Source: a virus
DNA length: 64,000 bases
Reading direction: 5' to 3' (one strand)
IMG/VR virus record: IMGVR_UViG_3300044949_002421
Location: 1-64,000 of that record
Part shown: one piece after another, positions 1-64,000 of the stretch
How the letters are laid out: every line of letters starts with the position of its first letter
How positions within the stretch are numbered: the stretch's first letter is position 1
The notes under the pieces: model-generated
Told to the model about the DNA's origin: nothing
Databases searched by the model: none
The model's input: the letters and a program-made list of their open reading frames with translations, nothing else
Translations under genes and position numbers: made by a program

Positions 1-248
1 GCCGAGTATTGGAAAGAGGGAGCCACAGCGACAGCGTAGGCCACCCCGACCCACCCCCGAAATCGGGCTCTGGGTCACTAGCGGGTAGCGGAATAAAAAA
101 AAGTATGGGACCCACCCCTCCCCCACCAAATTTTTTTACAGGGTCATGGGGCCCCCTTACCCACCCCCAATATCTTTAAGGTCACAAATTGTGACCACCC
201 CCCTGCAATTATTTTTGCGTATCCCCCGCCGGGGGGTATGGGAATTTA
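1..248. other. non-coding left edge
   Basis: No gene seen. The stretch is rich in C runs with several short T and A tracts. It ends in a GC-rich inverted repeat (about 223-237) just before the first gene and contains the palindrome listed at 180-196. It probably holds the upstream control region of the gene at 249. Confidence 0.5.
180..196. promoter_or_regulatory. perfect palindrome, likely operator
   Basis: GGTCACAA and TTGTGACC flank a single A, giving perfect 8-bp arms. It sits about 50 bp upstream of the gene at 249. The short arms and odd centre fit a dimeric repressor site better than a terminator, since no T-tract follows. The binding protein is unknown. Confidence 0.45.
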
Positions 249-611
249 ATGAGGGCATTAGTGATTGATCCTTGCTGCCAGCCTCAGATTTATGAGGAGA
301 CGGTGACGGGCTCGACCAAGGGGATTGTGGAAATCCTGCGTGGTTCGCCCGAGCCTGTCCGGATCAATGACAATGAAATCATGTATGTGAACGAGGAGGC
401 CCTGATGGACAGCGATTGCTTGGGTGGGTTTATTGTGATGGAAAAGGGCGAGGACGACATTTTGGTCATGAAGCGGTTTATTGGGCGGGCGGTGATCCTT
501 GGGATTGGCAAGACCGGCAGGACCAAGTCGACCTCGCTGCAGCTTTTGGATTTAAGCCGGCGGGTATGTGTGCTGCCGGGCAAGCGGGTTGGGCCCAAGC
601 TTTTCAAATGA
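249..611 (+). CDS. DUF3846-like protein
   Basis: 120 residues. The start (MRALVIDP), the central 'MYVNEEAL' and the later 'GRAVILGIG' follow the pattern of DUF3846 proteins, small phage proteins of unknown role. It is a diverged paralogue of the gene at 1153. Both open with M-[RK]-A-[IL]-[VL]-I-D-P and have a Gly/Ile-rich strand before the C-terminus. The C-terminus is basic (GKRVGPK). The start is preceded by neither a clear SD nor the AAAACA/TAATT signal. The next gene overlaps it by 4 nt (ATGA), suggesting translational coupling. Confidence 0.65.
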   Translation: MRALVIDPCCQPQIYEETVTGSTKGIVEILRGSPEPVRINDNEIMYVNEEALMDSDCLGGFIVMEKGEDDILVMKRFIGRAVILGIGKTGRTKSTSLQLLDLSRRVCVLPGKRVGPKLFK

Positions 612-769
612 GGCTGGCTTTGGCTTGGATCCTTTATTTTGCCGGGGACGTCGTTTCCAAGACGATATTGCGTCTGGGTATCGGCTACGGGATCTACAGC
701 TGGCTGATGGGCAAATCCGTGGATCTGGACGACAAGGACCGTATATGGAAGCCGGTCGCCAAACGCTAA
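608..769 (+). CDS. small membrane-associated protein
   Basis: 53 residues starting at the ATG that overlaps the TGA of the preceding gene. The first 35 residues are hydrophobic or aromatic (LAWILYFAGD, then GIGYGIYSWLM) and the tail is charged (DLDDKDRIWKP). This suggests one N-terminal membrane segment. No family recognised. Confidence 0.5.
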   Translation: MRLALAWILYFAGDVVSKTILRLGIGYGIYSWLMGKSVDLDDKDRIWKPVAKR

Positions 770-1152
770 TGGCCTTCTTTGCGCCGTAAAAATGCCTTAA
801 AATTCGGTTCGCCTCCGGATAGGGTCAGGACAGCACCCCGCCCCTCTCAAGCCCATTATAGGCCTTTATAAGCCTATTAGCTGACATTATAAATTGACCA
901 TGCTTGGTCGAATAAGCTTGACCACTAGACCACGTCCCCTCCCCTGTACCCCACCCCGCTTTAGCGGGTAGCCATAACGCAAAAGCAAAGTCTCTTCATT
1001 GATTTTCAAATTAAAAATTGAGTCGTCGTTTACGCGTACACGGCAACTTCATATAGCGTTGGAGTGATGAGAAAGGGAAAGGAGAGCCAAGGAGGCAAAG
1101 TCAGGGATGGGGGTTCCAAGGGGGAAGGGAAACAGCTAGGGTAATTGCATTC
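770..1152. other. non-coding stretch with inverted repeats
   Basis: No convincing gene. Two inverted repeats stand out: ATAGGC/GCCTAT (858-863 with 872-877) and GACCA/TGGTC (896-900 with 905-909). The stretch 870-895 is AT-rich and could hold a promoter, but no good -35/-10 pair was found. It ends in the start signal of the gene at 1153. Confidence 0.4.
1130..1152 (+). promoter_or_regulatory. A-box/TAATT start signal (1)
   Basis: AAACA at 1130-1134 with its C at 1133, and TAATT at 1142-1146. The C-to-T spacing is 9. The ATG at 1153 lies 11 nt after the T, one more than usual. Confidence 0.75.
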
Positions 1153-1464
1153 ATGAAAGCCATACTGATCGACCCTCAAGGGAAACCGCCCGTCAGCGAA
1201 ATCGAAGTCGAAAATGAATTGGAGCCGCTCCAGAAAATGGTCGGCGGCTATCTGGAGGCCCACCGGCTGGAAGGCGGCGATGTCCTCCTTGTGGACGAGG
1301 AGTGGACCATGAAGGCCAACCCAAACTTCAAGGGAAAGTTCACCCTCGGCCGGTTCACCTTTGGCGGCCGGGGCCTGATCGTCGGATCCAAGGGCGACAA
1401 TTTCACCGCACCCAAACTCAACCTTCTGGCCGCCTCAAGCTTGGTTAATATACATATTAGTTAA
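1153..1464 (+). CDS. DUF3846-like protein
   Basis: 103 residues. MKAILIDP, 'LQKMVGGYLEA', 'GDVLLVDEEW' and 'GGRGLIVG' match the usual order of DUF3846 elements: an N-terminal strand, 'lq..vgG.ie', 'vlv.dEe' and a closing 'G.alivG'. It is a paralogue of the protein at 249 and closer to the family norm. The function of the family is unknown. The gene has its own start signal and stands alone before the 9-bp repeat array. Confidence 0.75.
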   Translation: MKAILIDPQGKPPVSEIEVENELEPLQKMVGGYLEAHRLEGGDVLLVDEEWTMKANPNFKGKFTLGRFTFGGRGLIVGSKGDNFTAPKLNLLAASSLVNIHIS

Positions 1465-1480
1465 ACTTATCGTCATTCAA

Positions 1481-1627
1481 GTGTCACGAGTGTCCCAAGT
1501 GTCACGAGTGTCTTTCACTAAAAAGATAAAAATACCCAAGCGTCACAAGTGTCACAGGGCGTACTGGAGGCTAGAGGAAGCTACAAAGTGTGTTGTGACA
1601 GCGTGACACTCGTGACAGACGTGACAC
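1481..1627. repeat. two facing arrays of 9-bp GTGTCAC repeats
   Basis: Left array: GTGTC units start at 1481, 1490, 1499 and 1508, exactly 9 bp apart (GTGTCACGA, GTGTCCCAA, GTGTCACGA, GTGTCTTTC). A further pair lies at 1540 (GCGTCACAA) and 1549 (GTGTCACAG). Right array, opposite orientation: GTGACA units at 1595, 1603, 1612 and 1621. About 38 bp of other sequence separates the halves, so the DNA could fold into a long imperfect stem. It lies directly upstream of the serine recombinase gene. Likely roles are a recombination (res-like) site, a replication iteron array, or an operator. Confidence 0.8.
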
Positions 1628-1634
1628 TCGACTT

Positions 1635-1658
1635 AAAAACACGGCGGGTAATTGGTGT
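1635..1658 (+). promoter_or_regulatory. A-box/TAATT start signal (2)
   Basis: AAAAACA at 1635-1641 (C at 1640), TAATT at 1649-1653, ATG at 1659; spacings 9 and 10. Its A-box and spacer are identical to the leftward copy at 52329-52352. Confidence 0.85.
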
Positions 1659-2249
1659 ATGAACGCCGGCATCTACATCAGAGTATCCACCGAAGACCAG
1701 CACACCGACCTACAAAAACAGGAGCTTATCGCCATCGCCCAAAAGCGGGATTGGCAATACGCCATTTATGAGGATTTCGCCATGTCGGGGGCCAAACAGG
1801 ATCGCCCCTCCCTCGCCCGCCTCCTTGGGGACTGCCAGTCCGGGGCCATCCAAGTCGTCCTAGCCTACAAGCTCGACCGCTTGGGCCGGTCCACCCAGCA
1901 CCTCGCCGGCATCATCAACACCCTCTTGGAGTGCAACGCCGGCCTCTGCGTCCCGTCCCAAGGCATCGACACCTCCGCCGGATCCATCAACCCCGCCTCC
2001 AAACTCCAGCTCAACGTGCTTGCCGCCGTGGCCGAGTTCGAGCGCGACCTCATCCGCGAGCGCACCAAGTCGGGCATGAAAGCAGCCAAGGCCCGTGGCA
2101 TTCATGTCGGCCGGCGCGCCACCTACACCGAAGACCATAGAAATGTCGCACGAAAACTTTTGTCTTGCGGACCCCTCACCCTCAAGAAACTTGCACCCAT
2201 GGTCGGACTACCCATCACCACGACTTGGAGGATGCTGAAAACCTTATGA
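1659..2249 (+). CDS. serine recombinase (resolvase/invertase type)
   Basis: 196 residues, the normal size for a Tn3-type resolvase or DNA invertase. The catalytic Ser10 lies in 'YIRVSTEDQ'. 'YKLDRLGRS' and 'EFERDLIRERTKSG' supply the conserved Arg-rich active-site segments and the start of the E helix. The C-terminal 45 residues (GRRATYT to the end) form a short HTH for DNA binding. Small recombinases of this class resolve multimers or invert segments at paired short sites. The inverted 9-bp repeat array immediately upstream is the obvious candidate target. There is no large C-terminal domain, so a large-serine-integrase role is unlikely. Confidence 0.92.
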   Translation: MNAGIYIRVSTEDQHTDLQKQELIAIAQKRDWQYAIYEDFAMSGAKQDRPSLARLLGDCQSGAIQVVLAYKLDRLGRSTQHLAGIINTLLECNAGLCVPSQGIDTSAGSINPASKLQLNVLAAVAEFERDLIRERTKSGMKAAKARGIHVGRRATYTEDHRNVARKLLSCGPLTLKKLAPMVGLPITTTWRMLKTL

Positions 2250-2356
2250 ATATTTTGCTCGATATCCCAGCCCAGCCAAAAGACATCGACCTTCTCGGTC
2301 TTTTGATGCTCCCGATTTTTCTCATTTTGGCCGCGCTTTGGGTTTCCCAAAAATGA
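2246..2356 (+). CDS. small single-span membrane protein
   Basis: 36 residues, starting at the ATG overlapping the recombinase stop. About 20 hydrophobic residues (LLGLLMLPIFLILAALWV) end just before the C-terminal SQK. Unknown role, probably membrane anchored. It is coupled by ATGA overlaps to both neighbours. Confidence 0.5.
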   Translation: MNILLDIPAQPKDIDLLGLLMLPIFLILAALWVSQK

Positions 2357-2562
2357 GCGTCAAGCGTCTTACCTACTTGGATGATGTTCTTGCCTTTGCT
2401 TCCGAAAGGATTCGGACCATCCGGAAAGGCTGGAGCAACGCAGAAGAACGGGCCAACAGGGACATTGTCGCCCACATCGACTTGGCCAGCCAAATCACCA
2501 AGGAGCTTCTCCGGCGGGCCAAAACATTTCAAAAACGCGACATGGAGGTTAAGAAAAAATGA
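2353..2562 (+). CDS. hypothetical helical protein
   Basis: 69 residues from the ATG in the ATGA overlap with the previous gene. Charged and probably all helical, with a Lys-rich C-terminus (KRDMEVKKK). No family recognised. Confidence 0.5.
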   Translation: MSVKRLTYLDDVLAFASERIRTIRKGWSNAEERANRDIVAHIDLASQITKELLRRAKTFQKRDMEVKKK

Positions 2563-2768
2563 AGTTTGAATGCGAAACAGCCGAGCTTGGCAGATATGCG
2601 TCCGAAAAGGTCCTGAAGGACGGGCTTTCCCAGATGACCGAGGCCAACATGTCTCTTTTTGCGGAAAACCAGATTTTACGCTCCCGACTCGACCGGATGG
2701 CCGAATACCTTCGCCACGTTTCCATGCTCCACGAGGAACACGAAACAGGCGGGGTAATTGGTGCATGA
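2559..2768 (+). CDS. hypothetical coiled-coil protein
   Basis: 69 residues with a central leucine-spaced helix (ENQILRSRLDRMAEYLRH). It overlaps the previous stop by 4 nt. Its last codons read through the start signal of the next gene. Confidence 0.5.
   Translation: MKFECETAELGRYASEKVLKDGLSQMTEANMSLFAENQILRSRLDRMAEYLRHVSMLHEEHETGGVIGA
2743..2764 (+). promoter_or_regulatory. A-box/TAATT start signal (3)
   Basis: AAACA with its C at 2746, TAATT at 2755-2759, ATG at 2765; spacings 9 and 10. It lies inside the 3' end of the preceding gene. Confidence 0.85.
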
Positions 2769-3190
2769 AACAAATCATCGCATCCATCCTGATCGCAACC
2801 GCAACCACCCAAGCCCAGCAGTCTTTCTGGCCGAAGGACATGCAAGTCATGTTCGAGGGCCGGGAATACGAGCTGTCTGCCACAGACGAACGAAAGCTTA
2901 TTTGCCGTGTTCATAAATACATGGGTGGCCACATGTACGAAGTGGAGTTGCCCAGAAAATTTAACTGGGTCGGGGGCGGTGGAACCGTCAGAGGCACACG
3001 CCAAGGCGAGCCGGTGTATCAATATGAAACCGACCCCAAGAAGCGGATTATCTTGAACATCTCGACTTGGGCCTCGATTCGCGAGCTCCATGTGGACTCA
3101 CGCATGACTAGGGAGAAAAGGGAGACCTACGCCCACAAGGAAAACTGGGAGTCCATCGACAGGACATACGGCTCGGCCTCATGGAAATAG
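2765..3190 (+). CDS. secreted hypothetical protein
   Basis: 141 residues. The frame is open further upstream, but the ATG at 2765 is chosen because it has the start signal and gives a clean signal peptide: MKQ, a hydrophobic stretch IIASILIA, then TTQAQQ with a likely cleavage after AQA. The mature part is rich in aromatic and charged residues with no recognised domain. An early exported phage protein could act at the cell envelope, for example in superinfection exclusion; this is inference. Confidence 0.6.
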   Translation: MKQIIASILIATATTQAQQSFWPKDMQVMFEGREYELSATDERKLICRVHKYMGGHMYEVELPRKFNWVGGGGTVRGTRQGEPVYQYETDPKKRIILNISTWASIRELHVDSRMTREKRETYAHKENWESIDRTYGSASWK

Positions 3191-3660
3191 AACTCAGCAA
3201 CTACAAGTGGCCACAGGACGACTTCTCTACATGGAAATTTGCAATTCAGGAACACAATAGGTGGAAGCCATATATGGTCATCATAACCAGAACATTTCCG
3301 GTCGGAGATTTTGATTTTGAGAAACCATCCATCAGCGAGCCACATCGCATTTACAAAACAATGCGGGGATGGAGGGTTTTTTACACGGGAAGGATTGCCC
3401 CGGACATTACCGAAATGCGGTCGGTGATGAAGTACGACGGCGCGGACCCCGACTACATCAAGGTTCTTGGGAAATCAAAATACTACACCGCAAGACTGAC
3501 CCCCAAGATTGATAAATTATGCGCCGATGTCTTTGTCGGCGGAGACGTTGGCGTTGTCTCTTTTTTGTCTGAAAAGGGAAAAAGATTGCCGGAATGGTCG
3601 GCGTTTATCGACATCCACGACAAAATGACAAATGCCACAAACGCCCAAAGGCTTGTATGA
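3181..3660 (+). CDS. hypothetical protein
   Basis: 159 residues, overlapping the previous gene by 10 nt and coupled to the next by ATGA. Mixed alpha/beta composition, many aromatic residues in the first half (NYKWPQDDFSTWKF). No signal peptide and no family recognised. Confidence 0.5.
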   Translation: MEIELSNYKWPQDDFSTWKFAIQEHNRWKPYMVIITRTFPVGDFDFEKPSISEPHRIYKTMRGWRVFYTGRIAPDITEMRSVMKYDGADPDYIKVLGKSKYYTARLTPKIDKLCADVFVGGDVGVVSFLSEKGKRLPEWSAFIDIHDKMTNATNAQRLV

Positions 3661-3878
3661 TTACCCAGCTAAACCCAGAGGTTTGGATGATGACCCCCAA
3701 GGGCGAGGGCTTGGCCTTTCTTGTCACCGACTACGGCCTAGACCACAACAAAGTCTTCACCGTCCTGCTCCAGTCCGGAGACATTCTTGATTTTGACCTT
3801 AAGGACTGTCGCAGATGCGAGAACGCAACATACGGCCTGACGGAAATGCCCAAGCCCCCTGCCCCGCACTATCCATGA
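3657..3878 (+). CDS. hypothetical protein
   Basis: 73 residues from the ATG overlapping the previous TGA (MITQLNPEVW). 'LVTDYGLDHNKVFTVLLQSGDI..FDLKDCR' looks like a small beta-barrel of the kind often seen in phage proteins that report or bind tail material. No firm assignment. Confidence 0.5.
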   Translation: MITQLNPEVWMMTPKGEGLAFLVTDYGLDHNKVFTVLLQSGDILDFDLKDCRRCENATYGLTEMPKPPAPHYP

Positions 3879-4006
3879 GCTGCGAAATCGAGCTTAAGCT
3901 AATCACGGGGATCCCCGATTCAGCAAAAATAAAAACTATAGATATCCAGCATGGAGATATTTCCATGACAACAAGAACACCGGACCTCGACGAGGGCGAC
4001 GCATAA
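3875..4006 (+). CDS. small hypothetical protein
   Basis: 43 residues starting in an ATGA overlap. Acidic end (TPDLDEGDA). Unknown. Confidence 0.4.
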   Translation: MSCEIELKLITGIPDSAKIKTIDIQHGDISMTTRTPDLDEGDA

Positions 4007-4032
4007 GCAGATAAAGAAATTGCGAACAGGGC

Positions 4033-4275
4033 ATGGTTAAGCACCTTGACGACATGCCCAAAACCAACGAGTACGCTGGCCCAACGGTAAAGGACCGCTC
4101 TTGGGAGGCCTATGACAATTGGGCGAAGAAAAACCCAAAAGAAGCGGCGCTTAATCTTACATCCATGCAGGACGACCCAAGCTTTCGAGAACACGCTTAC
4201 GGCAAGGAATATATCGACGCAGTCAATAAGCAGAAAAAGAAGGAAATGGAAACTTTTAACAAAAAGGTAAAATAA
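4033..4275 (+). CDS. hypothetical charged protein
   Basis: 80 residues, strongly charged, ending in a basic helix (KQKKKEMETFNKKVK). It precedes the gene at 4277 by 1 nt, which suggests one transcript with the fibre gene. Confidence 0.5.
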   Translation: MVKHLDDMPKTNEYAGPTVKDRSWEAYDNWAKKNPKEAALNLTSMQDDPSFREHAYGKEYIDAVNKQKKKEMETFNKKVK

Positions 4276-4276
4276 A

Positions 4277-4645
4277 ATGCCCTCCAAAGTATTCAGCAAA
4301 GGCGACATGATGGACAACCTCCCGCAGAAAACCTCGATGGGTGGCGGCGGAACTGCCGACTCCTATCGCGGACCCAGCGCCGGCGACATCAAGGCGTATT
4401 ACAAGGGCTTTAATGAGGGGGTTCGCAAGGTTGAGGGCGACATCTTCAAGAGCCAATCCAAGGTTGGGAAAGCCGCCGTCCCGGCGATTGCGGCCACGAT
4501 TGGGTATACCGGCTACAACATGGTCAAGGCGACCAAAGCCGCCAGCGAAATGGAAAACAAAAAAAGCCGAACGGAATACGCAAAGAAGGCTAAAATGGCC
4601 GACAAGCCCCCAAAAATTAACCTTCGTAAGGCCTACGAGGAATAA
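4277..4645 (+). CDS. hypothetical protein with central hydrophobic segment
   Basis: 122 residues. Gly-rich N-terminal third, then a hydrophobic helix (AAVPAIAATIGYTGYNMV) followed by a Lys-rich tail. Its stop overlaps the ATG of the tail fibre by one base. Possibly a small virion or fibre-assembly protein, by position only. Confidence 0.45.
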   Translation: MPSKVFSKGDMMDNLPQKTSMGGGGTADSYRGPSAGDIKAYYKGFNEGVRKVEGDIFKSQSKVGKAAVPAIAATIGYTGYNMVKATKAASEMENKKSRTEYAKKAKMADKPPKINLRKAYEE

Positions 4646-7617
4646 TGTCAAACGCACCGTACTTAACTGGAGCGCTAGCCCAGCTTCCGGCAGTAGTGCT
4701 TCCACTCGCGGCAAAGGAGGACAAGAATCAGAAGGGAGTTCCCGATGGATACGCCCCGCTGGACTCGAATGCCAAAGTTCCGGTAGCAAATCTTCCCGAC
4801 CAGACATCGCTGGACGCCGAGGTGGACGCAAAGGTTGCGACTCATAACTCCAGCACAACCAATGTTCATGGCATAGCCAACACCGCAAACCTTGTTCTTA
4901 CAAATGATTCACGGCTTGCAGATTCAAGACAACCTACGGCCCACACTCATACTAAGTCAGAGATAACCGACTTTACTCACACCCATGCCGTAGCAGATGT
5001 AACCAATCTTCAAACATCCTTAGATACAAAGTTCCAGACTAACGTGGCGGTTCAAGATGTAACCATTAACAATTTTTTAACTCCGTACACAATACCTTCT
5101 GCAAGACTTAGTGCTTTTAGAATTTTCTTGGGAACCGAAGCGAACAGCGGAGTTGTCCGACTTCCAACAACAGCTAATGTTGGCGACAAGGTCTTTATCT
5201 TGATTGGTTTTTTGGGTTTTACGGGGGGTATTGGCAAAGGTGTTGAAGTGCAGAGTCAACAACTTGCTGGGCCACCACCGCCCTCACTTCAATGGGTGCA
5301 AATCAAAGCATGGCAAGCCAATACCGCCAATGGAGGAATCTTTAATCAAAAAGTCTGCTTTGAGTACAATGGGACGACTTGGGATATAGCATTAGATTGG
5401 ACAGCCTTCAGACCTCCAACGCCAGAACTAATTGGCGCAGTATCTACGGGTGACTTCCGCCTTACAAATAGCAGAGCACCTACTGCCCACAAATCTTCTC
5501 ACGCAACGGGGGGCACGGACGCCATAACGCCATCCGACATTGGAGCACAGCCAGCGGGGTCTTATGCAGCCGCAAGTCACACTCATGCAATCTCGGATGT
5601 AACAAATCTTCAGACCGAACTAAACAATAAGCAAGCCAGCGGAACTTATGCCACTCTTGTTGGCGGGAAGGTTCCATCCGACCAGCTCCCTAGCTATGTG
5701 GACGATGTTTTGGAATTTGCCAACAACTCCGCATTCCCGGCAACTGGTGAAACTGGGATAATTTATGTTTCGCTCGCAACCAACAAAACATTCCGCTGGT
5801 CTGGCTCTGCCTATATTGAAGTCAGCTCAAGCGAGGTGACGTCTGTAAATACCAAAACTGGAACAGTCACGCTCACCGCGAGTGATGTTGGCGCGCCGTC
5901 CACAACTGACTCATCGGTTACGCATTTGCGGTCCGGTCCGAACAATGTTTATGTTTCTTCGACTGCGCTTGCTTCCGCATCTCTTTCTGGCGGACAAAAC
6001 ACGGCAGTAGGCGCTAGTGCGCTTGCTTCCAACACCACGGGAGAAAGTAACACCGCCGTCGGGACAAGTGCGCTTAGCTCTAACACCATAGGATTAGGCA
6101 ATACGGGGGTGGGGACGCTTGCTCTTAACTCAAACACCACGGGGAATGCAAATTCCGCTTTTGGGGTAAGTGCCCTTCGGCACAACACCGTCGGCGCAGG
6201 CAACACGGCCGTCGGGACAAGTGCCCTCCAAAACAATACCGCGTTAAACAACACGGCCGTCGGGGTTTCCGCACTTCAATCCAACACCACAGGATCAAGT
6301 AACGCCGCTGTTGGCGCAAATGCGCTTCAAAACAATGATTGGGGAGTCAATAATTCAGCTTTTGGCAGTTCAGCACTTGCCGCAAGCAACGCCTCAGACA
6401 ATTCAGCCTTTGGCAGGAGCGCGCTTGCCGCCAACCTTTCTGGACGATTTAATGTAGCAGTCGGTGGATATGCGCTTAAAAGCAACACAAGCGCAAACGC
6501 CAACACCGCCTGCGGCGAGCAGGCTCTTTCATTTAACCAGACAGGCGCGAGCAATTGCGCAGTTGGACAAGCCGCAATGCTTAACAATGTGTCCGGCGCA
6601 AGCAACTCGTCTCTTGGCGCCGGGTCACTTCAAAGCAATTCTACAGGCTCAAATAATGTAGCCATTGGATTGAATGCAGGGTTGACCATTACTACTGGTG
6701 GCGAAAACACGATTGTTGGCACATCCGCGAATACAGACGCAAACAACAGAAGTAGGTGCGTTGTGCTTGGGGCAAATGCCACTTCCGCCAATGTAGATGG
6801 CTCGCTGTCCATCGGCGGTTCCGGCGGAAACGCAATGACTGGACTAATAACTTCGTCTAGTCCAACGGATTATTTAAGGCTTTGGTTGAACGGGACCGAA
6901 TATAAGGCTCCGATACAACTTGGAAGTGCAACAGCAACAGTTGTTTTGAATAACGATAGCCGTCTACGGGCTATCCCAGCCGCTGTCCCACCAGTATCAC
7001 GGTTTGGTACGGGGACTGTTGGCAGAATCTCAAACGGCCTTTCGGCTGGGGGCTCCATCAATATTCCCGCAAACACCATGAGTGTTTTCCCAATTTACTT
7101 GCCTCAGGCAATCTCGGTTGTCGCCATAAGCCAAAGAACGTCTGGCACAACAGCGAATTGGCCCGGAACTCAGGCCGCGATTTCCTATACTTACAGGTTT
7201 TATTCGCATGGATTAGACAACATGCCGGGAGCTGCGCTTATTGGTAACAGCACTTTTGGAACTCCGGCAAATATAGGAACAAACACAAACTGGACAATTG
7301 ATACATCTGGTGGCGGTGGATTTTCCTTGCCGCAAGGCTGGGTATGGATGGGTATTTCCCCGATGGGGACTGCAATGGAAATCGCCGGCATTAGCACAAC
7401 CAATCTTTCTCTCGAGGGAATGATGTTTTCAAAATTAACTGGAGTTGGATTAAACCAGACAAGCACATTTAGTTCTTTTGCAACAGGAATAGCGACTGGC
7501 GGGATGCCGCCAGACACGCTGGCCGACAGAACGGTGGATCTGGCTGCAACAACCGCAAGCCAGTCCACCCTAAGGACCAGAGTGGGGGCACCAATGGTAT
7601 GGCTCCACTACGCATAA
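4645..7617 (+). CDS. tail fibre / spike with YadA-like head repeats
   Basis: 990 residues. The N-terminal part has phage-fibre repeats with paired histidines ('HTHTKSEITDF', 'HTHAVADVTNLQ', and 'ASHTHAISDVTNLQ' near residues 313-325). Residues about 445-695 are a long run of 14-16 residue repeats of the form N-T-A-V-G-x-S-A-L-x-S-N-T-T-G, the left-handed beta-roll signature of trimeric YadA-like heads. The C-terminal 250 residues are Gly/Thr-rich and could be the receptor-binding tip. The start has an SD-like GAGGA 5 nt upstream. Such proteins are trimeric adhesins. The repeat block likely varies in copy number between relatives. Confidence 0.85.
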   Translation: MSNAPYLTGALAQLPAVVLPLAAKEDKNQKGVPDGYAPLDSNAKVPVANLPDQTSLDAEVDAKVATHNSSTTNVHGIANTANLVLTNDSRLADSRQPTAHTHTKSEITDFTHTHAVADVTNLQTSLDTKFQTNVAVQDVTINNFLTPYTIPSARLSAFRIFLGTEANSGVVRLPTTANVGDKVFILIGFLGFTGGIGKGVEVQSQQLAGPPPPSLQWVQIKAWQANTANGGIFNQKVCFEYNGTTWDIALDWTAFRPPTPELIGAVSTGDFRLTNSRAPTAHKSSHATGGTDAITPSDIGAQPAGSYAAASHTHAISDVTNLQTELNNKQASGTYATLVGGKVPSDQLPSYVDDVLEFANNSAFPATGETGIIYVSLATNKTFRWSGSAYIEVSSSEVTSVNTKTGTVTLTASDVGAPSTTDSSVTHLRSGPNNVYVSSTALASASLSGGQNTAVGASALASNTTGESNTAVGTSALSSNTIGLGNTGVGTLALNSNTTGNANSAFGVSALRHNTVGAGNTAVGTSALQNNTALNNTAVGVSALQSNTTGSSNAAVGANALQNNDWGVNNSAFGSSALAASNASDNSAFGRSALAANLSGRFNVAVGGYALKSNTSANANTACGEQALSFNQTGASNCAVGQAAMLNNVSGASNSSLGAGSLQSNSTGSNNVAIGLNAGLTITTGGENTIVGTSANTDANNRSRCVVLGANATSANVDGSLSIGGSGGNAMTGLITSSSPTDYLRLWLNGTEYKAPIQLGSATATVVLNNDSRLRAIPAAVPPVSRFGTGTVGRISNGLSAGGSINIPANTMSVFPIYLPQAISVVAISQRTSGTTANWPGTQAAISYTYRFYSHGLDNMPGAALIGNSTFGTPANIGTNTNWTIDTSGGGGFSLPQGWVWMGISPMGTAMEIAGISTTNLSLEGMMFSKLTGVGLNQTSTFSSFATGIATGGMPPDTLADRTVDLAATTASQSTLRTRVGAPMVWLHYA

Positions 7618-7664
7618 AGATGAGACAGGAAAGAAGTTGGGCACAAAAAAACCGGAAACCCTTG

Positions 7665-7703
7665 CCTTGCCGGCTCACGCCGGCAGGGCTTTTTGGGTTT
7701 TTT
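7665..7703 (+). terminator. Rho-independent terminator
   Basis: Ten-base-pair stem CCTTGCCGGC / GCCGGCAGGG around a TCAC loop, followed by CTTTTTGGGTTTTTT. The upstream A-run and downstream T-run (CAAAAAAACC and GGTTTTTTG) can extend it. It separates the fibre gene from the packaging/virion module. Confidence 0.85.
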
Positions 7704-7783
7704 GTTTTGAAGACCTCAAACCAGAAGGAGATCACATCAATCTCTGCTGATGTCCCTGCGACATAGACCTGCCTCAACCCTTT

Positions 7784-7978
7784 ATGAGTCGTGAAAAGAA
7801 AATTATGTCCGCGCTTCAATACCTCTGGGACGAGGGCTTTCTAAAGCTCTGGGTGCAGGACGGAGAGGCAAGAGTGGCTCTTACAACAGAGGTTGAGGAA
7901 GCGCATGAGGCAATCCGGTCAAAATTTGCAATTAAAAAGGATTCGGCTGACTGGTGGAAAAATGAAACGAAAAAATAA
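7784..7978 (+). CDS. small hypothetical protein before TerL
   Basis: 64 residues (MSREKKIMSALQYLWDEG...), charged and helical. First gene after the terminator. Position before TerL would suit a small terminase, but it is too short and lacks a recognisable HTH. Confidence 0.5.
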   Translation: MSREKKIMSALQYLWDEGFLKLWVQDGEARVALTTEVEEAHEAIRSKFAIKKDSADWWKNETKK

Positions 7979-8081
7979 AGCCAAGTCTTTGTCAGAAAAA
8001 CGCAGGCTAAACCCAAACTTCGGAATGTGGAAGACTGCGCCATACGGACCCCCGGTTAAAAAATGGCCGAAAAAGAAATAA
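7962..8081 (+). CDS. small basic protein
   Basis: 39 residues starting MKRKNKAKSL, very rich in Lys and Arg. It overlaps both neighbours (17 nt with the previous gene, 19 nt with TerL). It may bind nucleic acid. No family recognised. Confidence 0.45.
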   Translation: MKRKNKAKSLSEKRRLNPNFGMWKTAPYGPPVKKWPKKK

Positions 8082-9799
8082 CGCTCGAAACTGTTCAGGC
8101 TATTGCCAGAAAAGACTTTCTCGTTTGGTGGGAGACATGCACAAGGATCCTGAACAAGGATGCCAAGCTAATTGCCCCGCGAGCCAATTATCTTCAGAGA
8201 CGAGCTTCTGAAATTGTTAAATGGCTGCAAAAAAACAAGCACCCTGTTCGACTGGTTGTGCTTAAACCAAGACAGATGGGGTCTTCCACGATCACATCTG
8301 CAATTATCGCCCACTTTCTTAGGTCAAACCCAAACACCACGGCATGCCTTCTCGGAGACGAGCTTGATACATCTCAAAACCTATTAAACATGGTAAACCG
8401 GTATGTTGAGAACGACATACTGGATTGGGGGCAGACCTACTCCCAGAGTCGTGGAGAATTCAGCAACGGAAGCCGGCTTGTCAAGGAAACGGCCAATGAT
8501 CCGGGCGCTGGACGATCCATGACCCTGCAAGCCCTGCTCTGCTCTGAGGTTGCCCACTACCGAAGGGCCGGGGAGCGTTCCGGGGAAAAGGTTCTGCTGG
8601 CAATTCGAAACTGCGTCCCCTCCTCTCCCAATACTATTGTCATAGAGGAATCCACCCCGAATGGGGCCGGTGGGGCCTTCTACAACACTTGGCAATCAGC
8701 CGTTGAGTTCGAGGATTTTAAGAAAGGCATCATGGGCAACGGGTACATCCGCGTGTTTGCCGCTTGGCATGATTTCGATGAAAATGTTGCCCCGTCCGAC
8801 GACATTACCCTGACGTTCAGAGAGCAGGAGCTTAAGGAAAGATTTGAGCTGGACGACAATCAAATTGCTTGGCGTAGGTCTGTTGTAAAACTTAAGTGCG
8901 GCGGGGACAGCAAGCAGTTTGACCAAGAGTATCCATCCGACCCAGTTTCCTGCTTCCTTACCTCCGGAAGGCCAAGGTTTGACCAAGATGGGCTATCATT
9001 TCAAGAGAAGAACATAAAAGACCCAATCTGTGGGGTTATTGATGTTCCAATGCAAATGACTCGCCCAATCTTTAGGGTAACCGATCCTCAGGAATCATGG
9101 GTGTGGCTATGGGAAATGCCCCAAGAAAACGGATGCTATCTTGTTTCGGTCGATTGCATGACTGGGAGCTCTCAGATTTCCGGGAAAGATCCCGACGCGC
9201 ACTCAGTTTTGGTAATGAAGTCAGGATTCCATGACGCCGGCGGCGTTTATCACAAGCCGAAAGTGGTCGCCAGAGTCAGGCCGCCGTGTCGGGTTGATAT
9301 TGATGTCCTTGCCGACTTTGTTTTGAGGCTCTCCTCTTTCTACGGAGGATGTCTCATTGTTCCCGAGGTTAACGGACCCGGGCTTGCCCTAATTGAGCTT
9401 CTCAAAGAGGACGGAGCAAACATCTACCAGCGAGAAATATTTAACCTTCGGGAATCAAAGAGATCGAAGGCCTTGGGCTGGCAAACCACGGACAAGACAA
9501 GAAGGATGATTATCGAGGAACTCGCCTCGCAGATCAGGGATCATAACGAAAAGGACAGCGGCATTTTTGTTATGTGTAAAACAATTCTGGACCAACTCAG
9601 GAGTTTTGTTGTCTCTGAAAGCGGAAGACCTGAGGCCTCCTCCGGGAAGCATGACGACGATGTGTTGGCATTGGCCATCGGAAACGCAACACTCATGGGG
9701 GCAACTAGATACATATCGCCAAGAGCAATAAGGGAAATGCCCAAAGATTTGAGGGACATTTTCCAAACTAGAAAAACGGCATTAAGCAGCTTTAGCTAG
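8063..9799 (+). CDS. terL: terminase large subunit
   Basis: 578 residues, the usual TerL size. The ATPase half has a Walker A variant 'LKPRQMGSST' (about residues 67-76) and a Walker B-like strand 'LLCSEVAHY' with its catalytic Glu. The C-terminal nuclease half shows the RNase H-like acidic residues in 'LVSVDCMTG' (Asp near 363), 'IVPEVNGPG' (Glu near 434) and 'HDDDVLALAI' (Asp near 531). It pumps DNA into the prohead and cuts it. No small subunit lies next to it; a candidate is at 40865. Confidence 0.95.
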   Translation: MAEKEITLETVQAIARKDFLVWWETCTRILNKDAKLIAPRANYLQRRASEIVKWLQKNKHPVRLVVLKPRQMGSSTITSAIIAHFLRSNPNTTACLLGDELDTSQNLLNMVNRYVENDILDWGQTYSQSRGEFSNGSRLVKETANDPGAGRSMTLQALLCSEVAHYRRAGERSGEKVLLAIRNCVPSSPNTIVIEESTPNGAGGAFYNTWQSAVEFEDFKKGIMGNGYIRVFAAWHDFDENVAPSDDITLTFREQELKERFELDDNQIAWRRSVVKLKCGGDSKQFDQEYPSDPVSCFLTSGRPRFDQDGLSFQEKNIKDPICGVIDVPMQMTRPIFRVTDPQESWVWLWEMPQENGCYLVSVDCMTGSSQISGKDPDAHSVLVMKSGFHDAGGVYHKPKVVARVRPPCRVDIDVLADFVLRLSSFYGGCLIVPEVNGPGLALIELLKEDGANIYQREIFNLRESKRSKALGWQTTDKTRRMIIEELASQIRDHNEKDSGIFVMCKTILDQLRSFVVSESGRPEASSGKHDDDVLALAIGNATLMGATRYISPRAIREMPKDLRDIFQTRKTALSSFS

Positions 9800-9860
9800 C
9801 GTATGCGTCGCCTTGTGCGACAAAGATTTGAGATCCCGCCACGGAATGAAAAGTTAAGAC

Positions 9861-11483
9861 ATGGCGGAGAAAAAGACCCCCCTTAATACAAAACAATCTC
9901 CCGTTGACCGCAGGGCTATTCAAAATGGGCTAATTGAGGCTCGGCCAGAAGCCGAAGATCCGTTTGGTTATGCCGGCCCGGGCATTTACCCATCTGCCGA
10001 AGGAGATGCCCTAATGGGGCGAGTTGCCGAAGCGCGAGCGCGGGCAATTTACGAGGCCCACGGAAGAAACGCTAATGCCATCGCCAGAATGAAGCTTGAT
10101 CCAAGCTATGCAATTGCAACAGCGGCCGGAATTCAGCTTCCCGGGCACGGAATGGTAAATACGTATAATACGCAAACCGGAGGGCTGGTCGGGAATCCCG
10201 GAGCTGGTCAACGGCCTGCAGGCTCCGGAGGAGCAAACCCGGCGGCAGACAGGGCGCTTAGGAATAGCATTAGCTATAGGGACGCAGGGGCGGCTATGCG
10301 TGGGGCTGGAGATGCCAAGCCCATAAGTTACACCGAGTTTGCGGGCCCAGCGGCGGCAAACGAAACATCCAAGGGCCAGCGCATGGACACGGTTCGTGAT
10401 ACAAGAAATTTGCCGGGCGGGATGAGCGCTCCAGCTCAAGGCCCGGAGCAACAGCCAATAGGGTCCAAGCCTCCGGCTCCAATGACTGACCCTACTTCAG
10501 TAACCCCTCCCCAGACGCCCTCCCAAGGCCAGCCTCAGGAGCAAAAAACTCCGACAGTTGAGAGCACAAAAGGCCCGAGACTTTCCACGAACAGATCACA
10601 GCCGAGCAGAGACGAGGACATGGGCACAACTCGTGGGGCAACTCGCGATGAGGATAGGCGCGTTTCAGAAATATCCATGAGCGCAGATGCAAACCTTCCG
10701 TACGACGGAAGAGAGGGCCCCGGATCAAATCAGGAAAGGCGTGAAATCGCAAAGAAGAATTATGATGCAAGTGTTCAGTCGGAAGCCCGCAAGGATCCGT
10801 TTGCAAAATACAGGACCGAGGCCGGGGATACAGAGGTAGCCCAGCGTACAGGCGAGGTTCAGGACCGCTCTCGCTTTGGCGAAGACAGGGTGGCCGGCCG
10901 GCAAACCTATAAAAACAAAGACGGGAAGGAAATGATTGGCAACACCATGCAAAGGCCGGACGGGAGCACCTACTTCGTAGGCCTCCCCTCTGCCGACCAG
11001 AATAAGGCAGACGCTTTCAATGCCGGAACTAAGGGAGGGACACTTAATCCCTATAATAACTTTGAACCCACCCCTAAAAACTATAAGGCGTCTGCCGATG
11101 ATATAAGGGCAAACTACGCGTTTGGGGCTCCGGCGGGACAACAGGGGTCGCTAATGGCGGAAGCAGAGCCCGATTTCGGACGAGGCAATAGGTCTCAGCT
11201 TGACGCCGACACGGCAAAATTCAGCGCAGGATCGAATTATTCCGGGATTGATAGCCGTGGGAAGCAGTCCTCATCTCTTGCTGGCGGACCGGCTGAAAAG
11301 CCGCAATCCCAAGCGTTTTCCATTTCATCCCCCGGACTCCCCTTTCAGCAGGAGCCAAAAGAAACCTCTCAGGCATACAAGGGCCCTGAGGGCAGTCAGA
11401 ACAACAATCAAGCTCAAGCTGAGCTAAAAGAAAAAAGCAAAAATCTTTCCAAAAAAGGCGGAGAGAGACTCACCTTCGCGTAA
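9861..11483 (+). CDS. disordered virion-associated protein
   Basis: 540 residues of low-complexity sequence rich in Gly, Ala, Pro, Gln and Arg. Proline/glutamine-rich linkers occur near residues 195-235 and long stretches resemble loops. No catalytic motif is seen. It sits between TerL and the giant protein, only 3 nt before the latter, so the two are probably made together. It may be an internal virion or ejection protein that accompanies the giant protein; this is inferred from position. Confidence 0.55.
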   Translation: MAEKKTPLNTKQSPVDRRAIQNGLIEARPEAEDPFGYAGPGIYPSAEGDALMGRVAEARARAIYEAHGRNANAIARMKLDPSYAIATAAGIQLPGHGMVNTYNTQTGGLVGNPGAGQRPAGSGGANPAADRALRNSISYRDAGAAMRGAGDAKPISYTEFAGPAAANETSKGQRMDTVRDTRNLPGGMSAPAQGPEQQPIGSKPPAPMTDPTSVTPPQTPSQGQPQEQKTPTVESTKGPRLSTNRSQPSRDEDMGTTRGATRDEDRRVSEISMSADANLPYDGREGPGSNQERREIAKKNYDASVQSEARKDPFAKYRTEAGDTEVAQRTGEVQDRSRFGEDRVAGRQTYKNKDGKEMIGNTMQRPDGSTYFVGLPSADQNKADAFNAGTKGGTLNPYNNFEPTPKNYKASADDIRANYAFGAPAGQQGSLMAEAEPDFGRGNRSQLDADTAKFSAGSNYSGIDSRGKQSSSLAGGPAEKPQSQAFSISSPGLPFQQEPKETSQAYKGPEGSQNNNQAQAELKEKSKNLSKKGGERLTFA

Positions 11484-11486
11484 GAC

Positions 11487-14400
11487 ATGGGCTTGGATTC
11501 AATATTGGGCGGAAGCCCGAGAAACAAGGGCGAGGCCTACGAGGGTCCGGTCGCCGGCGGGATCATGAGCGGGCTAAGGGGAATGAAGTCCGACGAGAGG
11601 TCCGCCGAAGGGGAGTTTGAGCAAGAGCAAAAAGAGCAAAACAAGGCCTTTGAGGGCGGCAAAAAAGAAGTTTTCGAAGGTGCCGGAATATCCACCTACA
11701 CAGACCCGCAGGAAGGATTGCAGCCAAAGGTTTCTCTTGATCCCAATACCGGTATTAACAGGCTAGAGCGTCCCGAGGCCGAGTTCTCCGTCCAGCGTAG
11801 GCTCCCTACGGGCGAACTTGTCGACGATACCCTAAAGACAGACAAGTACGGCGGCGCAAAGGACAAAACTGCAAAGAAGCGGTCTCTGATAGTTGGCAAA
11901 GAGGCGTCATCTGATCCAAGAACCCCCAAAAGCGGTATTTACGAGGAATTCGAGGACCCAAGACAGCCCGACTTAAAAAACTACAAGTTTATCGGGGGCT
12001 ACGAAGAGCTTTCAAATTCTCAAGACCTAGGGGTCCGCGATGTGGCAAGAAAGGGCCTTCTCGAGCAAAATCAAAAGGCATCTTCCCTGCTCTCATCGGA
12101 GCTCCAGACTCAAATCGACGAAATTGACCTCAAAGAACGAGAGCTCCGCGATATGGAGGCGGCCTCAAAGACAACTGGAGAGTTGCCCATCTTCGAGGGG
12201 AAACAGCTTCAGCCAGAGGATTCGGCAAAAACGCGCCTTGGTCTTCAGCAGCAAATCACAGAACTAAAAAAACAAAGGGTTGCGCTTAAGCAGATTGAAA
12301 AGCAGGGCGTTGCCATGGACTTACTTCGTCAGGCCAAAGAAAGGGCCCTGCGCGAAGGAAGAAACCCGTCCGACGATCCGGTTGTAAAAAGCCTTCAAGA
12401 AACCTACAGAACCATTGGAAGGGAGACACCGGAAGAGGCATTCATGGCCAAGCCGGATCAGGTTGCCGTTGCCGGCGGGAAAGGAACCTTGATGATTGAG
12501 GGGGCAACCCCAGATGTTCCGGAGCAGCAAAAATCATCGTTTTTCAAAACAGCCGGAAATGATTTGCGCTCAAAGCTGAAGATTGAGCAAGAGTCCGGAA
12601 ACGTAAATGTGGAGAAGGCCAAGCTCTCGATCAAGGCTCAGGAAGAATACAATCAGGCCAGCAAGGAGATACTTCCCGCATCCATCAGGAAGCAGACAAT
12701 CAAGCAGCTGGTCGACATCTCCAACAGGGAGCTAGAAGAGGCAACGTCGCGCTGGGGCGAAATGAGCCAGCAGGAACAGGCAGAATTTAACGCCAGATTT
12801 GAGGGACGACGACAAGCAATCCAAAGGCTTGGCGATGAATATAAGGCCCTAGAGCCATCGGCAAACGCGGCCTCCGAGAGGGTCGGAACTATTTTTGAGA
12901 CAACTAGAGAGGCCGAAAAGTCTCTCAACGAGTCTTTTCAAAAAAAAACTGAAGAAATAAACAGAGAAGCCAACGCTTTTGCGAGAGCGCAGTCAGAGAG
13001 AGCGTCAGCAGGAATTCGGGACGAATACCTTAAGAAGCAGGCCAATTTCAATTCCATGGGCCAAAGATTTGGACAGCTGGCCCAAGCTGGTGATGACGCA
13101 GGAATTGTAAAACTTGCCCAAGATTACGTTGCAAGCGGCGGAAACAAGCAAGACGCCGACAGGATGATTTCAGACTACGGGAAATATAAAAAGTCAAAGG
13201 ATGGTCAGGGGTGGCTGGCAAACTCTATCGCATCGTTTATGCGGGCCCCGCTTATTGCCTCCCAAGAGTCGGCGGCTGGACTTTTCAAAATAGCCGCAAG
13301 CGGGCTAAGGGCAAAAGCCGCAGGCAAGGACGACGTTATGGATGCCATCGGCCCATCGGGATGGCTGGCAAAAGTGCTTCCAAGCCTAGAGAGCAATCCA
13401 GCATTGGCCCCTGTAAGGGTTGCCTCAGATATGGCCGGACAGGCCATTCTGGATAAGATTTACCAAACCAAGGCCGCCAAGCCGTTTGTTGAATACATCG
13501 CCGACTGGATGGACGGGGCGGCATCATCGGCCAAGGGGAATGTTGAGTTTCTTAAGAAGGGCTTTTATGTCGATCCCCAGTTCGAGGCATCAACAGCCGG
13601 CAATTTCCTAAAGGGCATCGGCGACTATGCTTGGACAGCCCTCCCCTACATAGCTCTCCGCAGCAAGGGCATTCCAGTTGGATTGGCCACAAATGTTGGA
13701 CGTCTTTATACGGAAGCTAGGGACGATCAGGAGCAGACCTATCAGGCAAAGCTCGCCGAGTTCAAGGCCGGCAAAATCAAAGACGAGCCAAAGCCCATGG
13801 ATGAATCTGATGCCCATATTGCCGCACTAAGGTACGCCGGGTTGGGCGGATTTATTGATACCGTATCCGACGCAATTGGCATGAGGCTGGCCTTTGGCCT
13901 TCTAAAGGGCGCGGCCGCAGTAACGCCAAAAACAGTTGGAAGCTTTTTCAGGCAAACGGCAATTCAGATTGGGGAAAAGAAAGTCCCGATGTGGCTGACT
14001 CCTCCCCTCGCCGGCGCGACTGAGTTTGGTGCCGAAGGGTCCCAAAAACTGATTCTAAATGCATTGGCCGAGAAGTACGAAAACTGGGACCCCAATAGGC
14101 CTTGGAACGAGGGTGCATTCGAAGAGGCCATGATGGGCTTTATGCTTGGATTCGCCCTTCCTGTTATCGGTGGTGCCGGAGGGGCCATTTACAAGAAGAC
14201 CGTAGTCATCCCGTCGATGCTGATGGAAAATGATGGCCTAGACCAAGTCTCAGTCCAATACCAAAACCTTTCCGTCGACGTTCCTATGGGTGGATGGAGG
14301 CAATATGCAGAAACGGTTACTCCCTCCGAGGCAAGCCCTCAGTTTGAACTTAACGCCAGACAGCCGTTTTCCATTCAAAACGAGCTTCGGGGAACCGGCG

Positions 14401-17400
14401 TCACTTGGGCAATTGCAGTTGGCCAGAGAATTGATTCAGAGATTTCAGCGACCAACTCACAGATTCAGCAAGCCTCAGATCCGGCCCAAGGAAAAATACT
14501 TCGCCTTAAAAGAAACGATTTACTCCTCCAGAGGTATAACCTTATTCAGGCGATGCAGGGAGACGCCGCCTTGCGCTTTTCCCTCCAAAATGAAATCGGC
14601 TCACTACCTGAACAGCCGCTTGCCAAGGGAGACGCAAGCCTACAGCAGGCCGCCCTAGCAGCAGCCAAGCATTCGATCGGCGCGCCAGTCACAAAGGCAG
14701 AATTAAAGATCAAGGTCGGCGGAACACAGCTTTTCCAGCAAACCGAGGACGGGAAAACAATTGTATCTCCATCATTTATGCGGTTCCTGTCCGGCAAGGC
14801 CCCGACGCTGGAATCGGTGGTGGCCAACAACCAAAACCTATTGGACTCTGCACCGCCAACCACCTTGGCCGAACAGCCGCCGGTTATTTCAGAGGTCAGG
14901 CCTCAGGAAGAGATTCGGGCAGAAAGGGATCAGGCGGCAAGGCAGCAGCTTGAAGCCGAGGCTCGGCCACAGCCAGCCACAGCCCCAGAGCAACAGCCAA
15001 CCCCCATGGGGCAAACTTGGGCCGTTCCATATACAAAGAACGGCAAAATCAAGGGGACTCTCACGATACAGGCCGATAACGAGAACAAGGCCAAACAGCT
15101 GGCCCTGCAACAGCTCAAGGAAGAGGGTGCAAAGAGCGTCTCTTTTGGGGATGTCCGGCTGGCCGAACAGCAAGACCTTGTGGGCCAAGAGCCAGCCGCG
15201 CTTCTTGCGGGTCCGGATCAGCAGAGAAAACGTGTCGGCGGAGCAGTTAATCCATACATGCGCCGGCTAGAGGGAAAAAACACAAAAGAAAGATACATCA
15301 ACGCAAGGCGCAGATTTGAAAGGTTCGCCGGCGAGGCCAGATCAATCTTCAAGGCTTCGATAGGAATTCAGGAAAGCACGGAAGCCAAAAAGCCATTTTC
15401 AGCAAGACTGGCCGACGACGGGACAATCACACTCGTCGTAAATCCAAAGCTATTTTCTGCCTTTGATGCCAAAAACCCTGAATTTAACAATCGAGCCTAC
15501 TCAGAAGAATTTCGGCACATGGCCGACTTTATTGCCAGCAATCTAAAGGCAAATGAATCCGGCCGCTCCGACTACCAGCAGTTTTACAAGGAAGAGAGGT
15601 CAAGGCTCTATCAAAGAATTTTTGAGACCAGCAAGCAGGATCCTCGCGTCCTTAATGCCCTCATGGCGTCTGCATCTCTTTATTTTGGCGATCAAGGCCC
15701 CCCACTAAAGGAGGGTGGGTACACGGCAGAGGAATTCATGGATTGGGCTGAGGGCTCCGGGATAAGCGATGTGACCCTCATGGGAGAGCTTCTGCAGCAA
15801 CTTGGAACAAGGCGGAAGACCGAAGCCGCAGTTGAGGTTGCCACGGCCATGAATAAGGGAGGTGGATCTATTACGGCCAGCCTCATGGAGGTTATCCGAG
15901 ATTACCTGAAGTCTATTCTTAGGGCCATCAACGGTCTTCGCCGAGCAATTACCGAAACAAACCCCGAAGTTGCGGCAGATTTGGATTCCCTGATCCAATC
16001 GATCAATGATGTCTTGAATATGCAGGCCTCGCCACAGGAGGAGGCTCAGTCTGGCATCGACACGGCAACTCAAAGGCGGCTTAGGGACATGGGCTTAACG
16101 CCGGCGGAGATCGCTCAGATGAATCCGGATCAGGCAAGGGAAAGGCTTCAGGGCCAAGTTCAGGTATCAGCCCCAGCCCAAACTCAGGGGCTAAAATCAA
16201 CCAACACCAGAAAGACCGAGTATGGCGTGGTGCGTTATGACCTAGATGTCGTTCCCCTGAGCGAGCTAAACAACATGGCCGGAACGGAGCTCCAGCTCCG
16301 GGATAGGACTGGAGACGAGGGATATGCGGCCAAGGTTGCCGTGATTGCCCGTGACTGGGATAAGGACGAGGCAGCGTCCAGAGACACGGGAGAGCTCGAC
16401 ACAGGGCCGGCAACCGTGATTGCGGCAGAAAGCAACCCATACGGGGTCAATCAGGCCGGTTTTGACATTATCGCCGGCCACGGAAGGACTGAGGGCTATT
16501 CCTCGGCCCCGGACGACAGAGTTGCCGACTATGTCGCAAAACTTAAAGCCAAATACCCCGATCTGGCAGCTAAGATTGACGCAATCATCGCCTCCGGCCA
16601 GAGGCCAATGCTTGTCAGAAAGATTGATTGGCAAAATACGTACAACCCATCCCTTGGTAACGAAAAGCAACATCTTCGCCGTATTGCAAGGGATGCCAAC
16701 CTAGGGACCGGGAACGAGAATGACGCTGAGGTGGCCCTAGCCGATGCCTTGGAAATCTCCGACGACAAAGACCTTAGCCTCCCTCAGGAAGTTATTGTTA
16801 ACGGGCAACCCAGCCTCCTCAACCAAGATGGGACGCCGGCTGGCAACAATGATGAAATCTTAGCTAAATGGCTTCGCATTTTTAGCAACGACAGCGACAG
16901 GCGATACTATCAAAACGGAGTCTACACACCCGAATTTGAGGCGAGAATCCGAAGGGCAATCTTGGGCTATGTCTTCGCCCCTACAAATGAAAAGGGCGAG
17001 ATGGCCCTCACAAAGCAGACCTTCGACACAATTAACATGCTGGTCTCTCCAACGATTGCTCGGAACAGCGGGATCGCGACCCTTCAGCAAGGACTTGAGA
17101 AGGCCTCCCCTTCCCTGTTCCGGGTAAAGCAGGATTTCCAGAAATACGAAAGCCTTCTTGGGCAAGACGCAAAAGACGCAAACCCAATTGTGGCCATACA
17201 AAAGTCTCTTTCCGACTACCTTGCCTACAGGGCCGAGCGCGAGCAGGCGGCGAGAAAGAGTGGGGACAACAGGGCCATCGCCATGGTTGGGCTGGCTGAG
17301 TATGAGGACTACATCAATCAATCCGGATTGTTTGGGTCGATCAGCCCACAGCAGGCCATGGTGCTTGTTCCGATTGTAAGGGACGGAAGGCTTGACGGAA

Positions 17401-20400
17401 TCCAAGGGGTCGCGGCTCCCCTAGCGAAAATCCAGAACGCTCGCGGCATCAAGGGGTCCCCGGACCGGATTGCGGCCTATATCGCCAACTATTCAGACAT
17501 GGTGGCAAGCATCTACAGGGAGGCCTCGGAGGCGATGCTCCCCGGGCTGGAAACAAAGCTCACTCCGGACATGAACTTAAACATGATCCGGATTGCCCTA
17601 GACAAAGCCGGAGCCATCTATCCGGACAACTCAAGGCCTCAGGCACCGATATTCCCAGCCCAAAGGGATACGCTTGAAATGGCGGCGAGAACACCAGAGC
17701 TGGATTCATCTCTGGGCGAAGGCAAAGGCAAGGTGGAGATCCGACCGGAAATCAATTACTCGAGAATTCTCAATCTTCTTGGCCCCAAGATGTATGAAAA
17801 GAATCTTGTTGAGGTCGCCGTTAAGGAGCTTTTACAGAACTCGTTTGACGCCGCCCGGGCCGCCGGAGCAACCAACGAAAACCCCGGACAGGTAACGATA
17901 AACCTAGATTATTCAAGTCGAACAGTCACGGTGAGGGACGACGGAGTTGGCATGACTCCGGAGATCATTCAAAAGGCCTTTTTCACAATTGCGGGAACCC
18001 ACAAGGAGCAAAGCGCGGAAAACACATCGGGTGGGCTTGGCCTTGCCAAGATGGCGTTCCTGTACGGATCAGACAGGGTCAGGGTTGTAAGCGTTAGAAA
18101 CGGCATTAAGTCCACGGTTGCCACGGATCGCCAAACCCTCCTAAACCGAGACCCGATCAATGTTGTAACAGAGAAAACATCGGAGCCGTCCGGAACAATC
18201 GTCGAGGTCGTCATTCCGCAAACAATTGAAGATTCAGAGGGAAATACGAAACAACTATTTTTCCCGCCAGAGCCGGCATTCCTAAGCAAGCCGTTGATTG
18301 GCCCGATTAAGGTAATACTTACCGCCGGGGATCCATCAAGCCCGTACAGAACAAACAAGATTCTAAATCTTGGCATAAACCAGCAGGACTACCAAAAAGA
18401 GACAAGGTTTGGATTTTCTTGGGGCAATATCGATGTCTACATCAACCCGGAAAGGCAGAAATATCCAGCTATTGAGATTCTTTCAGCCGGACTGCATCAG
18501 TTCGGCTTAAGTCGCTACGATGTGTTTGGGTGGCAGGAGGAGGACGTACTTCCGTACAACATAGTTCTCGATGTAAGGCCGTCGGTTAAACCTGAAAACG
18601 CCGCCTACCCATTCAACAACTCCAGAGAGGGATGGCGTGGCACCATCAAGGAGGATGTAAACGCCATGTATGGATACCTCAGGCGCATGGCAACCGAGCA
18701 AAACCTCCTTGAGGCCAAAGAATCATTTTCAAACTTGGAAAAAATGCCTCAGTTTGACCCCCAGAAGGATCTTACGCCCGGTGAGCTTGCAGACATCGCG
18801 GCCGCCCGGCCCAAGCCGCGCCCCACGGCCCCCATTGAGAAGCCGGAATTTGTCGATTTTTCGGGCGACAATGTGGTTATAAGGTATTCCGAACAATCCG
18901 GGATAAAGCCAAAAGAAATTGCAAAAGAAGAGTACGTCAAAAAGTCGTTTAAGCCGGAAAAAGACATCAATTTCCAATCAGCGGCTCTTGATGTCAGCGG
19001 GATGGATCCTCGGGTACCCCTGTTTCACAACAATACCAACATCGATTTCTCGGCTCAGGCAGACGGAGGTGCGGCCAAGAAGATGTTCGCAAGCCTTGGC
19101 AACGCGCTTTCCGGATTTATGAGGGAGTTCGGAGCTAAGGTTGGGCCCAATGTTAACCCCTACTCCGCCATGGCCTCGACCGGTGCGGATGGGTGGTTTT
19201 CCGGCATCTCCATAGACAAGGAATACAGGGGCTTAAATATGATTAAGCCATTTAAGTCCATCTGGTTTAACCCCGCCGGCTTGTCAGAGGACGCCATGGT
19301 TAGCCCAGAGGCCGCCGCCCTTGAGACAATTCACGTTTTCATCCACGAAATAACCCACGTCAACGCAAGGAATGAGGGCTCCGGGTTCACCTCGGAGCTC
19401 GCAAACAACTATGCAAGAATCCGTGCCTTCGGCGTTGACGACATAGCAACAGAACGGATACTTGCTAGCATATATGCAAGACATTGGAAGGACATCAATG
19501 ACCTCAGAACAAAATACACCAACTTCAGCACAAAGAATAGTGCAAGAGGTTTTCAATCGTCATCGGAATCGCTCGGAACCGGAACAGAGGCAAGCCAACC
19601 TAATCAGCCTCAAGACAATCCACAGGAATCTGTCGGAACTCAAGAACAGGGACGAGGCGGCAATAGCAGAGTTGGCGCAGAAGATAGCGGAACTGGAGCA
19701 AGCCTAGGCGAGATCATAGCCTCACGCGCCCGGACCGAGCGGGAGGCATTAAAATACCCAAATAGATACGCGCTTTCACTTCAGGCCAGATCCCCTGACC
19801 TTTTCGAGTCATCTGAAGAGCCGGAAAGCGAGGAGGATGCCGAAACCGGAGCAACCGAAGAGTCGGCCAAGAATGCCTATTTAGTCATACAAGAAATTGC
19901 CCCAATGGAGGGGCTTACCCGCACCGACCAAGGGATGAAGGAGGGCAGAATCCGTCCCGGCGGCAAGATAATCACCTACCTAGTCAACAAATCGGATTCC
20001 AGCGGAATGTCAGTTGCGGATCGGTTCTTTTCTCGTGGTTACGGAGAGGAGCAACTTCGGGAAATTATCTACGACAAGATGGTCGACGTTCTTTCGAAAT
20101 CGGCCAGCGGGAAACAGCTTGCCAAAGACTTTTTGGCGACCCGAGTAAACGCAAGCTCAAGCGACTTGGCCCTCTACAGCGAAGCCAGAAAGGCCTTTGT
20201 TCAGAAGATCATCAGAAAACTTTTGGTCGGCGGAAACAAAAACCCATCCATTGAGGATGTTGTTGCCGAGATGAGCGACAACGACCGCGCCCTTGGATTT
20301 GAAATGAGGCACATTGTCGGAGCGCGAGAGGAAATACGCCTTAACAACTTCCTAATGCGCTCGGTGGAAAATCACATTCGAAAGCTCGTTGGAAACTACG

Positions 20401-23400
20401 ATCAAGAGGGAAGGTCTCTAATCGTGACATCGGCAGAGGCAAGGGAAAGAAGGCCCACCGAAATCTCTGACGAGGACACAGAATCCATGGTCGAAAGAAA
20501 GTTTGTCAATCCGGATACCGGGAACGAGCTAGACCAGAGAGCAGACGAGTCCGCAAACCTTCAGGAGACACTCCTCGCCGAGTCAGGGACGGCAGCCGAG
20601 GTCATGGCCAGATACCTTGGGCCAGACAGCCTTCGGATTATTGAGATGAAGGTTCGAGGAATGACCTTTCAGGCCATAGCAGACGAAGAGGGGTTCACGG
20701 GGAACCGGCCTGACAATATAGCAAGATCCAGATTTGAAGAGGCCTACTCCAAGGTTCTAAATGCCATAGATGGCATCTATTCGGTAAAGAAGTCGCTAGA
20801 AGCAAGAGATTATCTTGGCGATGAGGAAAAAACAAAACTTAATGATTTTGACAAATTTCTTTCTGGGAGACTTGGACGCGGGGAAACATTTGAGTCAATC
20901 GCCTCGGCAAGGGCGGAGGCACAAAAGGCAATCAAAGACTCCGGAACTGGGGCTGGCCAGCTTGAGCTTGGGCTTGACGCCAGAACTCCTGACCTGCCCC
21001 CTCCCCGCCTTCTGGCAAAGTATTTTGAGCTTCGGGACAAGATTAAGTCCGGCGAATTCGAACCAAGCGATATGGACATGTTTGAGCGAATTGAGTCTAT
21101 GGCCATCAAGTTTGGCTGGCCAATTCCAGTCCAGCTGAGGCTTTTCGACATTCCAAATATTGTAAGGAGGGCTTCTGATCAGAGGAGCCAGCAGTCAGCG
21201 GGGCTTCAGGACGAGTTTGATTTTGGCCCTACTGAGCTTTTGTCGAGAACCCCTGACCTGATGAGTGCCGACGAGCTTCAGGAAGCTCTTGATGGTGACT
21301 GGATAACAAATGACGAGATTCAGGCTGCACTCAGGAATGATTCTGCCGGCGACAAGCGCGGGTTGGTCGATTACGGGAAGGGATCCGAGGCAAGCGCGGT
21401 CATCAGGGCCGGAAGAGAAGCCACCCCTAACCCTGAGCCATACACCAACGAAGAGGCCATGGCGAAGGCAGGAACAATCAGCCGAGGCCAAATATTAGGC
21501 CGGCTGGCCGGGCTTGAGGCCGGCGAGGTGTTGTCCAAAGACGAGGATTACGCGGCCCAGCGTGAACTCAACCAGCTTGCTCTTGAGGCATTCGCATCCG
21601 AGGACGAGAAGCAGATCAACGATTTCCTATATTTACAGAGGCAGTATGACAAATCCGGAACAGAGGCGGCCAGATCCTTGCAGGGTAGGAAGCCATTCAA
21701 TCCTGACGACAGGAATAGGAAGGCCGTCTATACCCCCCTCACCGCCATCGACAGGCGCGACCTTCAAAAAGAAGCCATTAACCTGACGGCAAAGCTAAAG
21801 GCAGACCTTTCCGTAGCCGAAGCATCCCTAAACGAGCAAAAGGCTCGGGCAAGGGCTCAATTTGGGCCTAATTTGCCTCAAGAATGGGCTGATTATATTT
21901 CCCAGCAAGAGGGCGCAATCGCCCAAATGAAGGCTGACATTGAGGATGGCGGGGTGCGAGTTGCCGAAAGACAGATTTTAGACAGGAATGCAAAGAAAGC
22001 CGACGAGGCCTTGGGCAAGGTCGGCAAGAGCCTCAAGGGGCTCGAAGAAGACAGCATGAAGAAGAAGCTGCGGACCGGCCAGACAGCCGGGCAGATTCTT
22101 GAGTCCATCAAAGACACCCAGCTTCGGGATGCAGTCCAATTATACCTTTTGGGCTATTCCGTTAAAGATATTGAAGCTCAGACTGGAATCAAAAACGGCA
22201 GAAACAAAATTAAGCTGGCTATCCTAAAGGGGCTACGACCAGAGGCAGATCGCCGGTTTGTCAGAGTCCTTGAGCAAGTTAAGGCCGGCAAAATGAGCAA
22301 AAAGCAGCTCATGATGGCCCTGAAAAAACACTCTGAGGGCCAAAGCCTGCTTGCCAGAGCTCCCGAGGATCCCAACCAAGACAACTTCACCGTGGATGAG
22401 GCAAGAGAGATGCTTTACGACGCCTTCGGTCTAAACACGGAAAACCTAGAAAACAAAGAGAGCGATCCCTTGTTTGGCTACGACGACCCACACGCCGCCA
22501 ACAAAATTTCCAGCATTATTTCCGAGGGCATCAATGGCCCTGCCTCATGGGGCAAAATAGCCTCCGATGTCTTTTCCTCCTTCATTTTCACGGGGGCCCC
22601 ATCTCTCGCCGCCAACGTGGCAACAATCCCCTTCGCCAAGCTGGCCATACCAATCCACCTATTTGTCGAGGCGATGACCACGTACTACAGGGCCGGAATT
22701 CGCGGCATCAAAATGACCGAAACGGTTTACGACAAAGTTCCTGTTTTCGATGAGGAGGGCAACCCAGCCGGGACGCGGGTAGCTCCTAAAGAAGTGGAAA
22801 TCGGTGCGCCATATCAAACCCTTGGTCAGGCAATAAAGGGCGGGTTTTCAGAAGCCTTCCGTGCCTACAGGGAGCTTGGCTGGCTTGGGTCAGATGGGGA
22901 GGCCCTGAAAAAGGCCGTGACTGCCTTTAACACCGAGACAATCCAGTTCGGCGTTGAGCAGGGCATTGTCAATGTTTCGGATGTCCGCCTTCGCGAATCT
23001 GGGGTTCTTGATAAATCAATCCCCGGCTTGGCCGGCAAGGCCGTCAGGCTCGGGGTAAACATCTTGCTCGCCGGCGACGAATACAACAAAACGATGCGAG
23101 CCAAGGCCTATGTCGGCGCATTCGCTTACCGGCTTGCCAAGGCAAAGGGGCTTGAGGGCGATGCGGTCAATGAATACGTAGAAAGCGAGTTTGCAGACAA
23201 GACATCCCTGTCTTGGAGACTTGCTGTCGACCGCACTCTTCGCGACACCTTTACCCAGCGTCTTTCCATACGTGGGGACGAGGAGCTCTTAACTCCACAA
23301 CCGCTTTGGGAGAAGGCCAAGGGGCTCACTCGCTCGCTCCGTGACTATCAGTCGACGGGCGAGCTTCTTGGGCTCGCCCCAGAGGCATTGACGATGATCA

Positions 23401-24773
23401 ATATGGAGCTTGGCCGTGCCGCCAGCCGGGTTGCCCGTGGGTCCAAAATCAAGGTTTTTGGAAGAACTCTGAGCCCAACGGAATTGGCCCTCAGATTCGC
23501 CCAAAGCTTCTTAATTTTGATTAGAAGCCCATACAACATCGCCCGCGCTTCAGCGGCATACTCGCCGTTTGCCATGGCCAATGTTGCCCTAAGGGCGTCC
23601 CGTGGTCGCGTTGCCAACACGATGAATGTTTTTGACTTCAATACTCTATCCCAAAGGCATGCGGAAGCACTTCTGGGGATTACGGGGCTCGTATCCCTTT
23701 TTGCCTTTGCCGAGGGGGACGATGATGATGACGACAAGACTGTGCTCATAACCGGGTCTGGAGGTGTCAGAACAAAATATGGCAACCCATCTACTTCCGT
23801 CATTATTCGGACTCCACTTGGAAACTATGTGATCCCATACGGGAGGTACGAGCCCGTTAGTGCGCTCGCCTATTTGATTGATGCGGCAAGGGCTACGAAG
23901 CAAGTTACAAATGAGAGACAGCCCGCATCCGAGGCCGTTGGGAACTACGTTCAGGAGTTTCTCAGGTATCCATTCACAAAGACTTTTGCAAAGGCGGTTC
24001 GTGATTTTGGGAAGCTGACTGGTTTCGATAATCCGTCCGACACCGGCAAATACAAGGGCTACGATGTCTTGCGCGAAAGAATTTCCTCCATAGCCATCCC
24101 AAACTTCTTTAAGAGGCTATTTGAGCCCGGCGCAGTCACCTTTGGTGATGAGTCTTGGGATGTTGACAGAATGACCGGCTGGGGGCCGACAGAAATGGCC
24201 GGATGGGTTAACTCGTTTTTGCCCGGCCTCCCTGCCCTAACTGGAGAGGAAGACATCTCCCTGCCGCCAAGATATAGTGCCGACCTAAAGGTAAGAGACA
24301 GGGAGATTACCGGAGCAGAGGTTCTTGCAAAGAATGTCGGGATTCCGGAGCGCGCGGCTAGACTTATGGGCGGATTAAGCAAGGGTCTGGTTCCGGACGG
24401 AATTGCCTATGTGGAATCGAAGAAAGGGAAACTCGATAAATTTGTGTCTGCCTACAACGCAAGATTCCCACAAACAAGATATCAGCCAAAGGCCCCCAAT
24501 CGCTTTATTCAGCTAAAGGATAAAGACGGAATCTCGACAAACGAAGAGATGACCCCGTCAGAATACAAAACCATGCTGGCCCTAGCCTCAAAATATGCCG
24601 GCGATAGAATTGATAATGTCCTTACCGACGAAAGAATTTCAAACCCAACCGAAGCCACAAGAAAACTTGTAGACTCCATCCGAGAGGATGCCGTAAGCCG
24701 TGCAAGACAAGCAGTTCGGAATGCGCGACGCGCAAAAGAGAAAAGGGCTGTTGAATCGGCCGGCGTTAGGTAG
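11487..24773 (+). CDS. giant polyvalent virion protein (4,428 aa)
   Basis: About 0.49 MDa. Order of recognisable parts: charged coiled-coil N-terminus (1-560); amphipathic 'large polyvalent protein' segments with the typical 'TEFGAEGSQK...GFMLGFALPVIGGAGGA' (about 835-905); ParB/DdrB-like domain (about 1575-1760, with 'AGHGRTEG' near 1664); GHKL/HSP90-type ATPase (about 2085-2370: 'KELLQNSFDAA' N-box near 2113, 'DDGVGM' near 2151, 'GGLGLAK' near 2182); zincin with HEITH near 2620; sigma-like segment (2790-3095) ending in an HTH; second HTH near 3547-3585; C-terminal segment with 'LIRSPYNIARASAAYSPF' near 4010 and an Asp run near 4080. Known polyvalent proteins of phages and conjugative elements are thought to be injected with DNA to block host defences. 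It lies between TerL and portal, fitting a packaged ejection protein. Its start lacks a good SD. Confidence 0.88.
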   Translation: MGLDSILGGSPRNKGEAYEGPVAGGIMSGLRGMKSDERSAEGEFEQEQKEQNKAFEGGKKEVFEGAGISTYTDPQEGLQPKVSLDPNTGINRLERPEAEFSVQRRLPTGELVDDTLKTDKYGGAKDKTAKKRSLIVGKEASSDPRTPKSGIYEEFEDPRQPDLKNYKFIGGYEELSNSQDLGVRDVARKGLLEQNQKASSLLSSELQTQIDEIDLKERELRDMEAASKTTGELPIFEGKQLQPEDSAKTRLGLQQQITELKKQRVALKQIEKQGVAMDLLRQAKERALREGRNPSDDPVVKSLQETYRTIGRETPEEAFMAKPDQVAVAGGKGTLMIEGATPDVPEQQKSSFFKTAGNDLRSKLKIEQESGNVNVEKAKLSIKAQEEYNQASKEILPASIRKQTIKQLVDISNRELEEATSRWGEMSQQEQAEFNARFEGRRQAIQRLGDEYKALEPSANAASERVGTIFETTREAEKSLNESFQKKTEEINREANAFARAQSERASAGIRDEYLKKQANFNSMGQRFGQLAQAGDDAGIVKLAQDYVASGGNKQDADRMISDYGKYKKSKDGQGWLANSIASFMRAPLIASQESAAGLFKIAASGLRAKAAGKDDVMDAIGPSGWLAKVLPSLESNPALAPVRVASDMAGQAILDKIYQTKAAKPFVEYIADWMDGAASSAKGNVEFLKKGFYVDPQFEASTAGNFLKGIGDYAWTALPYIALRSKGIPVGLATNVGRLYTEARDDQEQTYQAKLAEFKAGKIKDEPKPMDESDAHIAALRYAGLGGFIDTVSDAIGMRLAFGLLKGAAAVTPKTVGSFFRQTAIQIGEKKVPMWLTPPLAGATEFGAEGSQKLILNALAEKYENWDPNRPWNEGAFEEAMMGFMLGFALPVIGGAGGAIYKKTVVIPSMLMENDGLDQVSVQYQNLSVDVPMGGWRQYAETVTPSEASPQFELNARQPFSIQNELRGTGVTWAIAVGQRIDSEISATNSQIQQASDPAQGKILRLKRNDLLLQRYNLIQAMQGDAALRFSLQNEIGSLPEQPLAKGDASLQQAALAAAKHSIGAPVTKAELKIKVGGTQLFQQTEDGKTIVSPSFMRFLSGKAPTLESVVANNQNLLDSAPPTTLAEQPPVISEVRPQEEIRAERDQAARQQLEAEARPQPATAPEQQPTPMGQTWAVPYTKNGKIKGTLTIQADNENKAKQLALQQLKEEGAKSVSFGDVRLAEQQDLVGQEPAALLAGPDQQRKRVGGAVNPYMRRLEGKNTKERYINARRRFERFAGEARSIFKASIGIQESTEAKKPFSARLADDGTITLVVNPKLFSAFDAKNPEFNNRAYSEEFRHMADFIASNLKANESGRSDYQQFYKEERSRLYQRIFETSKQDPRVLNALMASASLYFGDQGPPLKEGGYTAEEFMDWAEGSGISDVTLMGELLQQLGTRRKTEAAVEVATAMNKGGGSITASLMEVIRDYLKSILRAINGLRRAITETNPEVAADLDSLIQSINDVLNMQASPQEEAQSGIDTATQRRLRDMGLTPAEIAQMNPDQARERLQGQVQVSAPAQTQGLKSTNTRKTEYGVVRYDLDVVPLSELNNMAGTELQLRDRTGDEGYAAKVAVIARDWDKDEAASRDTGELDTGPATVIAAESNPYGVNQAGFDIIAGHGRTEGYSSAPDDRVADYVAKLKAKYPDLAAKIDAIIASGQRPMLVRKIDWQNTYNPSLGNEKQHLRRIARDANLGTGNENDAEVALADALEISDDKDLSLPQEVIVNGQPSLLNQDGTPAGNNDEILAKWLRIFSNDSDRRYYQNGVYTPEFEARIRRAILGYVFAPTNEKGEMALTKQTFDTINMLVSPTIARNSGIATLQQGLEKASPSLFRVKQDFQKYESLLGQDAKDANPIVAIQKSLSDYLAYRAEREQAARKSGDNRAIAMVGLAEYEDYINQSGLFGSISPQQAMVLVPIVRDGRLDGIQGVAAPLAKIQNARGIKGSPDRIAAYIANYSDMVASIYREASEAMLPGLETKLTPDMNLNMIRIALDKAGAIYPDNSRPQAPIFPAQRDTLEMAARTPELDSSLGEGKGKVEIRPEINYSRILNLLGPKMYEKNLVEVAVKELLQNSFDAARAAGATNENPGQVTINLDYSSRTVTVRDDGVGMTPEIIQKAFFTIAGTHKEQSAENTSGGLGLAKMAFLYGSDRVRVVSVRNGIKSTVATDRQTLLNRDPINVVTEKTSEPSGTIVEVVIPQTIEDSEGNTKQLFFPPEPAFLSKPLIGPIKVILTAGDPSSPYRTNKILNLGINQQDYQKETRFGFSWGNIDVYINPERQKYPAIEILSAGLHQFGLSRYDVFGWQEEDVLPYNIVLDVRPSVKPENAAYPFNNSREGWRGTIKEDVNAMYGYLRRMATEQNLLEAKESFSNLEKMPQFDPQKDLTPGELADIAAARPKPRPTAPIEKPEFVDFSGDNVVIRYSEQSGIKPKEIAKEEYVKKSFKPEKDINFQSAALDVSGMDPRVPLFHNNTNIDFSAQADGGAAKKMFASLGNALSGFMREFGAKVGPNVNPYSAMASTGADGWFSGISIDKEYRGLNMIKPFKSIWFNPAGLSEDAMVSPEAAALETIHVFIHEITHVNARNEGSGFTSELANNYARIRAFGVDDIATERILASIYARHWKDINDLRTKYTNFSTKNSARGFQSSSESLGTGTEASQPNQPQDNPQESVGTQEQGRGGNSRVGAEDSGTGASLGEIIASRARTEREALKYPNRYALSLQARSPDLFESSEEPESEEDAETGATEESAKNAYLVIQEIAPMEGLTRTDQGMKEGRIRPGGKIITYLVNKSDSSGMSVADRFFSRGYGEEQLREIIYDKMVDVLSKSASGKQLAKDFLATRVNASSSDLALYSEARKAFVQKIIRKLLVGGNKNPSIEDVVAEMSDNDRALGFEMRHIVGAREEIRLNNFLMRSVENHIRKLVGNYDQEGRSLIVTSAEARERRPTEISDEDTESMVERKFVNPDTGNELDQRADESANLQETLLAESGTAAEVMARYLGPDSLRIIEMKVRGMTFQAIADEEGFTGNRPDNIARSRFEEAYSKVLNAIDGIYSVKKSLEARDYLGDEEKTKLNDFDKFLSGRLGRGETFESIASARAEAQKAIKDSGTGAGQLELGLDARTPDLPPPRLLAKYFELRDKIKSGEFEPSDMDMFERIESMAIKFGWPIPVQLRLFDIPNIVRRASDQRSQQSAGLQDEFDFGPTELLSRTPDLMSADELQEALDGDWITNDEIQAALRNDSAGDKRGLVDYGKGSEASAVIRAGREATPNPEPYTNEEAMAKAGTISRGQILGRLAGLEAGEVLSKDEDYAAQRELNQLALEAFASEDEKQINDFLYLQRQYDKSGTEAARSLQGRKPFNPDDRNRKAVYTPLTAIDRRDLQKEAINLTAKLKADLSVAEASLNEQKARARAQFGPNLPQEWADYISQQEGAIAQMKADIEDGGVRVAERQILDRNAKKADEALGKVGKSLKGLEEDSMKKKLRTGQTAGQILESIKDTQLRDAVQLYLLGYSVKDIEAQTGIKNGRNKIKLAILKGLRPEADRRFVRVLEQVKAGKMSKKQLMMALKKHSEGQSLLARAPEDPNQDNFTVDEAREMLYDAFGLNTENLENKESDPLFGYDDPHAANKISSIISEGINGPASWGKIASDVFSSFIFTGAPSLAANVATIPFAKLAIPIHLFVEAMTTYYRAGIRGIKMTETVYDKVPVFDEEGNPAGTRVAPKEVEIGAPYQTLGQAIKGGFSEAFRAYRELGWLGSDGEALKKAVTAFNTETIQFGVEQGIVNVSDVRLRESGVLDKSIPGLAGKAVRLGVNILLAGDEYNKTMRAKAYVGAFAYRLAKAKGLEGDAVNEYVESEFADKTSLSWRLAVDRTLRDTFTQRLSIRGDEELLTPQPLWEKAKGLTRSLRDYQSTGELLGLAPEALTMINMELGRAASRVARGSKIKVFGRTLSPTELALRFAQSFLILIRSPYNIARASAAYSPFAMANVALRASRGRVANTMNVFDFNTLSQRHAEALLGITGLVSLFAFAEGDDDDDDKTVLITGSGGVRTKYGNPSTSVIIRTPLGNYVIPYGRYEPVSALAYLIDAARATKQVTNERQPASEAVGNYVQEFLRYPFTKTFAKAVRDFGKLTGFDNPSDTGKYKGYDVLRERISSIAIPNFFKRLFEPGAVTFGDESWDVDRMTGWGPTEMAGWVNSFLPGLPALTGEEDISLPPRYSADLKVRDREITGAEVLAKNVGIPERAARLMGGLSKGLVPDGIAYVESKKGKLDKFVSAYNARFPQTRYQPKAPNRFIQLKDKDGISTNEEMTPSEYKTMLALASKYAGDRIDNVLTDERISNPTEATRKLVDSIREDAVSRARQAVRNARRAKEKRAVESAGVR

Positions 24774-24777
24774 GAGG
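24772..24777 (+). promoter_or_regulatory. strong Shine-Dalgarno of the portal gene
   Basis: AGGAGG with a 7-nt spacer before the GTG at 24785. It supports that start and shows the host reads ordinary SD sites. Confidence 0.85.
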
Positions 24778-24784
24778 TTTATCC

Positions 24785-27004
24785 GTGGCTTCACCCCAAA
24801 TCGAAAACCTTGTCAATCAGGCAGAAGAGCTGGAAAAGGCTCTTGAGAACGCAAAGCCCGAACAGAACGAGACTGCCTTGGGCGGGGGTGTGCCTGCCGA
24901 GACCGGGTTCTCGTCTCCCTATAAGCTCACCCAAGAGCAGGAAGCAATTCTTGTCGAGTATGCGGTAGAAAGACTTCGGAAAACGGAGACGGAAATGGGC
25001 CGCTCCCTGATTCGAGGAGTGTCTTGGGCCAGCCAAACCGGCACAATGGCTGCCCACGAGTCCTTTTTGGGCCGTCGTCAGGTTTACGAGTGGCTCTACG
25101 AGAACAACGTTGAGTGGCGTCCTACTGTCATGGGGGGGATCTTTGAGCACAGCAACCTGATTGTGCCGGTGACCCGACGAATCGTCCGGCAGATGATTGC
25201 TCGGGCTCAAAAATATTTTATCGGCACAGATCCTTGGTTCAGCACATTCCCTCAGGGGCCTGCAGACCGAGATGTTTCCGAAAGGGTTGAAAAGTATGCC
25301 CGATGGAAGTTTGATAAAACCAAGCTGAAGGAGGCCGTAGCCATGATCCTCCAGATGGCTTTTGTTCGCGGAGAGTGCGTGGTAAAGACAACCCACCAAA
25401 AGAAAGAGTCAATCTTTCAGCGGAAGGCCAAGGTTTTGGTTGATGTGAACGGAAACGACATTTTGGCGTCCGACGGAGACATTATAACGGATATGGACTC
25501 GTTTGTCCCGGGTCCCGACGGAATAACCATGATCCTTCAGCGTGACGGGGTCACCCAGCAGCCAATCGTCCCAATCTTTATCGAAAAAACCATTACACGG
25601 AAAATCATTCTGCATGAAGGCCCGACAGCGGAGCCAGTCTACTATCAGGACTTTATTTGCCCGCTTAACGCAACCAGCGTTGACGATTCAGACTTTTGTG
25701 CCCACCTCTACGATGCTCCGGTCATGGAGCTTGCCGACTTCTATTCCAAGTCAAAAAGCGAGGAGACGCCAGAGGCCGAGCTTATGAGAATTCAGGCGGC
25801 CATTGAGCAGATTCGGCTCTCGGCCGGTGAAAGCAGCAATCCAAAGACAGCCGCAAAACAGGCCCGTAGCGAGCGCGGCGAGGCAGAAGTCACCAACGAT
25901 CAGGAGAACCCAACGATTGAGATTGCCGAGTGCTATTTGCGATATGACGCCAACGGCGACGGGATTACAGAGGAAATCATGCTGATGCTTGATGTCCGCA
26001 ATCGAAAGGCGATCTACTATGACTACCTCGCCAACGTAACGCCGGATGGCAAGCGGCCCTTCACGGTTGTCCGGATCAATCCGGTTGACGGGCGCTGGTA
26101 TGGGCTCGGTGGCGTAGAGCAATTCAAGACATCGCAGGACTTCATCGATCTGACCATCAATCGCCTCAACTTTGCCCAAAGTGCCTCCGGAAGGGTCACC
26201 TTCTGGCGGCCTGACGCCACTTTTGAGGGGTCGGCCAACCCAAACCTGATATTAAACACAGGTGGGACGTATACTCTGCGTCCGGGCTTCAACGCGGCCG
26301 ATGCCCTCACTTATGTCACCCTGCCGGAAACCAAGAACCAAGACCTAAACTTCATGCTGAACTACTTTACTCAGCTCGTTCAGCTTGAGTCCGGTGTCGT
26401 GCATGCCGGCGATCAGGAGTTTTCGGGCCTCCCGAGCTCCAAGCTTGCAACCGGAATCCGCTCAATTGACCAAGCCGGAAGCGAGATGTTTAGCCAGTAT
26501 TTATTGAGTCTGGAGAGCGGTTTAAACCAAATCCTGAGCAGGCTCATGCACATTCTTTTGGACAACTTGGATCGAGCGGAAGCCTTTACCTATCTTGAGG
26601 GCGATGCAATTAGCTTGATCTCCGTTAAGCCGGAAGAGGTTAAGGACTTTAACCTAAATGTTAAAATACTGCTTACCCGATACCACGGAGAGCAACAGCT
26701 ACAAAGTAATGCTCAGGCTGCAAATATGGTGGCCCAGTTCTACGGGCTCCCACCGGAAGTTCAGCAAAAGGTCTCCCTATTTTACAGGCAAAGCCTAAAG
26801 GCTCTTGGGGTCATGGAAGCTGATTCAATTATTGTCCCATTTGAGCCTCCCCCTGCCCCGGGCGGAATCACGCCAGACGGAAGGGTTTTTGGTCAGGCAG
26901 GATCTCCGGGGTCCCCGGCTCAGTCGGTCGGAAACGCGCGTCAAGTTCCTCTGGACGCCGGGCCGGCCGGCGGTGCAAGCCCGGCCACCGGCACCGCAGT
27001 CTAG
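24785..27004 (+). CDS. portal protein
   Basis: 739 residues, GTG start. The N-terminal half 'RRQVYEWLYENNVEWRPTVMGGIFEHSNLIVPVTRRIVRQMIARAQ' is typical of podovirus portals. The middle contains the 'NPVDGRWYGLGGVEQF' and 'QDFIDLTINRLNFAQSASG' crown/wing elements and the later 'FMLNYFTQLVQLESGV' helix. The C-terminal 70 residues are Pro/Gly-rich and probably disordered. It forms the dodecameric DNA entry ring that TerL docks on. Position after TerL and before the capsid genes agrees. Confidence 0.88.
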   Translation: MASPQIENLVNQAEELEKALENAKPEQNETALGGGVPAETGFSSPYKLTQEQEAILVEYAVERLRKTETEMGRSLIRGVSWASQTGTMAAHESFLGRRQVYEWLYENNVEWRPTVMGGIFEHSNLIVPVTRRIVRQMIARAQKYFIGTDPWFSTFPQGPADRDVSERVEKYARWKFDKTKLKEAVAMILQMAFVRGECVVKTTHQKKESIFQRKAKVLVDVNGNDILASDGDIITDMDSFVPGPDGITMILQRDGVTQQPIVPIFIEKTITRKIILHEGPTAEPVYYQDFICPLNATSVDDSDFCAHLYDAPVMELADFYSKSKSEETPEAELMRIQAAIEQIRLSAGESSNPKTAAKQARSERGEAEVTNDQENPTIEIAECYLRYDANGDGITEEIMLMLDVRNRKAIYYDYLANVTPDGKRPFTVVRINPVDGRWYGLGGVEQFKTSQDFIDLTINRLNFAQSASGRVTFWRPDATFEGSANPNLILNTGGTYTLRPGFNAADALTYVTLPETKNQDLNFMLNYFTQLVQLESGVVHAGDQEFSGLPSSKLATGIRSIDQAGSEMFSQYLLSLESGLNQILSRLMHILLDNLDRAEAFTYLEGDAISLISVKPEEVKDFNLNVKILLTRYHGEQQLQSNAQAANMVAQFYGLPPEVQQKVSLFYRQSLKALGVMEADSIIVPFEPPPAPGGITPDGRVFGQAGSPGSPAQSVGNARQVPLDAGPAGGASPATGTAV

Positions 27005-27007
27005 GTT

Positions 27008-27676
27008 ATGCCTATCTCCATATCTCCGACAGCCTCATCCCTTTCCTATTCAAACGGAGGGCCGTCAGATGCGTCTTCATTTACAATCATAGCGTCAGGG
27101 CTCACCCCTGTAAGCGGGGATCTCTCCGTTACGCTAACAGACTCAGCAAGCTTTGAAGTTTCAAAAACCAGCTCTTCCTCTGGTTTTGCGGTCAGCCAGA
27201 CGATTGCATACACCGGGTTTGGCTTCTCTGGAAATATATGGGTACGAATTAAGGCAGGTCTTTCCACGGGATCCTACGCTACAGACATCATCATTTCCGG
27301 CGGCGGCCAAGGCCCTGAGATTGCATCAGTCTTCGGCCAAGTAACAACCCCCCTAGATGTTGCATTTGGGGCTGGGAATGTGACGATTTCAACTGTCTCA
27401 GGCAAAACTAGAGTCTCCATTAAAAGAGACATTCTTCCCCTTGTGTCCGCCGCAGAGGCAAATGCATCAACCGGGGACATCAGAAAGCTGATGTATGGAC
27501 TGATGAATAAGTTTAATTCAACAATCAATAGACTTAAGGGGCAGGACTCGACACTTACAAGTATAACAACAAGAGAAAACTACGAGAATGTGTACCCACC
27601 AGAGGACATCAAATACTCAACGGTTTTCACATTTGAAATTCAGCCAGCAATCGACGATGTAAAGCCGGAGCCATAA
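27008..27676 (+). CDS. Ig-like domain structural protein
   Basis: 222 residues. Residues 1-110 read as one bacterial Ig-like sandwich (a 'SFTIIASGLTP...LTDSASFEVSKTSSSS...WVRIKAGLSTGSYATDIIISGGG' pattern). The rest has a helical segment (RKLMYGLMNKFNSTINRLKG). Three nucleotides after the portal stop and one before the next gene. Probably a head or tail decoration protein. Confidence 0.6.
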   Translation: MPISISPTASSLSYSNGGPSDASSFTIIASGLTPVSGDLSVTLTDSASFEVSKTSSSSGFAVSQTIAYTGFGFSGNIWVRIKAGLSTGSYATDIIISGGGQGPEIASVFGQVTTPLDVAFGAGNVTISTVSGKTRVSIKRDILPLVSAAEANASTGDIRKLMYGLMNKFNSTINRLKGQDSTLTSITTRENYENVYPPEDIKYSTVFTFEIQPAIDDVKPEP

Positions 27677-27677
27677 A

Positions 27678-30600
27678 ATGCCATTCAATCCAGCACCCCA
27701 GAGTTGGCTAACCAACTACAGCTTTTCGAGCGACACAATGTCGTTTGATCTGGCATCAAACTATACGTCGTCAATGTCCGATCCCGTAAAATTCATTTTT
27801 CGGGTAACGGATGACATTCTCAATAATTATTTGGCAAAGCCGTCCGCAGACCGGCCTGTGCATTGGGAGTCTTCGGCATCTTTCATCCAGCCAGTTTTAA
27901 CCAGCCCAAACACGCTAAAGAACATTACAAACACATTTCTTTTGGATGCCACCCTGTTCTCGGAGTTGCTTACCCCGAGCATACCAGTAACTCTCATAGC
28001 ACCGGACTTGGTTTATAACGGGTTCCAGTATTCTGCCTTTTCCTATACTGCCCCAACAGGAAGCTCTGTTGCTGTTGAATTCAGTTCTGATGGAGGACTT
28101 ACTTGGTTTACAACTGCCCCGACGGCAAGGGGTGCATACCTGATCCGGGTAACGGCATCGAAAGACGGAAGAACAGGGACGGCAACCGACTCATTCTCAA
28201 TCACAAAAAATGTTCCTAGCCTCTACGCCCCGTCAGACGTAAGCGAGGTTTTTGCGGCTGGGACAGCCAATTTGGCCTTTGGAGCTCCCTTAGGCGTTCA
28301 GTTTACTTCCGTAACATCGAGCAACCCGACCGCCGTTTCCGTGACTTCATTCACCGCCTCTGGCTCGGTGGTTCTTCAGAAAAACGCCTCAGGAGAGGCC
28401 GTCATAACCGCATCGACTGGCGAAACTAGCGACTATTTTGCAAGTCAAGTATCGTTCACTTTTCAGCTCACAAAGGTTCCCTCAGTCATAACAGCTCCGG
28501 CCACCCTGTCCCTAAACGCCTCCAATGGGCTTTCGCAGACCTTTGCATTCACAACAAACTTCACGATGACTACCGCAAGGTGGAATTTGATAACATTTGA
28601 GTCAAGTGACACATCTATTGCCACAATAACAAAGGGCGCGAGCTACCCAGCAACCATAAACATTCTTCAGGCCGGAGCATTTAGCCTGACAATTACCTTC
28701 CCGGGAGACAGCGAGTATGACGACACATCTGCAACAATAAATGTTGCGATTACGGGTATCCAGCCATTGATGAGGCCGACCATCTCCTTCCCCGGGCAAT
28801 CCGCCATTGTCACCGGGGAGCCGCTCAACACGAACTGGCTTCCCGGCAAGCAGGCCCAAATTCTGGCTGGACTGGATACAGATTCAGACGGAGAGGGCGA
28901 TGGCGAGGTGACCCTGCCCTTTTCTTTCACGATCAACATCAACCAGCCGACATCCGGAACGGGCTCGGCCGGAGCGCTGACCTATTCATTTAACACGTTC
29001 TTTCCCGGCAATACGAGCTGGATAACCTTTACCCAAGGAGCCTCATCTGTTGGGGTAACCATAAATTCCCTGCCGGGAACATCCAATGGGGAGATAAACG
29101 GAGGCCAACTTACAATATCCCTAGCCCCAAATGCCGGAATTCTTGGTTGGACGGGGTCGTTTGACATAAACTTTTATAAACTAGGGCCCCGCCTAAGTCT
29201 TAGGCAGTCTGGATTTTACGGGGCAGCCAATACCACCTTTACGGAGGTGACAGCCTCAACCGTCGTTTTGAACAACGCCGGCGAGTATGCGTCCGAGTGG
29301 ATCGTCTCGGAAGAGTGCTGCCCGCATGTCGCATACCTGAAGGTTGTTGGTATGGATGGAGCCCCAACAACCGGGAACGTAAGCCTTACGCTGAATGGGG
29401 CCAGCTGGAACGAGGATCCTGCGACATTTGAATTTGGGGCCACATCAAAAACAGTTCAGCTGAATACCCAGTTTGAAATTTATTTTGAGTATGGAGGGAT
29501 AACGACCCTTTCCATGGCTGTCCCCGGAACAAGCACTTACAACAAAAACATAATCTTGGATATCAAGAAGGTTCCCTCAAGCCTGTCAATTTCGAATAAA
29601 CCAAACAACGCGCTTAACCCAAATTGCGGGATCAGCACCGAAGATCAAACGGCGTACACCTTCACGGACAAATATCCGGGCTATATCATAAACACAACAC
29701 CGCCCAACTTGGGGTGGGACGGCCTTACCACATCGAGGATTACGACGTCTTTCTCAAACGGGAGGATGGACGTGCAGGACAAAGTTCAGGGGAACGGCGG
29801 GGCAACACTTCTTAATACCGTTCCGGACGAAAATGACTTAGGAACCTCCCTTTTTACGGCAACGCTAAGCGCAACAAAAAAATATTCCGAATTCACGATC
29901 ACAAGATCGTTTAGGTCAGCAAAGCCACTTTTGACAGTAACGACATCTTCGTACCAGAATTTTTGGGCCAACGCGCCAAGTTCCCGAGCGCATCAGGCAT
30001 GTGTGTACAGACCATGTGCTCCACCACCACCCTCTGGATCCCCTGCGGCAACAGGATTCAATCCATACAACCCCCACAATCACGAGCCGATGTATTTCAG
30101 GCAGGGCTCAGGCTGGAATGCGCCACAATGGAGTATCCCTGTTCTTGTAACAAGCACGGTGTACAACGGAATTGTGTGGAAGCTTCAGGATTATAGCCCC
30201 ACATCAAGCCGCCCATACGGCCAGCTTGGCAACGCTGACAATGGACTATACGACATTTTTATCAATGATCCATCGACGTATACAGGAGCCGTTGTTAGTC
30301 CGGGATGGGCCAATGGAAGATATGCCTCCGGACGGCTTGTCCAAATGTCATCAAAGATGAATGAAGGGCTTGCCGTCAGCATTGAGACAAAAAGGATTCC
30401 AGACCCAAATCACCCGGGAAATATTCCTTACGGGTCCGCCTTTGCCGCCACACCATACCAAGACGGAAATACTGGTGGCACAACGACTCAGTTTGACCCA
30501 AGCTTTCTTGCCACTACAGATTCCCTGCAGTCGTCTTGGCAAAGAAACTGGACTTGGTCCGAGCGAGATAATAGCGGTTATCTATCACCATTTTACTACG

Positions 30601-30953
30601 GCTATAATTCAACAACAACACAAGGCTTCGGGGCCGGAATAAACCAAGTTCCATACAACCCCCCCAACTCCCCCTTCCCAGATTATTCGATCTGGACATC
30701 TCCGGACCTCCCATTTTTAAGCGGGTATGTTGGCGACTATTTCGAGCTTCCTGACTCGCCACAGGTAAGTCTGACGTATGGCGCCAGCCAAGACTTTACA
30801 GGCGGGGATTGGCTTGGGCCGGACTATTTTACTTTTAATCCGACCATGAGCTTTGTTCGCATCTATAGCAATCAGTATACCTATCCAACCACCTCGCTTC
30901 CGGCGAACAGGGTCGAGGGAGACGGCATTGTAACTCACTCTCAATTTCCATGA
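27678..30953 (+). CDS. large Ig-repeat appendage protein
   Basis: 1,091 residues, almost all beta-rich Thr/Ser/Gly sequence. Several Ig-like repeats begin with 'VP..I.AP..L.L' type strands (near 180, 265, 350 and 640). The C-terminal 350 residues differ: rich in Tyr, Trp, Pro and Asn (YNPHNHEPMYFRQGSGWNAPQW), like a receptor-binding tip. Cysteines are paired (EECCPH; QACVYRPCAPPPP). It is likely a surface fibre or spike. The next gene starts inside its last codons. Confidence 0.65.
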   Translation: MPFNPAPQSWLTNYSFSSDTMSFDLASNYTSSMSDPVKFIFRVTDDILNNYLAKPSADRPVHWESSASFIQPVLTSPNTLKNITNTFLLDATLFSELLTPSIPVTLIAPDLVYNGFQYSAFSYTAPTGSSVAVEFSSDGGLTWFTTAPTARGAYLIRVTASKDGRTGTATDSFSITKNVPSLYAPSDVSEVFAAGTANLAFGAPLGVQFTSVTSSNPTAVSVTSFTASGSVVLQKNASGEAVITASTGETSDYFASQVSFTFQLTKVPSVITAPATLSLNASNGLSQTFAFTTNFTMTTARWNLITFESSDTSIATITKGASYPATINILQAGAFSLTITFPGDSEYDDTSATINVAITGIQPLMRPTISFPGQSAIVTGEPLNTNWLPGKQAQILAGLDTDSDGEGDGEVTLPFSFTININQPTSGTGSAGALTYSFNTFFPGNTSWITFTQGASSVGVTINSLPGTSNGEINGGQLTISLAPNAGILGWTGSFDINFYKLGPRLSLRQSGFYGAANTTFTEVTASTVVLNNAGEYASEWIVSEECCPHVAYLKVVGMDGAPTTGNVSLTLNGASWNEDPATFEFGATSKTVQLNTQFEIYFEYGGITTLSMAVPGTSTYNKNIILDIKKVPSSLSISNKPNNALNPNCGISTEDQTAYTFTDKYPGYIINTTPPNLGWDGLTTSRITTSFSNGRMDVQDKVQGNGGATLLNTVPDENDLGTSLFTATLSATKKYSEFTITRSFRSAKPLLTVTTSSYQNFWANAPSSRAHQACVYRPCAPPPPSGSPAATGFNPYNPHNHEPMYFRQGSGWNAPQWSIPVLVTSTVYNGIVWKLQDYSPTSSRPYGQLGNADNGLYDIFINDPSTYTGAVVSPGWANGRYASGRLVQMSSKMNEGLAVSIETKRIPDPNHPGNIPYGSAFAATPYQDGNTGGTTTQFDPSFLATTDSLQSSWQRNWTWSERDNSGYLSPFYYGYNSTTTQGFGAGINQVPYNPPNSPFPDYSIWTSPDLPFLSGYVGDYFELPDSPQVSLTYGASQDFTGGDWLGPDYFTFNPTMSFVRIYSNQYTYPTTSLPANRVEGDGIVTHSQFP

Positions 30954-31513
30954 AAACCTTTGAGCAAAAGTTTAGCGGAGCGGTAAACGCTCAGGACATT
31001 GAGGGGCTTGGCGTAAGCCCGGCCAAGGGATACGGACATGTTCTCGGGACTGACGCTAGGTTTTTTGGCGGTGGAATTATTAAGCTCCCCAAGCTTATCA
31101 AAGACCACCCATTCAAGGTTTACCTCAGAAAAACACAGGCCGGGGGTTACGAGTTTAAGATAAGGAAGGGCTACGTTGACGGCAAGAAGGTCACCGGCAC
31201 CGGGGACGGATCTTGGGATAGGCTTCCAAGTTCCAACCACTGTGTAGTCGTTGAGGCCAACATAAGTGACCTCGAAATTCAGGAGGCAAAAATAAAAACA
31301 GAGGTCGTATCGCAAAGCGGAAGCATGAATTGGAGAATAACGGTTGCATCTGGGAGGCAGACAAAGGGGAAAATAATTGTAGCCCAATTTGAAAATGAAA
31401 ATAATTCCGTTGTTGTTATTCAAAATATTCAATCCAATTTGGTCGCGCCGCTGATTTGCTATGAGGGGTACGCCGCAAAGCTTCTTGGTCCGGAGCCGGG
31501 CTGCTACAATTAA
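30950..31513 (+). CDS. hypothetical structural protein
   Basis: 187 residues from the ATGA overlap with the preceding spike gene. Beta-rich, with 'PFKVYLRKTQAGGYEFKIRKGYVDG' near residue 55. No signal peptide. It is followed immediately by the Cys-rich gene. Probably a partner or chaperone of the appendage proteins. Confidence 0.5.
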   Translation: MKTFEQKFSGAVNAQDIEGLGVSPAKGYGHVLGTDARFFGGGIIKLPKLIKDHPFKVYLRKTQAGGYEFKIRKGYVDGKKVTGTGDGSWDRLPSSNHCVVVEANISDLEIQEAKIKTEVVSQSGSMNWRITVASGRQTKGKIIVAQFENENNSVVVIQNIQSNLVAPLICYEGYAAKLLGPEPGCYN

Positions 31514-32575
31514 ATGGCCGGTGGATACTACTGGTGCCTTCAGGGCTGTACGCTCGATCTTTTGCCAAAGGAAAAGCCGGAGGGAATGGACCAAAAGCTC
31601 TGGGAATCCAGAAAAAAGGTAAAAATAAAAAGAGACCAGCTTTTTAAGTGGATGAACGGAATTTGGGAGGGCAGGCGGACAATGTCGGGTTATTATCGGC
31701 AAAAAACATGCGCAGATGAGCCAAAGTGTTGCCCAAACCTTCCGAATTGCTACCCGCCCGGTCAGTCATGCCAAGGTTGTGGTTGCTGCCAAAGATCCGA
31801 GGAAACAACTCAGTCAAATATTACACATATTTTCGATCAACAGAATGATCGTGAAGACAAATGCCCAAAAATAAGAGCCCCATATTTCCCCCCGGGGGGT
31901 GGCGGTGTCCCCGGAACATACGAAGAGGGAAAGTGCGATGGTTTCAACAACTGGCCATCGTCAAGGGGAAGAAGGCCGGACTCCGATCTGATAAAAACAT
32001 CTTATAATGTTTGCTTCGAAAACCAATCAACAGCGTGGCATGAAACAACCTACCAAAGGCGTAACATTGGGCCGGTGTCAAAGTACTGCGATGAGCCGGC
32101 TCCTGACACAAATTGGATTCAGTACAACAACAACACGACCGACAGAACGCTACAGGCGTCCACATGCACAAGCTCGTGCTGTCCACCTCCGGGATCAAAC
32201 TGCAATTGCCCCGGACCCGGGGCCCAATCCCCTATTTGTCCGGTAAAGCCAATAAGATGCTACTACGGAAACTGCAGGGTTAGGTTTTTTTCGGTTACGT
32301 CAATACATATACCAAAGACTGGACATTGGTATGACCCAGAGAAGGGCGATGTTTACCCTAATATTGTTTTCAGCAGCACGTACCCAACCGTAGACTGGGA
32401 GCAGACCGGCTGCACTCAAGGCAGCAAAGAGGGCTTCTATCAAAAACATTCGACAAAAGTGACGATCACCGTTGATGGCGTTGTAATACCATCTGGAAGC
32501 ACTTGGGGCAGAATGGGCTATATGGGAAATCTCACGGTAGCCGACACTTGGACTTGGGAGGAAAGGGAGAAATAG
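31514..32575 (+). CDS. cysteine-rich appendage protein
   Basis: 353 residues with two cysteine-dense patches: CADEPKCCPNLPNCYPP then CQGCGCC (about 68-96), and CTSSCCPPPGSNCNCPGP (about 218-235). The last 100 residues are beta-rich. Such Cys clusters suggest metal binding or disulfides in an exposed virion part. Weak similarity in style, though not in sequence, to the Cys-Pro pairs of the 1,091-residue protein upstream. No family recognised. Confidence 0.5.
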   Translation: MAGGYYWCLQGCTLDLLPKEKPEGMDQKLWESRKKVKIKRDQLFKWMNGIWEGRRTMSGYYRQKTCADEPKCCPNLPNCYPPGQSCQGCGCCQRSEETTQSNITHIFDQQNDREDKCPKIRAPYFPPGGGGVPGTYEEGKCDGFNNWPSSRGRRPDSDLIKTSYNVCFENQSTAWHETTYQRRNIGPVSKYCDEPAPDTNWIQYNNNTTDRTLQASTCTSSCCPPPGSNCNCPGPGAQSPICPVKPIRCYYGNCRVRFFSVTSIHIPKTGHWYDPEKGDVYPNIVFSSTYPTVDWEQTGCTQGSKEGFYQKHSTKVTITVDGVVIPSGSTWGRMGYMGNLTVADTWTWEEREK

Positions 32576-32608
32576 GATACGCGTCGCAAGTGCATAATAT
32601 TTTTGCGA

Positions 32609-32623
32609 GCTACACCCTGTAGC
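32609..32623. promoter_or_regulatory. hairpin before the scaffold gene
   Basis: GCTACA-CCC-TGTAGC is a perfect 6-bp stem 15 nt before the ATG. No T-run follows, so it is more likely an mRNA 5' structure or operator than a terminator. AT-rich CATAATATTTTT just upstream could be a -10 region. Confidence 0.4.
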
Positions 32624-32637
32624 CCAAAAGAATATGT

Positions 32638-33690
32638 ATGAGCGAAAACACTCCGGCGCAAGCCGAGACAAACACTCAGACGGGCGTTTCTAACGAAACG
32701 CAGAACAAGACTGTGGATGTGGCGGCGCTTGATGAGCGCGCCTATCACGAGTTAATCCAGACCTTGGACCCCAAGGCCATCGAAGCCAAACAGGCAGAAC
32801 CAGTTGCGAAGGAAGCTCCGCAACCCGAAACCCCTGCCGAACAGCCTGCAGAAGCGGCGGAAGCCCAAGAGCCGGCAAAAGCTGAAGAGGCCGAAAAGAC
32901 CGAGGAAAAGGAGCAGGAAGAACCCAAAGCCGATGAAACCGCCGAAACCGACCCGGAAAACCTCCCCGAGAGGATCCGGATCGGAAGCTGGTCAGAGGTT
33001 GAGCGAAAGGCCCTGCAAATCAGGGCCCGGAACCCGGACCTCTCGCTGGAGCAGGCGATGGAAATGGCCAAGGGCAAGGATCAGGCAGAGCCAGCCCAGC
33101 AGTTGCCGAACTTGACGGAAATCGAGAATCAACTTGATGCCAAAGCCACCCAAAAGGCCGAGGCAATCAAAGCGCTTGAATTCGACAAGGCCGCGCAACT
33201 TGAGCTGGAAATCGCCAAACTGCAAAAAGAATTCCGCAAGGCTGAGAAGCTGGCGGAACGACAGGAGGAGGCCGAAAAGGTCGCCCGTCAGGAAAGCATG
33301 AATTCCGCCAAGCAAAAAGCGGTGGATTTCTACCCTGACACGGCCAGCAAGGACTCCGCCCTGACAAAGAAGATGTATGAAATCTTCGATGTTTTGCAGG
33401 ACACGGGCAATCCCCTCATCAGCGATCCCAACATGCCGTTCAAGCTGGCCCAAATGGCCGCCAACGAGCTTGGCATCGCCCCAAGGAACCCGAAGGCCCC
33501 CAAGGCCTCCCCTGCCCCGGCTCCAGCAAAGGCTCCCGCGCCCTCACCAAGCGCCGCCCGACGCAGTCCCACCATCCAACCCGCAAGCGGTAACGCTCGC
33601 ACCAACACACCCCAACAACCAACCGCCTCTGATGTTTTGTCCAAAATTGAGGACGTGGACCAATTCCGCGAACTCATGGCCAAGCTCTGA
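32638..33690 (+). CDS. capsid scaffolding / assembly protein
   Basis: 350 residues with the usual scaffold make-up: acidic Glu/Ala/Pro-rich first third, long charged coiled coil (about 160-225, AIKALEFDKAAQLELEIAKLQKEFRKAEKLAERQEEAEK), Pro/Ala linker and a short helical C-terminus (DVDQFRELMAKL) that would contact the capsid protein. It lies directly before the major capsid gene. Confidence 0.75.
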   Translation: MSENTPAQAETNTQTGVSNETQNKTVDVAALDERAYHELIQTLDPKAIEAKQAEPVAKEAPQPETPAEQPAEAAEAQEPAKAEEAEKTEEKEQEEPKADETAETDPENLPERIRIGSWSEVERKALQIRARNPDLSLEQAMEMAKGKDQAEPAQQLPNLTEIENQLDAKATQKAEAIKALEFDKAAQLELEIAKLQKEFRKAEKLAERQEEAEKVARQESMNSAKQKAVDFYPDTASKDSALTKKMYEIFDVLQDTGNPLISDPNMPFKLAQMAANELGIAPRNPKAPKASPAPAPAKAPAPSPSAARRSPTIQPASGNARTNTPQQPTASDVLSKIEDVDQFRELMAKL

Positions 33691-33700
33691 GGCTAAATTG

Positions 33701-33708
33701 AAAGGAGG
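33701..33708 (+). promoter_or_regulatory. strong Shine-Dalgarno of the capsid gene
   Basis: AAAGGAGG, 6 nt before the ATG at 33715. The best SD in the window, as expected for the most abundant protein. Confidence 0.9.
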
Positions 33709-33714
33709 CGATAC

Positions 33715-35238
33715 ATGAGCGTTGCTCTAAATATCCCTACCAACAATGCGACGACTGACTTCACAAGTCAGGCGTCCTCGTTTCTTCCCGAGCTTTGGAA
33801 GAAGGGGGTACAACTCTCCGAAGCCGCTGAGAACTTCTTCAACCAGTTCGAAGGGCCGACTGAGAGCTACCCTGTTATGTCCATCCGCGACCTGAGTCGC
33901 GGTGCTGGATCCAAGATCACGTTCCGCACGATGGCCCAACTCTACGGAGAAGGCGTCACCGGCGACACGCTGGTCAACGACAACACGGAAGATTTCCGCG
34001 TTGGCGCGTACAACCTGACCGTCGACTTCCTTCGGCATGCGGTTTCTTACAACCGCCGGCTTGAGGAGAAGACGGCTCTGGCCTCCGAGCTGAAGTCCAA
34101 CGTCCCCGTGATGCTTGGCAACTGGCTTGGCCGCATCAAGACCGAGAAGCTGATGAAAATGTTCCTGCACAAAGGCGGGAGCAAGAATTACATCTATGCG
34201 GGCAACAAGTCCGGCGTGAGCGCCCTGCGTTCCTCCGACGTTGTCAGCTATGATGGCATCATCGCCGCCGGTCAGCAGCTTCGCACTCGCGGGGCCCGTC
34301 CGGCCACGGTCGCCACGATCAACAAGAACAAAATCAACCGCTACGTGGTGGTTTCCACCGGTGAAGGCTTGCTCTCGCTCAAAAGCGAACCCAAGTACCT
34401 CGCCGCCGTGCAGGCCGCCGCCGCTGCCGAAGGCTATAATGGCGTTCAGTTCACCGGCGGGTTCGTTGACCTCGATGGTCACGCGATCCGTCAGTTCGAC
34501 CCGACCGACCACGATGGCTTTGGCGCGATTGGCTCGCCCCTCAACTCGAAGGCCTCTGCGGCCACCGCAGTTGACAGCACCACCGGAAGCTCCGCTATCT
34601 CCCTCAAGGGTGGTGGCGCTGCCTCCGCCATCGACAAGGCTGCCTACTTCAAGCACTTCTCTGGCTATGCCTACAAGTTCATTGAAGGTGACACCCTGTC
34701 GACCGGTGCCGGCTTCGGCCCGACCCAGCAGGCTGACGGCTTCGTTCTGTTGATCAACCCGACCAATGGGAAATACAACATTTTCCATTACTCGGCCAAT
34801 GACGGCAAAACGCTGACGCTGGACCGCACCCTCTTCTCGGGAACCACCGAGACCACGGGCGCGTTCCGCCGTTTGGCAAAGGCTGATTGGAATAGCACCT
34901 ATTCCGCGAACGTTGATACCGCCGCAGATAAGCCGTTCCACTCCAATAACACCACCACCACGTTCCCCGTTGGTTCGCTCATCATCGAGTGCAACTCCAG
35001 CGGCGTGGCGATTGGTCGCTCCCTCGTTCTGGGTGCCATGGCCGCCGTGCGCGGTTACGGCTCCCTTGACGGCGAGCGTTCGGAAGAGAACCACGACGGC
35101 GAATTCGTGCGTAAGACCTACATTACGTCGATCTTCGGCCAGAGCCCGTATGTCCGCCCCGATGGCGAACAGCCCAACTACTTGGTGCTGACCCACGCGG
35201 TGAACTACGCCGGTCTGACCCTGCCGACCATTAGCTAA
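33715..35238 (+). CDS. major capsid protein
   Basis: 507 residues. 'SFLPELWKKGVQLSEAAENFFNQFEG', 'GAGSKITFRTMAQLYGEGVTGDTLVNDNTEDF' and 'VDFLRHAVSYN' follow the N4 gp56/DUF4043 major capsid family: GD-T-ITF motif, 'GVTGD..LEGNEE'-like loop, then 'i..lRHAV'. HK97-type fold by family. Codon use is more biased to C-ending codons than in its neighbours, as for a highly expressed gene. It is followed by a strong terminator. Confidence 0.88.
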   Translation: MSVALNIPTNNATTDFTSQASSFLPELWKKGVQLSEAAENFFNQFEGPTESYPVMSIRDLSRGAGSKITFRTMAQLYGEGVTGDTLVNDNTEDFRVGAYNLTVDFLRHAVSYNRRLEEKTALASELKSNVPVMLGNWLGRIKTEKLMKMFLHKGGSKNYIYAGNKSGVSALRSSDVVSYDGIIAAGQQLRTRGARPATVATINKNKINRYVVVSTGEGLLSLKSEPKYLAAVQAAAAAEGYNGVQFTGGFVDLDGHAIRQFDPTDHDGFGAIGSPLNSKASAATAVDSTTGSSAISLKGGGAASAIDKAAYFKHFSGYAYKFIEGDTLSTGAGFGPTQQADGFVLLINPTNGKYNIFHYSANDGKTLTLDRTLFSGTTETTGAFRRLAKADWNSTYSANVDTAADKPFHSNNTTTTFPVGSLIIECNSSGVAIGRSLVLGAMAAVRGYGSLDGERSEENHDGEFVRKTYITSIFGQSPYVRPDGEQPNYLVLTHAVNYAGLTLPTIS

Positions 35239-35251
35239 ATGGTATTGGACT

Positions 35252-35292
35252 GGGTGGGGGAGCTTAAAACACTCCCCCACCCTCTCCTTTTC
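35252..35292 (+). terminator. Rho-independent terminator after capsid gene
   Basis: Perfect 11-bp stem GGGTGGGGGAG / CTCCCCCACCC with a 9-nt loop, followed by a T-rich tract (TCTCCTTTTCT). It would limit read-through into the gene at 35295. Confidence 0.88.
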
Positions 35293-35294
35293 TA

Positions 35295-35687
35295 ATGAGA
35301 GCCATTTGCATCATTCTGGGAGGATCCGCACATCTCCCGTATCTACGAATTCAGGACGCCAAGGGCGCCAACAGAACATTTGTATACTCGCCAATTCACC
35401 GCGCACACCTATGGGACCGAGGCGAGCTTGGCCCAGAAGATTCCGCAGACTTGGAGTCCATGCTTTCGGTCCCAAACAAAATCTACATTCCGATTGTAAG
35501 GCTCCTAAAAGACCCGATCTCAGAAACAGAAACAAGAGGATCGCACCTTCCTGTTGTTGAGGCCTATATGACGGCTGAGAGGGTGTTTTCTCGCGATCCA
35601 TCCGACTTCAAGGACGAGGACAGAAACAATATCGACGACAGGGCTGAAAAGCCTCGCAAGCGTGGTCGCCCACGTAAAAACCCATGA
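35295..35687 (+). CDS. small virion protein with AT-hook-like tail
   Basis: 130 residues. The last dozen, 'EKPRKRGRPRKNP', contain the R-G-R-P core of an AT-hook, which binds the minor groove of AT-rich DNA. The rest has no recognised fold. It starts directly after the capsid terminator and overlaps the adaptor gene by 4 nt. It could be a head completion or DNA-contact protein. Confidence 0.55.
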   Translation: MRAICIILGGSAHLPYLRIQDAKGANRTFVYSPIHRAHLWDRGELGPEDSADLESMLSVPNKIYIPIVRLLKDPISETETRGSHLPVVEAYMTAERVFSRDPSDFKDEDRNNIDDRAEKPRKRGRPRKNP

Positions 35688-36352
35688 AAGTTAACGAAGC
35701 AATCGACTCCATGTACGAGGTGTTCGGAATCCCAAACAACGCCTCTGCCCCGGACATCATGCGCCGGAGAATTTTTAATGACCTCAATTCTGCCATGCAG
35801 CTTCTTTGGACAAAGGGACACAGGCTCTTGGACTACTACACGAGGGGCGAAGAGACGATTACGGTAACGGCAAACCAAAAGGAAACCCTTCTTAGCGACA
35901 ACATTCAGTCGGTGCTCGGCCCTGTGCGTCGTGCAGACGGCATGTTGCTTCGCCCAATCAGGACAAGAGGCGAGTATGACAACTATGCATCAATTTATGC
36001 GGGAAGCATCACAACCCTTGCGGGTGCTCCGCCTCAGGCCTATTTCATCGATCAAAATCGCGGATCGGCTCCCGATGCAACTTCCATCTCAATTTTCGTT
36101 GTGCCTGTCCCGACTGTTAACACGACTCTTACCCTTGAGGTTTCGCTCAGGGCTCCGGCATTTACGACGGCCGATTACACAAATCAGACCCAAATCCCCA
36201 TCCCTCACAATTATGCAGAAACGCTTCTGCTACCGATTGCTAGATACCTTGTTTGCTCGTCCCTCTTCTTTGCCGACAAGTCCAAGCAAAGGGAGCCTCT
36301 TCTGAAGGCGGAATACGACAGAGCGCTCCAGACCCTATCGGAGGCCGCATGA
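35684..36352 (+). CDS. head-tail adaptor (connector) protein
   Basis: 222 residues. An N-terminal helical pair (INEAIDSMYEVFG-like; 'RRRIFNDLNSAMQLLW'), central beta part, then 'IPIPHNYAETLLLPIARYLVCSSLFFADKSKQREPLLKAEYDRALQTL', the closing helix pattern of podovirus adaptor/tail-tubular-A proteins. It would attach beneath the portal. Confidence 0.65.
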   Translation: MKVNEAIDSMYEVFGIPNNASAPDIMRRRIFNDLNSAMQLLWTKGHRLLDYYTRGEETITVTANQKETLLSDNIQSVLGPVRRADGMLLRPIRTRGEYDNYASIYAGSITTLAGAPPQAYFIDQNRGSAPDATSISIFVVPVPTVNTTLTLEVSLRAPAFTTADYTNQTQIPIPHNYAETLLLPIARYLVCSSLFFADKSKQREPLLKAEYDRALQTLSEAA

Positions 36353-37218
36353 CGACACTTCAGCTCGCACAGAGGGTTTTATCCTCAACCGCCCTGCCCC
36401 AAGACCCGACCAGTATAACGGCAGACCTAGCCTCCGTGGTGGTTGGGGCCATGAATTCCGGGGTTTCCCGCTATCACCTAAACGCCCCCAGCGGAAGGAA
36501 AGTAACTCCGGTAACCGCCTACATTAAGCCGCCGAGGAGCTATAGCTCTGTTTCACTAACGCAGGGTTCTTATGACTTTACCGGAATACCGGATTTGGCC
36601 CCAGATGACCTCGGGGACACCCTAAGGATCGGTGATAGGAGCCATCCGCTTGCGCTTGGATCGAAACTTCGCGACCCATGGGCTGGGCAAACTGGAATTT
36701 ACAACGCCGTTCTATTCGACGATGTCGTCCCGATTTATGCACCCGTCCGCAGAATCGAGGGATCAGTAATTTACGACGAAAGGTACAGGCTATCCTACCT
36801 ATCAAGCCTTCCCCTTGAGGAAGACGAGGTCCTTATCCCAAGGAGATCGAATATTCCCCAATATTACACCATCGAGCATCTGGGGGACGTTGTTGGGGGC
36901 CCAGTCAGAGCGTTTGTTAGGGTCTACCCGTTCCCAACCCAGCCAGCCACCATAAGGTTTTCCGCCAGCTTGGAGCCACAGCAGTTTTCAATCCAGTCAA
37001 TCTCCACTCCTTCCGATGTTTATATCGGAGGATTTGATATAGAGGCGTTTGTTATCCCGCTAATTTTAGCCGAGCTTGCACAGACTCAGGTCTGGAGCCC
37101 CGCGCTAGATAGAGGCATGGCGATTACCAAGGGGAAAGAAATTGAGGCCTACCTAAGGACTTATCATGAGCCAACCGGGTCAAATATCAGCAAGGTTCTG
37201 ACCCCAGCAGGATACTAA
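36349..37218 (+). CDS. putative tail/connector protein
   Basis: 289 residues from the ATG overlapping the adaptor stop (MTTLQLAQRV). Beta-rich with repeated Pro/Arg loops and no signal peptide. The position directly after the adaptor suggests a nozzle or tail-hub part. No family recognised. Confidence 0.5.
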   Translation: MTTLQLAQRVLSSTALPQDPTSITADLASVVVGAMNSGVSRYHLNAPSGRKVTPVTAYIKPPRSYSSVSLTQGSYDFTGIPDLAPDDLGDTLRIGDRSHPLALGSKLRDPWAGQTGIYNAVLFDDVVPIYAPVRRIEGSVIYDERYRLSYLSSLPLEEDEVLIPRRSNIPQYYTIEHLGDVVGGPVRAFVRVYPFPTQPATIRFSASLEPQQFSIQSISTPSDVYIGGFDIEAFVIPLILAELAQTQVWSPALDRGMAITKGKEIEAYLRTYHEPTGSNISKVLTPAGY

Positions 37219-37219
37219 T

Positions 37220-38005
37220 ATGGCAGTCATATCACCAATTCTGCTTACATCGAGCTTGGTTACGGATGTGCTGACAAAAATCAGGCGTGGCGTTGCCTTG
37301 GCCCGCATGGACAACACGGCGGACTTTGCGGCGGGAGTTATGTGCGATCTTCCGGAAAAGATTGATTTTGAACTTAATCTTGTATCAAAGCATCAATTCT
37401 TAACCAGAGAGGTAACAGTTGCCCAAAGCGAGAGCTCGATTGACAGCGACACCACCCATGAGCACGAGGCATCCCTGAGGAGGGAGTCCGAGCTTAGCCT
37501 TGGAACCAAGGTCCGCAGATCGGCATCGTTGGAGGTTGGCCTATCCTCGTCAACATCCGCAACCCGGGAATCCGAGGTACAGCAGGACACATCCAACCAG
37601 TCTGGAATCCAAGCAAGCAGAGACGGGTCGTCTGGAAATGACCGCGATTCAGACGGAACAGTTCAGGCTCAGGTAGAGTCGGACGCAGAAGCATCTGCAG
37701 GCGGGACCACATCATCTTCGAATGGAGTTGAGGCAGAGTCAGAAAGCAACAGCTCAGGCGGGAGTGGTACTGAAATGGATTTAACCAGCGAATCAGGAGC
37801 CGGCGGCGAAGCCGAAAGCAGCAACGAAACAAGAAGTGGAACCGGAACAACGCGCAACACTCAGTCAGATAATGAAAGTGATACTGGAAGCAAAAGCGAC
37901 AACTCCGTGGAGGCAGAATGTTCAGACAAGTGCCAGTTGATGGCAATTAACAGGAAGTATTGGCGCCTCGATGAGGAAACAGGAGCCATACAGCAAGCGT
38001 CATGA
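37220..38005 (+). CDS. Ser/Glu-rich tail protein, paralogue 1
   Basis: 261 residues. The first 65 form a folded domain (LTKIRRGVALAR then 'VMCDLPEKIDFELNLVS') shared with the gene at 38915. Residues about 70-235 are low complexity: Ser, Glu, Gly, Thr and Asp. The C-terminus (CQLMAINRKYWRLDEETG) looks folded again. The disordered stretch may be a flexible or modifiable linker in an exposed virion protein. Confidence 0.55.
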   Translation: MAVISPILLTSSLVTDVLTKIRRGVALARMDNTADFAAGVMCDLPEKIDFELNLVSKHQFLTREVTVAQSESSIDSDTTHEHEASLRRESELSLGTKVRRSASLEVGLSSSTSATRESEVQQDTSNQSGIQASRDGSSGNDRDSDGTVQAQVESDAEASAGGTTSSSNGVEAESESNSSGGSGTEMDLTSESGAGGEAESSNETRSGTGTTRNTQSDNESDTGSKSDNSVEAECSDKCQLMAINRKYWRLDEETGAIQQAS

Positions 38006-38646
38006 GTTACACCCTAGCAGATTACCTAAATCAACAGACCGGAAATTCCACAAATTCTGGATCTGGAAGTTCGTCTAGCTCGGGGTCCACATCAAGCTCC
38101 GGCTCAACCAGCTCATCTACCTCTGGGTCAACGTCGTCATCAAGCTCCGGCTCAACCTCAAGAAGTTCCAGCACTTCGAATTCTTCTTCAAGAAGCGTCA
38201 GTTCAAGCACAAGCAACTCCTCCTCAACATCAAGAAGTGTCAGCAAGTCAAACTCCTCGTCCGGGTCTTCCTCGACATCAAGAAGCGACTCATCCTCCGG
38301 CAGCAGATCCACAAGCTCAAGCGGATCAAGCTCAAAATCAACAAGCACAAGCTCTTCGGGCTCAAGGTCAACAAGCTCAAGCACAAGCTCTAGCTCAAGC
38401 AAGTCATCCTCTGGCTCCAGATCCACCAGCTCTAGCACCAGCTCAAGCACAAGCTCCTCTTCTAGCGGTTCGTCCTCGGGAAGCAGGTCCGGATCAACAA
38501 GCGCATCTTCGTCTCGCTCCACAAGCACATCAAGATCGACAAGTGGATCAACCACAAGAACTGAAACCGAGAAGGACGATGTCGGATGCGTTGTTCGTTT
38601 CAGCGTTCCAATTGTCGTTCAGTTCCCCGGGGACGTTCTCCCATGA
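38002..38646 (+). CDS. extreme serine-rich repeat protein
   Basis: 214 residues. From about residue 15 to 192 almost every residue is Ser, Thr, Gly, Arg, Asn or Lys in patterns such as S-S-T-S-R-S and S-G-S-S-S. Only a 14-residue head and a short hydrophobic tail (VGCVVRFSVPIVVQF) are normal. Both flanking genes overlap it by 4 nt. Comparable Ser-rich proteins elsewhere are O-glycosylated adhesins. The tail may anchor it in the virion. The DNA itself is a degenerate TCA/AGC repeat, so length polymorphism is likely. Confidence 0.6.
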   Translation: MSYTLADYLNQQTGNSTNSGSGSSSSSGSTSSSGSTSSSTSGSTSSSSSGSTSRSSSTSNSSSRSVSSSTSNSSSTSRSVSKSNSSSGSSSTSRSDSSSGSRSTSSSGSSSKSTSTSSSGSRSTSSSTSSSSSKSSSGSRSTSSSTSSSTSSSSSGSSSGSRSGSTSASSSRSTSTSRSTSGSTTRTETEKDDVGCVVRFSVPIVVQFPGDVLP

Positions 38647-38918
38647 ACATTGATATGGAGATTTCCGACATAAGAGACCGACTTCAGACGCAGGGAGAAA
38701 GGCTTGCGAGAATGGAGCAGAGGCAAATACAGATCCACGACTGGCTCCATGTCCATGTTCAAAAGCTTGACGATTTTGAAATTAGGATTGCGGAATTGGA
38801 AAGAGAGTCGCACAGCCTAAGGACGAAACTTTGGCTCGTTGGCGTAATCGCAGGCGCAGTTGTCTCTGCGGTATGGCAGGTCATTTCAGTTAAGGTTGGA
38901 ATGTTTTTTGGCAAATGA
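38643..38918 (+). CDS. XhlA-like coiled-coil membrane protein
   Basis: 91 residues from the ATGA overlap. A heptad-patterned helix (residues 6-60, IRDRLQTQGERLARMEQRQIQIHDWL) leads into one membrane span (LVGVIAGAVVSAVWQVISV, 68-85) at the C-terminus. This is the layout of haemolysin XhlA/holin-accessory proteins. It is separated from the rest of the lysis genes by one Ser-rich gene. Confidence 0.55.
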   Translation: MNIDMEISDIRDRLQTQGERLARMEQRQIQIHDWLHVHVQKLDDFEIRIAELERESHSLRTKLWLVGVIAGAVVSAVWQVISVKVGMFFGK

Positions 38919-39736
38919 ACATTGTCCCACTTGCAGAGGTTGACGGATTTATTAGGACCGCCCTTACGGAGGTAAGGAAAGGCGTTGCCACGGCAAGGAA
39001 CAACAATCAGACCAATCCACTCAATGGGATTATGGTCGATCTTCCTGAAAAAATTGATTTTGAGATGATGGTTGTAACGGCATATCAGTCCCTCCTTAAA
39101 TCGTCATCGGCAACAGAGTCGGTTGGAAGCGGAGATAGGTTGTCGGTGGTATCTGGAGATATCGACTCTTCTTCCCTCTCCGAGACGTCCGGAGACTCAG
39201 AGGGCGAAATTGGGTCCTCTTTAGATGTTGGTCGCTCAACAGAGGCAGAGGCAAGCGGTTCGCTAGATTCCTCTCAGGAGCAATCAGTCGAAGCATCAGG
39301 AGAGACAAGCGGAGAGCTGTCCTCTTCCGCTGATAACGGAACCAGCAGGCAATCGTCATCAGAGGCCAACACAAAATCAGGCTCAGGATCCCAATCCGAC
39401 AGAGAATCAAAGAGAGACTCTGAGAATGGGGCGGGCGGAGGAACAGAGCGTGACTCAAAGAGATCCTCAGGTGGCGGCGGAAGCCAAGAAACATACCTCT
39501 CATCAGGGACCGGATCAGTTGGCGGATTAGAGTCTTCAAGCGACTCAAGGACTGGGACTGGAACAAAGAGGTCGACAAGGACGGAGACAACGACAGGGAA
39601 AAACAACACAAGGCAAAGCGGACTGGTTTTTGAGGAAAACTCTAGATTTTCGAGAACATTTGACCAAGCGACAGGAAGATGGGGGCAGCAAGTGTTCTCC
39701 CAAGCACCAAAACCATGCAATCTCAAGTGCTCCTAA
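38915..39736 (+). CDS. Ser/Glu-rich tail protein, paralogue 2
   Basis: 273 residues. Its first 65 residues match the protein at 37220 ('EVRKGVATAR', 'MVDLPEKIDFEMMVV'). A long Ser/Gly/Glu/Thr/Arg region follows to about residue 235, and a folded C-terminus (ENSRFSRTFDQATGRW). It starts in an ATGA overlap. The pair flank the pure Ser-rich protein and the XhlA-like protein, suggesting local duplication. Confidence 0.55.
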   Translation: MNIVPLAEVDGFIRTALTEVRKGVATARNNNQTNPLNGIMVDLPEKIDFEMMVVTAYQSLLKSSSATESVGSGDRLSVVSGDIDSSSLSETSGDSEGEIGSSLDVGRSTEAEASGSLDSSQEQSVEASGETSGELSSSADNGTSRQSSSEANTKSGSGSQSDRESKRDSENGAGGGTERDSKRSSGGGGSQETYLSSGTGSVGGLESSSDSRTGTGTKRSTRTETTTGKNNTRQSGLVFEENSRFSRTFDQATGRWGQQVFSQAPKPCNLKCS

Positions 39737-40107
39737 TACTTGTCGCAATCGTTTTTTCAGGGTGCTCTTCGGTCTCCCGTCGGTCAGCCCCGGATTTCTC
39801 CGTTGCAGAAACTAGGCTTGAGCAGGCCTACCAGACCGCTGATCCCGCGACTAGAAAGCACTTGGACGAAGCCAGAAGGCAGCTGGCATCCGCCAAGGAG
39901 CTTTGCCTTACAAATACCGAGCAATTAGAGCAGGCCGTTAAAGAGCGAAACGATGCCCTTTCCAAGGCTTCCTACTGGAAGGAGAAGCAAAGAAAGGCCC
40001 TAAAGGAGCTATGGATATGGCGCGGAGCCCTTATTGTGGCTGTTTTGTTTTCCCTTAGAGGTCCCCTGCTCTGGATTGCCAGAAAGTTCGTGGGGATACC
40101 TTGGTGA
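39715..40107 (+). CDS. unimolecular spanin candidate (lipoprotein with C-terminal TM)
   Basis: 130 residues from the ATG at 39715 (MQSQVLLILVAIVFSGCSS). The frame is open further upstream but only this start gives a proper lipobox: F-S-G-C with Cys at residue 17. A charged helical periplasmic part follows (30-95), then a C-terminal membrane span (GALIVAVLF, then GPLLWIARKFVG). An outer-membrane lipid anchor plus an inner-membrane span is the layout of a u-spanin, which fuses the two membranes at lysis. The next gene overlaps its stop (GTGA). Confidence 0.65.
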   Translation: MQSQVLLILVAIVFSGCSSVSRRSAPDFSVAETRLEQAYQTADPATRKHLDEARRQLASAKELCLTNTEQLEQAVKERNDALSKASYWKEKQRKALKELWIWRGALIVAVLFSLRGPLLWIARKFVGIPW

Positions 40108-40451
40108 AGAGATTTTTCTCAACTCTGCAAGGGTTTTGGGCGTTCCTAATTGCCGGCATAGTCTTTTGGTTTTCGGGCCCAATTTTCCAACAGGCAGACC
40201 CAACCGCCGGCGTTTGGGACAGAGGGTCAATTCACGGGCTTGCCATTGGGGCCGCAACCTATTTCTTGGCCGTATGGCTTGCTTGGCTGGCATTTCAAAT
40301 CGAGTGGCCGTCTCTGGACAATCACATCGACGAGAACCGATGGGCTCAGGACTGGAGGGCGTCCAGCCCGCAGACAAGGCTTTGGTACTCAATCGCTGTA
40401 TGGGGAGTTCTATTTCTGGGAGCAATTCTATGCCTTCTTTCATGGAGATAG
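40104..40451 (+). CDS. putative holin
   Basis: 115 residues starting at the GTG that overlaps the spanin stop; a TTG one codon upstream is an alternative. Three hydrophobic segments: about 11-26 (FWAFLIAGIVFWFSG), 47-65 (AAATYFLAVWLAWLAF-like) and 94-112 (SIAVWGVLFLGAILCLL). Three spans suit a class I holin. It lies between the spanin and endolysin genes. Confidence 0.6.
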   Translation: MKRFFSTLQGFWAFLIAGIVFWFSGPIFQQADPTAGVWDRGSIHGLAIGAATYFLAVWLAWLAFQIEWPSLDNHIDENRWAQDWRASSPQTRLWYSIAVWGVLFLGAILCLLSWR

Positions 40452-40455
40452 CCAA

Positions 40456-40968
40456 ATGCGTTGTTTTATTGCCTTGGCTCTTCTTTCGTTGCCTTTCATC
40501 GCGAGCGGAGGACCAAGAGAGGACGTTGTCTGGGTCGCCTCAACCCTACTGGAGACAAAAGAAGAAGGCGGTCCAAACACCGGGCCCGTGGTGGACGAGA
40601 TCCTTGCTTCCGTGGGCCTTGCTCCCGGTCACCCTTGGTGCGCTGCCTTCAACTACTATGTCTTCAGAGGGGCCGGCCTTTCGGACCGAGTGCCGAGAAC
40701 GGGTTGGTCTCCGGCATGGCTATCAGGAGAAAGAAAGCCGGCCGAAAAGGCAGAGCGTGGTGACGTCTTCGGAATTTATTTTAGCAAACTCCGCAGGATC
40801 GGGCACACCGGGATCATAGAGGACCCCAAGCCAAGGTACTGCATAACCATAGAGGGAAACACAAATGGAGCAGGATCAAGAGACGGAGACGGAGTCTACA
40901 GAAAGCGCCGCTCAAACCAAACGATCGTCGTTAAAGACTGGATCGAAGCCAACACTTCGAGAAATTAA
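40456..40968 (+). CDS. CHAP-type endolysin with signal sequence
   Basis: 170 residues from ATG 40456. Residues 1-18 are a hydrophobic export signal (MRCFIALALLSLPFIASG). The CHAP domain has Cys62 in 'HPWCAAF', His117 in 'RIGHTGIIED' and the Asn/Asp-bearing strand 'ITIEGNTNG'. It would cut peptidoglycan amide bonds. An own export signal means it may not need the holin to cross the membrane. Its last 104 nt overlap the next gene in another frame. Confidence 0.78.
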   Translation: MRCFIALALLSLPFIASGGPREDVVWVASTLLETKEEGGPNTGPVVDEILASVGLAPGHPWCAAFNYYVFRGAGLSDRVPRTGWSPAWLSGERKPAEKAERGDVFGIYFSKLRRIGHTGIIEDPKPRYCITIEGNTNGAGSRDGDGVYRKRRSNQTIVVKDWIEANTSRN

Positions 40969-41305
40969 GAAGGATATAAAACCAGCCGAATGGCTGGAAA
41001 AGGCCCTTTCCCAGCCGGAAATTCAGCAGTCGATTGTTAAGGCTATTGCCGACTCGCTTTCAGCGGTAAAGCACCAATGGGACGGAAAAAGGCAACAGGC
41101 GGATGAGGTGCCAGACTACGCGACGCGCATCAAAGCCGCAGAACTGGCTCTTTCATATATCGTTGGTAGACCGGTAGAAAGACAACAAATTATGGTTGCT
41201 CATCAAAAAATGGATGACCCTGTGCAGCTGGTTAAGTCCAGCCCAGCCCTGAGGGTTGCCCTTAAGGAGCTTCTGGAGGAGGGCGATGAAAAACGGAGCA
41301 ACTAA
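40865..41305 (+). CDS. small terminase subunit candidate
   Basis: 146 residues. Acidic Thr/Glu-rich head, then helices 'PAEWLEKALSQPEIQQSIVKAIADSL' and 'ATRIKAAELALSYIVGRPVERQQ'. The latter resembles the C-terminal part of small terminase-like phage proteins. If right, it lies 31 kb from TerL, which is unusual. The start at 40865 lies inside the endolysin gene; no later Met would keep the N-terminal helices. Confidence 0.45.
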   Translation: MEQDQETETESTESAAQTKRSSLKTGSKPTLREIKKDIKPAEWLEKALSQPEIQQSIVKAIADSLSAVKHQWDGKRQQADEVPDYATRIKAAELALSYIVGRPVERQQIMVAHQKMDDPVQLVKSSPALRVALKELLEEGDEKRSN

Positions 41306-41606
41306 AGACTACGAGGCCGACGGCCATTCGATTTGGGCCTGCGCTTATGTGGACGGACGACGTAAGTACGAAAGCGGGCACGAAGAACATAAATCAAAGT
41401 TTTGGACTGCGGGAGCTCTTTGGTACGCAAATAACCTAAGAAGCGAGGCATTGGACGCAGTCGCCTACTCGCACCACCTGACTATATGCCTAAACAGGAT
41501 ATTGAATGCGGCCATGAAGCTTGAGGCCGGAGAAATCAACGGGATTGAGGGTGGAGCTGAAATTCGAAACATCTTGGAAAATCTTCCAATCACGGAGGAT
41601 CAATGA
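41286..41606 (+). CDS. putative NTP-pyrophosphohydrolase-like protein
   Basis: 106 residues from ATG 41286, with GGAGG 5 nt upstream. 'KDYEADGHSIWACAYVDGRRKYESGHEEHK' and 'NLRSEALDAVAYSHHLTICLNRIL' have the spacing of a small all-alpha NTP-pyrophosphatase-like protein (a Glu-rich helix, then E-A-L-D-A-x-A-Y). The match is loose. Other possibility: an unrelated helical protein. Confidence 0.4.
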   Translation: MKNGATKDYEADGHSIWACAYVDGRRKYESGHEEHKSKFWTAGALWYANNLRSEALDAVAYSHHLTICLNRILNAAMKLEAGEINGIEGGAEIRNILENLPITEDQ

Positions 41607-41935
41607 GCGAAGATAGGTTTAATGTCGATATAGCCGCCGAAATGTATGGGTCACCGCCGGGTGGCCCCGGGCAGGCGATTGTTCCCGGGGTTGTAAACGA
41701 GAACATTGTCGGCAAACCGCCTCCTGCAATTGACATGGCGAAAAACCTCTACAGGGACACTATCGCTTGGGCTCAGTCAGGATTCGAGGTGTCGGAAAAG
41801 GATGAGATAGACAGGCGGCTTGAGATTTGTAACTTATGCGAGTTTTTTAAGGACGGTCGATGCACTATCTGTGGATGCTTTATGGCTCTGAAGGCAAGGC
41901 TGGCAACCGGAAAATGCCCGAAAGGCAAATGGTAG
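41603..41935 (+). CDS. phage zinc-ribbon protein
   Basis: 110 residues. The last 40 form a treble of cysteines: 'CNLCEFF..GRCTICGCFMALKARL..GKCPKGKW' (C-x2-C, C-x2-C-x-C, C-P). This is a common small phage Zn-binding motif of unknown role. The N-terminal part is Pro/Gly-rich. It overlaps the preceding gene by 4 nt and abuts the phosphoesterase. Confidence 0.6.
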   Translation: MSEDRFNVDIAAEMYGSPPGGPGQAIVPGVVNENIVGKPPPAIDMAKNLYRDTIAWAQSGFEVSEKDEIDRRLEICNLCEFFKDGRCTICGCFMALKARLATGKCPKGKW

Positions 41936-42682
41936 ATGTCCAAGCCAATCAAATTCGTGGCCGCCGGCGATGTTCATGGAAACGAACAGGACAAGTCATC
42001 CGTAAAGGCCCTGCTATCGTTCATGGCCGAGTATAAGCCAGAGCTGGTTGTCATGATTGGCGACCTATGGGACTTCAAGGCAATCCGAAAGGGGGCGGGA
42101 GACGAGGATCAGGCGTCCTCGCTTGAGGAGGACTGGCAAGCCGGAGAGGAGTTTTTGAGGAAGTTCTTTTCGTTTGGCGACGAAAGGATTTTCTTGAGGG
42201 GCAACCACGACGAAAGAATTTTTGATCTGGCCCAAAACTCGAGTTCTGGAATTGCCAGAGACTACGCAAACGACGGCATCGAGAGCATTGAGTCTTTGAT
42301 GAAAGAGCTTCGGGCCAGAATGTTCGCCTACGACTCGGTTGGCGGGGTCTACGGATGTGGGACGCTTAAGTTTGTTCATGGATACGGACATGCCATGCAT
42401 GCCGCCAAGCAACATGCGGATGCTTACGGGAACGTGATGTTTGGTCACACCCACGCAATTGACTACTTCAAGTCCGTGTCAATCGACTCAAGGGAGGCTT
42501 GGAACATCGGATGTATGTCAAACCTTGCCCCGTCCTACAATAGAAACAACATGCGTAGGATGCGCTGGCAACATGGGTTTGCCTACGGACTTATCCACCT
42601 TGAGGACAAAAGCCACGATGTCTTCCTTGCCAGACAGAGAAAGGGCAAGTTCACCATTCCAACAGGAATTAAATCATTCTAA
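41936..42682 (+). CDS. calcineurin-like metallophosphoesterase
   Basis: 248 residues, full length for the family. Metal ligands: 'GDVHGN' (Asp12, His14), 'GDLWDF' (Asp43), 'GNHDE' (Asn90, His91), 'FVHGYG' and 'FGHTH'. Members hydrolyse phosphomono- or diesters, including cyclic nucleotides, 2',3'-RNA ends or dsDNA ends (Mre11/SbcD type). Without the extra SbcD domains the substrate cannot be told. It lies in the lysis-gene end of the rightward operon. Confidence 0.9.
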   Translation: MSKPIKFVAAGDVHGNEQDKSSVKALLSFMAEYKPELVVMIGDLWDFKAIRKGAGDEDQASSLEEDWQAGEEFLRKFFSFGDERIFLRGNHDERIFDLAQNSSSGIARDYANDGIESIESLMKELRARMFAYDSVGGVYGCGTLKFVHGYGHAMHAAKQHADAYGNVMFGHTHAIDYFKSVSIDSREAWNIGCMSNLAPSYNRNNMRRMRWQHGFAYGLIHLEDKSHDVFLARQRKGKFTIPTGIKSF

Positions 42683-42975
42683 TGCTTCACAGACTTCCAA
42701 AAACAAAAAATGCTTGGACCAATGCCCTTTATTCCGCGCTTTCGAAGGAGGCGGAAAAGGTCCCGAAGGACTGGCTTAATTCCGATCAGGTCGCCGAACA
42801 GCTTGGCGTCAACAGAACCCAAGCCCTCAAGTTCCTTAAGAGACTTAGGCTAAAGAATCTTGTTGATGTGGCCTATTTCAAGGTTTGCGTAAATGACGAG
42901 TTCGGATTGGTCAGAAAGGTGCCGCACTACAGGCTCCCGAAGAAAACAAGGCTTACAAGAAATCCGCAAACCTAG
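42682..42975 (+). CDS. winged-helix DNA-binding protein
   Basis: 97 residues. 'WLNSDQVAEQLGVNRTQALKFLKRLRLKNLVDVAYFKV' is a clear winged HTH. It overlaps the phosphoesterase stop by one base and converges on the glycosyltransferase gene, sharing 23 bp. It may regulate late or early transcription. Confidence 0.65.
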   Translation: MLHRLPKTKNAWTNALYSALSKEAEKVPKDWLNSDQVAEQLGVNRTQALKFLKRLRLKNLVDVAYFKVCVNDEFGLVRKVPHYRLPKKTRLTRNPQT

Positions 42976-44002
42976 CCATCGCCGCTCCGCCATTACCAAT
43001 CCCAAGTTTCAATGATTCGAGCGCGGCTTGGGCCAAGGCCTCTCTGGCCTCGTAATCAAATGCCAGCATGCCAAGCCTATGAACAACTTGCTCGTCATTG
43101 TCGCATAGAAGCCCGTTTTCCCCGTCAGAAATAAATTCAGGCATCCCCCCGGTCTTGGAGCCGACCACGACGGATCCGCTTGCCATTGATTCAAATGCAA
43201 CTCGCGGGGCATTCTCAAGAAACGGGTAATACATCATGGTCACATGACTTGCCGCGAGCATATCGGAGAGAAGCAAGGGGTCATAAACATGGCCTACTAT
43301 TGTCCCCTTGATCTTCCCATTGTATGGGTGATCCTCCTTCCTGTAGTCACCAAGCTTCTCCTCCCCGTTCGGACCCCACCCGACCACATGCATGCCCTTG
43401 GGCTTTGGAGATGCATGCCGGTAGGCAATTTCCCACATATTGTCCGGATATTTTAGCGGGTCATCTCTACCTATCCGAATTACATCAAAACGCGATCTGT
43501 CCCTCTGGTTGAACCGGAACCGATTCCAAGGCGAGTATATGTTAAAATACGTGCCACAAATCCTAATCGGAGCCTTAATCCCGTACCCAAGCAAAATTGG
43601 CTCAAGCCTCGACTTTTGGAATCTGGACTGACAAAGAACCGCCGTTTGCGGCAATAGGGAAAGCCCAACAAGCTCCTTTTCTGAGAGCGAGTTCATGCAT
43701 GGCCAATAGGCAAACACGGCGGGCTTTTCGTTGTTTATGACCAGCTGGGAAAACACCTCGTCCTGACACCAGCACCACAATACCTTGCCCTCAAACATGC
43801 CCGGGCGGTACTCCTCTGTTCTTACGCCAATCCCGTCAAAATACTTCCGCCTAGGCTCTCCGGCCTCTAGGACGTCGGTGCCGGGGGTAAGGACGCAAGT
43901 CACATCATAACCATTGAACCTTAGGAGCTCTATGATGTGCCCAGCCTCAGGGCCGGCTCCACCGCATTGATGTAAATAGCCCCAAACGTAAATATGCTTC
44001 AT
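42953..44002 (-). CDS. GT4-like glycosyltransferase
   Basis: 349 residues. The N-terminal half begins like GT-B enzymes ('GAGPEAGHIIELLRFNGYDVTCVL'). The C-terminal half holds the donor-binding signature 'APRVAFESMASGSVVVGSKTGGMPEFISDGENGLL' with the E-x7-E-type pair. Such enzymes transfer a sugar to DNA, protein or surface polymer. Nearby Ser-rich virion proteins are possible acceptors; that is inference. It is the last gene of the leftward operon. Confidence 0.82.
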   Translation of the reverse strand: MKHIYVWGYLHQCGGAGPEAGHIIELLRFNGYDVTCVLTPGTDVLEAGEPRRKYFDGIGVRTEEYRPGMFEGKVLWCWCQDEVFSQLVINNEKPAVFAYWPCMNSLSEKELVGLSLLPQTAVLCQSRFQKSRLEPILLGYGIKAPIRICGTYFNIYSPWNRFRFNQRDRSRFDVIRIGRDDPLKYPDNMWEIAYRHASPKPKGMHVVGWGPNGEEKLGDYRKEDHPYNGKIKGTIVGHVYDPLLLSDMLAASHVTMMYYPFLENAPRVAFESMASGSVVVGSKTGGMPEFISDGENGLLCDNDEQVVHRLGMLAFDYEAREALAQAALESLKLGIGNGGAAMARFADFL

Positions 44003-44319
44003 ACCATCCTCTGGATTGACCTACAGCTTCTTCTCATAATTCTTGATACCTCCCTGACAGTCAGCCCACCCCTAATCAGGATCCTTGCGATTTGGTATCT
44101 CGCATCCTGAAGCTCCCCAGTTCTGTCATGACTGAGAATCTGTTTTTCCGTGAAGCCCATTGAAGAGCAGGCCTTCTTAAAGTCCGTGCTCCCCTCGATG
44201 GCCTCATCTGTATCAGACGGGGCTTGAAGCCTAGCCTCGATCGCCTCCAAGCGACGCTCCAGTCCCCCGATCCTCATAGAGAGCGCCTCAGCCACCGCTT
44301 TGTCTATGTCAACATACAT
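43999..44319 (-). CDS. DnaA-domain-IV-like HTH protein
   Basis: 106 residues: a coiled coil at 15-35 (GLERRLEAIEARL) and a C-terminal HTH, 'DARYQIARILIRGGLTVREVSRIMRRSCRSIQRM'. Its pattern resembles a trimmed DnaA domain IV or Trp-repressor-like HTH. It overlaps both neighbours. Likely a DNA-binding regulator. Confidence 0.5.
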   Translation of the reverse strand: MYVDIDKAVAEALSMRIGGLERRLEAIEARLQAPSDTDEAIEGSTDFKKACSSMGFTEKQILSHDRTGELQDARYQIARILIRGGLTVREVSRIMRRSCRSIQRMV

Positions 44320-44695
44320 TGGGAATGCTCACCTTCTTGCCGTATTTTTTCTCGATATCAGCCACAAGCTCTTCGGTTCTTCGCTTGAACTCCTCATTCG
44401 ACATCAAAAACATCTCTCTGGCTTTTTCGTACTGCTCGCCGTTGAGCATCTTTTTGAGCCAATTCCATCCGTCCGATGGAAGGCGAATGCATGCAAACCT
44501 AATTGAGTAACAAATCCCATTGGCAGCACAAAAGTTTTTGACCGGCTGGCCGACCCTCTCCCACTCCTCCGAGCCAAACCTTCCGGCCCTTCGTTCCCCG
44601 CCAAGCTCGCCAATGATGGACACGGCGTCGATATACCAATACTGGCTTTTAACATCCAAAATCTGCGGCTGGTATGTCTGGGTCTCCAAGTTCAC
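44309..44695 (-). CDS. hypothetical protein
   Basis: 128 residues. 'NFCAANGICYSIRFACIRLPSDGWNWLKK' near the middle has three cysteines; the C-terminal third is a charged helix. Unknown. It lies in the compact leftward operon next to the replication-initiator-like gene. Confidence 0.45.
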   Translation of the reverse strand: MNLETQTYQPQILDVKSQYWYIDAVSIIGELGGERRAGRFGSEEWERVGQPVKNFCAANGICYSIRFACIRLPSDGWNWLKKMLNGEQYEKAREMFLMSNEEFKRRTEELVADIEKKYGKKVSIPNVC

Positions 44696-45381
44696 GCCGG
44701 CACCCCCTCAAGCTCGCGCTTCCTTAAAATCAAATCCTCCTCGGACGGCTTTCCGGCCGCCTCCCATGCCTGTTTCGAGCCAAGCCCACACCAAGGACGG
44801 CCTGACGGAGGGCTGTAACAATGGAAATTATTTGGCCTTTCCTTTCTCTTTGGGGCAAGGGTTGGTATCGCGCGATTCATCCACCCAGTCACAAATTTAA
44901 GGCAGTACCTTTTGTCTGGGTGTGCCAGCAAATAGGCCTGAAGCTTCTTCATCTCAAGAGCCACATCAACACCCCTCTCACGAGATAGCTTTAGAACTTG
45001 CTCTATTTTTACCGCCTCGTCTTCCCCCTTGGCCTCGTTTATCTCCTTCTCAATCCTTGCCTGCTCCCGAACCATTCTTCTTGAGTAAATAACCCCCTCG
45101 GAGTTGCGGCTAAAAACCCCGGAGTTTTCCAGCTCGTTGCAGATCGAAATTGCGTGTTTCTTCTCAATTTTGAGCCTTTTTGCAATATCCCCGGCGTTAA
45201 TGAACTTTCCGTCGGCATTTAGCAGATATCCCCTTTTGGGGGATACATGCATAAGCAAAAGCATCTCCAGCCATAGGGCTTTCGCCTCTAAGGTCAGTCT
45301 CGCCGTGTCCCCCCACCAACTGGCGGGACTAAACTTTAGACACGATGATTTCGATGCAGGGGTTTTCGCCTGTAGCTCCAT
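44692..45381 (-). CDS. replication-initiator-like protein (DUF1376-like)
   Basis: 229 residues from the ATG at 45381; an upstream ATG at 45420 is possible but overlaps rusA more. 'LKFSPASWWGDTARLTLEAKALWLEMLLLMHVSPKRGYLL' is the opening of DUF1376/replisome-organiser proteins. It is followed by a winged HTH ('GDIAKRLKIEKKHAISICNELENSGVF'). The C-terminal part is a charged helix and a Trp-containing tail (FVTGWMNRAI). Expected to bind the origin and recruit the host helicase. Confidence 0.6.
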   Translation of the reverse strand: MELQAKTPASKSSCLKFSPASWWGDTARLTLEAKALWLEMLLLMHVSPKRGYLLNADGKFINAGDIAKRLKIEKKHAISICNELENSGVFSRNSEGVIYSRRMVREQARIEKEINEAKGEDEAVKIEQVLKLSRERGVDVALEMKKLQAYLLAHPDKRYCLKFVTGWMNRAIPTLAPKRKERPNNFHCYSPPSGRPWCGLGSKQAWEAAGKPSEEDLILRKRELEGVPA

Positions 45382-45745
45382 AAACCTTTGTGATGTCTCC
45401 GGTGACAACCTGAGCGTCATCCAGCCACCATTCGCTGGATGTCAAAGCGTCCATCACCGGCTTGATTAAATTGTCCCTATCCGGACGAACCGGGGCGTAT
45501 TCCCTAGCCCCCTTCTTTTTGCCCTTGGGCCTAGCCAAAACAAAAGTCACATCGGCCTTGAGCGGTCCCTCCAGCGGGCTTGCGGGCGCAGACTTGTTTG
45601 CGGAAAAAACAAGATCCCGCATGTAAAGTTTGTAAGCGGAATTGCGAAATACCCTCACCCCACCCTTAGAAACAAATCTGAGGGTGCTTTGGATGCTCCT
45701 AGGGGCAACCGGTAGCGTGGCAACTATCCTGTTAGAACTCGCCAT
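45329..45745 (-). CDS. rusA: RusA-family Holliday junction resolvase
   Basis: 138 residues, close to RusA size. The conserved acidic core 'PDRDNLIKPVMDAL' (Asp89, Asp91, Asp99) and 'WWLDDAQVV' (Asp109, Asp110) is intact, and 'TFVLARPKGKKKGA' matches the preceding strand. It cuts four-way junctions during recombination or packaging. It overlaps the next leftward gene. Confidence 0.88.
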   Translation of the reverse strand: MASSNRIVATLPVAPRSIQSTLRFVSKGGVRVFRNSAYKLYMRDLVFSANKSAPASPLEGPLKADVTFVLARPKGKKKGAREYAPVRPDRDNLIKPVMDALTSSEWWLDDAQVVTGDITKVYGATGENPCIEIIVSKV

Positions 45746-45972
45746 GCTCCAATCAGCCTTGTTTTAAGGCTCCTCCGCAGGCCCTCGACTCCCACGACTA
45801 GGCCCTTTTCGGTGCTTTGAATGTCCAAAACACCCTCAAATGGTTTCGGCTCCACCAAAATCGGCCCGTATTGGCAAACGCAGTAAGTGACCACATTCCG
45901 CCAGAAGGCCTGTTGCTTGCGTTCCTCGGCTACCATAATGGCCGGATTCGTCTTTTGGGGTCTACTTGGCAT
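45724..45972 (-). CDS. hypothetical protein
   Basis: 82 residues. 'FWRNVVTYCVCQYGPILVEPKPFEGVLDIQSTEKGLVVGV' suggests a small beta-domain. It overlaps rusA by 22 nt. Unknown. Confidence 0.45.
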   Translation of the reverse strand: MPSRPQKTNPAIMVAEERKQQAFWRNVVTYCVCQYGPILVEPKPFEGVLDIQSTEKGLVVGVEGLRRSLKTRLIGAWRVLTG

Positions 45973-46177
45973 CTACGCCCCCAACTAGGCCCGCAATAAT
46001 CTCATCGCCAATTAGCTCGTCCCGCCGATCTGCAAGTGCATCACAATGATGCTGAAGAAGTTTCATCGCTAACTCAAAAGCTGGATGAACACCAAGCCCA
46101 TCTTCTTGCGCTATCGACTGACCACGAAATACCAAAAGAGCATCTACCAATTGTTCCGGTAACTCCATTTTTCTCAT
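45962..46177 (-). CDS. hypothetical helical protein
   Basis: 71 residues, helical, acidic (DALADRRDELIGDEIIAGL). It overlaps both neighbours. Unknown. Confidence 0.4.
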   Translation of the reverse strand: MRKMELPEQLVDALLVFRGQSIAQEDGLGVHPAFELAMKLLQHHCDALADRRDELIGDEIIAGLVGGVDAK

Positions 46178-46431
46178 GTGCCTTCCTTCTTTTTCTGGGC
46201 TATTCCTAGGCGTAGCCCTGCCTCTAACTGTTCAAACGACACAAAAAGGGCCCTAGCGCCCCGGTATTGCTGGAACCGGATCTCCCTAACCTCCGGGGTA
46301 ACAGCCGGGTCAAGACAGGCGTTCTCCATCTTGGAAAGCTCGGAAAGTTGCTTGGACAGATACCATCCAAATGGCTCGTAATCCCGAAGCCTCTCCACCA
46401 TCTCAAGCGACTGCTGGGGATCTTCGCTCAC
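46174..46431 (-). CDS. hypothetical protein
   Basis: 85 residues, charged and helical: 'SLEMVERLRDYEPFGWYLSKQLSELSKMENACLD'. ATGA overlaps at both ends. Unknown. Confidence 0.45.
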   Translation of the reverse strand: MSEDPQQSLEMVERLRDYEPFGWYLSKQLSELSKMENACLDPAVTPEVREIRFQQYRGARALFVSFEQLEAGLRLGIAQKKKEGT

Positions 46432-46682
46432 TTCTTTGCCTTCTGAAGGCCGGCCGTGTAGGTAATTGCCTTCTTCACGACGTAGCTGATGACTGCTTCC
46501 TTGTCTTTTTTTAGAAGCTCGAGCCCCGCCTTAAACAAGGCCTTGCCGGCCTTGCCGTCATAGTGAATATCGACAATCACGTACTTGGTCTTGTCCGGTA
46601 CGGATTTCCCAAATGTGATAGTTCCAAGGTGCGATGTTTTCTCGCCCTTCTTGGCTTTCCTGACGGCAAGGCCGCTCCTCAT
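46428..46682 (-). CDS. hypothetical protein
   Basis: 84 residues from the ATG overlapping the preceding stop (MRSGLAVRKAKK). 'TKYVIVDIHYDGKAGKALFKAGLELLKKDKEAV' gives a strand then helix. Basic ends. Unknown. Confidence 0.5.
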   Translation of the reverse strand: MRSGLAVRKAKKGEKTSHLGTITFGKSVPDKTKYVIVDIHYDGKAGKALFKAGLELLKKDKEAVISYVVKKAITYTAGLQKAKK

Positions 46683-46954
46683 CAGCAGTCCCACTTCCTG
46701 AGGCTTTTATTGATTCGGCTGTCCGGATCGCTGGCCGTCTTTGAGGAGGTGTTCTTGCGCTTCATCCCCTCCATTCGGGCGCAGAAAGACCGCCGGCGAG
46801 ACGCCGACTTGGGAGAGCGGGATGCCTCCTCCCTGCTGACCGGAGCCTTGAGGTTCCCGCCCGTGGCCCGATTGTAGCTACGGCGTCCGGCCTGATTAAG
46901 ACCGCCCTCGGGGTTTTTACCCTCCTTCCTCTGCCAAGCTGGGCTACTCCCCAT
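46682..46954 (-). CDS. DUF6321-like phage protein
   Basis: 90 residues from the ATG at 46954. 'AWQRKEGKNPEGGLNQAGRRSYN', 'LKAPVSREE', 'RRSFCARMEGMKRKNTSSKTASDPDSRINKSLRKWDC' is the recognised pattern of a small conserved phage protein (I recall it as DUF6321). It is very basic. The family has no known function. It often follows the small basic gene now at 46944, as here. Confidence 0.75.
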   Translation of the reverse strand: MGSSPAWQRKEGKNPEGGLNQAGRRSYNRATGGNLKAPVSREEASRSPKSASRRRSFCARMEGMKRKNTSSKTASDPDSRINKSLRKWDC

Positions 46955-47114
46955 ACATGCTCCTTGCGTTGATCTTCTTGGCCGTCTTCTTGGATTTACG
47001 GAAAGCCTCGGCGGTGGGCGCACCCTCCGACCCTGACTTCCTCATCTTCTCGCCCGAGCCGGCCTTGATTCTGGCCCTCTTGCGATGAATGTTGGCGTAT
47101 AGTCCGTCTTTCAT
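46944..47114 (-). CDS. small basic conserved phage protein
   Basis: 56 residues beginning MKDGLYANIHRKRARIKAGS. The form 'MKDGLYANIH.KR.RI..GSGEKMRK.GS.GAPTA.AF' is familiar from other phages, where it neighbours the DUF6321-like gene. It is too short for the usual length cut-off. Probably nucleic-acid binding, given 20-odd Lys/Arg; the role is unknown. Confidence 0.7.
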   Translation of the reverse strand: MKDGLYANIHRKRARIKAGSGEKMRKSGSEGAPTAEAFRKSKKTAKKINARSMYGE

Positions 47115-47254
47115 TCTTGATACCCCTTTCTGATGTTTTTCTTGGTTGCCTTCTTCTTTGTAGGCTTCTTGATGAGCTTTGGCTCCATGTCCTCTCGGAT
47201 CTTGGGGGTATTGCTCACCATCTCGCCCTTGCTGATGAACGCCTGCTGGCTCAT
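47111..47254 (-). CDS. small lysine-rich protein
   Basis: 47 residues (MSQQAFISKGEMVSNT..), ending in a Lys-rich tail (KKPTKKKATKKNIRKG). ATGA overlaps at both ends support it. Probably nucleic-acid binding. Confidence 0.6.
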   Translation of the reverse strand: MSQQAFISKGEMVSNTPKIREDMEPKLIKKPTKKKATKKNIRKGYQE

Positions 47255-47832
47255 TCGTATTCCTCCCAGTTGAATGCCCCGATCACCTTTTTCATGTTTT
47301 CGGCGAATAGCCTGTTGCTCTTGATGAGTTTCGGAACCCGCCTCACGGCATGAAGGACGGTCCCGTGGTCTTTGTTGAAGACTTGGCCAATGTCGATCAG
47401 CGTCATTTGCAGTTTTTCACGCATGACGTACATCGCCGCCATTCTCGCAAAGGCGATATGGTTCGGGCGTTCCGGTCCAAGCAGTTTATCGACCGGAATC
47501 CCAAACGCGCTTGAGGTGGCCATGATGACGTGCTTCCCCTCGATTGCGCCCGGCTTGTTGAGCAGCCCCATCTTGTGAAGGGCCCCAACCTCCATCGCTA
47601 GGCGAAGGGTTACATCCCTATATGAGGCCATCTCCATCCTCATCGCCTGAACATCCGAAACCGCCTGTCTTATCTGGGAGATAATCCCCTCCAAACGGGC
47701 AACCTCGGAATTGGCCAGCGGATCCAGAATCCGGCTTGCGTTCTTCTCCAAGAAATCGCCCAGCATAGGGTTAGAGTCAAAATTGACCGCCCTGAGCGAG
47801 TTCACGCTTACATCAACTGCACCTGATTTCAT
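47251..47832 (-). CDS. DnaA domain IV-like protein without ATPase
   Basis: 193 residues. Residues 105-180 match the C-terminal DNA-binding domain of DnaA: 'FGIPVDKLLGPERPNHIAFARMAAMYVMREKLQMTLIDIGQVFNKDHGTVLHAVRRV', including the K-D-H-G-T-V-L-H-A signature (Lys154-Ala162). The N-terminal 100 residues are helical (coiled coil near 44-70). There is no AAA+ domain. It could recognise DnaA-box-like sites and either recruit or block the host DnaA. AAGGAGA precedes the ATG by 5 nt. Confidence 0.82.
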   Translation of the reverse strand: MKSGAVDVSVNSLRAVNFDSNPMLGDFLEKNASRILDPLANSEVARLEGIISQIRQAVSDVQAMRMEMASYRDVTLRLAMEVGALHKMGLLNKPGAIEGKHVIMATSSAFGIPVDKLLGPERPNHIAFARMAAMYVMREKLQMTLIDIGQVFNKDHGTVLHAVRRVPKLIKSNRLFAENMKKVIGAFNWEEYE

Positions 47833-48326
47833 TGTTTCTCCTTGTCCAGCCTTTCCTGTTTTTTGCGATCCAAGAGCGCTTCAAGGCTGTGAAGCGGCCT
47901 CAGATGTCTATGCGGAACGAAGTAACAAATCGGCTCCTTGGAGTATTTGAACTGCTCGACTTGTCCTTCTGATGCATAAATCCATCCCTTGACCTCGTAG
48001 TCCGGGCATTTGCCCGCCACCGACACCACGATCCCGCTGTCATCGGGGCGTACTTTTACGTCCTCCCTGCTTGACCAACGGACCTCAAGGTTCGTGTCGG
48101 AAATGTCGGGTGAATGAAAGGTGTTCACCCCAAAGCCCCAGTAAATACCAAGGGCCTTCGAAACGGCCAACTCGGCGTGGGCCGACTCAATATGGAAGCC
48201 CCACAACTCCCCAGTCACCCGCTCTGGGAACCTAGGCTCGCGATGGCGAAAGTTGGCCTCGGCATTCCTTCGCATCCCGATGTAGCCGGCGACCAGCACC
48301 TCGTTGGCGTTGAGCTTCACTTGCAT
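47829..48326 (-). CDS. PD-(D/E)XK-like phage protein
   Basis: 165 residues. 'FHIESAHAELAVSKALGIYWGF', then 'FHSPDISDTNLEVRWSSREDVKVRPDDSGIVVSVAGKCPDYEVKGWI', has the layout of small nuclease-fold phage proteins: Glu in a helix, Asp, then E-V-R in place of E-x-K. The usual Lys is replaced by Arg, so activity is uncertain. It overlaps the exonuclease gene. Confidence 0.55.
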   Translation of the reverse strand: MQVKLNANEVLVAGYIGMRRNAEANFRHREPRFPERVTGELWGFHIESAHAELAVSKALGIYWGFGVNTFHSPDISDTNLEVRWSSREDVKVRPDDSGIVVSVAGKCPDYEVKGWIYASEGQVEQFKYSKEPICYFVPHRHLRPLHSLEALLDRKKQERLDKEKQ

Positions 48327-49384
48327 CGCATCAGCCTTTCGAACTCGCGCTTCTCGATAAGCTCACCCAGCAGGGCATCCACCCGCTTGACGGCCTCGGC
48401 CTTGGAGCAGTCGTGCTTCTTCTGGATGGCCTTTTCTGCCTCAGTTAGGGAGATGCTTGCCACCTTGAGTGCCCCATCCGTTCCAAGCTCCTCGGCAAGC
48501 CTTTCAAGAGCCTCGGCATCATCGGCAACTTGCCGGCGTTTAACCGACTGAAGCTTCCAACCTTTGACCTCGCCCCCGTCAGAGAGGATCTCCCGAGCCC
48601 TCGACCGGACAGCCTCAATGACCGCCTCGGCCACCATGCACCCCTCCAAAAGCTTCGGTAGGTCCTGCGGGTTGATGAGGTCTCTTGCCTCAGGCTTGAT
48701 CTCGGCCAAGGCCATCGTCTGGCTGGCCGCCTCAGGGCAAATGCCAACCGCCCTGCAATATTGGCATTGAGGGCCAGAAACCCTCGTGTCGATCTGGGTC
48801 TCCAGCTTTTGAAGCTCGTTCTTAAGCCTCTCGGACTCCATGCGAAGAGCGGACTCGGAGAGCTTCTCGATCACCACCGACTTGCCCGGCTGAAGGATGG
48901 TCACATAGGCCGTCTTGACCTTGAATTCCTCAGCGGAAAGCACCGCCAAGGCCCGAAGCTGGGGATTCTCGGTGGAGTCGACCTCGACATATCCGGTCTT
49001 GTAGTCGATGACCAGAATCGTCTCGTCGTTGGAATAGACCACATCGGGCTTACCGGTCATCTTGACCTCGGAACCCTCGGCAAATCCAAGCCTTTGCTCC
49101 TTGAGAACAAGCGGCTTGCCCTCGTAGCCGATGTCCTCCTTCCATTGGCGCAGGGCCAACTTCTCAAGCTCGACCAACTTCTCCGCTATATCCAAGTCGT
49201 CGGGAGAAAGACCCGACAAGTCGCCACGATAAAGCGCATCATGGATTCGGTTGCCTTTTAGCAGGGCCTCGGTGGGCTCCTGTTCGGGCGCAAGCTTTTC
49301 AAGGGCATGCGACCCCGGACATTTGCTCCACCGCTCCCGCTTCGAGGCAGAGGGCAATCCCTTGCGATCATCAGCGACAATCAC
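48317..49384 (-). CDS. RecB/Cas4-type PD-(D/E)XK exonuclease
   Basis: 355 residues, GTG start overlapping the preceding stop. 'KMTGKPDVVYSNDETILVIDYKTGY' is the nuclease core (Asp, then D-x-K), and 'GPQCQYCRAVGICPEAAS' a cysteine cluster that may hold a metal or Fe-S site. The N-terminal 'SASKRERWSKCPGSHALEKL' is the family opening (DUF2800/PDDEXK_1 type). It likely provides 5' or 3' resection for recombination with the annealing protein two genes upstream. Confidence 0.82.
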   Translation of the reverse strand: MIVADDRKGLPSASKRERWSKCPGSHALEKLAPEQEPTEALLKGNRIHDALYRGDLSGLSPDDLDIAEKLVELEKLALRQWKEDIGYEGKPLVLKEQRLGFAEGSEVKMTGKPDVVYSNDETILVIDYKTGYVEVDSTENPQLRALAVLSAEEFKVKTAYVTILQPGKSVVIEKLSESALRMESERLKNELQKLETQIDTRVSGPQCQYCRAVGICPEAASQTMALAEIKPEARDLINPQDLPKLLEGCMVAEAVIEAVRSRAREILSDGGEVKGWKLQSVKRRQVADDAEALERLAEELGTDGALKVASISLTEAEKAIQKKHDCSKAEAVKRVDALLGELIEKREFERLMRCK

Positions 49385-49599
49385 TTCTCCGACTCCTCTT
49401 TGGGCTTTAGCTTCTCAAGCTCCCGAATTTGCTGTTCGGTCGCATCCGACACCCACTCGGAGGGAACGCAGAAGATTCTCCGCATATCCTCACCGCATAG
49501 GTGAACGACTTTTTCCTCGATCTCCCGATTGCCCACCCAAACAAAGTGAAGGCCTTCGGGTCCATTTATGCTCAATGGTTTTTTGTCTTGCTCAGCCAT
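49381..49599 (-). CDS. hypothetical protein
   Basis: 72 residues. Start at 49599 chosen because AAGGAGA lies 5 nt upstream; the longer frame has no such site. 'LHFVWVGNREIEEKVVHLC' then a charged coiled C-terminus. Unknown. Confidence 0.5.
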   Translation of the reverse strand: MAEQDKKPLSINGPEGLHFVWVGNREIEEKVVHLCGEDMRRIFCVPSEWVSDATEQQIRELEKLKPKEESEK

Positions 49600-49744
49600 G
49601 CATCTCCTTCCTGACCCTGTCCCAGAGCCAGAGCATGAATGAAACGACAAACACCAAGCCGGTGATCCCCGCCCCGACAAACAGGGCGTAGCCAACAATA
49701 GTGAATGCCGTCTCGCTCAACATTTTTACGAATTCCCAGCTCAT
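49592..49744 (-). CDS. small membrane protein
   Basis: 50 residues, not long enough for most gene finders. One strong membrane span (ETAFTIVGYALFVGAGITGLVFVVSFMLWLW) and a basic C-terminus. It overlaps the stop of the annealing-protein gene by one ATGA. A holin-like or regulator role cannot be told. Confidence 0.6.
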   Translation of the reverse strand: MSWEFVKMLSETAFTIVGYALFVGAGITGLVFVVSFMLWLWDRVRKEMHG

Positions 49745-50568
49745 CAGAACGGCACGTTGTCCAGCGTCTCGGGAGCAGTCTCAAGAAGCCGGCGGATGAT
49801 CTTGTTTCTGGCGATGTCGTTGGGGAACGGCTTGCCGTTCTTGCCCAGCTTGAGCTCCTGCCCCTCCAGCCAATGAAGGTACTTGCGACCCTCATCCTGA
49901 CGGGCGATCTGGCGAAGCGTCTGGCCCTTGTATTTGCCAAACGGAAGCACCATGTCCTCGACAGGGGCGTTAGGATCCACCGCCTGCATCGTTTGCCGAT
50001 TTTTTTCGGCAACTGCCGTGCCCTCGGTCTCGATCAGGGCTTGGCGGATTTCCTTGGCCTCCACCGGATCGGGCTGAACCTCGACGATGCGACCACGGGC
50101 CTCGTGATCCTTGAACCCGCCATCGGGGACTTCCTCCGCCGGCGTCGCGGAAAGATCGGAAACCCCCATCAAGGGAACCACCGAGGCCAATGCGGAGCGA
50201 ACCACCTTGGACAAGGCCCTTGTCTGAGCCATCGACCGGATGGCATACGCAGGGGCGTTCTTCCAGCGTGGCTCGTCACGACCGCAGAATCCCTCTGCCT
50301 TCGCAACAACTACGCCGGTATCGGCCTTCCGCAGTTCCGCCGTGGCCACATAGCCGTCCCCCTCGGGACGAACCTCGGCCACTCCGGGGATGAATCCCGC
50401 CGCGTTGGCGAGCATGCCCCAGCCCTCAACCTTGATGTAACGCTTCCCCTGAATGGAGATCGTCTGGTCGAGGACGTTGTCTTTCACCACATGCGCCAAG
50501 GTCCGTAGCCCGTGGTGAAGGGCTGACGAATCTATGAGTTGATTTGTCGTGTTGGTTGGTTGTGTCAT
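49744..50568 (-). CDS. candidate single-strand annealing protein with DUF3820-like tail
   Basis: 274 residues from ATG 50568 (MTQPTNTTNQ); 22 residues more are open upstream. 'KVEGWGMLANAAGFIPGV', 'GYVATAELRKADTGVVVAKAEGFCGRDEPRW' and 'AYAIRSMAQTRALSKVVRSAL' resemble the core of phage recombination proteins of the RecT/Erf-like classes, though the exact family is not certain. Residues 210-265 ('LPFGKYKGQTLRQIARQDEGRKYLHWLEGQE') match DUF3820. Neighbouring exonuclease and RusA genes fit a phage recombination module. Confidence 0.6.
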   Translation of the reverse strand: MTQPTNTTNQLIDSSALHHGLRTLAHVVKDNVLDQTISIQGKRYIKVEGWGMLANAAGFIPGVAEVRPEGDGYVATAELRKADTGVVVAKAEGFCGRDEPRWKNAPAYAIRSMAQTRALSKVVRSALASVVPLMGVSDLSATPAEEVPDGGFKDHEARGRIVEVQPDPVEAKEIRQALIETEGTAVAEKNRQTMQAVDPNAPVEDMVLPFGKYKGQTLRQIARQDEGRKYLHWLEGQELKLGKNGKPFPNDIARNKIIRRLLETAPETLDNVPF

Positions 50569-50840
50569 AAGCCGTTCCCGCTCTTGCATTCCTTTTCCAG
50601 CGGTGCGGAGCGATAACGCCCCCGAAAGCGACAATTCAAAAAGTCATCAAAATGACTGAGCGCACACATGATCTGGCGGGCGTCATTCCCGCTGAAGTGA
50701 ACAAAATCGGTCTTGCGAAGACCACGAATTAGGAAATGCCTAATCCAGTCCCATTGATAATCCTTGGGAAACGGAACTGCTTTTGTTTTTTTGCGAAGCC
50801 TAGCGTCTAGCTTCGATAATCCCTTTTGGCTGATTGCTTG
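50565..50840 (-). CDS. open frame without a standard start codon
   Basis: The frame is open for 91 codons and its stop overlaps the ATG of the next gene (TTATGA), the layout used throughout this operon. The product 'VPFPKDYQWDWIRHFLIRGLRKTDFVHFSGNDARQIMCALSHFDDFLNCRF' looks like real protein. Yet no ATG, GTG or TTG occurs before the ATG at 50669, which would leave only 34 residues. Either it starts at ATT/ATC, or a frameshift broke it. The reading frame is closed by TAG at 50841-50843. Confidence 0.45.
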   Translation of the reverse strand, partial: QAISQKGLSKLDARLRKKTKAVPFPKDYQWDWIRHFLIRGLRKTDFVHFSGNDARQIMCALSHFDDFLNCRFRGRYRSAPLEKECKSGNGL

Positions 50841-50875
50841 CTATGCGAAGCGATAATTTTTGCGTGTTCGAATAT

Positions 50876-51457
50876 TTATTGTGCGACAAACTTATCGCTT
50901 GGCACAACATCACCGGACACGTTTACAGCTTTACGCATCCTCCATCGTGCGAGTGCCGCAAGCCGAGCGGAGACACGCTTTTTCGGTGATGATTTTCTGC
51001 CCCCGAGACTCCCGAGGTATTGCATCCTTTTTCGTACAGCGGCTTCAACGTCGGGCACACTATTTTTAGTGCCTAGTTGTGTCAACACAAAATTTTTTAC
51101 TCTCTTCTTTGCCGCCTCACGGCGGGTAGTTTTGGGGTCATTTTGGGGCTTGGAATTGCAGGCTCGTTTACATTCCAGACAGCAGGCCCTACAGCCCCGC
51201 CATCGCTCCTCGTCAGCCAGAAGGTTCTCGGGGTCGCATAGATAGACATTCTTGCCATTGATCGACCTGATCCTCACAAAAGTCGTCATATAGTCCGGCA
51301 AAGGGTTTTTAGGCTCAAATTCGCCCGCCAAGAGCAGCTGACCGTCCGGGTCCATGGGTCGTGTGTCTACGGATAGGTTCCCAAGCACAACTACACTTGT
51401 TCCTACCCCTAAAGGGACATGCGGAAATCTTTTCTGTTTCGGGCAATAAGTTCGCAT
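50876..51457 (-). CDS. hypothetical basic Cys-containing protein
   Basis: 193 residues from ATG 51457; Met at 51355 (MDPDGQLLLAG) is another likely start. 'NVYLCDPENLLADEERWRGCRACCLECKRACNSK' is a cysteine cluster; 'GGRKSSPKKRVSARLAALARWRMRKA' is a basic C-terminus of a kind common in phage early proteins. A weak copy of the A-box/TAATT signal (AAAAAC, TAGTT 9 nt after the C) precedes the start, but with the wrong spacing to the in-frame ATG. Confidence 0.5.
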   Translation of the reverse strand: MRTYCPKQKRFPHVPLGVGTSVVVLGNLSVDTRPMDPDGQLLLAGEFEPKNPLPDYMTTFVRIRSINGKNVYLCDPENLLADEERWRGCRACCLECKRACNSKPQNDPKTTRREAAKKRVKNFVLTQLGTKNSVPDVEAAVRKRMQYLGSLGGRKSSPKKRVSARLAALARWRMRKAVNVSGDVVPSDKFVAQ

Positions 51458-51505
51458 CCATATGCAACTACACTCTGTGTTTTTACACCCAGACCTCACA
51501 AGCAA

Positions 51506-51718
51506 TCGGTTGTAGGGATTTACTTAAAAACCCAATTAACGCTACCGGCTCCGCTTCGAAAGTTTGGGGTATTCATAAATTAGCCCAATTTGATTAGTGG
51601 TAAAAAAAACAAAACCCCACCAATTTTGTCAATTTTAAAATATCATAAACCATTGATATTTAGGTGTTAAACACCAATTATATCCTTCTTTAGATGCATT
51701 TATAGGGCATACACGCTT
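51506..51718. other. AT-rich divergent control region
   Basis: Separates the leftward operon from the rightward early genes. Contains the promoter/operator below, a T-run and A-run at 51601-51609, and no gene. Confidence 0.6.
51638..51682 (+). promoter_or_regulatory. promoter with operator palindromes
   Basis: AAATATCA (51638-51645) and TGATATTT (51654-51661) form a perfect inverted repeat. GGTGTT (51663-51668), one A, and AACACC (51670-51675) form a second. A possible promoter is TTGATA (51653-51658), 17-nt spacer, AATTAT (51676-51681), reading rightward. The second palindrome lies inside its spacer, so a repressor there would block the gene at 51719, possibly its own product. Confidence 0.55.
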
Positions 51719-51958
51719 ATGCCCAATCAACGCCATAAGCATAAGGTCTTTCTGGGGCTATGGGTCCGCAAGGGACTCAGGGCTTGGCTCGTTATTGAGG
51801 CCCGCAGGGCCAAAGAAACCCTGACAGGCCTTGTTGAGCGACTTATCAGTTCAGCCCGGGCTCAAGCATCTGCCGGCGACGGGCGGTATCCTTCAGCACG
51901 GAAAACTCCCTCGAAACGGCCATCTTCGCCAAAGAAACCTTCCCGCCGATACCGGTAA
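51719..51958 (+). CDS. ribbon-helix-helix-like regulator
   Basis: 79 residues. 'HKVFLGLWVRKGLRAWLVIEARRAKETLTGLVERLISSA' reads as a strand followed by two helices, like small Arc/CopG repressors. The C-terminal 30 residues are Ser/Pro/Arg-rich and lie over the 3' end of the leftward gene at 51846, so they may be partly disordered. It is the first rightward gene after the operator pair and may be an autorepressor. It lacks the A-box/TAATT signal. Confidence 0.5.
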   Translation: MPNQRHKHKVFLGLWVRKGLRAWLVIEARRAKETLTGLVERLISSARAQASAGDGRYPSARKTPSKRPSSPKKPSRRYR

Positions 51959-52328
51959 GCAGCTCGTCCAAGCTGTCAGCCGACCCCCTTAGTTGCCACT
52001 CCAGCCCGTGTCCGGGCGCATTCTTTAGCTTCTTAAACTCAAAGCGGGGCCGCACAGAGAATCCCCAAGCCCTGTAAAGACTCGTGGCCGGCTGGCATCG
52101 GCACCAGAGGTATCCGTGGGCACAATAGCCTCCCCCGCCCAAGGAGCCGTTGCGGTAGAAGCGGAGCAAGGCCACCCACTCTTGGGCCTCATCCTCCCCT
52201 CCCCGCATGCTCACCCAGCACCCCATAAAATCCGAGGCATCCAGCCCAAGGATCTGCTTGTAGGTGTGGGGATGGTTCTTCTTCATCTTCCGGACGTCGA
52301 TTGAGGTTTCAAAAAGGAACATAGGCAT
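51846..52328 (-). CDS. hypothetical protein (leftward early gene)
   Basis: 160 residues from ATG 52328 (MPMFLFETSI), chosen because the start signal lies upstream at the right distance; the frame is open 23 codons further. Gly/Arg/Trp-rich middle ('RFYRNGSLGGGGYCAHGYLWCRCQ'), three close cysteines, charged helical C-terminus. Its 3' end overlaps the rightward gene at 51719. Unknown. Confidence 0.55.
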   Translation of the reverse strand: MPMFLFETSIDVRKMKKNHPHTYKQILGLDASDFMGCWVSMRGGEDEAQEWVALLRFYRNGSLGGGGYCAHGYLWCRCQPATSLYRAWGFSVRPRFEFKKLKNAPGHGLEWQLRGSADSLDELLTGIGGKVSLAKMAVSREFSVLKDTARRRQMLEPGLN

Positions 52329-52352
52329 ACGGCAAATACCCGCCGTGTTTTT
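52329..52352 (-). promoter_or_regulatory. A-box/TATTT start signal, leftward
   Basis: Read on the minus strand: AAAAACACGGCGGG followed by TATTT. C-to-T distance 9, T-to-ATG 10. The first 16 nt are identical to the copy at 1635-1650. Only member on this strand and the only one with TATTT rather than TAATT. Confidence 0.75.
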
Positions 52353-52430
52353 AAGCGCAAGCCTTTGTGGTGATTTATTAAAATAATCCTTGCCCACCCC
52401 ACCGCCTCACGTAGCCGGATGGAGGTGAGC

Positions 52431-52455
52431 AAAAAACAACGCGGGTAATTGGGTT
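52431..52455 (+). promoter_or_regulatory. A-box/TAATT start signal (4)
   Basis: AAAAAAC (C at 52437), TAATT at 52446, ATG 52456. Back to back with the leftward copy, 80 bp apart. Confidence 0.85.
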
Positions 52456-52830
52456 ATGAAGCCCAAATACGAAATACTAGATATCGCCTGCCGCTACATC
52501 AAACAACGCACCGGCAAGGACAGCCCAACCGACGAATCCTGCCTGATCCTTTCCTTGATGGAGAGGGTGCTAATTGCCGCTGAAGAGGTGGAGAAAAAGA
52601 CTCCCCTGCACTCCACCGCTCTTGAGGTGGCCTACCTTCTCTTCTTTTTATCCATCTCGGTCTCCACCAAGAAGGGCCTGAGCCGCTGGGGGAACATGAT
52701 GTCGGGAGTCACGATGGCCGAAACTCCCCCGATCAAGGGCGAGCCAAAGTTCTTTTCCGAGATGCGCCAATACGGGAGCGGACTCAGGGACGGCTACTAT
52801 GACTTGGTCAAAAGGGCTTCGGCTGGGTGA
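52456..52830 (+). CDS. hypothetical protein (first of early operon)
   Basis: 124 residues. 'SCLILSLMERVLIAAEEVEKKTPLHSTALEVAYLLFFLSISVSTKKG' is helical with a hydrophobic core, but not obviously membrane-bound. The next gene's GTG overlaps its stop (GTGA). Unknown. Confidence 0.55.
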   Translation: MKPKYEILDIACRYIKQRTGKDSPTDESCLILSLMERVLIAAEEVEKKTPLHSTALEVAYLLFFLSISVSTKKGLSRWGNMMSGVTMAETPPIKGEPKFFSEMRQYGSGLRDGYYDLVKRASAG

Positions 52831-53129
52831 AGCGATGCTTTCTCAAGCGCAAAACCCCGCTCAAGCGGTCTGGGAGGCTTCGTCCCTTTACCCAGAAGCG
52901 CAAAGGCCAGTTGGATACCTACAGAAAGTTAAGACTTTCCTATCTAAAAAAGTTCCCTTTCTGCCGTCTTTGCGGAAAGAAGGCGACCCAAGTTCACCAC
53001 AAACGGGGGCGTATCGGGTGGCGTCTTTGCGCCGAGGAATTCTTCATGGCGATCTGCCAAGGCTGTCACGCCGACATCCACGCCAATGGAAGATGGGCCA
53101 GACAAAAAGGCTTCATCCTTCCCGCCTAA
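52827..53129 (+). CDS. HNH-like zinc protein
   Basis: 100 residues, GTG start. Basic N-terminus, then 'CRLCG' (Cys46, Cys49), 'QVHHKRG' (His57, His58), 'CQGCHADIH' (Cys77, Cys80, His81, His85). Two C-x2-C pairs around the HH motif define an HNH endonuclease fold. It may be a packaging-associated nicking enzyme or a homing-type nuclease; freestanding early position favours neither. Confidence 0.75.
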   Translation: MKRCFLKRKTPLKRSGRLRPFTQKRKGQLDTYRKLRLSYLKKFPFCRLCGKKATQVHHKRGRIGWRLCAEEFFMAICQGCHADIHANGRWARQKGFILPA

Positions 53130-53130
53130 G

Positions 53131-53460
53131 ATGAGACGCAGGGGCTTTTGCGGAAGTTCGATGCAGGGAGACTCCCACAGGGTTGCCTCTGCCCTCACGG
53201 CCAAGATCCAGCTTTCCCACTACGGGATGCGCCCAACCCGTGGGGTCATGAAGTCCATGGAAAGGCGGGCCAAGCGCCATGCCAAGGCCGATCACCTATG
53301 GTGCAAGCAGGACACCCCAGAACTTAGTTTCGCCTTGGTCGACAAAGACAGAAACATCATGAAGTTTTCGATGATGACCTACGTCGAGTCGTTTAAGCGC
53401 AACAGGGTCATGAAGGGATTTGGATTTGCTTGGGTCAGATGCGACAGGAGGAACAAATGA
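53131..53460 (+). CDS. hypothetical basic protein
   Basis: 109 residues from ATG 53131, one base after the HNH stop. Arg/Lys/His-rich (MERRAKRHAKADHLWCKQ). Unknown. The next start overlaps its stop. Confidence 0.5.
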   Translation: MRRRGFCGSSMQGDSHRVASALTAKIQLSHYGMRPTRGVMKSMERRAKRHAKADHLWCKQDTPELSFALVDKDRNIMKFSMMTYVESFKRNRVMKGFGFAWVRCDRRNK

Positions 53461-53804
53461 GCTACGAAATCGACGACGCGCCGGACCCGATCCGTGCGCT
53501 TAACTGGATGCGGGACAACGCCGAAAAGCTGGCCAACGCAAAGGCAGAACGGGCCTACATCGAGCAGTTCATCAAAAGCAAAAAGGCCATGCTCATGCAA
53601 CAAGTGTCGGAAAACTCCCCCACCCTAGCCGCACAGGAACGGGAAGCCTTGGCCCACCCAGAATACCTTGAGCTCCTTAAGGCCCACAAAGAGGCCGTGT
53701 TTATTGAGGAGAAGGTCAAAGCCTTGATGACAGCCGCACAAAATCAGATCGAAATCTGGCGAACCCTAGAAAGCACCAAGAGGGCCGAGCTCAAGGCGTT
53801 TTGA
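53457..53804 (+). CDS. coiled-coil early protein
   Basis: 115 residues from ATG 53457. Almost entirely helix: 'NWMRDNAEKLANAKAERAYIEQFIKSKKAML', 'EREALAHPEYLELLKAHKEAVFIEEKVKALM', then 'WRTLESTKRAEL'. This composition and order resemble a widespread small phage coiled-coil protein of unknown role. Confidence 0.55.
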   Translation: MSYEIDDAPDPIRALNWMRDNAEKLANAKAERAYIEQFIKSKKAMLMQQVSENSPTLAAQEREALAHPEYLELLKAHKEAVFIEEKVKALMTAAQNQIEIWRTLESTKRAELKAF

Positions 53805-54343
53805 TGGAAAAGGTCGACCTAGCCGTTACCGCCGGCGAACAGGGCCGTGAGGACACCCAATGGTTCACCCAAGGGCTGGCCGCAGCCCTATGCTCTCCCC
53901 TGCCCATGCCCAACCGGCTTTGGCTGGATGTCGGGGCCGGCCTTGGGAGGTCAAGGGAACGTATTGAGCCACATGGGTTTCGTGTCATCACTCAAGACCC
54001 TGCTCCGGATCTTCCGGTCGACACCGATCAGCCGCTTGAAAAAATCTATGGCGAGTTTGGGGTCGTCTCAGCGTTCGATGTCATCGAGCACGTTAAGGAC
54101 GTTCCGGCTTTCTCCAAGGAGCTCTCAAGGCTCAGTTGCGGGTATGTGGCCATCTCCGCCCCATTCGATGCAGACAGCACCTACCACTTCCAAGTCTTCA
54201 CACCGCAATCCCTGCTTCAGCAAACATCCTCAATCGGGACACTTGTGCTGGCTTACGAGCTGGGCGAAGGCTGGGTCAGGCGGATGGACCACCGCATCAA
54301 GGAAGGCTTTGGTGCCCTGCTTATATACAGCGTGGGTAATTAG
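53804..54343 (+). CDS. SAM-dependent methyltransferase (class I)
   Basis: 179 residues. Motif I 'LDVGAGLGRS' (Asp42-Ser50), 'ITQDPAP' after strand 2, 'SAFDVIEHVKD' (Phe91-Asp99) after strand 4, 'YVAISAPF' later: the Methyltransf_11/23-type layout. The second motif is typical of small-molecule, lipid or protein methylation, not of DNA methyltransferases (no DPPY or PC motif). Its last codons run through the start signal of the next gene. Confidence 0.78.
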   Translation: MEKVDLAVTAGEQGREDTQWFTQGLAAALCSPLPMPNRLWLDVGAGLGRSRERIEPHGFRVITQDPAPDLPVDTDQPLEKIYGEFGVVSAFDVIEHVKDVPAFSKELSRLSCGYVAISAPFDADSTYHFQVFTPQSLLQQTSSIGTLVLAYELGEGWVRRMDHRIKEGFGALLIYSVGN

Positions 54344-54346
54344 GTC
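54325..54346 (+). promoter_or_regulatory. A-box/TAATT start signal (5), weak A-box
   Basis: ATACA (C at 54328), TAATT at 54337, ATG 54347. Spacings 9 and 10 hold although the A-run is broken. Confidence 0.7.
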
Positions 54347-54451
54347 ATGAGAGCCGTCTTTTATGCGTTCTGGTTCAACCTTGGATTCATGGTCGGGCTG
54401 TTGCTGACCTTGGTGCCAATCCTCCTTATCCGGGGGATCTTCAAAATATGA
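54347..54451 (+). CDS. small membrane protein
   Basis: 34 residues (MRAVFYAFWF...), one hydrophobic span covering most of it (NLGFMVGLLLTLVPILLI). Has the start signal. Followed by a gene in an ATGA overlap. Confidence 0.6.
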   Translation: MRAVFYAFWFNLGFMVGLLLTLVPILLIRGIFKI

Positions 54452-54621
54452 TCGTCTCCCCCTCCAGACTCAAGAGGGTCGCCTTGGAGATTGCCGCACG
54501 ACGGCACCACAAGTTCACGCGCATATCCCGTGAGTTTATCGAGAAGGCTGACCGCCATCTTGTGCATTGGATCGAGTCCCACATCAGCTCGCTCCCTTCC
54601 AAGGGAAAGACAATCAAATGA
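54448..54621 (+). CDS. small basic protein
   Basis: 57 residues (MIVSPSRLKRVALEIA...), Arg/His/Lys-rich, helical. Coupled by ATGA overlaps at both ends. Unknown. Confidence 0.55.
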   Translation: MIVSPSRLKRVALEIAARRHHKFTRISREFIEKADRHLVHWIESHISSLPSKGKTIK

Positions 54622-54713
54622 CTGAACTAGACAAACAAGTGGCGTTTGCCCACCGGTGCTACATCGCCGGCATTGTCGTGGGCGCCCTGCTCGGTTCTCT
54701 TGCCCTGCTTTGA
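54618..54713 (+). CDS. small membrane protein
   Basis: 31 residues (MTELDKQVAFAHRC...), C-terminal half a hydrophobic span (IAGIVVGALLGSLALL). ATGA overlap with the previous gene. Confidence 0.5.
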   Translation: MTELDKQVAFAHRCYIAGIVVGALLGSLALL

Positions 54714-55000
54714 GACAGGGTTCCAAGGTTGTCTGCGTCGATGACCGGTTCCCTCCGGAGATATTTATCTACTACACCCAGCTGCCCATCAAGGATCGCA
54801 CCTACACCATCAGGGACATGGGGGTGGGAATTTCTCACAAGGGCGAGGTCGGGGAGATCGTCGTTTACCTAAACGAGCTGACCAACCCAGCATCGAACAA
54901 GCCCCCTCACCCCGAGCGTGGCTTCGCACAATGGAGGTTTCGAGAGATCGAGCCCCCCGCCGAGGTCGAGGAGGAGCAAGTCTTAGAACAAGTCGGGTAA
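54710..55000 (+). CDS. hypothetical acidic protein
   Basis: 96 residues, likely TTG start overlapping the previous TGA (TTGA); an upstream ATG at 54656 lies inside the preceding gene. 'VVCVDDRFPPEIFIYY' then 'KDRTYTIRDMG' is a beta pattern with an Asp/Glu-rich C-terminus. Resembles small SH3-like phage proteins that begin 'VvCvdd'. Confidence 0.55.
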   Translation: MRQGSKVVCVDDRFPPEIFIYYTQLPIKDRTYTIRDMGVGISHKGEVGEIVVYLNELTNPASNKPPHPERGFAQWRFREIEPPAEVEEEQVLEQVG

Positions 55001-55007
55001 TTGGGGC
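54987..55007 (+). promoter_or_regulatory. A-box/TAATT start signal (6)
   Basis: GAACA (C at 54989), TAATT at 54998, ATG 55008. The TAA of TAATT is also the stop of the previous gene. Confidence 0.75.
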
Positions 55008-55325
55008 ATGGAATGGGAAACAGTTGGAAGGCATAAGCTAAAAAGCTTCAAAAACAGCCCTTGGGTCATGGTCAAAAGGCGGGTCAAGATCCGGAAAGCC
55101 AAAAACCTCTGGGATTGCTACTGGTATAACACCCGAGCCCGCATCTTCACCAAATACATGGCGGAGCCCAGCTACAAAAGGGCTACAGGAAAAAAGGGCA
55201 TGGAGCTGGCCTCTTCCCTGCTCCTCTGTCTAGACCCAGCCGACGAATGGGCTCACCCCCGCCAGTCTGTCCGCTTTTTCCGTGGGATAGGCCAGATGGA
55301 GCTTTTCAAAAAACAAAGGGAGTAA
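55008..55325 (+). CDS. hypothetical basic protein
   Basis: 105 residues, Lys/Arg/Trp-rich (KNSPWVMVKRRVKIRKAKNLWDCYWY). The stop is shared with the next start signal (TAATT). Unknown. Confidence 0.5.
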   Translation: MEWETVGRHKLKSFKNSPWVMVKRRVKIRKAKNLWDCYWYNTRARIFTKYMAEPSYKRATGKKGMELASSLLLCLDPADEWAHPRQSVRFFRGIGQMELFKKQRE

Positions 55326-55332
55326 TTGAGTC
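55308..55332 (+). promoter_or_regulatory. A-box/TAATT start signal (7)
   Basis: AAAAAAC (C at 55314), TAATT at 55323, ATG 55333. The TAA again ends the upstream gene. Confidence 0.85.
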
Positions 55333-56001
55333 ATGCCAAACCACATCACAAACAAACTGACAATAATGGACGGGAAGCTCGGAAGCATCAAAGAGAGGCT
55401 GAAATACTATGTCTCCAAGGATGATGACGGCAAAGAGAGCATCGACTTCAACAGGGTCATTCGGATGCCCCCTTCCCTTCAAATCACCGCCGGCGGCTCG
55501 GTTGACGAGGCCATGGCTGCAATCAAGGAGGACACAAAGTTCTTTGCCGAGAGGTTTGAATGGTGGAGCGGCAAGGGCTCATGGCTTGAGACAGAGGGCA
55601 TCAAAACCCCCAAGGACTTGATGGAATACAAGCGGAGGACGCTTTCCAAAGAGGCTCTGGAGGAAGGCAGGAAGGCCATCGAGAACCTCAAGAAATACGG
55701 CCACAAAGACTGGTATGGCTGGTGTTGCGACAAGTGGGGGACGAAATGGAACTCCTACGACACAACTTGGGATGACAGCGAGGTGACCTTCCTCACCGCT
55801 TGGGCTCCCCCCGATCCGGTCATCCAGAAGATGGCGGACGAGACCGGACTCACCATCCAGAACGAATGGTGGGACGAGGGAGACCCCGACAACATCGAAA
55901 TCTCCATCTTCAGTCCGGAGATTGACGGGATCAAACCGGAATACGCCCCGATCCGCCGAAAGAGGAATTCAAACAAGCGATGGGTGGTCGCACTTCCATA
56001 A
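55333..56001 (+). CDS. YubB/DUF1281-like protein
   Basis: 222 residues. 'MPNHITNKLTIM', 'IDFNRVIRMP', 'YGHKDWYGWCCDKWGTKWNSYD' and 'VTFLTAWAPPDPVIQKMADETG' match the YubB ferredoxin-like family (DUF1281) found on plasmids and phages. Function unknown. Full length. Confidence 0.78.
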   Translation: MPNHITNKLTIMDGKLGSIKERLKYYVSKDDDGKESIDFNRVIRMPPSLQITAGGSVDEAMAAIKEDTKFFAERFEWWSGKGSWLETEGIKTPKDLMEYKRRTLSKEALEEGRKAIENLKKYGHKDWYGWCCDKWGTKWNSYDTTWDDSEVTFLTAWAPPDPVIQKMADETGLTIQNEWWDEGDPDNIEISIFSPEIDGIKPEYAPIRRKRNSNKRWVVALP

Positions 56002-56022
56002 AACAAGAAAGGTAATTGAGTT
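56000..56022 (+). promoter_or_regulatory. A-box/TAATT start signal (8)
   Basis: AAAAC (C at 56004), TAATT at 56013, ATG 56023. Confidence 0.85.
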
Positions 56023-56424
56023 ATGACAGCACTAGAACTTATCAGATCGAAACAGAGGATGGAAAAAGCGGCCAAGGATCACGCCGAGGCCGTCAAGCAA
56101 CGGCAGGAGGAGGAGGATGCTGAAAAGTTTGCCCCACTCAAAAAGATATATGAAGAGGTAAGGCATCTCCCCGCAAAGCCAAGATACAATCACTCTAACT
56201 CTTGCACCGAAACAATTAAGGGTATGTGGGAGAGCAGGCTCACTCCCCGCCACATTGAGTTCTGGAATGACATTGGCGGTGGAGGAGGGTGGAACCTTAC
56301 GGCTGAAGGCGGAACAATCTACCTAGTCGATCACTATCGGGACATTGGCAAGACCGAGGATATCGAGGAGGCCAAGGGATGGCTGGTCGAGAAGCTCGCC
56401 ACAATGCTGGAGGATGAGAAATGA
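56023..56424 (+). CDS. hypothetical protein
   Basis: 133 residues. Charged helical N-terminus, then 'WNDIGGGGGWNLTAEGGTIYLVDHYRDIG' (Gly-rich, beta). The ATGA overlap with a 14-codon frame follows. Unknown. Confidence 0.5.
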   Translation: MTALELIRSKQRMEKAAKDHAEAVKQRQEEEDAEKFAPLKKIYEEVRHLPAKPRYNHSNSCTETIKGMWESRLTPRHIEFWNDIGGGGGWNLTAEGGTIYLVDHYRDIGKTEDIEEAKGWLVEKLATMLEDEK

Positions 56425-56465
56425 GCATCTGCAAAAAGAAACAACAAACGGAAGCGATGAAATGA
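56421..56465 (+). CDS. 14-codon linking open frame
   Basis: MSICKKKQQTEAMK, with ATGA overlaps on both sides. It may be a coupling peptide that carries ribosomes from the gene at 56023 to the one at 56462, or a chance frame. Confidence 0.35.
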   Translation: MSICKKKQQTEAMK

Positions 56466-56608
56466 AACAAGCATTAACAAAAATAGTTAAACTGATTGAG
56501 GGCTGGGCAGACGATCAAAAACAAAGGCACGAAGATGTCCTGCTCAAGATTCTAAATACGGCATTAAAAGCCTTAAACCCGAAGCCGAAAAACAAGCGGG
56601 GTAATTAG
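56462..56608 (+). CDS. small hypothetical protein
   Basis: 48 residues (MKQALTKIVKLIEGWADDQK...), helical. Stop lies in the next start signal. Unknown. A longer in-frame start at 56414 is possible. Confidence 0.5.
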   Translation: MKQALTKIVKLIEGWADDQKQRHEDVLLKILNTALKALNPKPKNKRGN

Positions 56609-56612
56609 GTAT
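56588..56612 (+). promoter_or_regulatory. A-box/TAATT start signal (9)
   Basis: AAAAAC (C at 56593), TAATT at 56602, ATG 56613: 11 nt, one more than usual. Confidence 0.8.
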
Positions 56613-56664
56613 ATGAAAACAATCAATCTGGACGGATTCAAGGAGCATAAGCCATCCCGCAAGA
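56602..56664 (+). repeat. direct repeat, copy 1 (with 57105-57166)
   Basis: From TAATT through codon 17 of the gene at 56613, this copy is nearly identical to 57105-57166: signal core, then MKTINLDGF-EHKPSRKK. The second copy starts the longer gene. A local duplication is the simplest explanation. Confidence 0.8.
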
Positions 56665-56714
56665 AGGGGGCGGGAAATAAACAAACAACAAAGAAAGGAA
56701 ACACACACAAATGA
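56613..56714 (+). CDS. truncated paralogue of the gene at 57115
   Basis: 33 residues. The first 18 (MKTINLDGFKEHKPSRKK) differ from the gene at 57115 only at residue 10; the rest is unrelated (GAGNKQTTKKGNTHK). The next gene overlaps it by ATGA. Probably a remnant of a duplication that still carries a working start signal. Confidence 0.55.
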   Translation: MKTINLDGFKEHKPSRKKGAGNKQTTKKGNTHK

Positions 56715-56926
56715 AAACGACGCAACCAGCCGAAGCGATGACGGCCAAAGATCATCTTCGCATTAAAGAATTGTTGGAAACTATTTCGACGCTTCGTTCT
56801 GCTCTCGACGAGTGTCTTGACTTTGTTCAGCAGGAACACGACTACGACAATCCGAGCGGAACAACTGCTCGCCTCATGTCGGAAATTGATGAGGCGATCT
56901 GGCAAGCTGATGAGGTGACAAAATGA
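56711..56926 (+). CDS. hypothetical helical protein
   Basis: 71 residues (MKTTQPAEAM...), acidic helix bundle pattern (LETISTLRSALDECLDFVQQEHDYD). Starts in an ATGA overlap. Unknown. Confidence 0.5.
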   Translation: MKTTQPAEAMTAKDHLRIKELLETISTLRSALDECLDFVQQEHDYDNPSGTTARLMSEIDEAIWQADEVTK

Positions 56927-57111
56927 AATACTTACACGCCTTTGATCTTGCATCTTGCGTGGAAAACGAACACGAAGACTTTTACAACACGCCCAAAGGG
57001 GAACTTATCAATGCGATGAGGGCAAGGCTGTCCGGCCTAACGGACGAAGAGGTCTTTGATGCGTTTGGCCACATTGAAACTAATTGCATTGAAAACAAGG
57101 AGACTAATTAG
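56923..57111 (+). CDS. small acidic protein
   Basis: 62 residues. 'NTPKGELINAMRARLSGLTDEEVFDAFGHIE' helical and acidic. Starts in an ATGA overlap; its stop falls in the next start signal. Unknown. Confidence 0.5.
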   Translation: MKYLHAFDLASCVENEHEDFYNTPKGELINAMRARLSGLTDEEVFDAFGHIETNCIENKETN

Positions 57112-57114
57112 ATC
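57092..57114 (+). promoter_or_regulatory. A-box/TAATT start signal (10)
   Basis: AAAAC (C at 57096), TAATT at 57105, ATG 57115. GG before TAATT is replaced by AC. Confidence 0.8.
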
Positions 57115-57705
57115 ATGAAAACAATCAATCTGGACGGATTCACCGAACACAAGCCATCCCGCAAGAAGGAACCCAAGCCCCTTCTGAAGGTCGATGGCAA
57201 GCCCGTGACAACCTTTGTGAAGGCCAAGCAAGCCTTTGACCACGCCGAGTCCGACCTTCGCAAGGCCAAGGAAGACCTGCTGGATGCGGCATCCCTCGAA
57301 TTCTGGCGCATGAACCACGCCCGAACCACGGCTGGCGAGCTTCCCGCATCCACCGCCGAGATGCAGGGTGAGGACTGCACGGCAAAGATCACGATGGCGA
57401 GAATGTATCCCGCCGTCACAGGCGAGGAGGTTTTGTCGGTATTGCCCAAGCCAATCTTCGAGACTGCCTTTCAGCAGAGCTTCGATTTCAAAATTGATGG
57501 CTCCAAGCTGAATCCCGAAACCGCTGGCGAGTTTGTCACCGAGCTTCGGATGCTTGTCGAAAAGCACCGCAGTTCACAGGCGATCACAATCAAGCGTGGA
57601 TTTCAGCCCACCGAGCAGTTCCACCTTGAGCGACACAAGATTCTGAAGCCAGAGCAGAACCTACAACTTCAGTCGGTTTGCCCTGCGAGAATCTATGTCA
57701 GTTGA
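57115..57705 (+). CDS. hypothetical protein of the amidoligase operon
   Basis: 196 residues. Short basic head shared with the truncated copy at 56613, a coiled-coil (VKAKQAFDHAESDLRKAKEDLLDAAS), then a mixed alpha/beta half ('LPKPIFETAFQQSFDFKIDGSKL'). No family recognised. It overlaps the nucleotidyltransferase by 11 nt and so is probably made with it; it may be a scaffold or substrate protein. Confidence 0.5.
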   Translation: MKTINLDGFTEHKPSRKKEPKPLLKVDGKPVTTFVKAKQAFDHAESDLRKAKEDLLDAASLEFWRMNHARTTAGELPASTAEMQGEDCTAKITMARMYPAVTGEEVLSVLPKPIFETAFQQSFDFKIDGSKLNPETAGEFVTELRMLVEKHRSSQAITIKRGFQPTEQFHLERHKILKPEQNLQLQSVCPARIYVS

Positions 57706-58291
57706 ATCAGCCACCACCCTGCTCACGAAGTCGCCGAGGCTACCGCTCCGACCCTACTCCTGCATCACGGCACTTCAGTTGCAGTCTTTTTGCGACTGGA
57801 GTTTTGAGCCGAAGATAAACGGATGGAGGTGCGTTGTGGATGCCGAGCGTGGAAGGGTGATTTCACGGCACGGCACAACCTTTGCCGAGTCGGGACACAT
57901 ACTGGACATAGTCTCCAACACGCCGACCCTTGCCGGTCTCGGTTTACTCGACTGCGAGTTCCTTGGAAGGAGAACCAAGGCTGGCAAGGGATCGGTTGTG
58001 GTGATGGATGTTATGGATTCCACCCTCCCCTATCTGGAAAGACGCACCATGCTCGACAGCCTTTGCGAAGTCCCGCTGGACGACATCCCCACAAACGCAA
58101 TCCTCCGATTCCCCGCCTACACACAGGAACAGGCCAGAATGATCCTTGAGGATATGCGGGAGGTGAATGACCGCCGTTGCGAGGTGATTTGGGAGGGTTT
58201 TGTGGCCAAGCACAACGCCTCGCCCTACCCACGCAAATACGACCAGAACGAATGTCGCTACTGGGCGAAAGCCCGACTCCTCACCGCATAA
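57695..58291 (+). CDS. minimal ATP-dependent ligase-like nucleotidyltransferase
   Basis: 198 residues. Motif I 'EPKINGWR' (Lys40 nucleophile, Arg45), 'SRHGT' (Arg58), motif III 'LLDCEFLG' (Glu88), 'VVMDVMD' (Asp105), motif IV 'EGFVAK' (Glu167-Lys172) and motif V 'YWAKAR' (Lys192) are all present in order: the covalent AMP/GMP transferase fold of ATP-dependent DNA/RNA ligases and capping enzymes. It ends right after motif V, so the usual OB-fold is missing. In motif I the common Asp is Asn (K-I-N-G). It may be a small nick-sealing ligase, or a nucleotidyltransferase acting with the amidoligase next to it. Confidence 0.8.
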   Translation: MSVESATTLLTKSPRLPLRPYSCITALQLQSFCDWSFEPKINGWRCVVDAERGRVISRHGTTFAESGHILDIVSNTPTLAGLGLLDCEFLGRRTKAGKGSVVVMDVMDSTLPYLERRTMLDSLCEVPLDDIPTNAILRFPAYTQEQARMILEDMREVNDRRCEVIWEGFVAKHNASPYPRKYDQNECRYWAKARLLTA

Positions 58292-58292
58292 C

Positions 58293-58314
58293 AAACACGC
58301 CGGGTAATTGAGCC
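58293..58314 (+). promoter_or_regulatory. A-box/TAATT start signal (11)
   Basis: AAACA (C at 58296), TAATT at 58305, GTG start 58315. The only member with GTG. Confidence 0.8.
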
Positions 58315-59538
58315 GTGAAGAGGCTCACACTCGGAGGATTCAAAAGAAAGTTCGGCATCACAGGGCTGGACGAAATCGACTCCGACCCAAACACCCTCAC
58401 CGCCTACATCAAGACCCTTCGGGAATATGCGGACGGCGGGTGGATGGAGCAAACCGAGCCAGAAAACTTGGAAAACGGGATCAAACCCAAAAACACAGGG
58501 GGTAATTCTGGCATGAGATTAAGCAAACAACTCCGTGATAGGTGGTATGCACGATGCCTTAACATCAGCGTCAACGAGCTGGACAAGGAAAAGAAACGCT
58601 GGGAAACCCGCAGGGAGAACTGGGGCAAGCTATCCTTTGTCCGACACAACCTGAAGGCCAACAAGGTCAATCCGACCATCGAGGAAAAATACTTCGAGAC
58701 CTTTAAGGGCGACCTTTGCTCGGTTGAGTTGGAATGCGTTTTCGAGAGTGCCGAGATGATCCCCAGCCTCAAATCCGTTGGACGCTACTTGGTCGACAAG
58801 GAGGATGACGGCTCCTTGGAGTATTATCCCCAGCGGGAGGATCGAAACAGGGACGAGGACAACGAGGACGAGTCGGAATGCTCGGATGACTGGGGTGCCG
58901 CCGAGTTCAAAGTCACCTTCCGGCACGAGCGTCCCCTCCGACTCCGATCCGTTGTGGACAAGCTGAATGCTTGCGGTGCGGAGGTGAACACCACTTGCGG
59001 AATGCACCTTCACCTCGACCAGCGGGGCATCTCCTCTGCGATGGCCAGCAAGCGAGCCAAGCGTCTTATCAAATGCCTTCCCGCATTGACGCAGATTGTG
59101 GCTCCCAGCCGTCTTCGAAATAGCTACTGCCATATCAACCGCCCGATCCGTAGGGGCGTGAACTATCGCCACCAGACCAACCGCTACTTGGCGATTAACC
59201 ACGCTTCCGCCTACCTCGAACACACGACAACCGAGAACAGGCTACACGGCGGGACGCTGGACTTCTGGAAAATTATGGGATGGGTCGATCTGAACAAATG
59301 GATTATGCGGTCGGCCGAGGTCGATGCAGTCGCCGATGCCAACAGCCTACGCCATCCAGAGGGCGAGATTAGCGTCAGCTTCGATGACATGATTCGGTTC
59401 AAAACGCTCCCCGAAACGATCCGCAGTTATATGTGGAGACGCTATCGCCAGTTTCACCCCGCCGAGGCCATTACCCTTCGGGAGAAGTTGCTTCGGGAAG
59501 ACCAACACAGGCTTACGGATGGCTACGCCGTCAGCTGA
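58315..59538 (+). CDS. amidoligase (Amidoligase_2 family) with N-terminal extension
   Basis: 407 residues from GTG 58315. From about residue 142, 'CSVELECVFES' (the family opening GVEIE), 'FRHERPLRLRSVVDKLNACGAEVNTTCGMHLHLD' (the CG-x-H-x-H motif), 'LRNSYCHIN', and 'NHASAYLEHTTTENRLHGGTLDFWKIMGWVDLNKWIM' (the closing E-x-R..GTLD element) are the hallmarks of the phage/plasmid amidoligases: glutamine synthetase-like enzymes thought to join amines or ammonia to carboxylates. The first 66 residues could be a separate gene: a second start signal lies in frame at 58489-58512 before ATG 58513. The glutaminase gene follows. Confidence 0.82.
   Translation: MKRLTLGGFKRKFGITGLDEIDSDPNTLTAYIKTLREYADGGWMEQTEPENLENGIKPKNTGGNSGMRLSKQLRDRWYARCLNISVNELDKEKKRWETRRENWGKLSFVRHNLKANKVNPTIEEKYFETFKGDLCSVELECVFESAEMIPSLKSVGRYLVDKEDDGSLEYYPQREDRNRDEDNEDESECSDDWGAAEFKVTFRHERPLRLRSVVDKLNACGAEVNTTCGMHLHLDQRGISSAMASKRAKRLIKCLPALTQIVAPSRLRNSYCHINRPIRRGVNYRHQTNRYLAINHASAYLEHTTTENRLHGGTLDFWKIMGWVDLNKWIMRSAEVDAVADANSLRHPEGEISVSFDDMIRFKTLPETIRSYMWRRYRQFHPAEAITLREKLLREDQHRLTDGYAVS
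58489..58512 (+). promoter_or_regulatory. in-frame internal A-box/TAATT start signal (12)
   Basis: AAAAAC (C at 58494), TAATT at 58503, ATG 58513; spacings 9 and 10. It lies inside an open frame that continues on both sides. Translated, the signal gives N-T-G-G-N-S-G. Confidence 0.8.
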
Positions 59539-59561
59539 AAAACAGAAAGGATAATTAAGTT
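59538..59561 (+). promoter_or_regulatory. A-box/TAATT start signal (13)
   Basis: AAAAAC (C at 59543), TAATT at 59552, ATG 59562. Confidence 0.85.
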
Positions 59562-60632
59562 ATGTGCAGACTAATTGGATTCAGCGTTGAGAAACCCCTT
59601 ACGAAGGAACAGCTGGAAAAAATGATTAACACCAGCCGTGACCTTCTGAAGGATCAGAAAGACGGATTCGGCTATGCCCTATCGGGCGGGGAGATTGATG
59701 GCATCACCCATCTTCGCCTTGTGACTGGCTCCCTGCTTGGCTACGGATACGATCCGCTTGGCGAGTGGGAGTCAGTTGCCCGACCCACTTTCGACTCCAA
59801 AGGATTGGTCAAACCCTGCACGGCTGGATTGTTTCACGGACGGACTTCGACCAACGACATTGGGATCAAAAATACCCATCCGTTTGTGAACGATGAGCTG
59901 GCCTTGGCTCACAACGGAATTGTGGATTACACCGGACCGAACAGGAAAAAGATCGGGACTTGCGACAGCGAAGACCTTTTCAATACCTTCACCAAGGGCA
60001 AGGGCTGGAAGGAGCTTTCCAAGTATTACGAGGGCTACGCCGCCCTTCTGATTCTACGCAAGGACGGCCATCTTACCCTATATCGGGACGAGACCCCTTC
60101 CCTCTATGTGATGCGTTTTAATGGCGGGTTTATTGTCTCAACCAGCAGTTATGACGGCACGGAATTGGTCAAAGCGGTCTTCGGGCAAGTTTCGCAAGCC
60201 CCGATCCAGATCAAAGCCAACCATGTAGTCACAACGAAACATGGTGCAATCCTCGACAAGAAGCGGGTCAAACCGATTGCCAGAAAGAGCTACGCCAAAG
60301 ACCAGTTGTCCCTTGGATACAGCACAACCTTCGACTACCCCAAAAAGAAAACCAAAGGCGGATGGGCGGACGGCGACAGCGAAGACAGCGGTATCGGGGA
60401 TTACAGCGGGAGCGGGACAGATGCCGACTACCAGAACGGATATGACGAGGGCTACCACGACTCGGTAAACGCCTCTGGCTACTACGAAGACCGAACACAA
60501 TCCAAGAAGTTCCTCGATGGCTACCAAAAGGGCTACCTAGAGGGCGAAAAGGAGATGGCAAAACTCGATGAGGTGGAAGTTGCCGAGGGAGCCGAGGACG
60601 AGGTGGACGAGCTGGAGGTCGCCAGCCCGTAA
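59562..60632 (+). CDS. class II (Ntn) glutamine amidotransferase
   Basis: 356 residues. Cys2 (MCRLIGFS) is the N-terminal nucleophile after Met removal. 'DGFGYAL', 'LFHGRTSTNDIGIKNTHPF', 'LAHNGIVDYTGP' and 'CDSEDLFNTF' are the glutaminase loop, oxyanion and Asp motifs; 'RDETPSLYVMRF' and 'FIVSTS' follow. It frees ammonia from glutamine. The last 100 residues are an acidic Gly/Tyr tail of its own ('GYDEGYHDS', 'GYQKGYLEGEKE'). Directly after the amidoligase, it probably feeds it ammonia, as in known amidoligase clusters. Confidence 0.87.
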   Translation: MCRLIGFSVEKPLTKEQLEKMINTSRDLLKDQKDGFGYALSGGEIDGITHLRLVTGSLLGYGYDPLGEWESVARPTFDSKGLVKPCTAGLFHGRTSTNDIGIKNTHPFVNDELALAHNGIVDYTGPNRKKIGTCDSEDLFNTFTKGKGWKELSKYYEGYAALLILRKDGHLTLYRDETPSLYVMRFNGGFIVSTSSYDGTELVKAVFGQVSQAPIQIKANHVVTTKHGAILDKKRVKPIARKSYAKDQLSLGYSTTFDYPKKKTKGGWADGDSEDSGIGDYSGSGTDADYQNGYDEGYHDSVNASGYYEDRTQSKKFLDGYQKGYLEGEKEMAKLDEVEVAEGAEDEVDELEVASP

Positions 60633-60655
60633 AAAACAACGGGGGTAATTTAAGT
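60631..60655 (+). promoter_or_regulatory. A-box/TAATT start signal (14)
   Basis: AAAAAAC (C at 60637), TAATT at 60646, ATG 60656. Confidence 0.85.
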
Positions 60656-60904
60656 ATGACAAATTCAAATAACCTCCAAACCATTCGGAAGAAGCTTGTC
60701 GATGCAGTTGTGGAAGTCGGGAGCTGGAACAATGCGATGATCCAACTCTCCCACAAGCCGAGGAAGGACAGGGACACCGAGCTTGTTGAGATGCTTGACC
60801 ACGCCTACGCCATTCGGGACTACGCCGAGCAGTTGCAAACCCTCCTTCGGGGATACCAGATTCAGAAGGACAAGGTCATCCAAGCGATGGAGATGGCAAT
60901 ATGA
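60656..60904 (+). CDS. hypothetical helical protein
   Basis: 82 residues, helix-rich (TIRKKLVDAVVEVGSWNNAMIQL..; YAIRDYAEQLQTLLRGYQIQ). The next gene overlaps it by ATGA. Unknown. Confidence 0.5.
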   Translation: MTNSNNLQTIRKKLVDAVVEVGSWNNAMIQLSHKPRKDRDTELVEMLDHAYAIRDYAEQLQTLLRGYQIQKDKVIQAMEMAI

Positions 60905-61095
60905 TCCCCTTCGACACGCTAAAGGGGTGGGTCAGACAGGACTTGACCGAGCTTTCCAAGCTTGGGAGCCGGTTTGCGGACGATGCCGTCAGGGCGGTGG
61001 ACTCTGGAAAGTATGACGATGTTATCGGGGATTTTGGAGGCGGGAGTGTCACCGACTTGTCCGACCTAATCATCTCACTTGAGGAAACACGCTAG
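60901..61095 (+). CDS. small hypothetical protein
   Basis: 64 residues (MIPFDTLKGWV...). Starts in an ATGA overlap. 'GGGSVTDLSDLIISLEETR' at the C-terminus. Unknown. Confidence 0.45.
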   Translation: MIPFDTLKGWVRQDLTELSKLGSRFADDAVRAVDSGKYDDVIGDFGGGSVTDLSDLIISLEETR

Positions 61096-61106
61096 GTAAT
61101 TCTTAT
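61085..61106 (+). promoter_or_regulatory. A-box/TAATT start signal (15)
   Basis: AAACA (C at 61088), TAATT at 61097, ATG 61107. The previous gene stops within it. Confidence 0.8.
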
Positions 61107-61421
61107 ATGAACGACCTAACAGACGACACGAAACTGAATTGTGCGGGCGAATTTATGACGGCCTGCGAAAACTCCCACCAACTCAGCCAAGCAGTTTCAA
61201 TTCTGTCTTCCCTGCTTGATGACGGACTTGTGGGCTTGGAGTTTGTGGAAAACATCGCCGATGCCTTGGCTTACTCGATTGAACAGGCAAAAGAACACTA
61301 CAAGGACATAGAAGATCAAGAGGATCGGGAGAATCTTCAGAGCGAGACACTAAACGGAATCCTTGAGTTTTCCCACGCCTACCTAGCCAAGACTTACGAG
61401 AAGAAGGTTGGGAGGGCTTAA
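61107..61421 (+). CDS. hypothetical acidic protein
   Basis: 104 residues, acidic and helical (VENIADALAYSIEQAKEHYKDIEDQEDRENLQ). Unknown. Confidence 0.5.
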   Translation: MNDLTDDTKLNCAGEFMTACENSHQLSQAVSILSSLLDDGLVGLEFVENIADALAYSIEQAKEHYKDIEDQEDRENLQSETLNGILEFSHAYLAKTYEKKVGRA

Positions 61422-61443
61422 AAACATTATGAGTAATTATTAT
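61420..61443 (+). promoter_or_regulatory. A-box/TAATT start signal (16)
   Basis: AAAAAC (C at 61425), TAATT at 61434, ATG 61444. The base before TAATT is the last of GAG. Confidence 0.8.
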
Positions 61444-61563
61444 ATGCAAATCAAAGAAACCAAAGAGCAACTATTAGACGGCAGAATCAAAGTCGTCCGA
61501 ACCATCAGAAAACCAAACCTATCAGTTGTCGATATTGTGACCTACGAGGGGGCAAGAAAATGA
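61444..61563 (+). CDS. very small protein
   Basis: 39 residues (MQIKETKEQLLDGRIKVVRT...), basic. Has the start signal and an ATGA overlap to the next gene, which together support a real gene. Confidence 0.55.
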   Translation: MQIKETKEQLLDGRIKVVRTIRKPNLSVVDIVTYEGARK

Positions 61564-61961
61564 GCAAGTCAAAGACCCCAAAAACCGATGTTAGCGACAG
61601 GCTTCTGACCTTTGTATCGGGATGTCTTGGACTTGCGGGGAGCTTTCCAGAAGGCCGAGTGAGCAACGCCTTGGCTGATTCACTCCTAAAGCCATCCGTT
61701 GCCTCTTATTTTCGCCACGGAGAGGCGGAAGGCTCGCCCTCGGCCAAGGAGTTTACGGAGAAATTTCGGGAAGTCTTGAAGGAGCTACGCACAACCCGCA
61801 GGGCTTTGCAGATGATTCAGAAAACAGCCGTGAAAGGATTGATATCGCTGGGTGACTCCTGCGACTTGGATTCGGTAAAGGACTTGCTTGAGCAAGCGGA
61901 CGAGCTTGTGAGGACTTTCTTCCAGTCGGTCAGAGTCCTCGAAAACAAGGTGGGTAATTGA
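61560..61961 (+). CDS. hypothetical protein
   Basis: 133 residues. Leading basic segment, then helices (LLTFVSGCLGLAGSFPEGR; FREVLKELRTTRRALQMIQK). Last codons run into the next start signal (VGN then stop). Unknown. Confidence 0.5.
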   Translation: MSKSKTPKTDVSDRLLTFVSGCLGLAGSFPEGRVSNALADSLLKPSVASYFRHGEAEGSPSAKEFTEKFREVLKELRTTRRALQMIQKTAVKGLISLGDSCDLDSVKDLLEQADELVRTFFQSVRVLENKVGN

Positions 61962-61964
61962 ATT
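61942..61964 (+). promoter_or_regulatory. A-box/TAATT start signal (17)
   Basis: AAAAC (C at 61946), TAATT at 61955, ATG 61965. Confidence 0.85.
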
Positions 61965-62225
61965 ATGAAGCAAAAAACCAACCGACAAATCTTCAAACAG
62001 GCGATTCAAAACTTGGACGACATCACGCTGGCCATCCTTCGGGAGAGGATTCTCTCGATCACCGAGGCCACGCTTCGGGACAAGGAGGAGGTCAAGAAGC
62101 AGATGACTGGCTCCTTCTTCAATCCCGACAGCTGGATTGGGTTTATTGAGAAGATTCACGAACAATTCAAATTCGAGAACAGCGGAAAGTTCTTTTTCAA
62201 CACGCCCACCACAAAGGCCGGATGA
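61965..62225 (+). CDS. hypothetical protein
   Basis: 86 residues (MKQKTNRQIFKQAIQNLDD...), helical. ATGA overlap to the next gene. Unknown. Confidence 0.5.
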   Translation: MKQKTNRQIFKQAIQNLDDITLAILRERILSITEATLRDKEEVKKQMTGSFFNPDSWIGFIEKIHEQFKFENSGKFFFNTPTTKAG

Positions 62226-62575
62226 GCAAAAAAGAAATAGATTACTACGGCGATAAGGACAACTACATCCACCTCAAATTCGGGGATTGCAGAAAAGCCT
62301 ACAACTTCACAACGGAGTTCAAAAAGGCACATCCAGAATTTGCGGAAAAATATAAGCGATATTGGGATTGGGAGAATGGGGGCTTTGAAGACTTCAAAAA
62401 TCCCTTCCAAGTGGTGGCTTATGCCTTCAAGAAAAACATTCCAGTTCGCTTTTATTACAACTACACGGACGAACCTGCAAAGGGGTATGAGGACATCATC
62501 GACTACTTGGTGCGAGAAAACACCTTCGTTCCAGATGCGGGAGCAATCCAAGCCAAAAACTTTAAGGGTAATTAA
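62222..62575 (+). CDS. hypothetical protein
   Basis: 117 residues, rich in Tyr, Phe and Lys (EIDYYGDKDNYIHLKFGDCRKAYNFTTEFKK). Compact alpha/beta look. Unknown. Confidence 0.5.
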   Translation: MSKKEIDYYGDKDNYIHLKFGDCRKAYNFTTEFKKAHPEFAEKYKRYWDWENGGFEDFKNPFQVVAYAFKKNIPVRFYYNYTDEPAKGYEDIIDYLVRENTFVPDAGAIQAKNFKGN

Positions 62576-62578
62576 GGT
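62555..62578 (+). promoter_or_regulatory. A-box/TAATT start signal (18)
   Basis: AAAAAC (C at 62560, followed by T not A), TAATT at 62569, ATG 62579. Confidence 0.8.
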
Positions 62579-62881
62579 ATGAACCCCAAAATCAAAGAAG
62601 CGATCAAAAAAGAATTAGACCCTATTGATGTCGAGCAACGCTATCGGGACTTGCTCGATGAAGTGTATCCAGAGGTCAAAATAGGATACGCAACCTATTC
62701 CCCTTCCCAAATCGTGGAAGAGCTTTCTCCCACGGACTTTAGGGTCGGGGTAGCCGACTACACAGGAACCGAGGAAAACCTTACCGAGGTGGACGGCGAG
62801 TATTACGACACAAGCGAGGTGGATGAAATCACGGAACGAATCGAGGACGAGGAAGTCAAAACACAAGGCGAAGACCAATGA
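62579..62881 (+). CDS. acidic hypothetical protein
   Basis: 100 residues, strongly acidic in the second half (TEVDGEYYDTSEVDEITERIEDEEVK). Next gene in an ATGA overlap. Unknown; the acid stretch could mimic DNA. Confidence 0.5.
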   Translation: MNPKIKEAIKKELDPIDVEQRYRDLLDEVYPEVKIGYATYSPSQIVEELSPTDFRVGVADYTGTEENLTEVDGEYYDTSEVDEITERIEDEEVKTQGEDQ

Positions 62882-63036
62882 CTTGGGAGGAGCGAGTCAC
62901 ACAACTGGAGGAGCAAGGCCTCACACGGAGCGATGCACAGGGAGCCGTTGATGTCGAAATTCTGGAGGGATGGAGGCCAAGCGATTTTCAGCCGTGGATG
63001 TTATGCCAGAAAACAGCCGAGGTAATTAGGGTATGA
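62878..63036 (+). CDS. small hypothetical protein
   Basis: 52 residues (MTWEERVTQLEEQG...). ATGA overlaps at both ends. 'LTRSDAQGAVDVEILEGW' helical. Unknown. Confidence 0.5.
   Translation: MTWEERVTQLEEQGLTRSDAQGAVDVEILEGWRPSDFQPWMLCQKTAEVIRV
63010..63032 (+). promoter_or_regulatory. A-box/TAATT start signal (19)
   Basis: AAAAC (C at 63014), TAATT at 63023, ATG 63033. Lies within the previous gene's last codons. Confidence 0.85.
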
Positions 63037-63182
63037 ACAATACAACCACAACCATCACAGACGGCGAAAAAGAGCAGAACAAGCGGATCAAAGCCAACTT
63101 GGCAGAGGTGGATTGGACTCACACCTCACTTGAGGAGTTGGAGGATGTTTTCGAGGACAGAGACCCCTTGGAATTCCTTTGA
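63033..63182 (+). CDS. small acidic protein
   Basis: 49 residues (MNNTTTTITDGEKE...), acidic C-terminus. Unknown; too short for ordinary gene calling but has the start signal. Confidence 0.55.
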   Translation: MNNTTTTITDGEKEQNKRIKANLAEVDWTHTSLEELEDVFEDRDPLEFL

Positions 63183-63206
63183 TCGGGGAAAACAAGAGAA
63201 CCCAAG

Positions 63207-63228
63207 AAACATCCAAGGTAATTAGGAT
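63207..63228 (+). promoter_or_regulatory. A-box/TAATT start signal (20)
   Basis: AAAC (C at 63210), TAATT at 63219, ATG 63229. A second AAAAC at 63189-63193 is too far upstream to count. Confidence 0.85.
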
Positions 63229-63645
63229 ATGAACGAAACCAACCAGCAGATCGCAAATGTCGCCAAGGAAGCGATTGAGAAAATCCTCACCCTTCTGGAA
63301 ACGACACAAACCCCAACCGAAACCCAAGACCAAGAGACGATTGAACGGCATCGTGAAAGCGTTATCGATAAGGCGGTCGATTCGATCCTTGAGGATTCGA
63401 GCCAGATTAAGGACGACATCGTGGACAAGGTCGCCGACTCGATCGACAACTCCGACATAAGCGACTCCGTTTATGACCGCCTCGATGTTGACGACATTGT
63501 CAGCGGGGTGGCCGAGCGGATCGATGACGATGAGGTCGCCCAGAAGGTGGCCGAGAACCTCGACACCGATTCGACAGAATTCTACCGCAATCTTGCAAAG
63601 GGCTTGCTGGAGGTGATTAGGGAGGAGGCGAAAGTATCCGCCTAA
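63229..63645 (+). CDS. acidic repeat protein
   Basis: 138 residues, about 30 percent Asp/Glu. The middle is a loose helical repeat ('IKDDIVDKVADSIDN', 'DVDDIVSGVAERIDDDEVAQKVAENLD'). Elongated acidic repeats can mimic DNA and block DNA-binding enzymes; nothing further supports this here. Confidence 0.5.
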   Translation: MNETNQQIANVAKEAIEKILTLLETTQTPTETQDQETIERHRESVIDKAVDSILEDSSQIKDDIVDKVADSIDNSDISDSVYDRLDVDDIVSGVAERIDDDEVAQKVAENLDTDSTEFYRNLAKGLLEVIREEAKVSA

Positions 63646-63684
63646 ACTTGGGGGATCGGGGTGGGAGGTGACTAACCACGCCCG

Positions 63685-63708
63685 AAAAACGCCAAGGGTA
63701 ATTAAAGC
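63685..63708 (+). promoter_or_regulatory. A-box/TAATT start signal (21)
   Basis: AAAAAC (C at 63690), TAATT at 63699, ATG 63709. Confidence 0.85.
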
Positions 63709-63867
63709 ATGAACAACCTAACCGAAATCTACTGGATGCTTGAAAACTGCACGGATGAAATCAATCGGGTCGATGCCTTTGACCGACTCTTAAACGAGAT
63801 CGGAACCTCGACACGAGTCCACCGCACGATTGGGCGGGTGGAGGAGCTGGCCATAGGGGTCGAATGA
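63709..63867 (+). CDS. small hypothetical protein
   Basis: 52 residues (MNNLTEIYWMLENCTDE...). Has the start signal; next gene in an ATGA overlap. Unknown. Confidence 0.55.
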   Translation: MNNLTEIYWMLENCTDEINRVDAFDRLLNEIGTSTRVHRTIGRVEELAIGVE

Positions 63868-64000
63868 TGAGCGTATTATCACAGGACGCTTGGAAATATG
63901 CCGAAGGCGACCCGAGACGAGACCTTTTTCCCAGTAAATGGGACAACGAACTCCCCCCGAAGGAATGGCAGTCGATCCTGCTCCCCCAAGGCGGGGAAAA
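63864..64000 (+). CDS. hypothetical protein, cut by window edge
   Basis: At least 45 codons (MMSVLSQDAWKYAEGDP..) with no stop before the edge. Starts in an ATGA overlap. Pro/Trp-rich. Unknown. Confidence 0.5.
   Translation, partial: MMSVLSQDAWKYAEGDPRRDLFPSKWDNELPPKEWQSILLPQGGE

Follow-up and report, generated by a model that had tools for sequence, protein, structure and literature searches.

The closest known case to the locus described here is either the SPP1 origins oriR and oriL with gp38 or the lambda origin with O, and SPP1 is the nearest parallel. The lambda origin iterons lie within the initiator gene. Direct repeats bound by gp38 occur both within the gp38 gene (oriL) and at a site about 13 kb from it (oriR), an A+T-rich stretch is present at each of these two origins (PMC6316719), the lambda iterons adjoin an A+T-rich stretch (PMC3349717), and SaPI origins have short iterons directly 3' of rep, the initiator helicase gene (PMC7581432).

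The DNA analysed here (the window) covers positions 1-64000 of a virus record that is 64,799 bases long and whose ends share a repeat of about 110 bp. The window encodes tailed phage genes (terminase, SU10-type portal and capsid protein) and, among its other proteins, an exonuclease and a ligase-like protein. A single ORF of 4,428 residues with an HATPase domain near residue 2110 occupies 11487-24773, and at 58315-60632 a glutamine amidotransferase-like gene follows an Amidoligase_2 gene. Ten 9-bp units with the consensus AGTGTCACR are located at 1478-1630. Sequence comparison suggests that this array is probably a replication origin of the iteron type (or one of two such origins), read by the putative winged-helix replisome organizer of the phage. 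The features of the window are as follows:

1153-1464, plus strand: gene encoding a DUF3846 protein, on the upstream side of the array
1478-1512, plus strand: direct block A, made up of four 9-bp units in a row (CAAGTGTCA CGAGTGTCC CAAGTGTCA CGAGTGTC), read from the sequence
1513-1534, no strand: A+T-rich stretch of 22 bp (86% A+T, by composition) between the direct blocks; candidate unwinding element
1537-1554, plus strand: direct block B, a pair of 9-bp units (CAAGCGTCA CAAGTGTCA)
1555-1594, no strand: 40-bp spacer separating the facing blocks, with AAAGTGTGTTG at its right end, a sequence also found in L091
1595-1630, minus strand: inverted block, four units, read from the sequence
1659-2249, plus strand: serine recombinase of 196 aa, resolvase/invertase type with a C-terminal HTH, Resolvase Pfam family; neighbour of the array
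44692-45420, minus strand: putative winged-helix replisome organizer, which most likely reads the array, with its recognition helix predicted at residues 87-99
47251-47832, minus strand: small protein with DnaA domain IV (Bac_DnaA_C, E 1.8e-18); alternative reader
51506-51845, no strand: intergenic A+T-rich element with the palindrome GGTGTTAAACACC at 51663-51675

The direct units, read from the sequence, start at 1478, 1487, 1496 and 1505 in exact 9-bp steps and then at 1537 and 1546. They are split four plus two by the 22-bp stretch, with a step of 32 bp from the last unit before it to the first unit after it, which is no multiple of 9. The inverted units (GTGACA) start at 1595, 1603, 1612 and 1621 with steps of 8, 9 and 9 bp. 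The first-pass annotation had described facing blocks of six and four units repeating at exactly 9 bp; the counts and the facing arrangement held, while the exact spacing gave way to a 4 + 2 split of the direct units and an innermost inverted step of 8 bp. The 9-bp phase itself is real and recurs beside replication genes in other phages. The arms of the array are 30 nt each and 83% complementary with 95 nt between them. When GTGTCACNNGTGTC was searched with up to two mismatches there were 10 matches in the window, eight of them at the array, compared to 2.9 expected window-wide, and none of 100 shuffles reached 10. A motif-free search also identified the array as the densest 6-mer cluster of the window with 7 copies in 160 bp. 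In 60 dinucleotide shuffles the densest 6-mer cluster had 4 copies (59 shuffles) or 5 copies (one shuffle), and facing clusters of three plus three were never seen. Two marks of origins of the SPP1 or lambda kind were present: clustered short direct repeats and, within the array, an A+T-rich stretch (1513-1534, 86% A+T) that may act in unwinding. Folded as single-strand DNA, 1470-1640 gave a z of -2.6, with 3 of 200 shuffles equally stable, and this stability was not counted as evidence because any inverted array would give it. GC skew along the window had no turning point at the array and was uninformative.

Uniqueness to one isolate would have counted against the first-pass annotation. The array is not unique, as near-identical arrays were found in L003, L068 (G011) and L091 (G012). 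Direct block B and the inverted block make up the part of the array common to the window and G011/G012. In these two records the array has a different place, between homologues of the window genes 51846-52397 and 50876-51505, where it occupies the position of the palindrome element. At this place the window, G002, G005 and G009 have the element with the palindrome GGTGTTNAACACC in lieu of the array; with one base varying, GGTGTTAAACACC also occurs in G002, G005 and G009, and the element may be a further origin or an operator. Directly adjoining the facing array, L091 (5862-5925) and G011 (19314-19365) have another 9-bp array, of the GTGCTAGGG type with the core CTAG.

The organizer was assigned using PHROGs (phrog_13246, E 3.2e-5; phrog_186, E 0.0017). 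Pfam gave nothing for the window organizer (best E 0.12), and in two relatives Phage_rep_org_N matched below the cut-off (E 0.02 and 0.087). The structural model was of middling confidence with a mean pLDDT of 68, and Foldseek using this model returned no PDB match under E 0.001 and weak generic winged-helix matches only. In Pseudanabaena phage Pam1 the replicative helicase gene is overlapped by an organizer homologue. The organizer was present in 10 of the 11 records tested, the exception (G001) being a 20-kb fragment.

The array motif and the predicted recognition helix of the organizer changed together in two comparisons. Between the window and G011, which shares the array, the predicted helix was identical at 13/13 residues as compared to 84% for the rest of the protein, and between the window and the array-less G002 it was identical at 7/13 residues with the rest at 76%. 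In the second, independent comparison the organizer segment GEDSQTTRKLLEELEANG was invariant in four phages with CGTGAC arrays (G006-G009) and the phage with a CGTTAC array (G005) had GEPTDVTRKLLQELERNG. Organizer identity was 86-94% among G006-G009 (each to G009) and 61-64% to G005, with neighbour genes at 87-97%. The other HTH gene near the organizer varied freely among the four CGTGAC phages with no sorting by motif. The recognition helix alone may not set specificity, because the organizers of L239 and L292 have a common GTGAC motif and unlike recognition helices.

In relatives of the organizer that have such repeats, these are mostly within the organizer gene. An organizer-led search found 218 loci, 80 of which were kept, and repeat chains in the organizer gene plus 400 bp numbered 24 in 65 kb, about 10 times the density elsewhere, where 39 were found in 1,129 kb. 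Chains were present in the gene in 22 of the 80 loci, with several near-duplicates (nine AACCTT loci), and some of these chains may be conserved coding sequence. The chains were of 10 motif types, and two (L239 and L292) were GTGAC-type like the window. The array does not adjoin the organizer gene in the window, G009, G005, G011 or G012; in the window the two are about 21 kb apart along the circular map. For G013-G018, with organizers 31-85% identical, the available stretches (several are fragments) contained no facing array.

Similar arrays were found at replication genes elsewhere. A motif scan of viral contigs produced 62 loci, which were sorted by eye into 13 coding repeats and 49 others, and dropping the near-identical contig of the window (L064) left 48 non-coding loci, a few of which may still be coding repeats. 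At 21 of these 48 loci a primase/helicase gene was located within 250 bp of the array. These neighbour genes had, or clustered with genes that had, VapE, Prim-Pol, D5_N/DUF5906, DUF3987, AAA_25, PriCT or Toprim domains, based on a Pfam scan in 13 loci and on BLAST clustering with scanned VapE proteins in eight. The remaining 27 loci had no replication match among the neighbours scanned, which covered some of the 27.

A single VapE/Prim-Pol protein, chosen as query to avoid motif bias, recovered 42 loci, and 9-bp repeats followed the VapE gene in 21 of the 21 3' flanks inspected by eye, the other 21 loci being mostly cut or partial matches. This count was made by eye because a strict automatic detector of facing 9-bp runs missed degenerate arrays that were plain to the eye; the detector reported 8/42 loci (seven at the 3' end of the gene and one inside it) and 0/42 after shuffling. 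In distant VapE members the unit changed to TTCTACACG (L131, L132) or GTTACCCTT (L140, L141) with the 9-bp step constant, and a spacer resembling GCTAAGTTGTTGAT was retained in most of the VapE-led arrays. The motif-led and VapE-led sets overlap because five contigs (L102, L103, L110, L115 and L116) are common to both, and the four contigs with other motifs (L131, L132, L140 and L141) are in the VapE-led set and outside the motif-led set. Among genome contigs there was a single facing match, in a Cellulomonas MAG, where the array has the motif of the window and lies within an AAA-ATPase-like gene, at its 3' end; read by eye, the encoded protein has a C-terminal winged-helix-like segment. Terminase relatives, sought among the genome contigs for the question of the host, were not found.

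The first-pass annotation had offered a res site, an iteron origin and a partition centromere for the array and a phage-plasmid lifestyle for the virus. The iteron origin is the option favoured by the covariation of helix and motif, the arrays inside organizer genes and the arrays at replication genes elsewhere; the res site was weakened, and partition and the phage-plasmid lifestyle were without support among the window genes scanned. As an origin the array would be bound by the organizer (44692-45420, minus strand) at the AGTGTCACR units from both sides. The organizer would then wrap or melt the A+T-rich stretch within the array and recruit a host DnaB-type helicase, and theta replication would follow. 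The array may be the distant one of two origins. Against an origin, G002 has no array of this kind and presumably replicates all the same.

Unusual points are the facing layout of contiguous 9-bp units, the way this layout recurs with initiators unrelated to one another, the turnover of the motif and the move between loci, and a literature search, with most subscription papers out of reach, found no description of facing 9-bp arrays. We tentatively propose, as a possibility on the doubtful side, that phages with unrelated initiators (replisome organizers, VapE, D5-type primase-helicases and AAA_25 helicases) have one general design of origin in common, built of facing arrays of contiguous 9-bp iterons that are swapped and moved as cassettes with fast motif turnover and a constant 9-bp phase. 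Such a general design would require an initiator filament or ring geometry unlike that at known iteron origins.

A DnaA-like protein is the alternative reader, with the array as an origin or control site either of the phage DnaA-domain-IV protein (47251-47832) or of host DnaA. The Bac_DnaA_C match (E 1.8e-18) is consistent with this, as are the 9-bp length of the unit, which is that of a DnaA box, its CACR ending, and the identity of the protein, which was 81% in the array-bearing G011/G012 and 49-50% in the array-less G002 with neighbours at 83-91%. However, the homologue is absent from G005-G009, which have CGTGAC or CGTTAC arrays, and the DHGTVLHA recognition motif is retained in the array-less G002. 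The unit is also unlike the DnaA box, whose consensus is TTATNCACA and which had zero occurrences in the window. Together these data make DnaA-type reading of the array unlikely. At 47251-47832 the phage encodes DnaA domain IV as a stand-alone protein, which was found in 3/11 records. In an alignment with E. coli DnaA, the residues equivalent to R399, R407 and H434 were kept.

That the array abuts a resolvase-type gene, as originally described, was confirmed, with the recombinase start codon at 1659 located 28 bp past the end of the array. This proximity suggests that the array could be the recombinase's own site, which would serve either for res-like recombination or as an operator for autoregulation, bound at repeated half-sites (TGTC, as in those of gamma-delta res). 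Among 17 contigs with close relatives of the recombinase, repeat clusters were present upstream of the gene in seven from two lineages (L003 and L013-L018) and absent in 10; at distant invertase loci a 6-mer cluster of six or more was seen in 3/63. L003 has the array of the window, L013 has ten CGTTAC repeats about 11 bp apart, and L014-L018 have six CGTGAC repeats that are 10-11 bp apart in places. The clusters did not follow the recombinase, however. G002 (L004) encodes an 84% identical recombinase, yet the array is absent from its entire 64.9-kb record, and at the matching place the DUF3846 gene and the array are both absent. The recombinases of G005 (L013) and G009 (L018) are 99% identical but their motifs differ (CGTTAC vs CGTGAC), and G011 (L068) and G012 (L091) have nearly the array of the window without the recombinase alongside, although the G011 record stops just before the recombinase locus, where a second array may lie. 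Resolvase sites have a 12-bp arm, for which 9-bp direct half-sites are too short. Because of the G002, G005/G009 and G011/G012 comparisons, which show a site neither kept with nor specific to its recombinase, the recombinase is an unlikely reader, the array is probably not its target, and we consider a site of its own, whether res-like or autoregulatory, to be improbable. A search for invertible segments near the tail-fibre gene, made to account for the recombinase, found no convincing pair with exact arms of at least 13 bp, a limit that imperfect 26-bp sites could escape.

A start-associated motif, GGTAATTN5ATG, has 14 exact copies in the window compared to 0.03 expected, at 1647-1661, at 2753-2767 and at 12 sites in 52444-63711 (the 52-64 kb block). 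Relatives had 12 (G002), 12 (G011), 8 (G012) and 13 (G001) copies, and G003, G005 and G009 had none. The motif has the look of a promoter or translation signal specific to the clade and is comparable to the start-associated sequences of mycobacteriophages.

A partition centromere, or the multi-site operator of an early-gene regulator, with no origin is very unlikely. Short tandem repeats that run both ways would fit binding by repressors or RHH/ParB-like proteins, and the array is within a gene's promoter region. In other phages, however, arrays of this sort are concentrated at genes for replication, and among the window proteins scanned (small ORFs in part) there was no ParA/ParB-type gene and nothing that pointed to partition or to a phage-plasmid lifestyle.

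Origins in uncultured phages are seldom annotated. If the array is an origin read by the organizer, origins in many such phages would be marked by a simple signature, facing 9-bp repeats close to the gene of a winged-helix initiator or of a primase-helicase, and the initiator/motif pairs (CGTGAC/CGTTAC and GTGTCCC/TTCTACACG) would be material for studying how initiator specificity changes. The locus also carries a caution that repeats beside a recombinase need not be its target site.

Compared to known systems, the window repeats resemble Tn3/gamma-delta-type res sites in adjoining a Resolvase-family serine recombinase gene and differ from them in the recombinase-linkage comparisons. The Rep-type origins of SaPI and SCCmec are matched by the phages with VapE/D5-type proteins, whose arrays are directly downstream of the helicase gene. 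In contrast, the window array is located away from replication genes, between the DUF3846 gene and the recombinase rather than directly downstream of an initiator helicase gene, and no SF3-type helicase was found among the scanned window proteins. Lambda shares with the window iterons and an A+T-rich stretch, and its in-gene iterons are as in the distant relatives of the window organizer, whereas lambda has four iterons and the ten 9-bp units of the window run in opposite orientations at a place apart from the initiator gene. The wrapping or melting and the recruitment of a DnaB-type helicase by SPP1 gp38 and lambda O are the model for what the window organizer would do. Unlike those of SPP1, the window units are 9 bp, contiguous and facing, with none inside the window's organizer gene. 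SPP1 gp38 and the window organizer are likened here by layout and not by sequence: both systems have direct repeats with an A+T-rich stretch, and the SPP1 pattern of repeats in the gene and far from it would be mirrored by the organizer relatives, with repeats in the gene, and by the window, with repeats far away.

What the first reader, a model, noticed from the sequence alone, without database searches (positions are those of the whole stretch)
11487..24773. 4,428-residue polyvalent protein with ATPase, ParB-like, zincin and sigma-like parts
Combines a GHKL ATPase, a ParB/DdrB-like domain, an HEITH zincin, a sigma-like segment, at least two HTHs and long polyvalent linkers between TerL and portal. 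Polyvalent proteins are known, but this set, with a GHKL ATPase next to a zincin and a sigma-like HTH, looks unusual. It would be packaged and injected, acting before phage transcription begins.
Basis: partly seen in the sequence, partly recalled or inferred. Interest (0 to 1): 0.85.

Follow-up and report, generated by a model that had tools for sequence, protein, structure and literature searches.

The report
Giant phage protein with swappable modules
A bacterial virus encodes one 4,428-residue protein, probably carried in the particle and injected into the host, in which whole functional blocks (here an ATPase plus a protease-like domain) are swapped in and out at short repeated junctions.

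Summary
The ORF is real: 4,428 aa, no stop, under purifying selection, and full-length in relatives with TerL and portal beside it. It is a phage polyvalent protein, a known kind. An intact GHKL ATPase and an HEITH zincin motif are present; the DdrB/ParB part is weak by profile but keeps its GHGR motif. The sigma-like claim is not confirmed for this protein: no profile hit; only a relative shows a sub-threshold region-4-like HTH. The key finding comes from comparison. The GHKL+zincin block (aa 2072-2756) is a swappable cassette: absent in one relative, replaced in another by an unrelated module also found in Erwinia phage giants, and less diverged at synonymous sites than its flanks. All four edges of large indels lie within 10 aa of a short motif, L-x-[AS]-R-x-P-[DE], conserved as protein and not as DNA. 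The C-terminus is homologous to 'internal virion protein D' of T7-like marine phages, supporting packaging and ejection. Best reading: an ejected multi-module protein with a constant chassis and exchangeable cassettes, possibly cut at the junction motif. Packaging, cleavage and counter-defence are inferred, not shown. An overlapping +1-frame gene may lie inside the cassette.

The parts
11487..24773 (+). Whole giant ORF, 4,428 aa
   Evidence: relatives
13164..14666 (+). Constant N-terminal chassis region aa 560-1060, with one strongly hydrophobic stretch aa 881-902 (14127-14192)
   Evidence: 90/71/43% identical in the three relatives
15204..16106 (+). Conserved region aa 1240-1540 with EEFRH (aa 1340) where a zincin would have HExxH; the first His position is Glu in all four giants; possibly a dead zincin
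   Evidence: no convincing family match
16233..16625 (+). DdrB/ParB-like domain aa 1583-1713, GHGR motif at 1664
   Evidence: E=0.002, below Pfam cut-off
17685..17699 (+). Junction motif 1, ARTPE (aa 2067-2071), left edge of cassette A
17700..19754 (+). Cassette A (aa 2072-2756): GHKL ATPase plus HEITH zincin; absent from P3, replaced in P5
17808..18221 (+). GHKL (HSP90/rIIA-like) ATPase domain aa 2108-2245
19344..19358 (+). HEITH zinc-protease motif aa 2620-2624
19498..19707 (+). Candidate overlapping gene in the +1 frame, 69 aa from ATG 19498 with GGAAGGA just upstream (longer starts at 19474 and 19462)
19785..19799 (+). Junction motif 2, ARSPD (aa 2767-2771), right edge of cassette A
19794..20966 (+).
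20979..20993 (+). Junction motif 3, ARTPD (aa 3165-3169); slot B (inserts of about 105-133 aa in P2 and P3) directly follows
21243..21257 (+). Junction motif 4, SRTPD (aa 3253-3257); slot C (about 866 aa insert in P3) directly precedes
22119..22286 (+). Second HTH-like stretch aa 3545-3600 (SVKDIEAQTG)
   Evidence: weak, E=0.02; the C-terminally related L026 protein has a sub-threshold HTH before the same domain
22353..22367 (+). Junction motif 5, ARAPE (aa 3623-3627), before the C-terminal domain
22797..24116 (+). C-terminal domain homologous to internal virion protein D of T7-like marine phages (aa 3771-4210)
   Evidence: hhalign prob 96.8, E=2.2e-10; bridge
8063..9799 (+). TerL (context)
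24785..27004 (+). Portal protein, SU10 type (context)

Best explanation
The gene makes a polyvalent ejection protein. A constant chassis (N-terminal helical/hydrophobic region, DdrB/ParB-like domain, HTH region, C-terminal internal-virion-protein domain) is built into the particle and enters the cell with the DNA. Accessory effector cassettes plug in at a few fixed slots marked by the short junction motif L-x-[AS]-[RK]-x-P-[DE]. In this phage the main slot holds a GHKL ATPase and an HEITH zincin, which probably counter a host defence, by analogy with rIIA. The protein may be cut at the junction motif so that modules separate during assembly or after ejection. Shown: the ORF, domains, homologies, cassette presence/absence and replacement, motif position and protein-level conservation. 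Inferred: packaging, ejection, cleavage and counter-defence.
For: Chassis and cassette: P1 vs P5 is colinear at 561-2071 and 2733-4425 and breaks at the cassette; P3 keeps both motifs with 12 aa between them in place of 695 aa. P5's replacement module (aa 1687-1960) is about 40% identical to a module of the DarB-like giants of Erwinia phages PEp14/Pavtok/Stean, and related to 126 IMG/VR stretches. Cassette pS between P1 and P2 is 0.53, against a minimum of 0.64 and mean of 0.70 for 120 other blocks of that length, so it probably moved separately. Motif: 5 copies against 0.38 expected; all four edges of large indels within 10 aa of a copy, random placement about 5e-7; one match in 11,155 aa of other window proteins; copies use different codons, so selection acts on protein. 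A C-terminally related giant (L026) has its own junction motif L-x-T-Q, 6 copies against 0.76 expected, 0 of 2000 shuffles. Virion role: C-terminal homology to internal virion protein D; position between TerL and portal; similar-sized giant in JC1 virions (PMC9144972). Function kept: GHKL dN/dS 0.061, zincin 0.079.
Against: No proteomics and no cultured member. The virion homology rests on one domain at about 25% identity. The motif was first noticed by eye; a blind search for repeated patterns puts it above the shuffles only in P2 and P3, and ties with chance patterns in P1. It was not found in PEp14, CSP3 or Y7 giants, nor as a general feature in 35 polyvalent proteins. No protease is identified: P3 carries the motif but no HExxH at all. 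The rIIA match covers only the ATPase domain, and no defence-system model matched.
Confidence: 0.55

Rival explanations
1. Same chassis and cassettes, but the junction motif is only a linker or docking element; the protein stays whole and works as one chain.
For: No protease found; motif absent as a general feature of other polyvalent giants; linkers at junctions need no cleavage.
Against: Residue-level conservation of R, P and D/E in otherwise diverging linkers, with different codons; phage P1 DdrB is known to be processed (PMC5512222).
Confidence: 0.35
2. The motif copies are recombination scars: cassettes moved by homologous recombination through short repeated DNA.
For: Cassette edges coincide with motif copies; the cassette has a different synonymous divergence from its flanks.
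Against: The DNA of the copies differs at synonymous positions within one protein and between proteins, so little DNA identity is available; the amino acids are what is kept.
Confidence: 0.1
3. The giant is a cytoplasmic protein made during infection and not packaged; the GHKL part acts like T4 rIIA from inside the infected cell.
For: The ATPase domain is closest to HSP90-like/rIIA-like models; rIIA is made in the infected cell (general knowledge).
Against: Position between TerL and portal; C-terminal internal-virion-protein homology; a similar-sized giant found in virions.
Confidence: 0.12
4. One reading: the HTH segment is a sigma factor that starts phage transcription at once, together with the ATPase and zincin.
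For: Sub-threshold sigma-region-4/ECF hits in P3 and in L026 (phrog_351, E=0.0039).
Against: No hit for the window's own protein at E up to 10; no sigma fold match, though the model is poor; no region 2 recognised.
Confidence: 0.06

Closest known systems
Phage polyvalent proteins (Iyer et al. 2017, PMC5512222)
   Same: Huge multidomain chain with unrelated activities, zincin and DdrB/ParB-like parts, next to virion genes
   Different: GHKL ATPase is not mentioned in that paper's text; an accessory block bracketed by a repeated junction motif is not described there
DarB-like giants of Bcep22-, PEp14- and JC1-type phages (4,500-4,900 aa)
   Same: Similar size and place in the late region; relative P5 shares a zincin module with PEp14; JC1 gp69 is in the virion
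   Different: No SNF2/methylase hit in this giant; no blastp match between it and PEp14, CSP3 or Y7
Internal virion protein D of T7-like marine podoviruses (CRP-804, CRP-403, S-CBP2)
   Same: Homologous domain in the C-terminal part
   Different: Those proteins are 773-1,221 aa and lie among tail genes; only this domain is shared
T4 rIIA
   Same: GHKL ATPase domain of the HSP90-like group
   Different: Here an internal domain of a giant; no similarity beyond the ATPase; no rIIB family seen in the window scans

Membership tests
Polyvalent protein | Several unrelated domains in one very large polypeptide | tested here: met
Polyvalent protein | Encoded beside virion structural genes in phages | tested here: met
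Polyvalent protein | Zincin-like metallopeptidase (common, about 36% of members) | tested here: met
   By motif only: HEITH in P1/P2, HEILH in P5; none in P3; no family-model match for HEITH
Polyvalent protein | DdrB-like ParB domain | tested here: inconclusive
   Pfam E=0.002, below cut-off; GHGR conserved in four giants
Polyvalent protein | Delivered with the DNA in the virion | not testable with these tools
   only indirect support
T4 rIIA family | GHKL ATPase domain | tested here: met
T4 rIIA family | Protein starts with the ATPase and continues into an rIIA-type C-terminal part | tested here: not met
   the match ends after the ATPase; the domain begins at aa 2108 of 4428
Internal virion protein D | Homologous C-terminal domain | tested here: met
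   bridge
Internal virion protein D | Ejected and forming the DNA channel | not testable with these tools
Sigma-70 factor | Regions 2 and 4 recognised by profile or fold | tested here: not met

The most novel reading that the evidence does not exclude
The giant is a true phage polyprotein: exchangeable effector cassettes separated by a lineage-specific cleavage site (L-x-[AS]-[RK]-x-P-[DE] here, L-x-T-Q in another phage-type giant), cut by a protease other than its own zincin, so that one packaged chain delivers a changeable kit of separate proteins; in addition it hides an overlapping small gene.
Probability: 0.27. Interest if true: 0.78.

Novelty: new variant of a known kind. Interest (0 to 1): 0.58.

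Why it matters
How phages carry many early-acting proteins into a cell in one packaged chain, and how they change that kit, is an open question. Here the slot, its edges and two different contents can be read directly from four relatives, which gives a testable rule (cassettes sit between short motif copies) and candidate counter-defence modules. The link to internal virion protein D suggests which part belongs to the ejection machinery.

Tried and rejected
AlphaFold of the HTH segment gave pLDDT 66 and no PDB match; of the GHKL+zincin cassette pLDDT 33.5, unusable. Generality of the junction motif: not seen in PEp14, CSP3, Y7 or by blind search in 35 polyvalent proteins, though L026 has a clear analogue. 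A motif match in the scaffold-like protein 32638-33690 lies in an overall conserved stretch and does not follow the P5 dialect, so I do not count it. Idea that the HEITH zincin cuts at the motif: rejected as the only protease, because P3 has motif copies and no HExxH. rIIA identity beyond the ATPase: no support. N-terminal region against internal virion protein D: no match. P3's slot-C insert (867 aa): no match in phages or families. No defence-system model matched. Collection scans with single regions reached few relatives. The overlapping ORF has no phage hit.

Full report
What was checked. The window is the first 64,000 bases of a 64,799-base viral record. The reported ORF exists as stated: 11487-24773, plus strand, 4,428 aa, no internal stop. 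It follows TerL (8063-9799) and a 540-aa gene without matches in Pfam or PHROGs (9861-11483), and precedes an SU10-type portal (24785-27004). Its first 6.5 kb have no DNA match in 50,697 phage records, and at the protein level only its ATPase part matches there. The giant in the window is called P1 below (not phage P1).

Relatives. IMG/VR holds three further giants and one C-terminal fragment: P2 (L002, 86%, 4,524 aa), P3 (L003+L004, the two ends of one contig whose 42-aa overlap is identical, 66-76%), P5 (L010, about 41%, N-terminus cut by the contig end) and L015. The portal next door is 97, 94, 80 and 81% identical in P2, P3, P5 and L015, so the giant evolves faster than its neighbour. TerL is found in the P2 and P3 records; the P5 contig starts inside the giant.

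Domains. GHKL ATPase: strong (HATPase_c_3 2.8e-14), closest to HSP90-like and rIIA-like models, with intact nucleotide-binding motifs and dN/dS 0.061 between P1 and P2. Zincin: HEITH with a downstream glutamate, identical in P2, but no family model matched. DdrB/ParB-like: sub-threshold Pfam hit, GHGR kept in all four. A second zincin-like place (aa 1340) has EE in place of HE in all four and is probably not catalytic. Sigma-like: not supported for this protein; a helix-turn-helix is plausible because P3, which has a tandem copy of this stretch between motif copies, scores against HTH and sigma region 4 just below cut-offs. The C-terminal 800 aa are related to the C-terminal part of 'internal virion protein D' of Roseobacter and Synechococcus T7-like phages: directly by profile comparison and through a third giant, L026, from a Verrucomicrobiales MAG contig, which matches both sides. 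The name 'internal virion protein D' is the depositors' annotation.

Cassettes. Aligning P1, P2 and P3 shows three large indels. The largest is the whole GHKL+zincin block (aa 2072-2756), missing from P3, where the two flanking motif copies stand almost next to each other. P5 is colinear with P1 up to 2071 and again from 2733, and carries a different block there, whose zincin module is shared with the giant DarB-like proteins of Erwinia phages and with 126 IMG/VR stretches, many of them inside other large proteins. Between P1 and P2 the cassette has lower synonymous divergence (0.53) than any of 120 blocks of equal length elsewhere (0.64 or more), as expected if it was exchanged more recently; part of that drop comes from the possible overlapping gene at its end, but the GHKL part alone is also low (0.58).

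Junction motif. The motif L-x-[AS]-R-x-P-[DE] (core [AS]-R-x-P-[DE]) occurs five times in P1 (0.38 expected) at aa 2067, 2767, 3165, 3253 and 3623, all at module junctions. The four edges of large indels are 0, 1, 3 and 10 aa from a copy; random placement does that with frequency about 5e-7 (the alignment places the edges and the test was made after seeing the pattern, so this is approximate). Copies differ in codons, so the amino acids are selected. P5 has a drifted form (L-x-A-K) and L026 a different one (L-x-T-Q). A blind search does not find such a motif as a general feature of other polyvalent giants. I read it as a candidate processing site; a linker or docking role is almost as likely.

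Mechanism. Most likely: a chassis-plus-cassette protein, packaged and ejected, with the GHKL+zincin cassette acting against host defence. The rIIA analogy rests on PMC7824862, which lists rIIA-type GHKL proteins as poorly understood counter-defence, and PMC8594841, which shows a T4 rIIAB fusion mutant blocked by RexAB. A 4,515-aa giant in JC1 virions (PMC9144972) shows that proteins of this size can be virion components.

Limits. The contigs are metagenomic, no host is known, only four long members were found, structure predictions were poor, and no function was tested.

Noticed in passing
window 19344-19707 (aa 2620-2740 of the giant): Synonymous divergence between P1 and P2 collapses (pS 0.12-0.25 against about 0.70) and substitutions are flat over codon positions (10/11/11, against 13/2/45 upstream). 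A +1-frame ORF (69 aa from ATG 19498, GGAAGGA just before it) is conserved there, about 80% by eye; a candidate overlapping gene inside the giant ORF (no phage hit). Recent recombination is the alternative.
   Followed up: partly
L026 (Verrucomicrobiales MAG JAGNEJ010000044) 2-11413: A polyvalent giant of at least 3,803 aa with methylase/SNF2-like, ART, LPD3, LPD37 and the same C-terminal domain, an intein-like stretch inside the helicase (read by eye), and six L-x-T-Q junction motifs.
   Followed up: partly
window 58315-60632: Neighbouring genes with an amidoligase (PF12224) and a weak glutamine amidotransferase (GATase_6) match, as in peptide-modifying gene pairs.
   Followed up: no
window 37220-39736: Three proteins very rich in Ser, Gly and Thr, with long S-rich stretches, after the capsid genes.
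   Followed up: no
window 47251-47832, minus strand: A 193-aa protein with a DnaA C-terminal DNA-binding domain (PF08299, E=1.8e-18).
   Followed up: no
window 27678-30953: A 1,091-aa protein with an MBG/Ig-like domain match shortly after the portal; similar ORFs stand at the same place in P2, P3 and P5.
   Followed up: no
L004 5011-7611: P3's slot-C insert of 867 aa, bracketed by motif copies; no family or phage match.
   Followed up: partly

Follow-up and report, generated by a model that had tools for sequence, protein, structure and literature searches.

An amidoligase-glutaminase gene pair beside a single-domain ligase-like gene in a viral genome

According to the available excerpts of three papers (PMC5498523, PMC10580990, PMC11945000), amidoligase-glutaminase pairs recur in tailed phages, where they have already been described as predicted wall-modifying genes. 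The excerpts describe a cassette of amidoligase, glutamine amidotransferase, GGCT, ATP-grasp and COOH-NH2 ligase genes in LUZ24-like phages, PSA-HP1 and phiEco32; they cite Iyer et al. 2009 and Hardies et al. 2013, and present the product of the cassette as a predicted modification of the cell wall. The families PF12224 and PF13522 are also reported, in the excerpt concerned, for the marine OM43 phages MEP401 and MEP402 and for over 30 metagenomic viral genomes (PMC10580990); these are the two families matched by the pair presented here.

The DNA analysed (the window) is a stretch of 64,000 nucleotides, positions 1 to 64,000 of IMG/VR record IMGVR_UViG_3300044949_002421. For the terminase, database matches were weak (23-29% identity among the 15 listed out of 348 records), and for the capsid protein the database search found no match. 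What the window shares with the wall-modification cassette, as the excerpts present it, is an Amidoligase_2 gene near a class II glutaminase gene in a tailed phage. It differs in having two genes only: the single models PF13772 (GGCT) and PF14397 (ATP-grasp) have no match in the record, and a COOH-NH2 ligase profile did not match the record in a search that matched nothing anywhere. The lineage of the window and the relatives found represent a minimal two-gene amidoligase-glutaminase form.

The preliminary description placed this pair in a set of four adjacent genes. The ORF listing contains all four at 57115-60632 of the window, and pairwise comparison of the window and the related contigs L003 and L004 gives dN/dS values of 0.08-0.17 for the four, indicating purifying selection on reading frames that are more than chance. 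We consider it rather probable that the locus consists of two neighbouring modules, P0003 with P0004 and P0001 with P0002.

The amidoligase and its glutaminase

P0003 (58315..59538, plus strand) is an Amidoligase_2 enzyme, of 407 residues in its long form, which begins at a GTG codon. The family first proposed for it is upheld by a score of 47.2 bits against PF12224, above the curated Pfam cut-off of 22 (47.8 bits for a shorter form discussed below), and by signature residues. E138, E140, D165, S167, E197, H231, H233, R290, E307 and R309 are invariant in all ten aligned amidoligases, a set that leaves out L004. They include the ExE, E, HxH and ExR elements, again kept in 10/10 sequences, which we take to be the glutamine-synthetase (GS)-like active-site residues of Amidoligase_2.

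P0004 (59562..60632, plus strand, 356 residues) carries the features of a class II (Ntn) glutaminase: a cysteine directly after the initiator methionine, and the arginine, asparagine-glycine and aspartate that presumably form the glutamine site, as assigned by GlmS. In an alignment across unrelated phages, C2, R94, N118, G119 and D135 are invariant in 8/8 sequences. These residues sustain the glutaminase assignment of the preliminary description, although the GATase_6 score of 23.6 bits (E 5.8e-5) lies below the Pfam cut-off of 27; in the same test, the partner proteins of the Arthrobacter phages Edmundo and Ottawa reach 61 and 53 bits. The acidic tail noted at the outset is present and is limited to the group of the window, and the GYxxGY repeat ahead of it is more widely distributed. 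When genome contigs were scanned for relatives of P0004, two weak matches appeared, at 29% identity.

Amidoligase genes were found in 19 related viral contigs, one of which is cut at its end, before the glutaminase. In the 18 showing both genes, order and strand are constant and the gap is 16-23 nt. The genes are also adjacent in Edmundo and Ottawa, where the amidoligase (23-26% identical to P0003 over about 40% of the query) is followed by a glutamine amidotransferase domain protein in the order and strand seen in the window, with no annotated ligase gene within the stretches read; in a Manatee Spring phage they lie one gene apart. The pairing of amidoligase and glutaminase proposed earlier is borne out by these cases, and that the two form a functional unit is well supported.

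In a comparison of loci of other lineages, the pair is the sole content found in common with the window at the eight loci for which the result is given (L007, L009 and L010 were compared as well but are left out of it); in L015, which is cut at its end, it is the amidoligase alone. This statement rests on a gene caller that picks the longest ORF first and that overlooked the amidoligases of L027, L033 and L034, which are intact by their reading frames. The two-gene form is common to phages showing no other shared gene in the stretches compared, and this makes it well suited to tracing the target of amidation. Probably, the pair uses glutamine to aminate an acid of the host cell. Of secondary interest are the puzzles posed by the single-domain ligase and by the amidoligase with two starts.

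The ligase-like protein P0002 and its neighbour P0001

P0002 (57695..58291, plus strand, 198 residues) is a stand-alone adenylation domain of the NHEJ/LigD type without an OB domain. It matches phrog_114 (E 6.8e-7) and the NHEJ ligase model TIGR02779 (E 8e-9; 35.1 bits, below the NCBIfam cut-off of 227.75), and Pfam DNA_ligase_A_M at E 0.013 only. The families closest to it are those of DNA-end-joining ligases. Its sequence can be aligned over motifs I, III, IV and V, two of them in variant form. The lysine of motif I (FEPKINGWR), Lys40, encoded at 57812..57814 on the plus strand, is invariant in 6/6 aligned ligase domains; motifs III and IV retain their glutamates, and motif V its first lysine. 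Motif I reads KING instead of KxDG and motif V KAR instead of KxK; the protein stops four residues past KAR, motif VI is missing, and PF04679, the model for the C-terminal OB domain, has no match anywhere in the record. The description of P0002 as a ligase-fold nucleotidyltransferase ending after motif V stands in domain type and end point and is corrected for these two variant motifs. A frameshifted full-length ligase was considered and rejected because two diverged relatives share the same end and PF04679 finds no match. PF01068 had no match in the record either; as it missed P0002 itself, this search excludes only a strong second ligase. Searches of solved structures gave no significant match, the best ligase match being Rv0938 (E 0.07), and the structure prediction from a three-sequence alignment (pLDDT 35) is not usable for the fold.

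The adenylation domains of the NHEJ ligases LigD and LigC and of the phage LigD proteins of Sinorhizobium phages phi2LM21 and phiLM21 carry motifs I, III, IV and V, to which the P0002 motifs correspond, with 29-31% identity. P0002 departs from these proteins by its KING and KAR variants and by the missing OB domain. In length it resembles WP_091810707.1, a 197-residue protein from a Prauserella marina plasmid (33% identity) that likewise consists of the nucleotidyltransferase domain and ends directly after motif V. This protein has the canonical KxDG and KIK, unlike P0002, and no amidoligase is annotated within about 3 kb of its gene.

P0001 (57115..57705, plus strand, 196 residues), the first gene of the group-specific module, overlaps P0002 by 11 nt. 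Profile searches assigned no family beyond chance, the single Pfam match having E 0.17, and its AlphaFold model, from a three-sequence alignment, is not usable (pLDDT 41). Its dN/dS is about 0.08. In searches of viral contigs, P0001 and P0002 are known from the phage group of the window only.

The overlap and the joint conservation of the two proteins (93 and 87% identity for P0001 and 91 and 83% for P0002 in L003 and L004, respectively), together with the closeness of P0002 to NHEJ-type ligases, would suit a split end-joining or nick-sealing ligase in which P0001 is the DNA-binding part replacing the OB domain and P0002 the adenylation part. Such an arrangement would be a special case of the P0001-P0002 module. 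We regard it as doubtful, given that P0001 has no Pfam match to Ku, Gam or OB families at E up to 1 and that its structure model offers no help. It is unlikely, too, that P0002 has become a remnant unable to seal or catalyse, which would bind and sequester the ends of DNA or RNA or have a regulatory role: the KING and KAR variants and the loss of motif VI are what such a remnant might show, but the lysine of motif I, the glutamates in motifs III and IV and the leading lysine in motif V all persist, at a dN/dS of 0.10-0.14.

Relation between the two gene pairs

Inside one phage group, the four genes remain together. They are contiguous and without insertion in all three contigs having P0001 and P0002, one of which is identical to the window, and the flanking genes vary on both sides of the block. 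The persistence of the block amid differing flanks may point to a functional tie within the group. Elsewhere the neighbours differ. Homologues of P0001 and P0002 are absent from 15 of the 18 pair-bearing contigs and from 16 of the 19 with an amidoligase, in the stretch read (present in 3/19), and none was found in the whole records behind seven of those 16; searches for relatives of either protein in viral contigs returned the same three contigs every time. Among these contigs, co-occurrence of the three enzymes is confined to the group of the window. Moreover, P0001 and P0002 overlap, and P0002 is the sole gene of the four without the start motif described below. The ligase-like protein thus seems to be a local neighbour separate from the set, instead of the third part of it that had been proposed. 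In the literature searched, no function is described for a shortened ligase fold within an amidoligase cluster, in agreement with the preliminary description, most likely because P0002 is not part of the cluster.

A single four-gene pathway, in which P0002 adenylylates a carboxylate or protein that the amidoligase-glutaminase pair then aminates, is very improbable. Its gene order is unbroken in the window, L003 and L004, and all four genes are under purifying selection; against it stand the 16 amidoligase contigs without P0001 and P0002 in the stretch read (one of them cut before the glutaminase) and the likeness of P0002 to DNA-end-joining ligases. GS-fold amidoligases use ATP to activate carboxylates themselves, so that a separate adenylating enzyme would be unneeded. 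Least credible of all is a P0002 that has left nucleic-acid repair and feeds or controls the pair in this group by adenylylating a protein, some small molecule or the N-terminal extension of the amidoligase. The analysis found no evidence tying P0002 to amidation chemistry.

For the two neighbouring modules, we infer the chemistry, coupling, target and individual roles from the genes, their order and conservation, the domain types and the residues described above. The N-terminal cysteine of P0004 would release ammonia from glutamine, and P0003, with its glutamine-synthetase fold, would activate a carboxylate with ATP and join the ammonia to it as an amide. The likeliest target, taken from published predictions, would be a carboxylate of a host cell-wall peptide; the wall of the infected cell could thereby be altered against superinfecting phages or ahead of lysis. 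P0001 and P0002 would form a translationally coupled, group-specific unit, in which P0002, a reduced ATP-dependent ligase capable of at most the adenylation steps on its own, probably acts on the ends of nucleic acids, either by itself or together with a partner that binds DNA, for which P0001 is a candidate.

Start-proximal motif and the internal start of the amidoligase

A start-proximal motif, AAAACA-N-GGGTAATT-N5-ATG, marks the genes of the region and is a new detail of it. On the plus strand it lies ahead of P0001 (57092..57114), of the GTG codon of P0003 (58291..58314) and of P0004 (59539..59561). A further copy (58488..58512, plus strand) lies within the P0003 frame, ahead of an internal ATG, with GGGGGTAATTCTGGC-ATG at 58498-58515. 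It marks a probable second in-frame start, also new, which adds to the single amidoligase frame located earlier a short form of 341 residues (58513..59538, plus strand). This length is near the 349-353 residues of the relatives L005-L014, and the internal start motif is arranged alike within the amidoligase genes of L003 and L004.

Conservation of the amidoligase-glutaminase pair

The four adjacent open reading frames of the preliminary description are present in the window as claimed: P0001 (57115-57705, 196 aa), P0002 (57695-58291, 198 aa), P0003 (58315-59538) and P0004 (59562-60632). P0003 scores above the curated Pfam cut-off and is an Amidoligase_2 protein, as proposed. The assignment of P0004 as an Ntn glutaminase is upheld by the class II glutaminase residues that it keeps but not by its GATase_6 score, which falls below the Pfam cut-off. 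Ten amidoligases were aligned, one of them from the window, three from related contigs and six from named phages, with one further row left out; all ten share E138, E140, D165, S167, E197, G229, H231, H233, R266, C272, R290, N295, E307, R309 and W323. M67 appears in this set too, but it is the start of the short form at 58513. Residues common to all eight aligned glutaminases include C2, H92, R94, T97, N104, H106, P107, H117, N118, G119, D135 and S136. Catalytic residues are assigned in these alignments after those of glutamine synthetase and GlmS, respectively.

When viral contigs were scanned with P0003, with P0004 and with alignments of each, the amidoligase turned up in 19 contigs, including L002, a contig of the window's own group whose four proteins are identical to those of the window. 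The glutaminase lies 3' of the amidoligase, on the same strand and after a gap of 16-23 nt, in 18 of the 19; the remaining contig (L015) breaks off inside the amidoligase. Outside the window's group, identity to the window proteins is 43-51% for the amidoligase and 46-66% for the glutaminase, the value of 66% coming from a partial gene. In those of the loci L005-L014, from other lineages, that were listed, the pair adjoins genes that run divergently from it on the other strand and look like terminase and portal genes (names by sequence inspection), and no gene besides the pair was found in common with the window in the eight other-lineage loci listed. P0003 and P0004 thus stay together across phage lineages, as one functional unit would be expected to do.

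The P0003 protein search of the phage collection matched 30 records; identity stayed below 60% and query coverage below 80% in every one. Gene neighbours were inspected in five of these. The glutaminase adjoins the amidoligase in Arthrobacter phages Edmundo and Ottawa; no annotated glutaminase lies near the amidoligase in the stretch from two Porphyromonas phages and one Bacillus phage, the latter including a gamma-glutamyl cyclotransferase, so phage amidoligases without a glutaminase also exist. P0004 matched three records, of which two were inspected for neighbours. In a Manatee Spring phage an amidoligase lies upstream of the match with one small gene between; in KZY1 the match is the 'aminotransferase' of a full cassette that also holds a cyclotransferase, a COOH-NH2 ligase, an amidoligase and a glutathione-synthase/RimK-like ligase.

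Comparable cassettes have been published (Iyer et al. 2009, as cited in PMC5498523, PMC10580990 and PMC11945000). Published accounts concern LUZ24-like UFV-P2, with consecutive amidoligase, HNH and glutamine amidotransferase genes (PMC3890496), phage tf (PMC3517423), PSA-HP1, with a 'peptidoglycan modification cassette' (PMC5498523), OM43 phages, whose amidoligase and GATase are viewed as preventing superinfection (PMC10580990), U17, with cell-wall hypotheses (PMC11945000), and Arthrobacter cluster AL phages (PMC5513430). The cell wall, the target of the published prediction, is a possible though tentative candidate for the substrate of amidation. In the literature listings and passages covered, no description was found of a ligase-fold protein in an amidoligase cassette.

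The ligase-like protein and its partner

P0002 matches a ligase adenylation domain in phrog_114 (E 6.8e-7) and the NHEJ ligase model TIGR02779 (E 8e-9, yet far below that model's full-length cut-off); in Pfam the ligase match reaches an E-value of only 0.013. A search of the phage collection at E 0.01 found nothing, and relaxing the limit to 10 brought six records, all weak (E 0.2-3), with a DNA ligase annotated in five (two being records of one phage, phiLM21) and an ERF protein in one. Named features among the 30 of 44 plasmid matches listed are mostly ligD or ATP-dependent DNA ligase. Alignment with two phage LigD proteins reveals FEPKINGWR, LDCEFL, MDVMD, WEGFVAKH and YWAKAR, which correspond to motifs I, III, IIIa, IV and V, and bears out the earlier observation that P0002 ends right after the last of these. 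The OB domain is missing from P0002, and a PF04679 search of the record gave no match. A Prauserella plasmid protein of 197 aa likewise ends directly after motif V, its residues 24-194 matching nearly the whole Pfam domain (positions 19-204 of 204), so an OB-less ligase domain does occur without an annotated amidoligase nearby.

P0001 was described as an unknown protein, and family profile searches agree, returning nothing beyond one chance-level match. The 11-nt overlap between P0001 and P0002, together with the absence from P0002, alone among the four genes, of the start motif described below, points to coupling of the two.

One module or two

The four genes had been proposed as a possible joint adenylating-aminating pathway. 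Nothing interrupts the block wherever all four genes are present, whereas the genes immediately outside vary, which weakens a clean split. Of the three enzymes whose conserved co-occurrence was to be checked, the amidoligase and glutaminase alone stay together across lineages: homologues of P0001 and P0002 accompany the amidoligase in just three of the 19 contigs (L002, L003 and L004) and were not found in the stretch read of the other 16, nor in whole-record searches of seven of these, although the records may be fragments. In our reading P0003 and P0004, which are real and conserved, probably represent the minimal version of a known type of amidating pair, and the unit beside them, which includes a reduced ligase, is specific to the window's group; this confidence applies mostly to the module split and the amidation chemistry.

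Gene starts and other features of the window

A class-specific 30-nt motif, AAAACA-N5/6-GGGTAATT-N5-ATG, lies upstream of about 20 gene starts on the + strand (52445-63711 and 1141-2767). The window holds 22 copies of TAATT-N4-6-ATG; its dinucleotide shuffles average 4.2 (sd 2.1), and none of 100 reaches 22. GTAATT-type sites number 15 in L003, 12 in L004 and 0-3 in loci outside the window's group; the motif was not seen in other lineages, nor at structural-region gene starts listed by eye. In the window, L003 and L004 it precedes both starts of the amidoligase frame, one L004 copy reading GGTTAATT. The in-frame N-terminal extension of the amidoligase, 66 residues long (58315-58512), has its own start motif before it and an internal one after it, and may be a former small gene that became fused, or part of a two-product gene.

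A 55-nt direct repeat (93%; 56613-56667 and 57115-57169) comprises the P0001 5' end and its start motif; about 500 nt, including two small ORFs, separate the copies. The second copy was not found in L003 or L004 and therefore looks like a cassette inserted at the motif.

A capsid-like protein is encoded on the + strand (33715-35280; phrog_334, E 7e-21), without a match in the phage collection; the - strand there holds an overlapping open frame of 517 aa. The C-terminal part of P0004 (60350-60540) carries a GYxxGY repeat common to other lineages; in L005 this repeat weakly resembles Pfam Yae1_N (E 0.0017, below cut-off). Positions 11487-24773 form one ORF of 4428 aa. A Pfam search of the protein up to its last part identified two domains within 14985-18482, a GHKL ATPase (HATPase_c_3, E 1.9e-14) and, weakly, a ddrB-like ParB domain.
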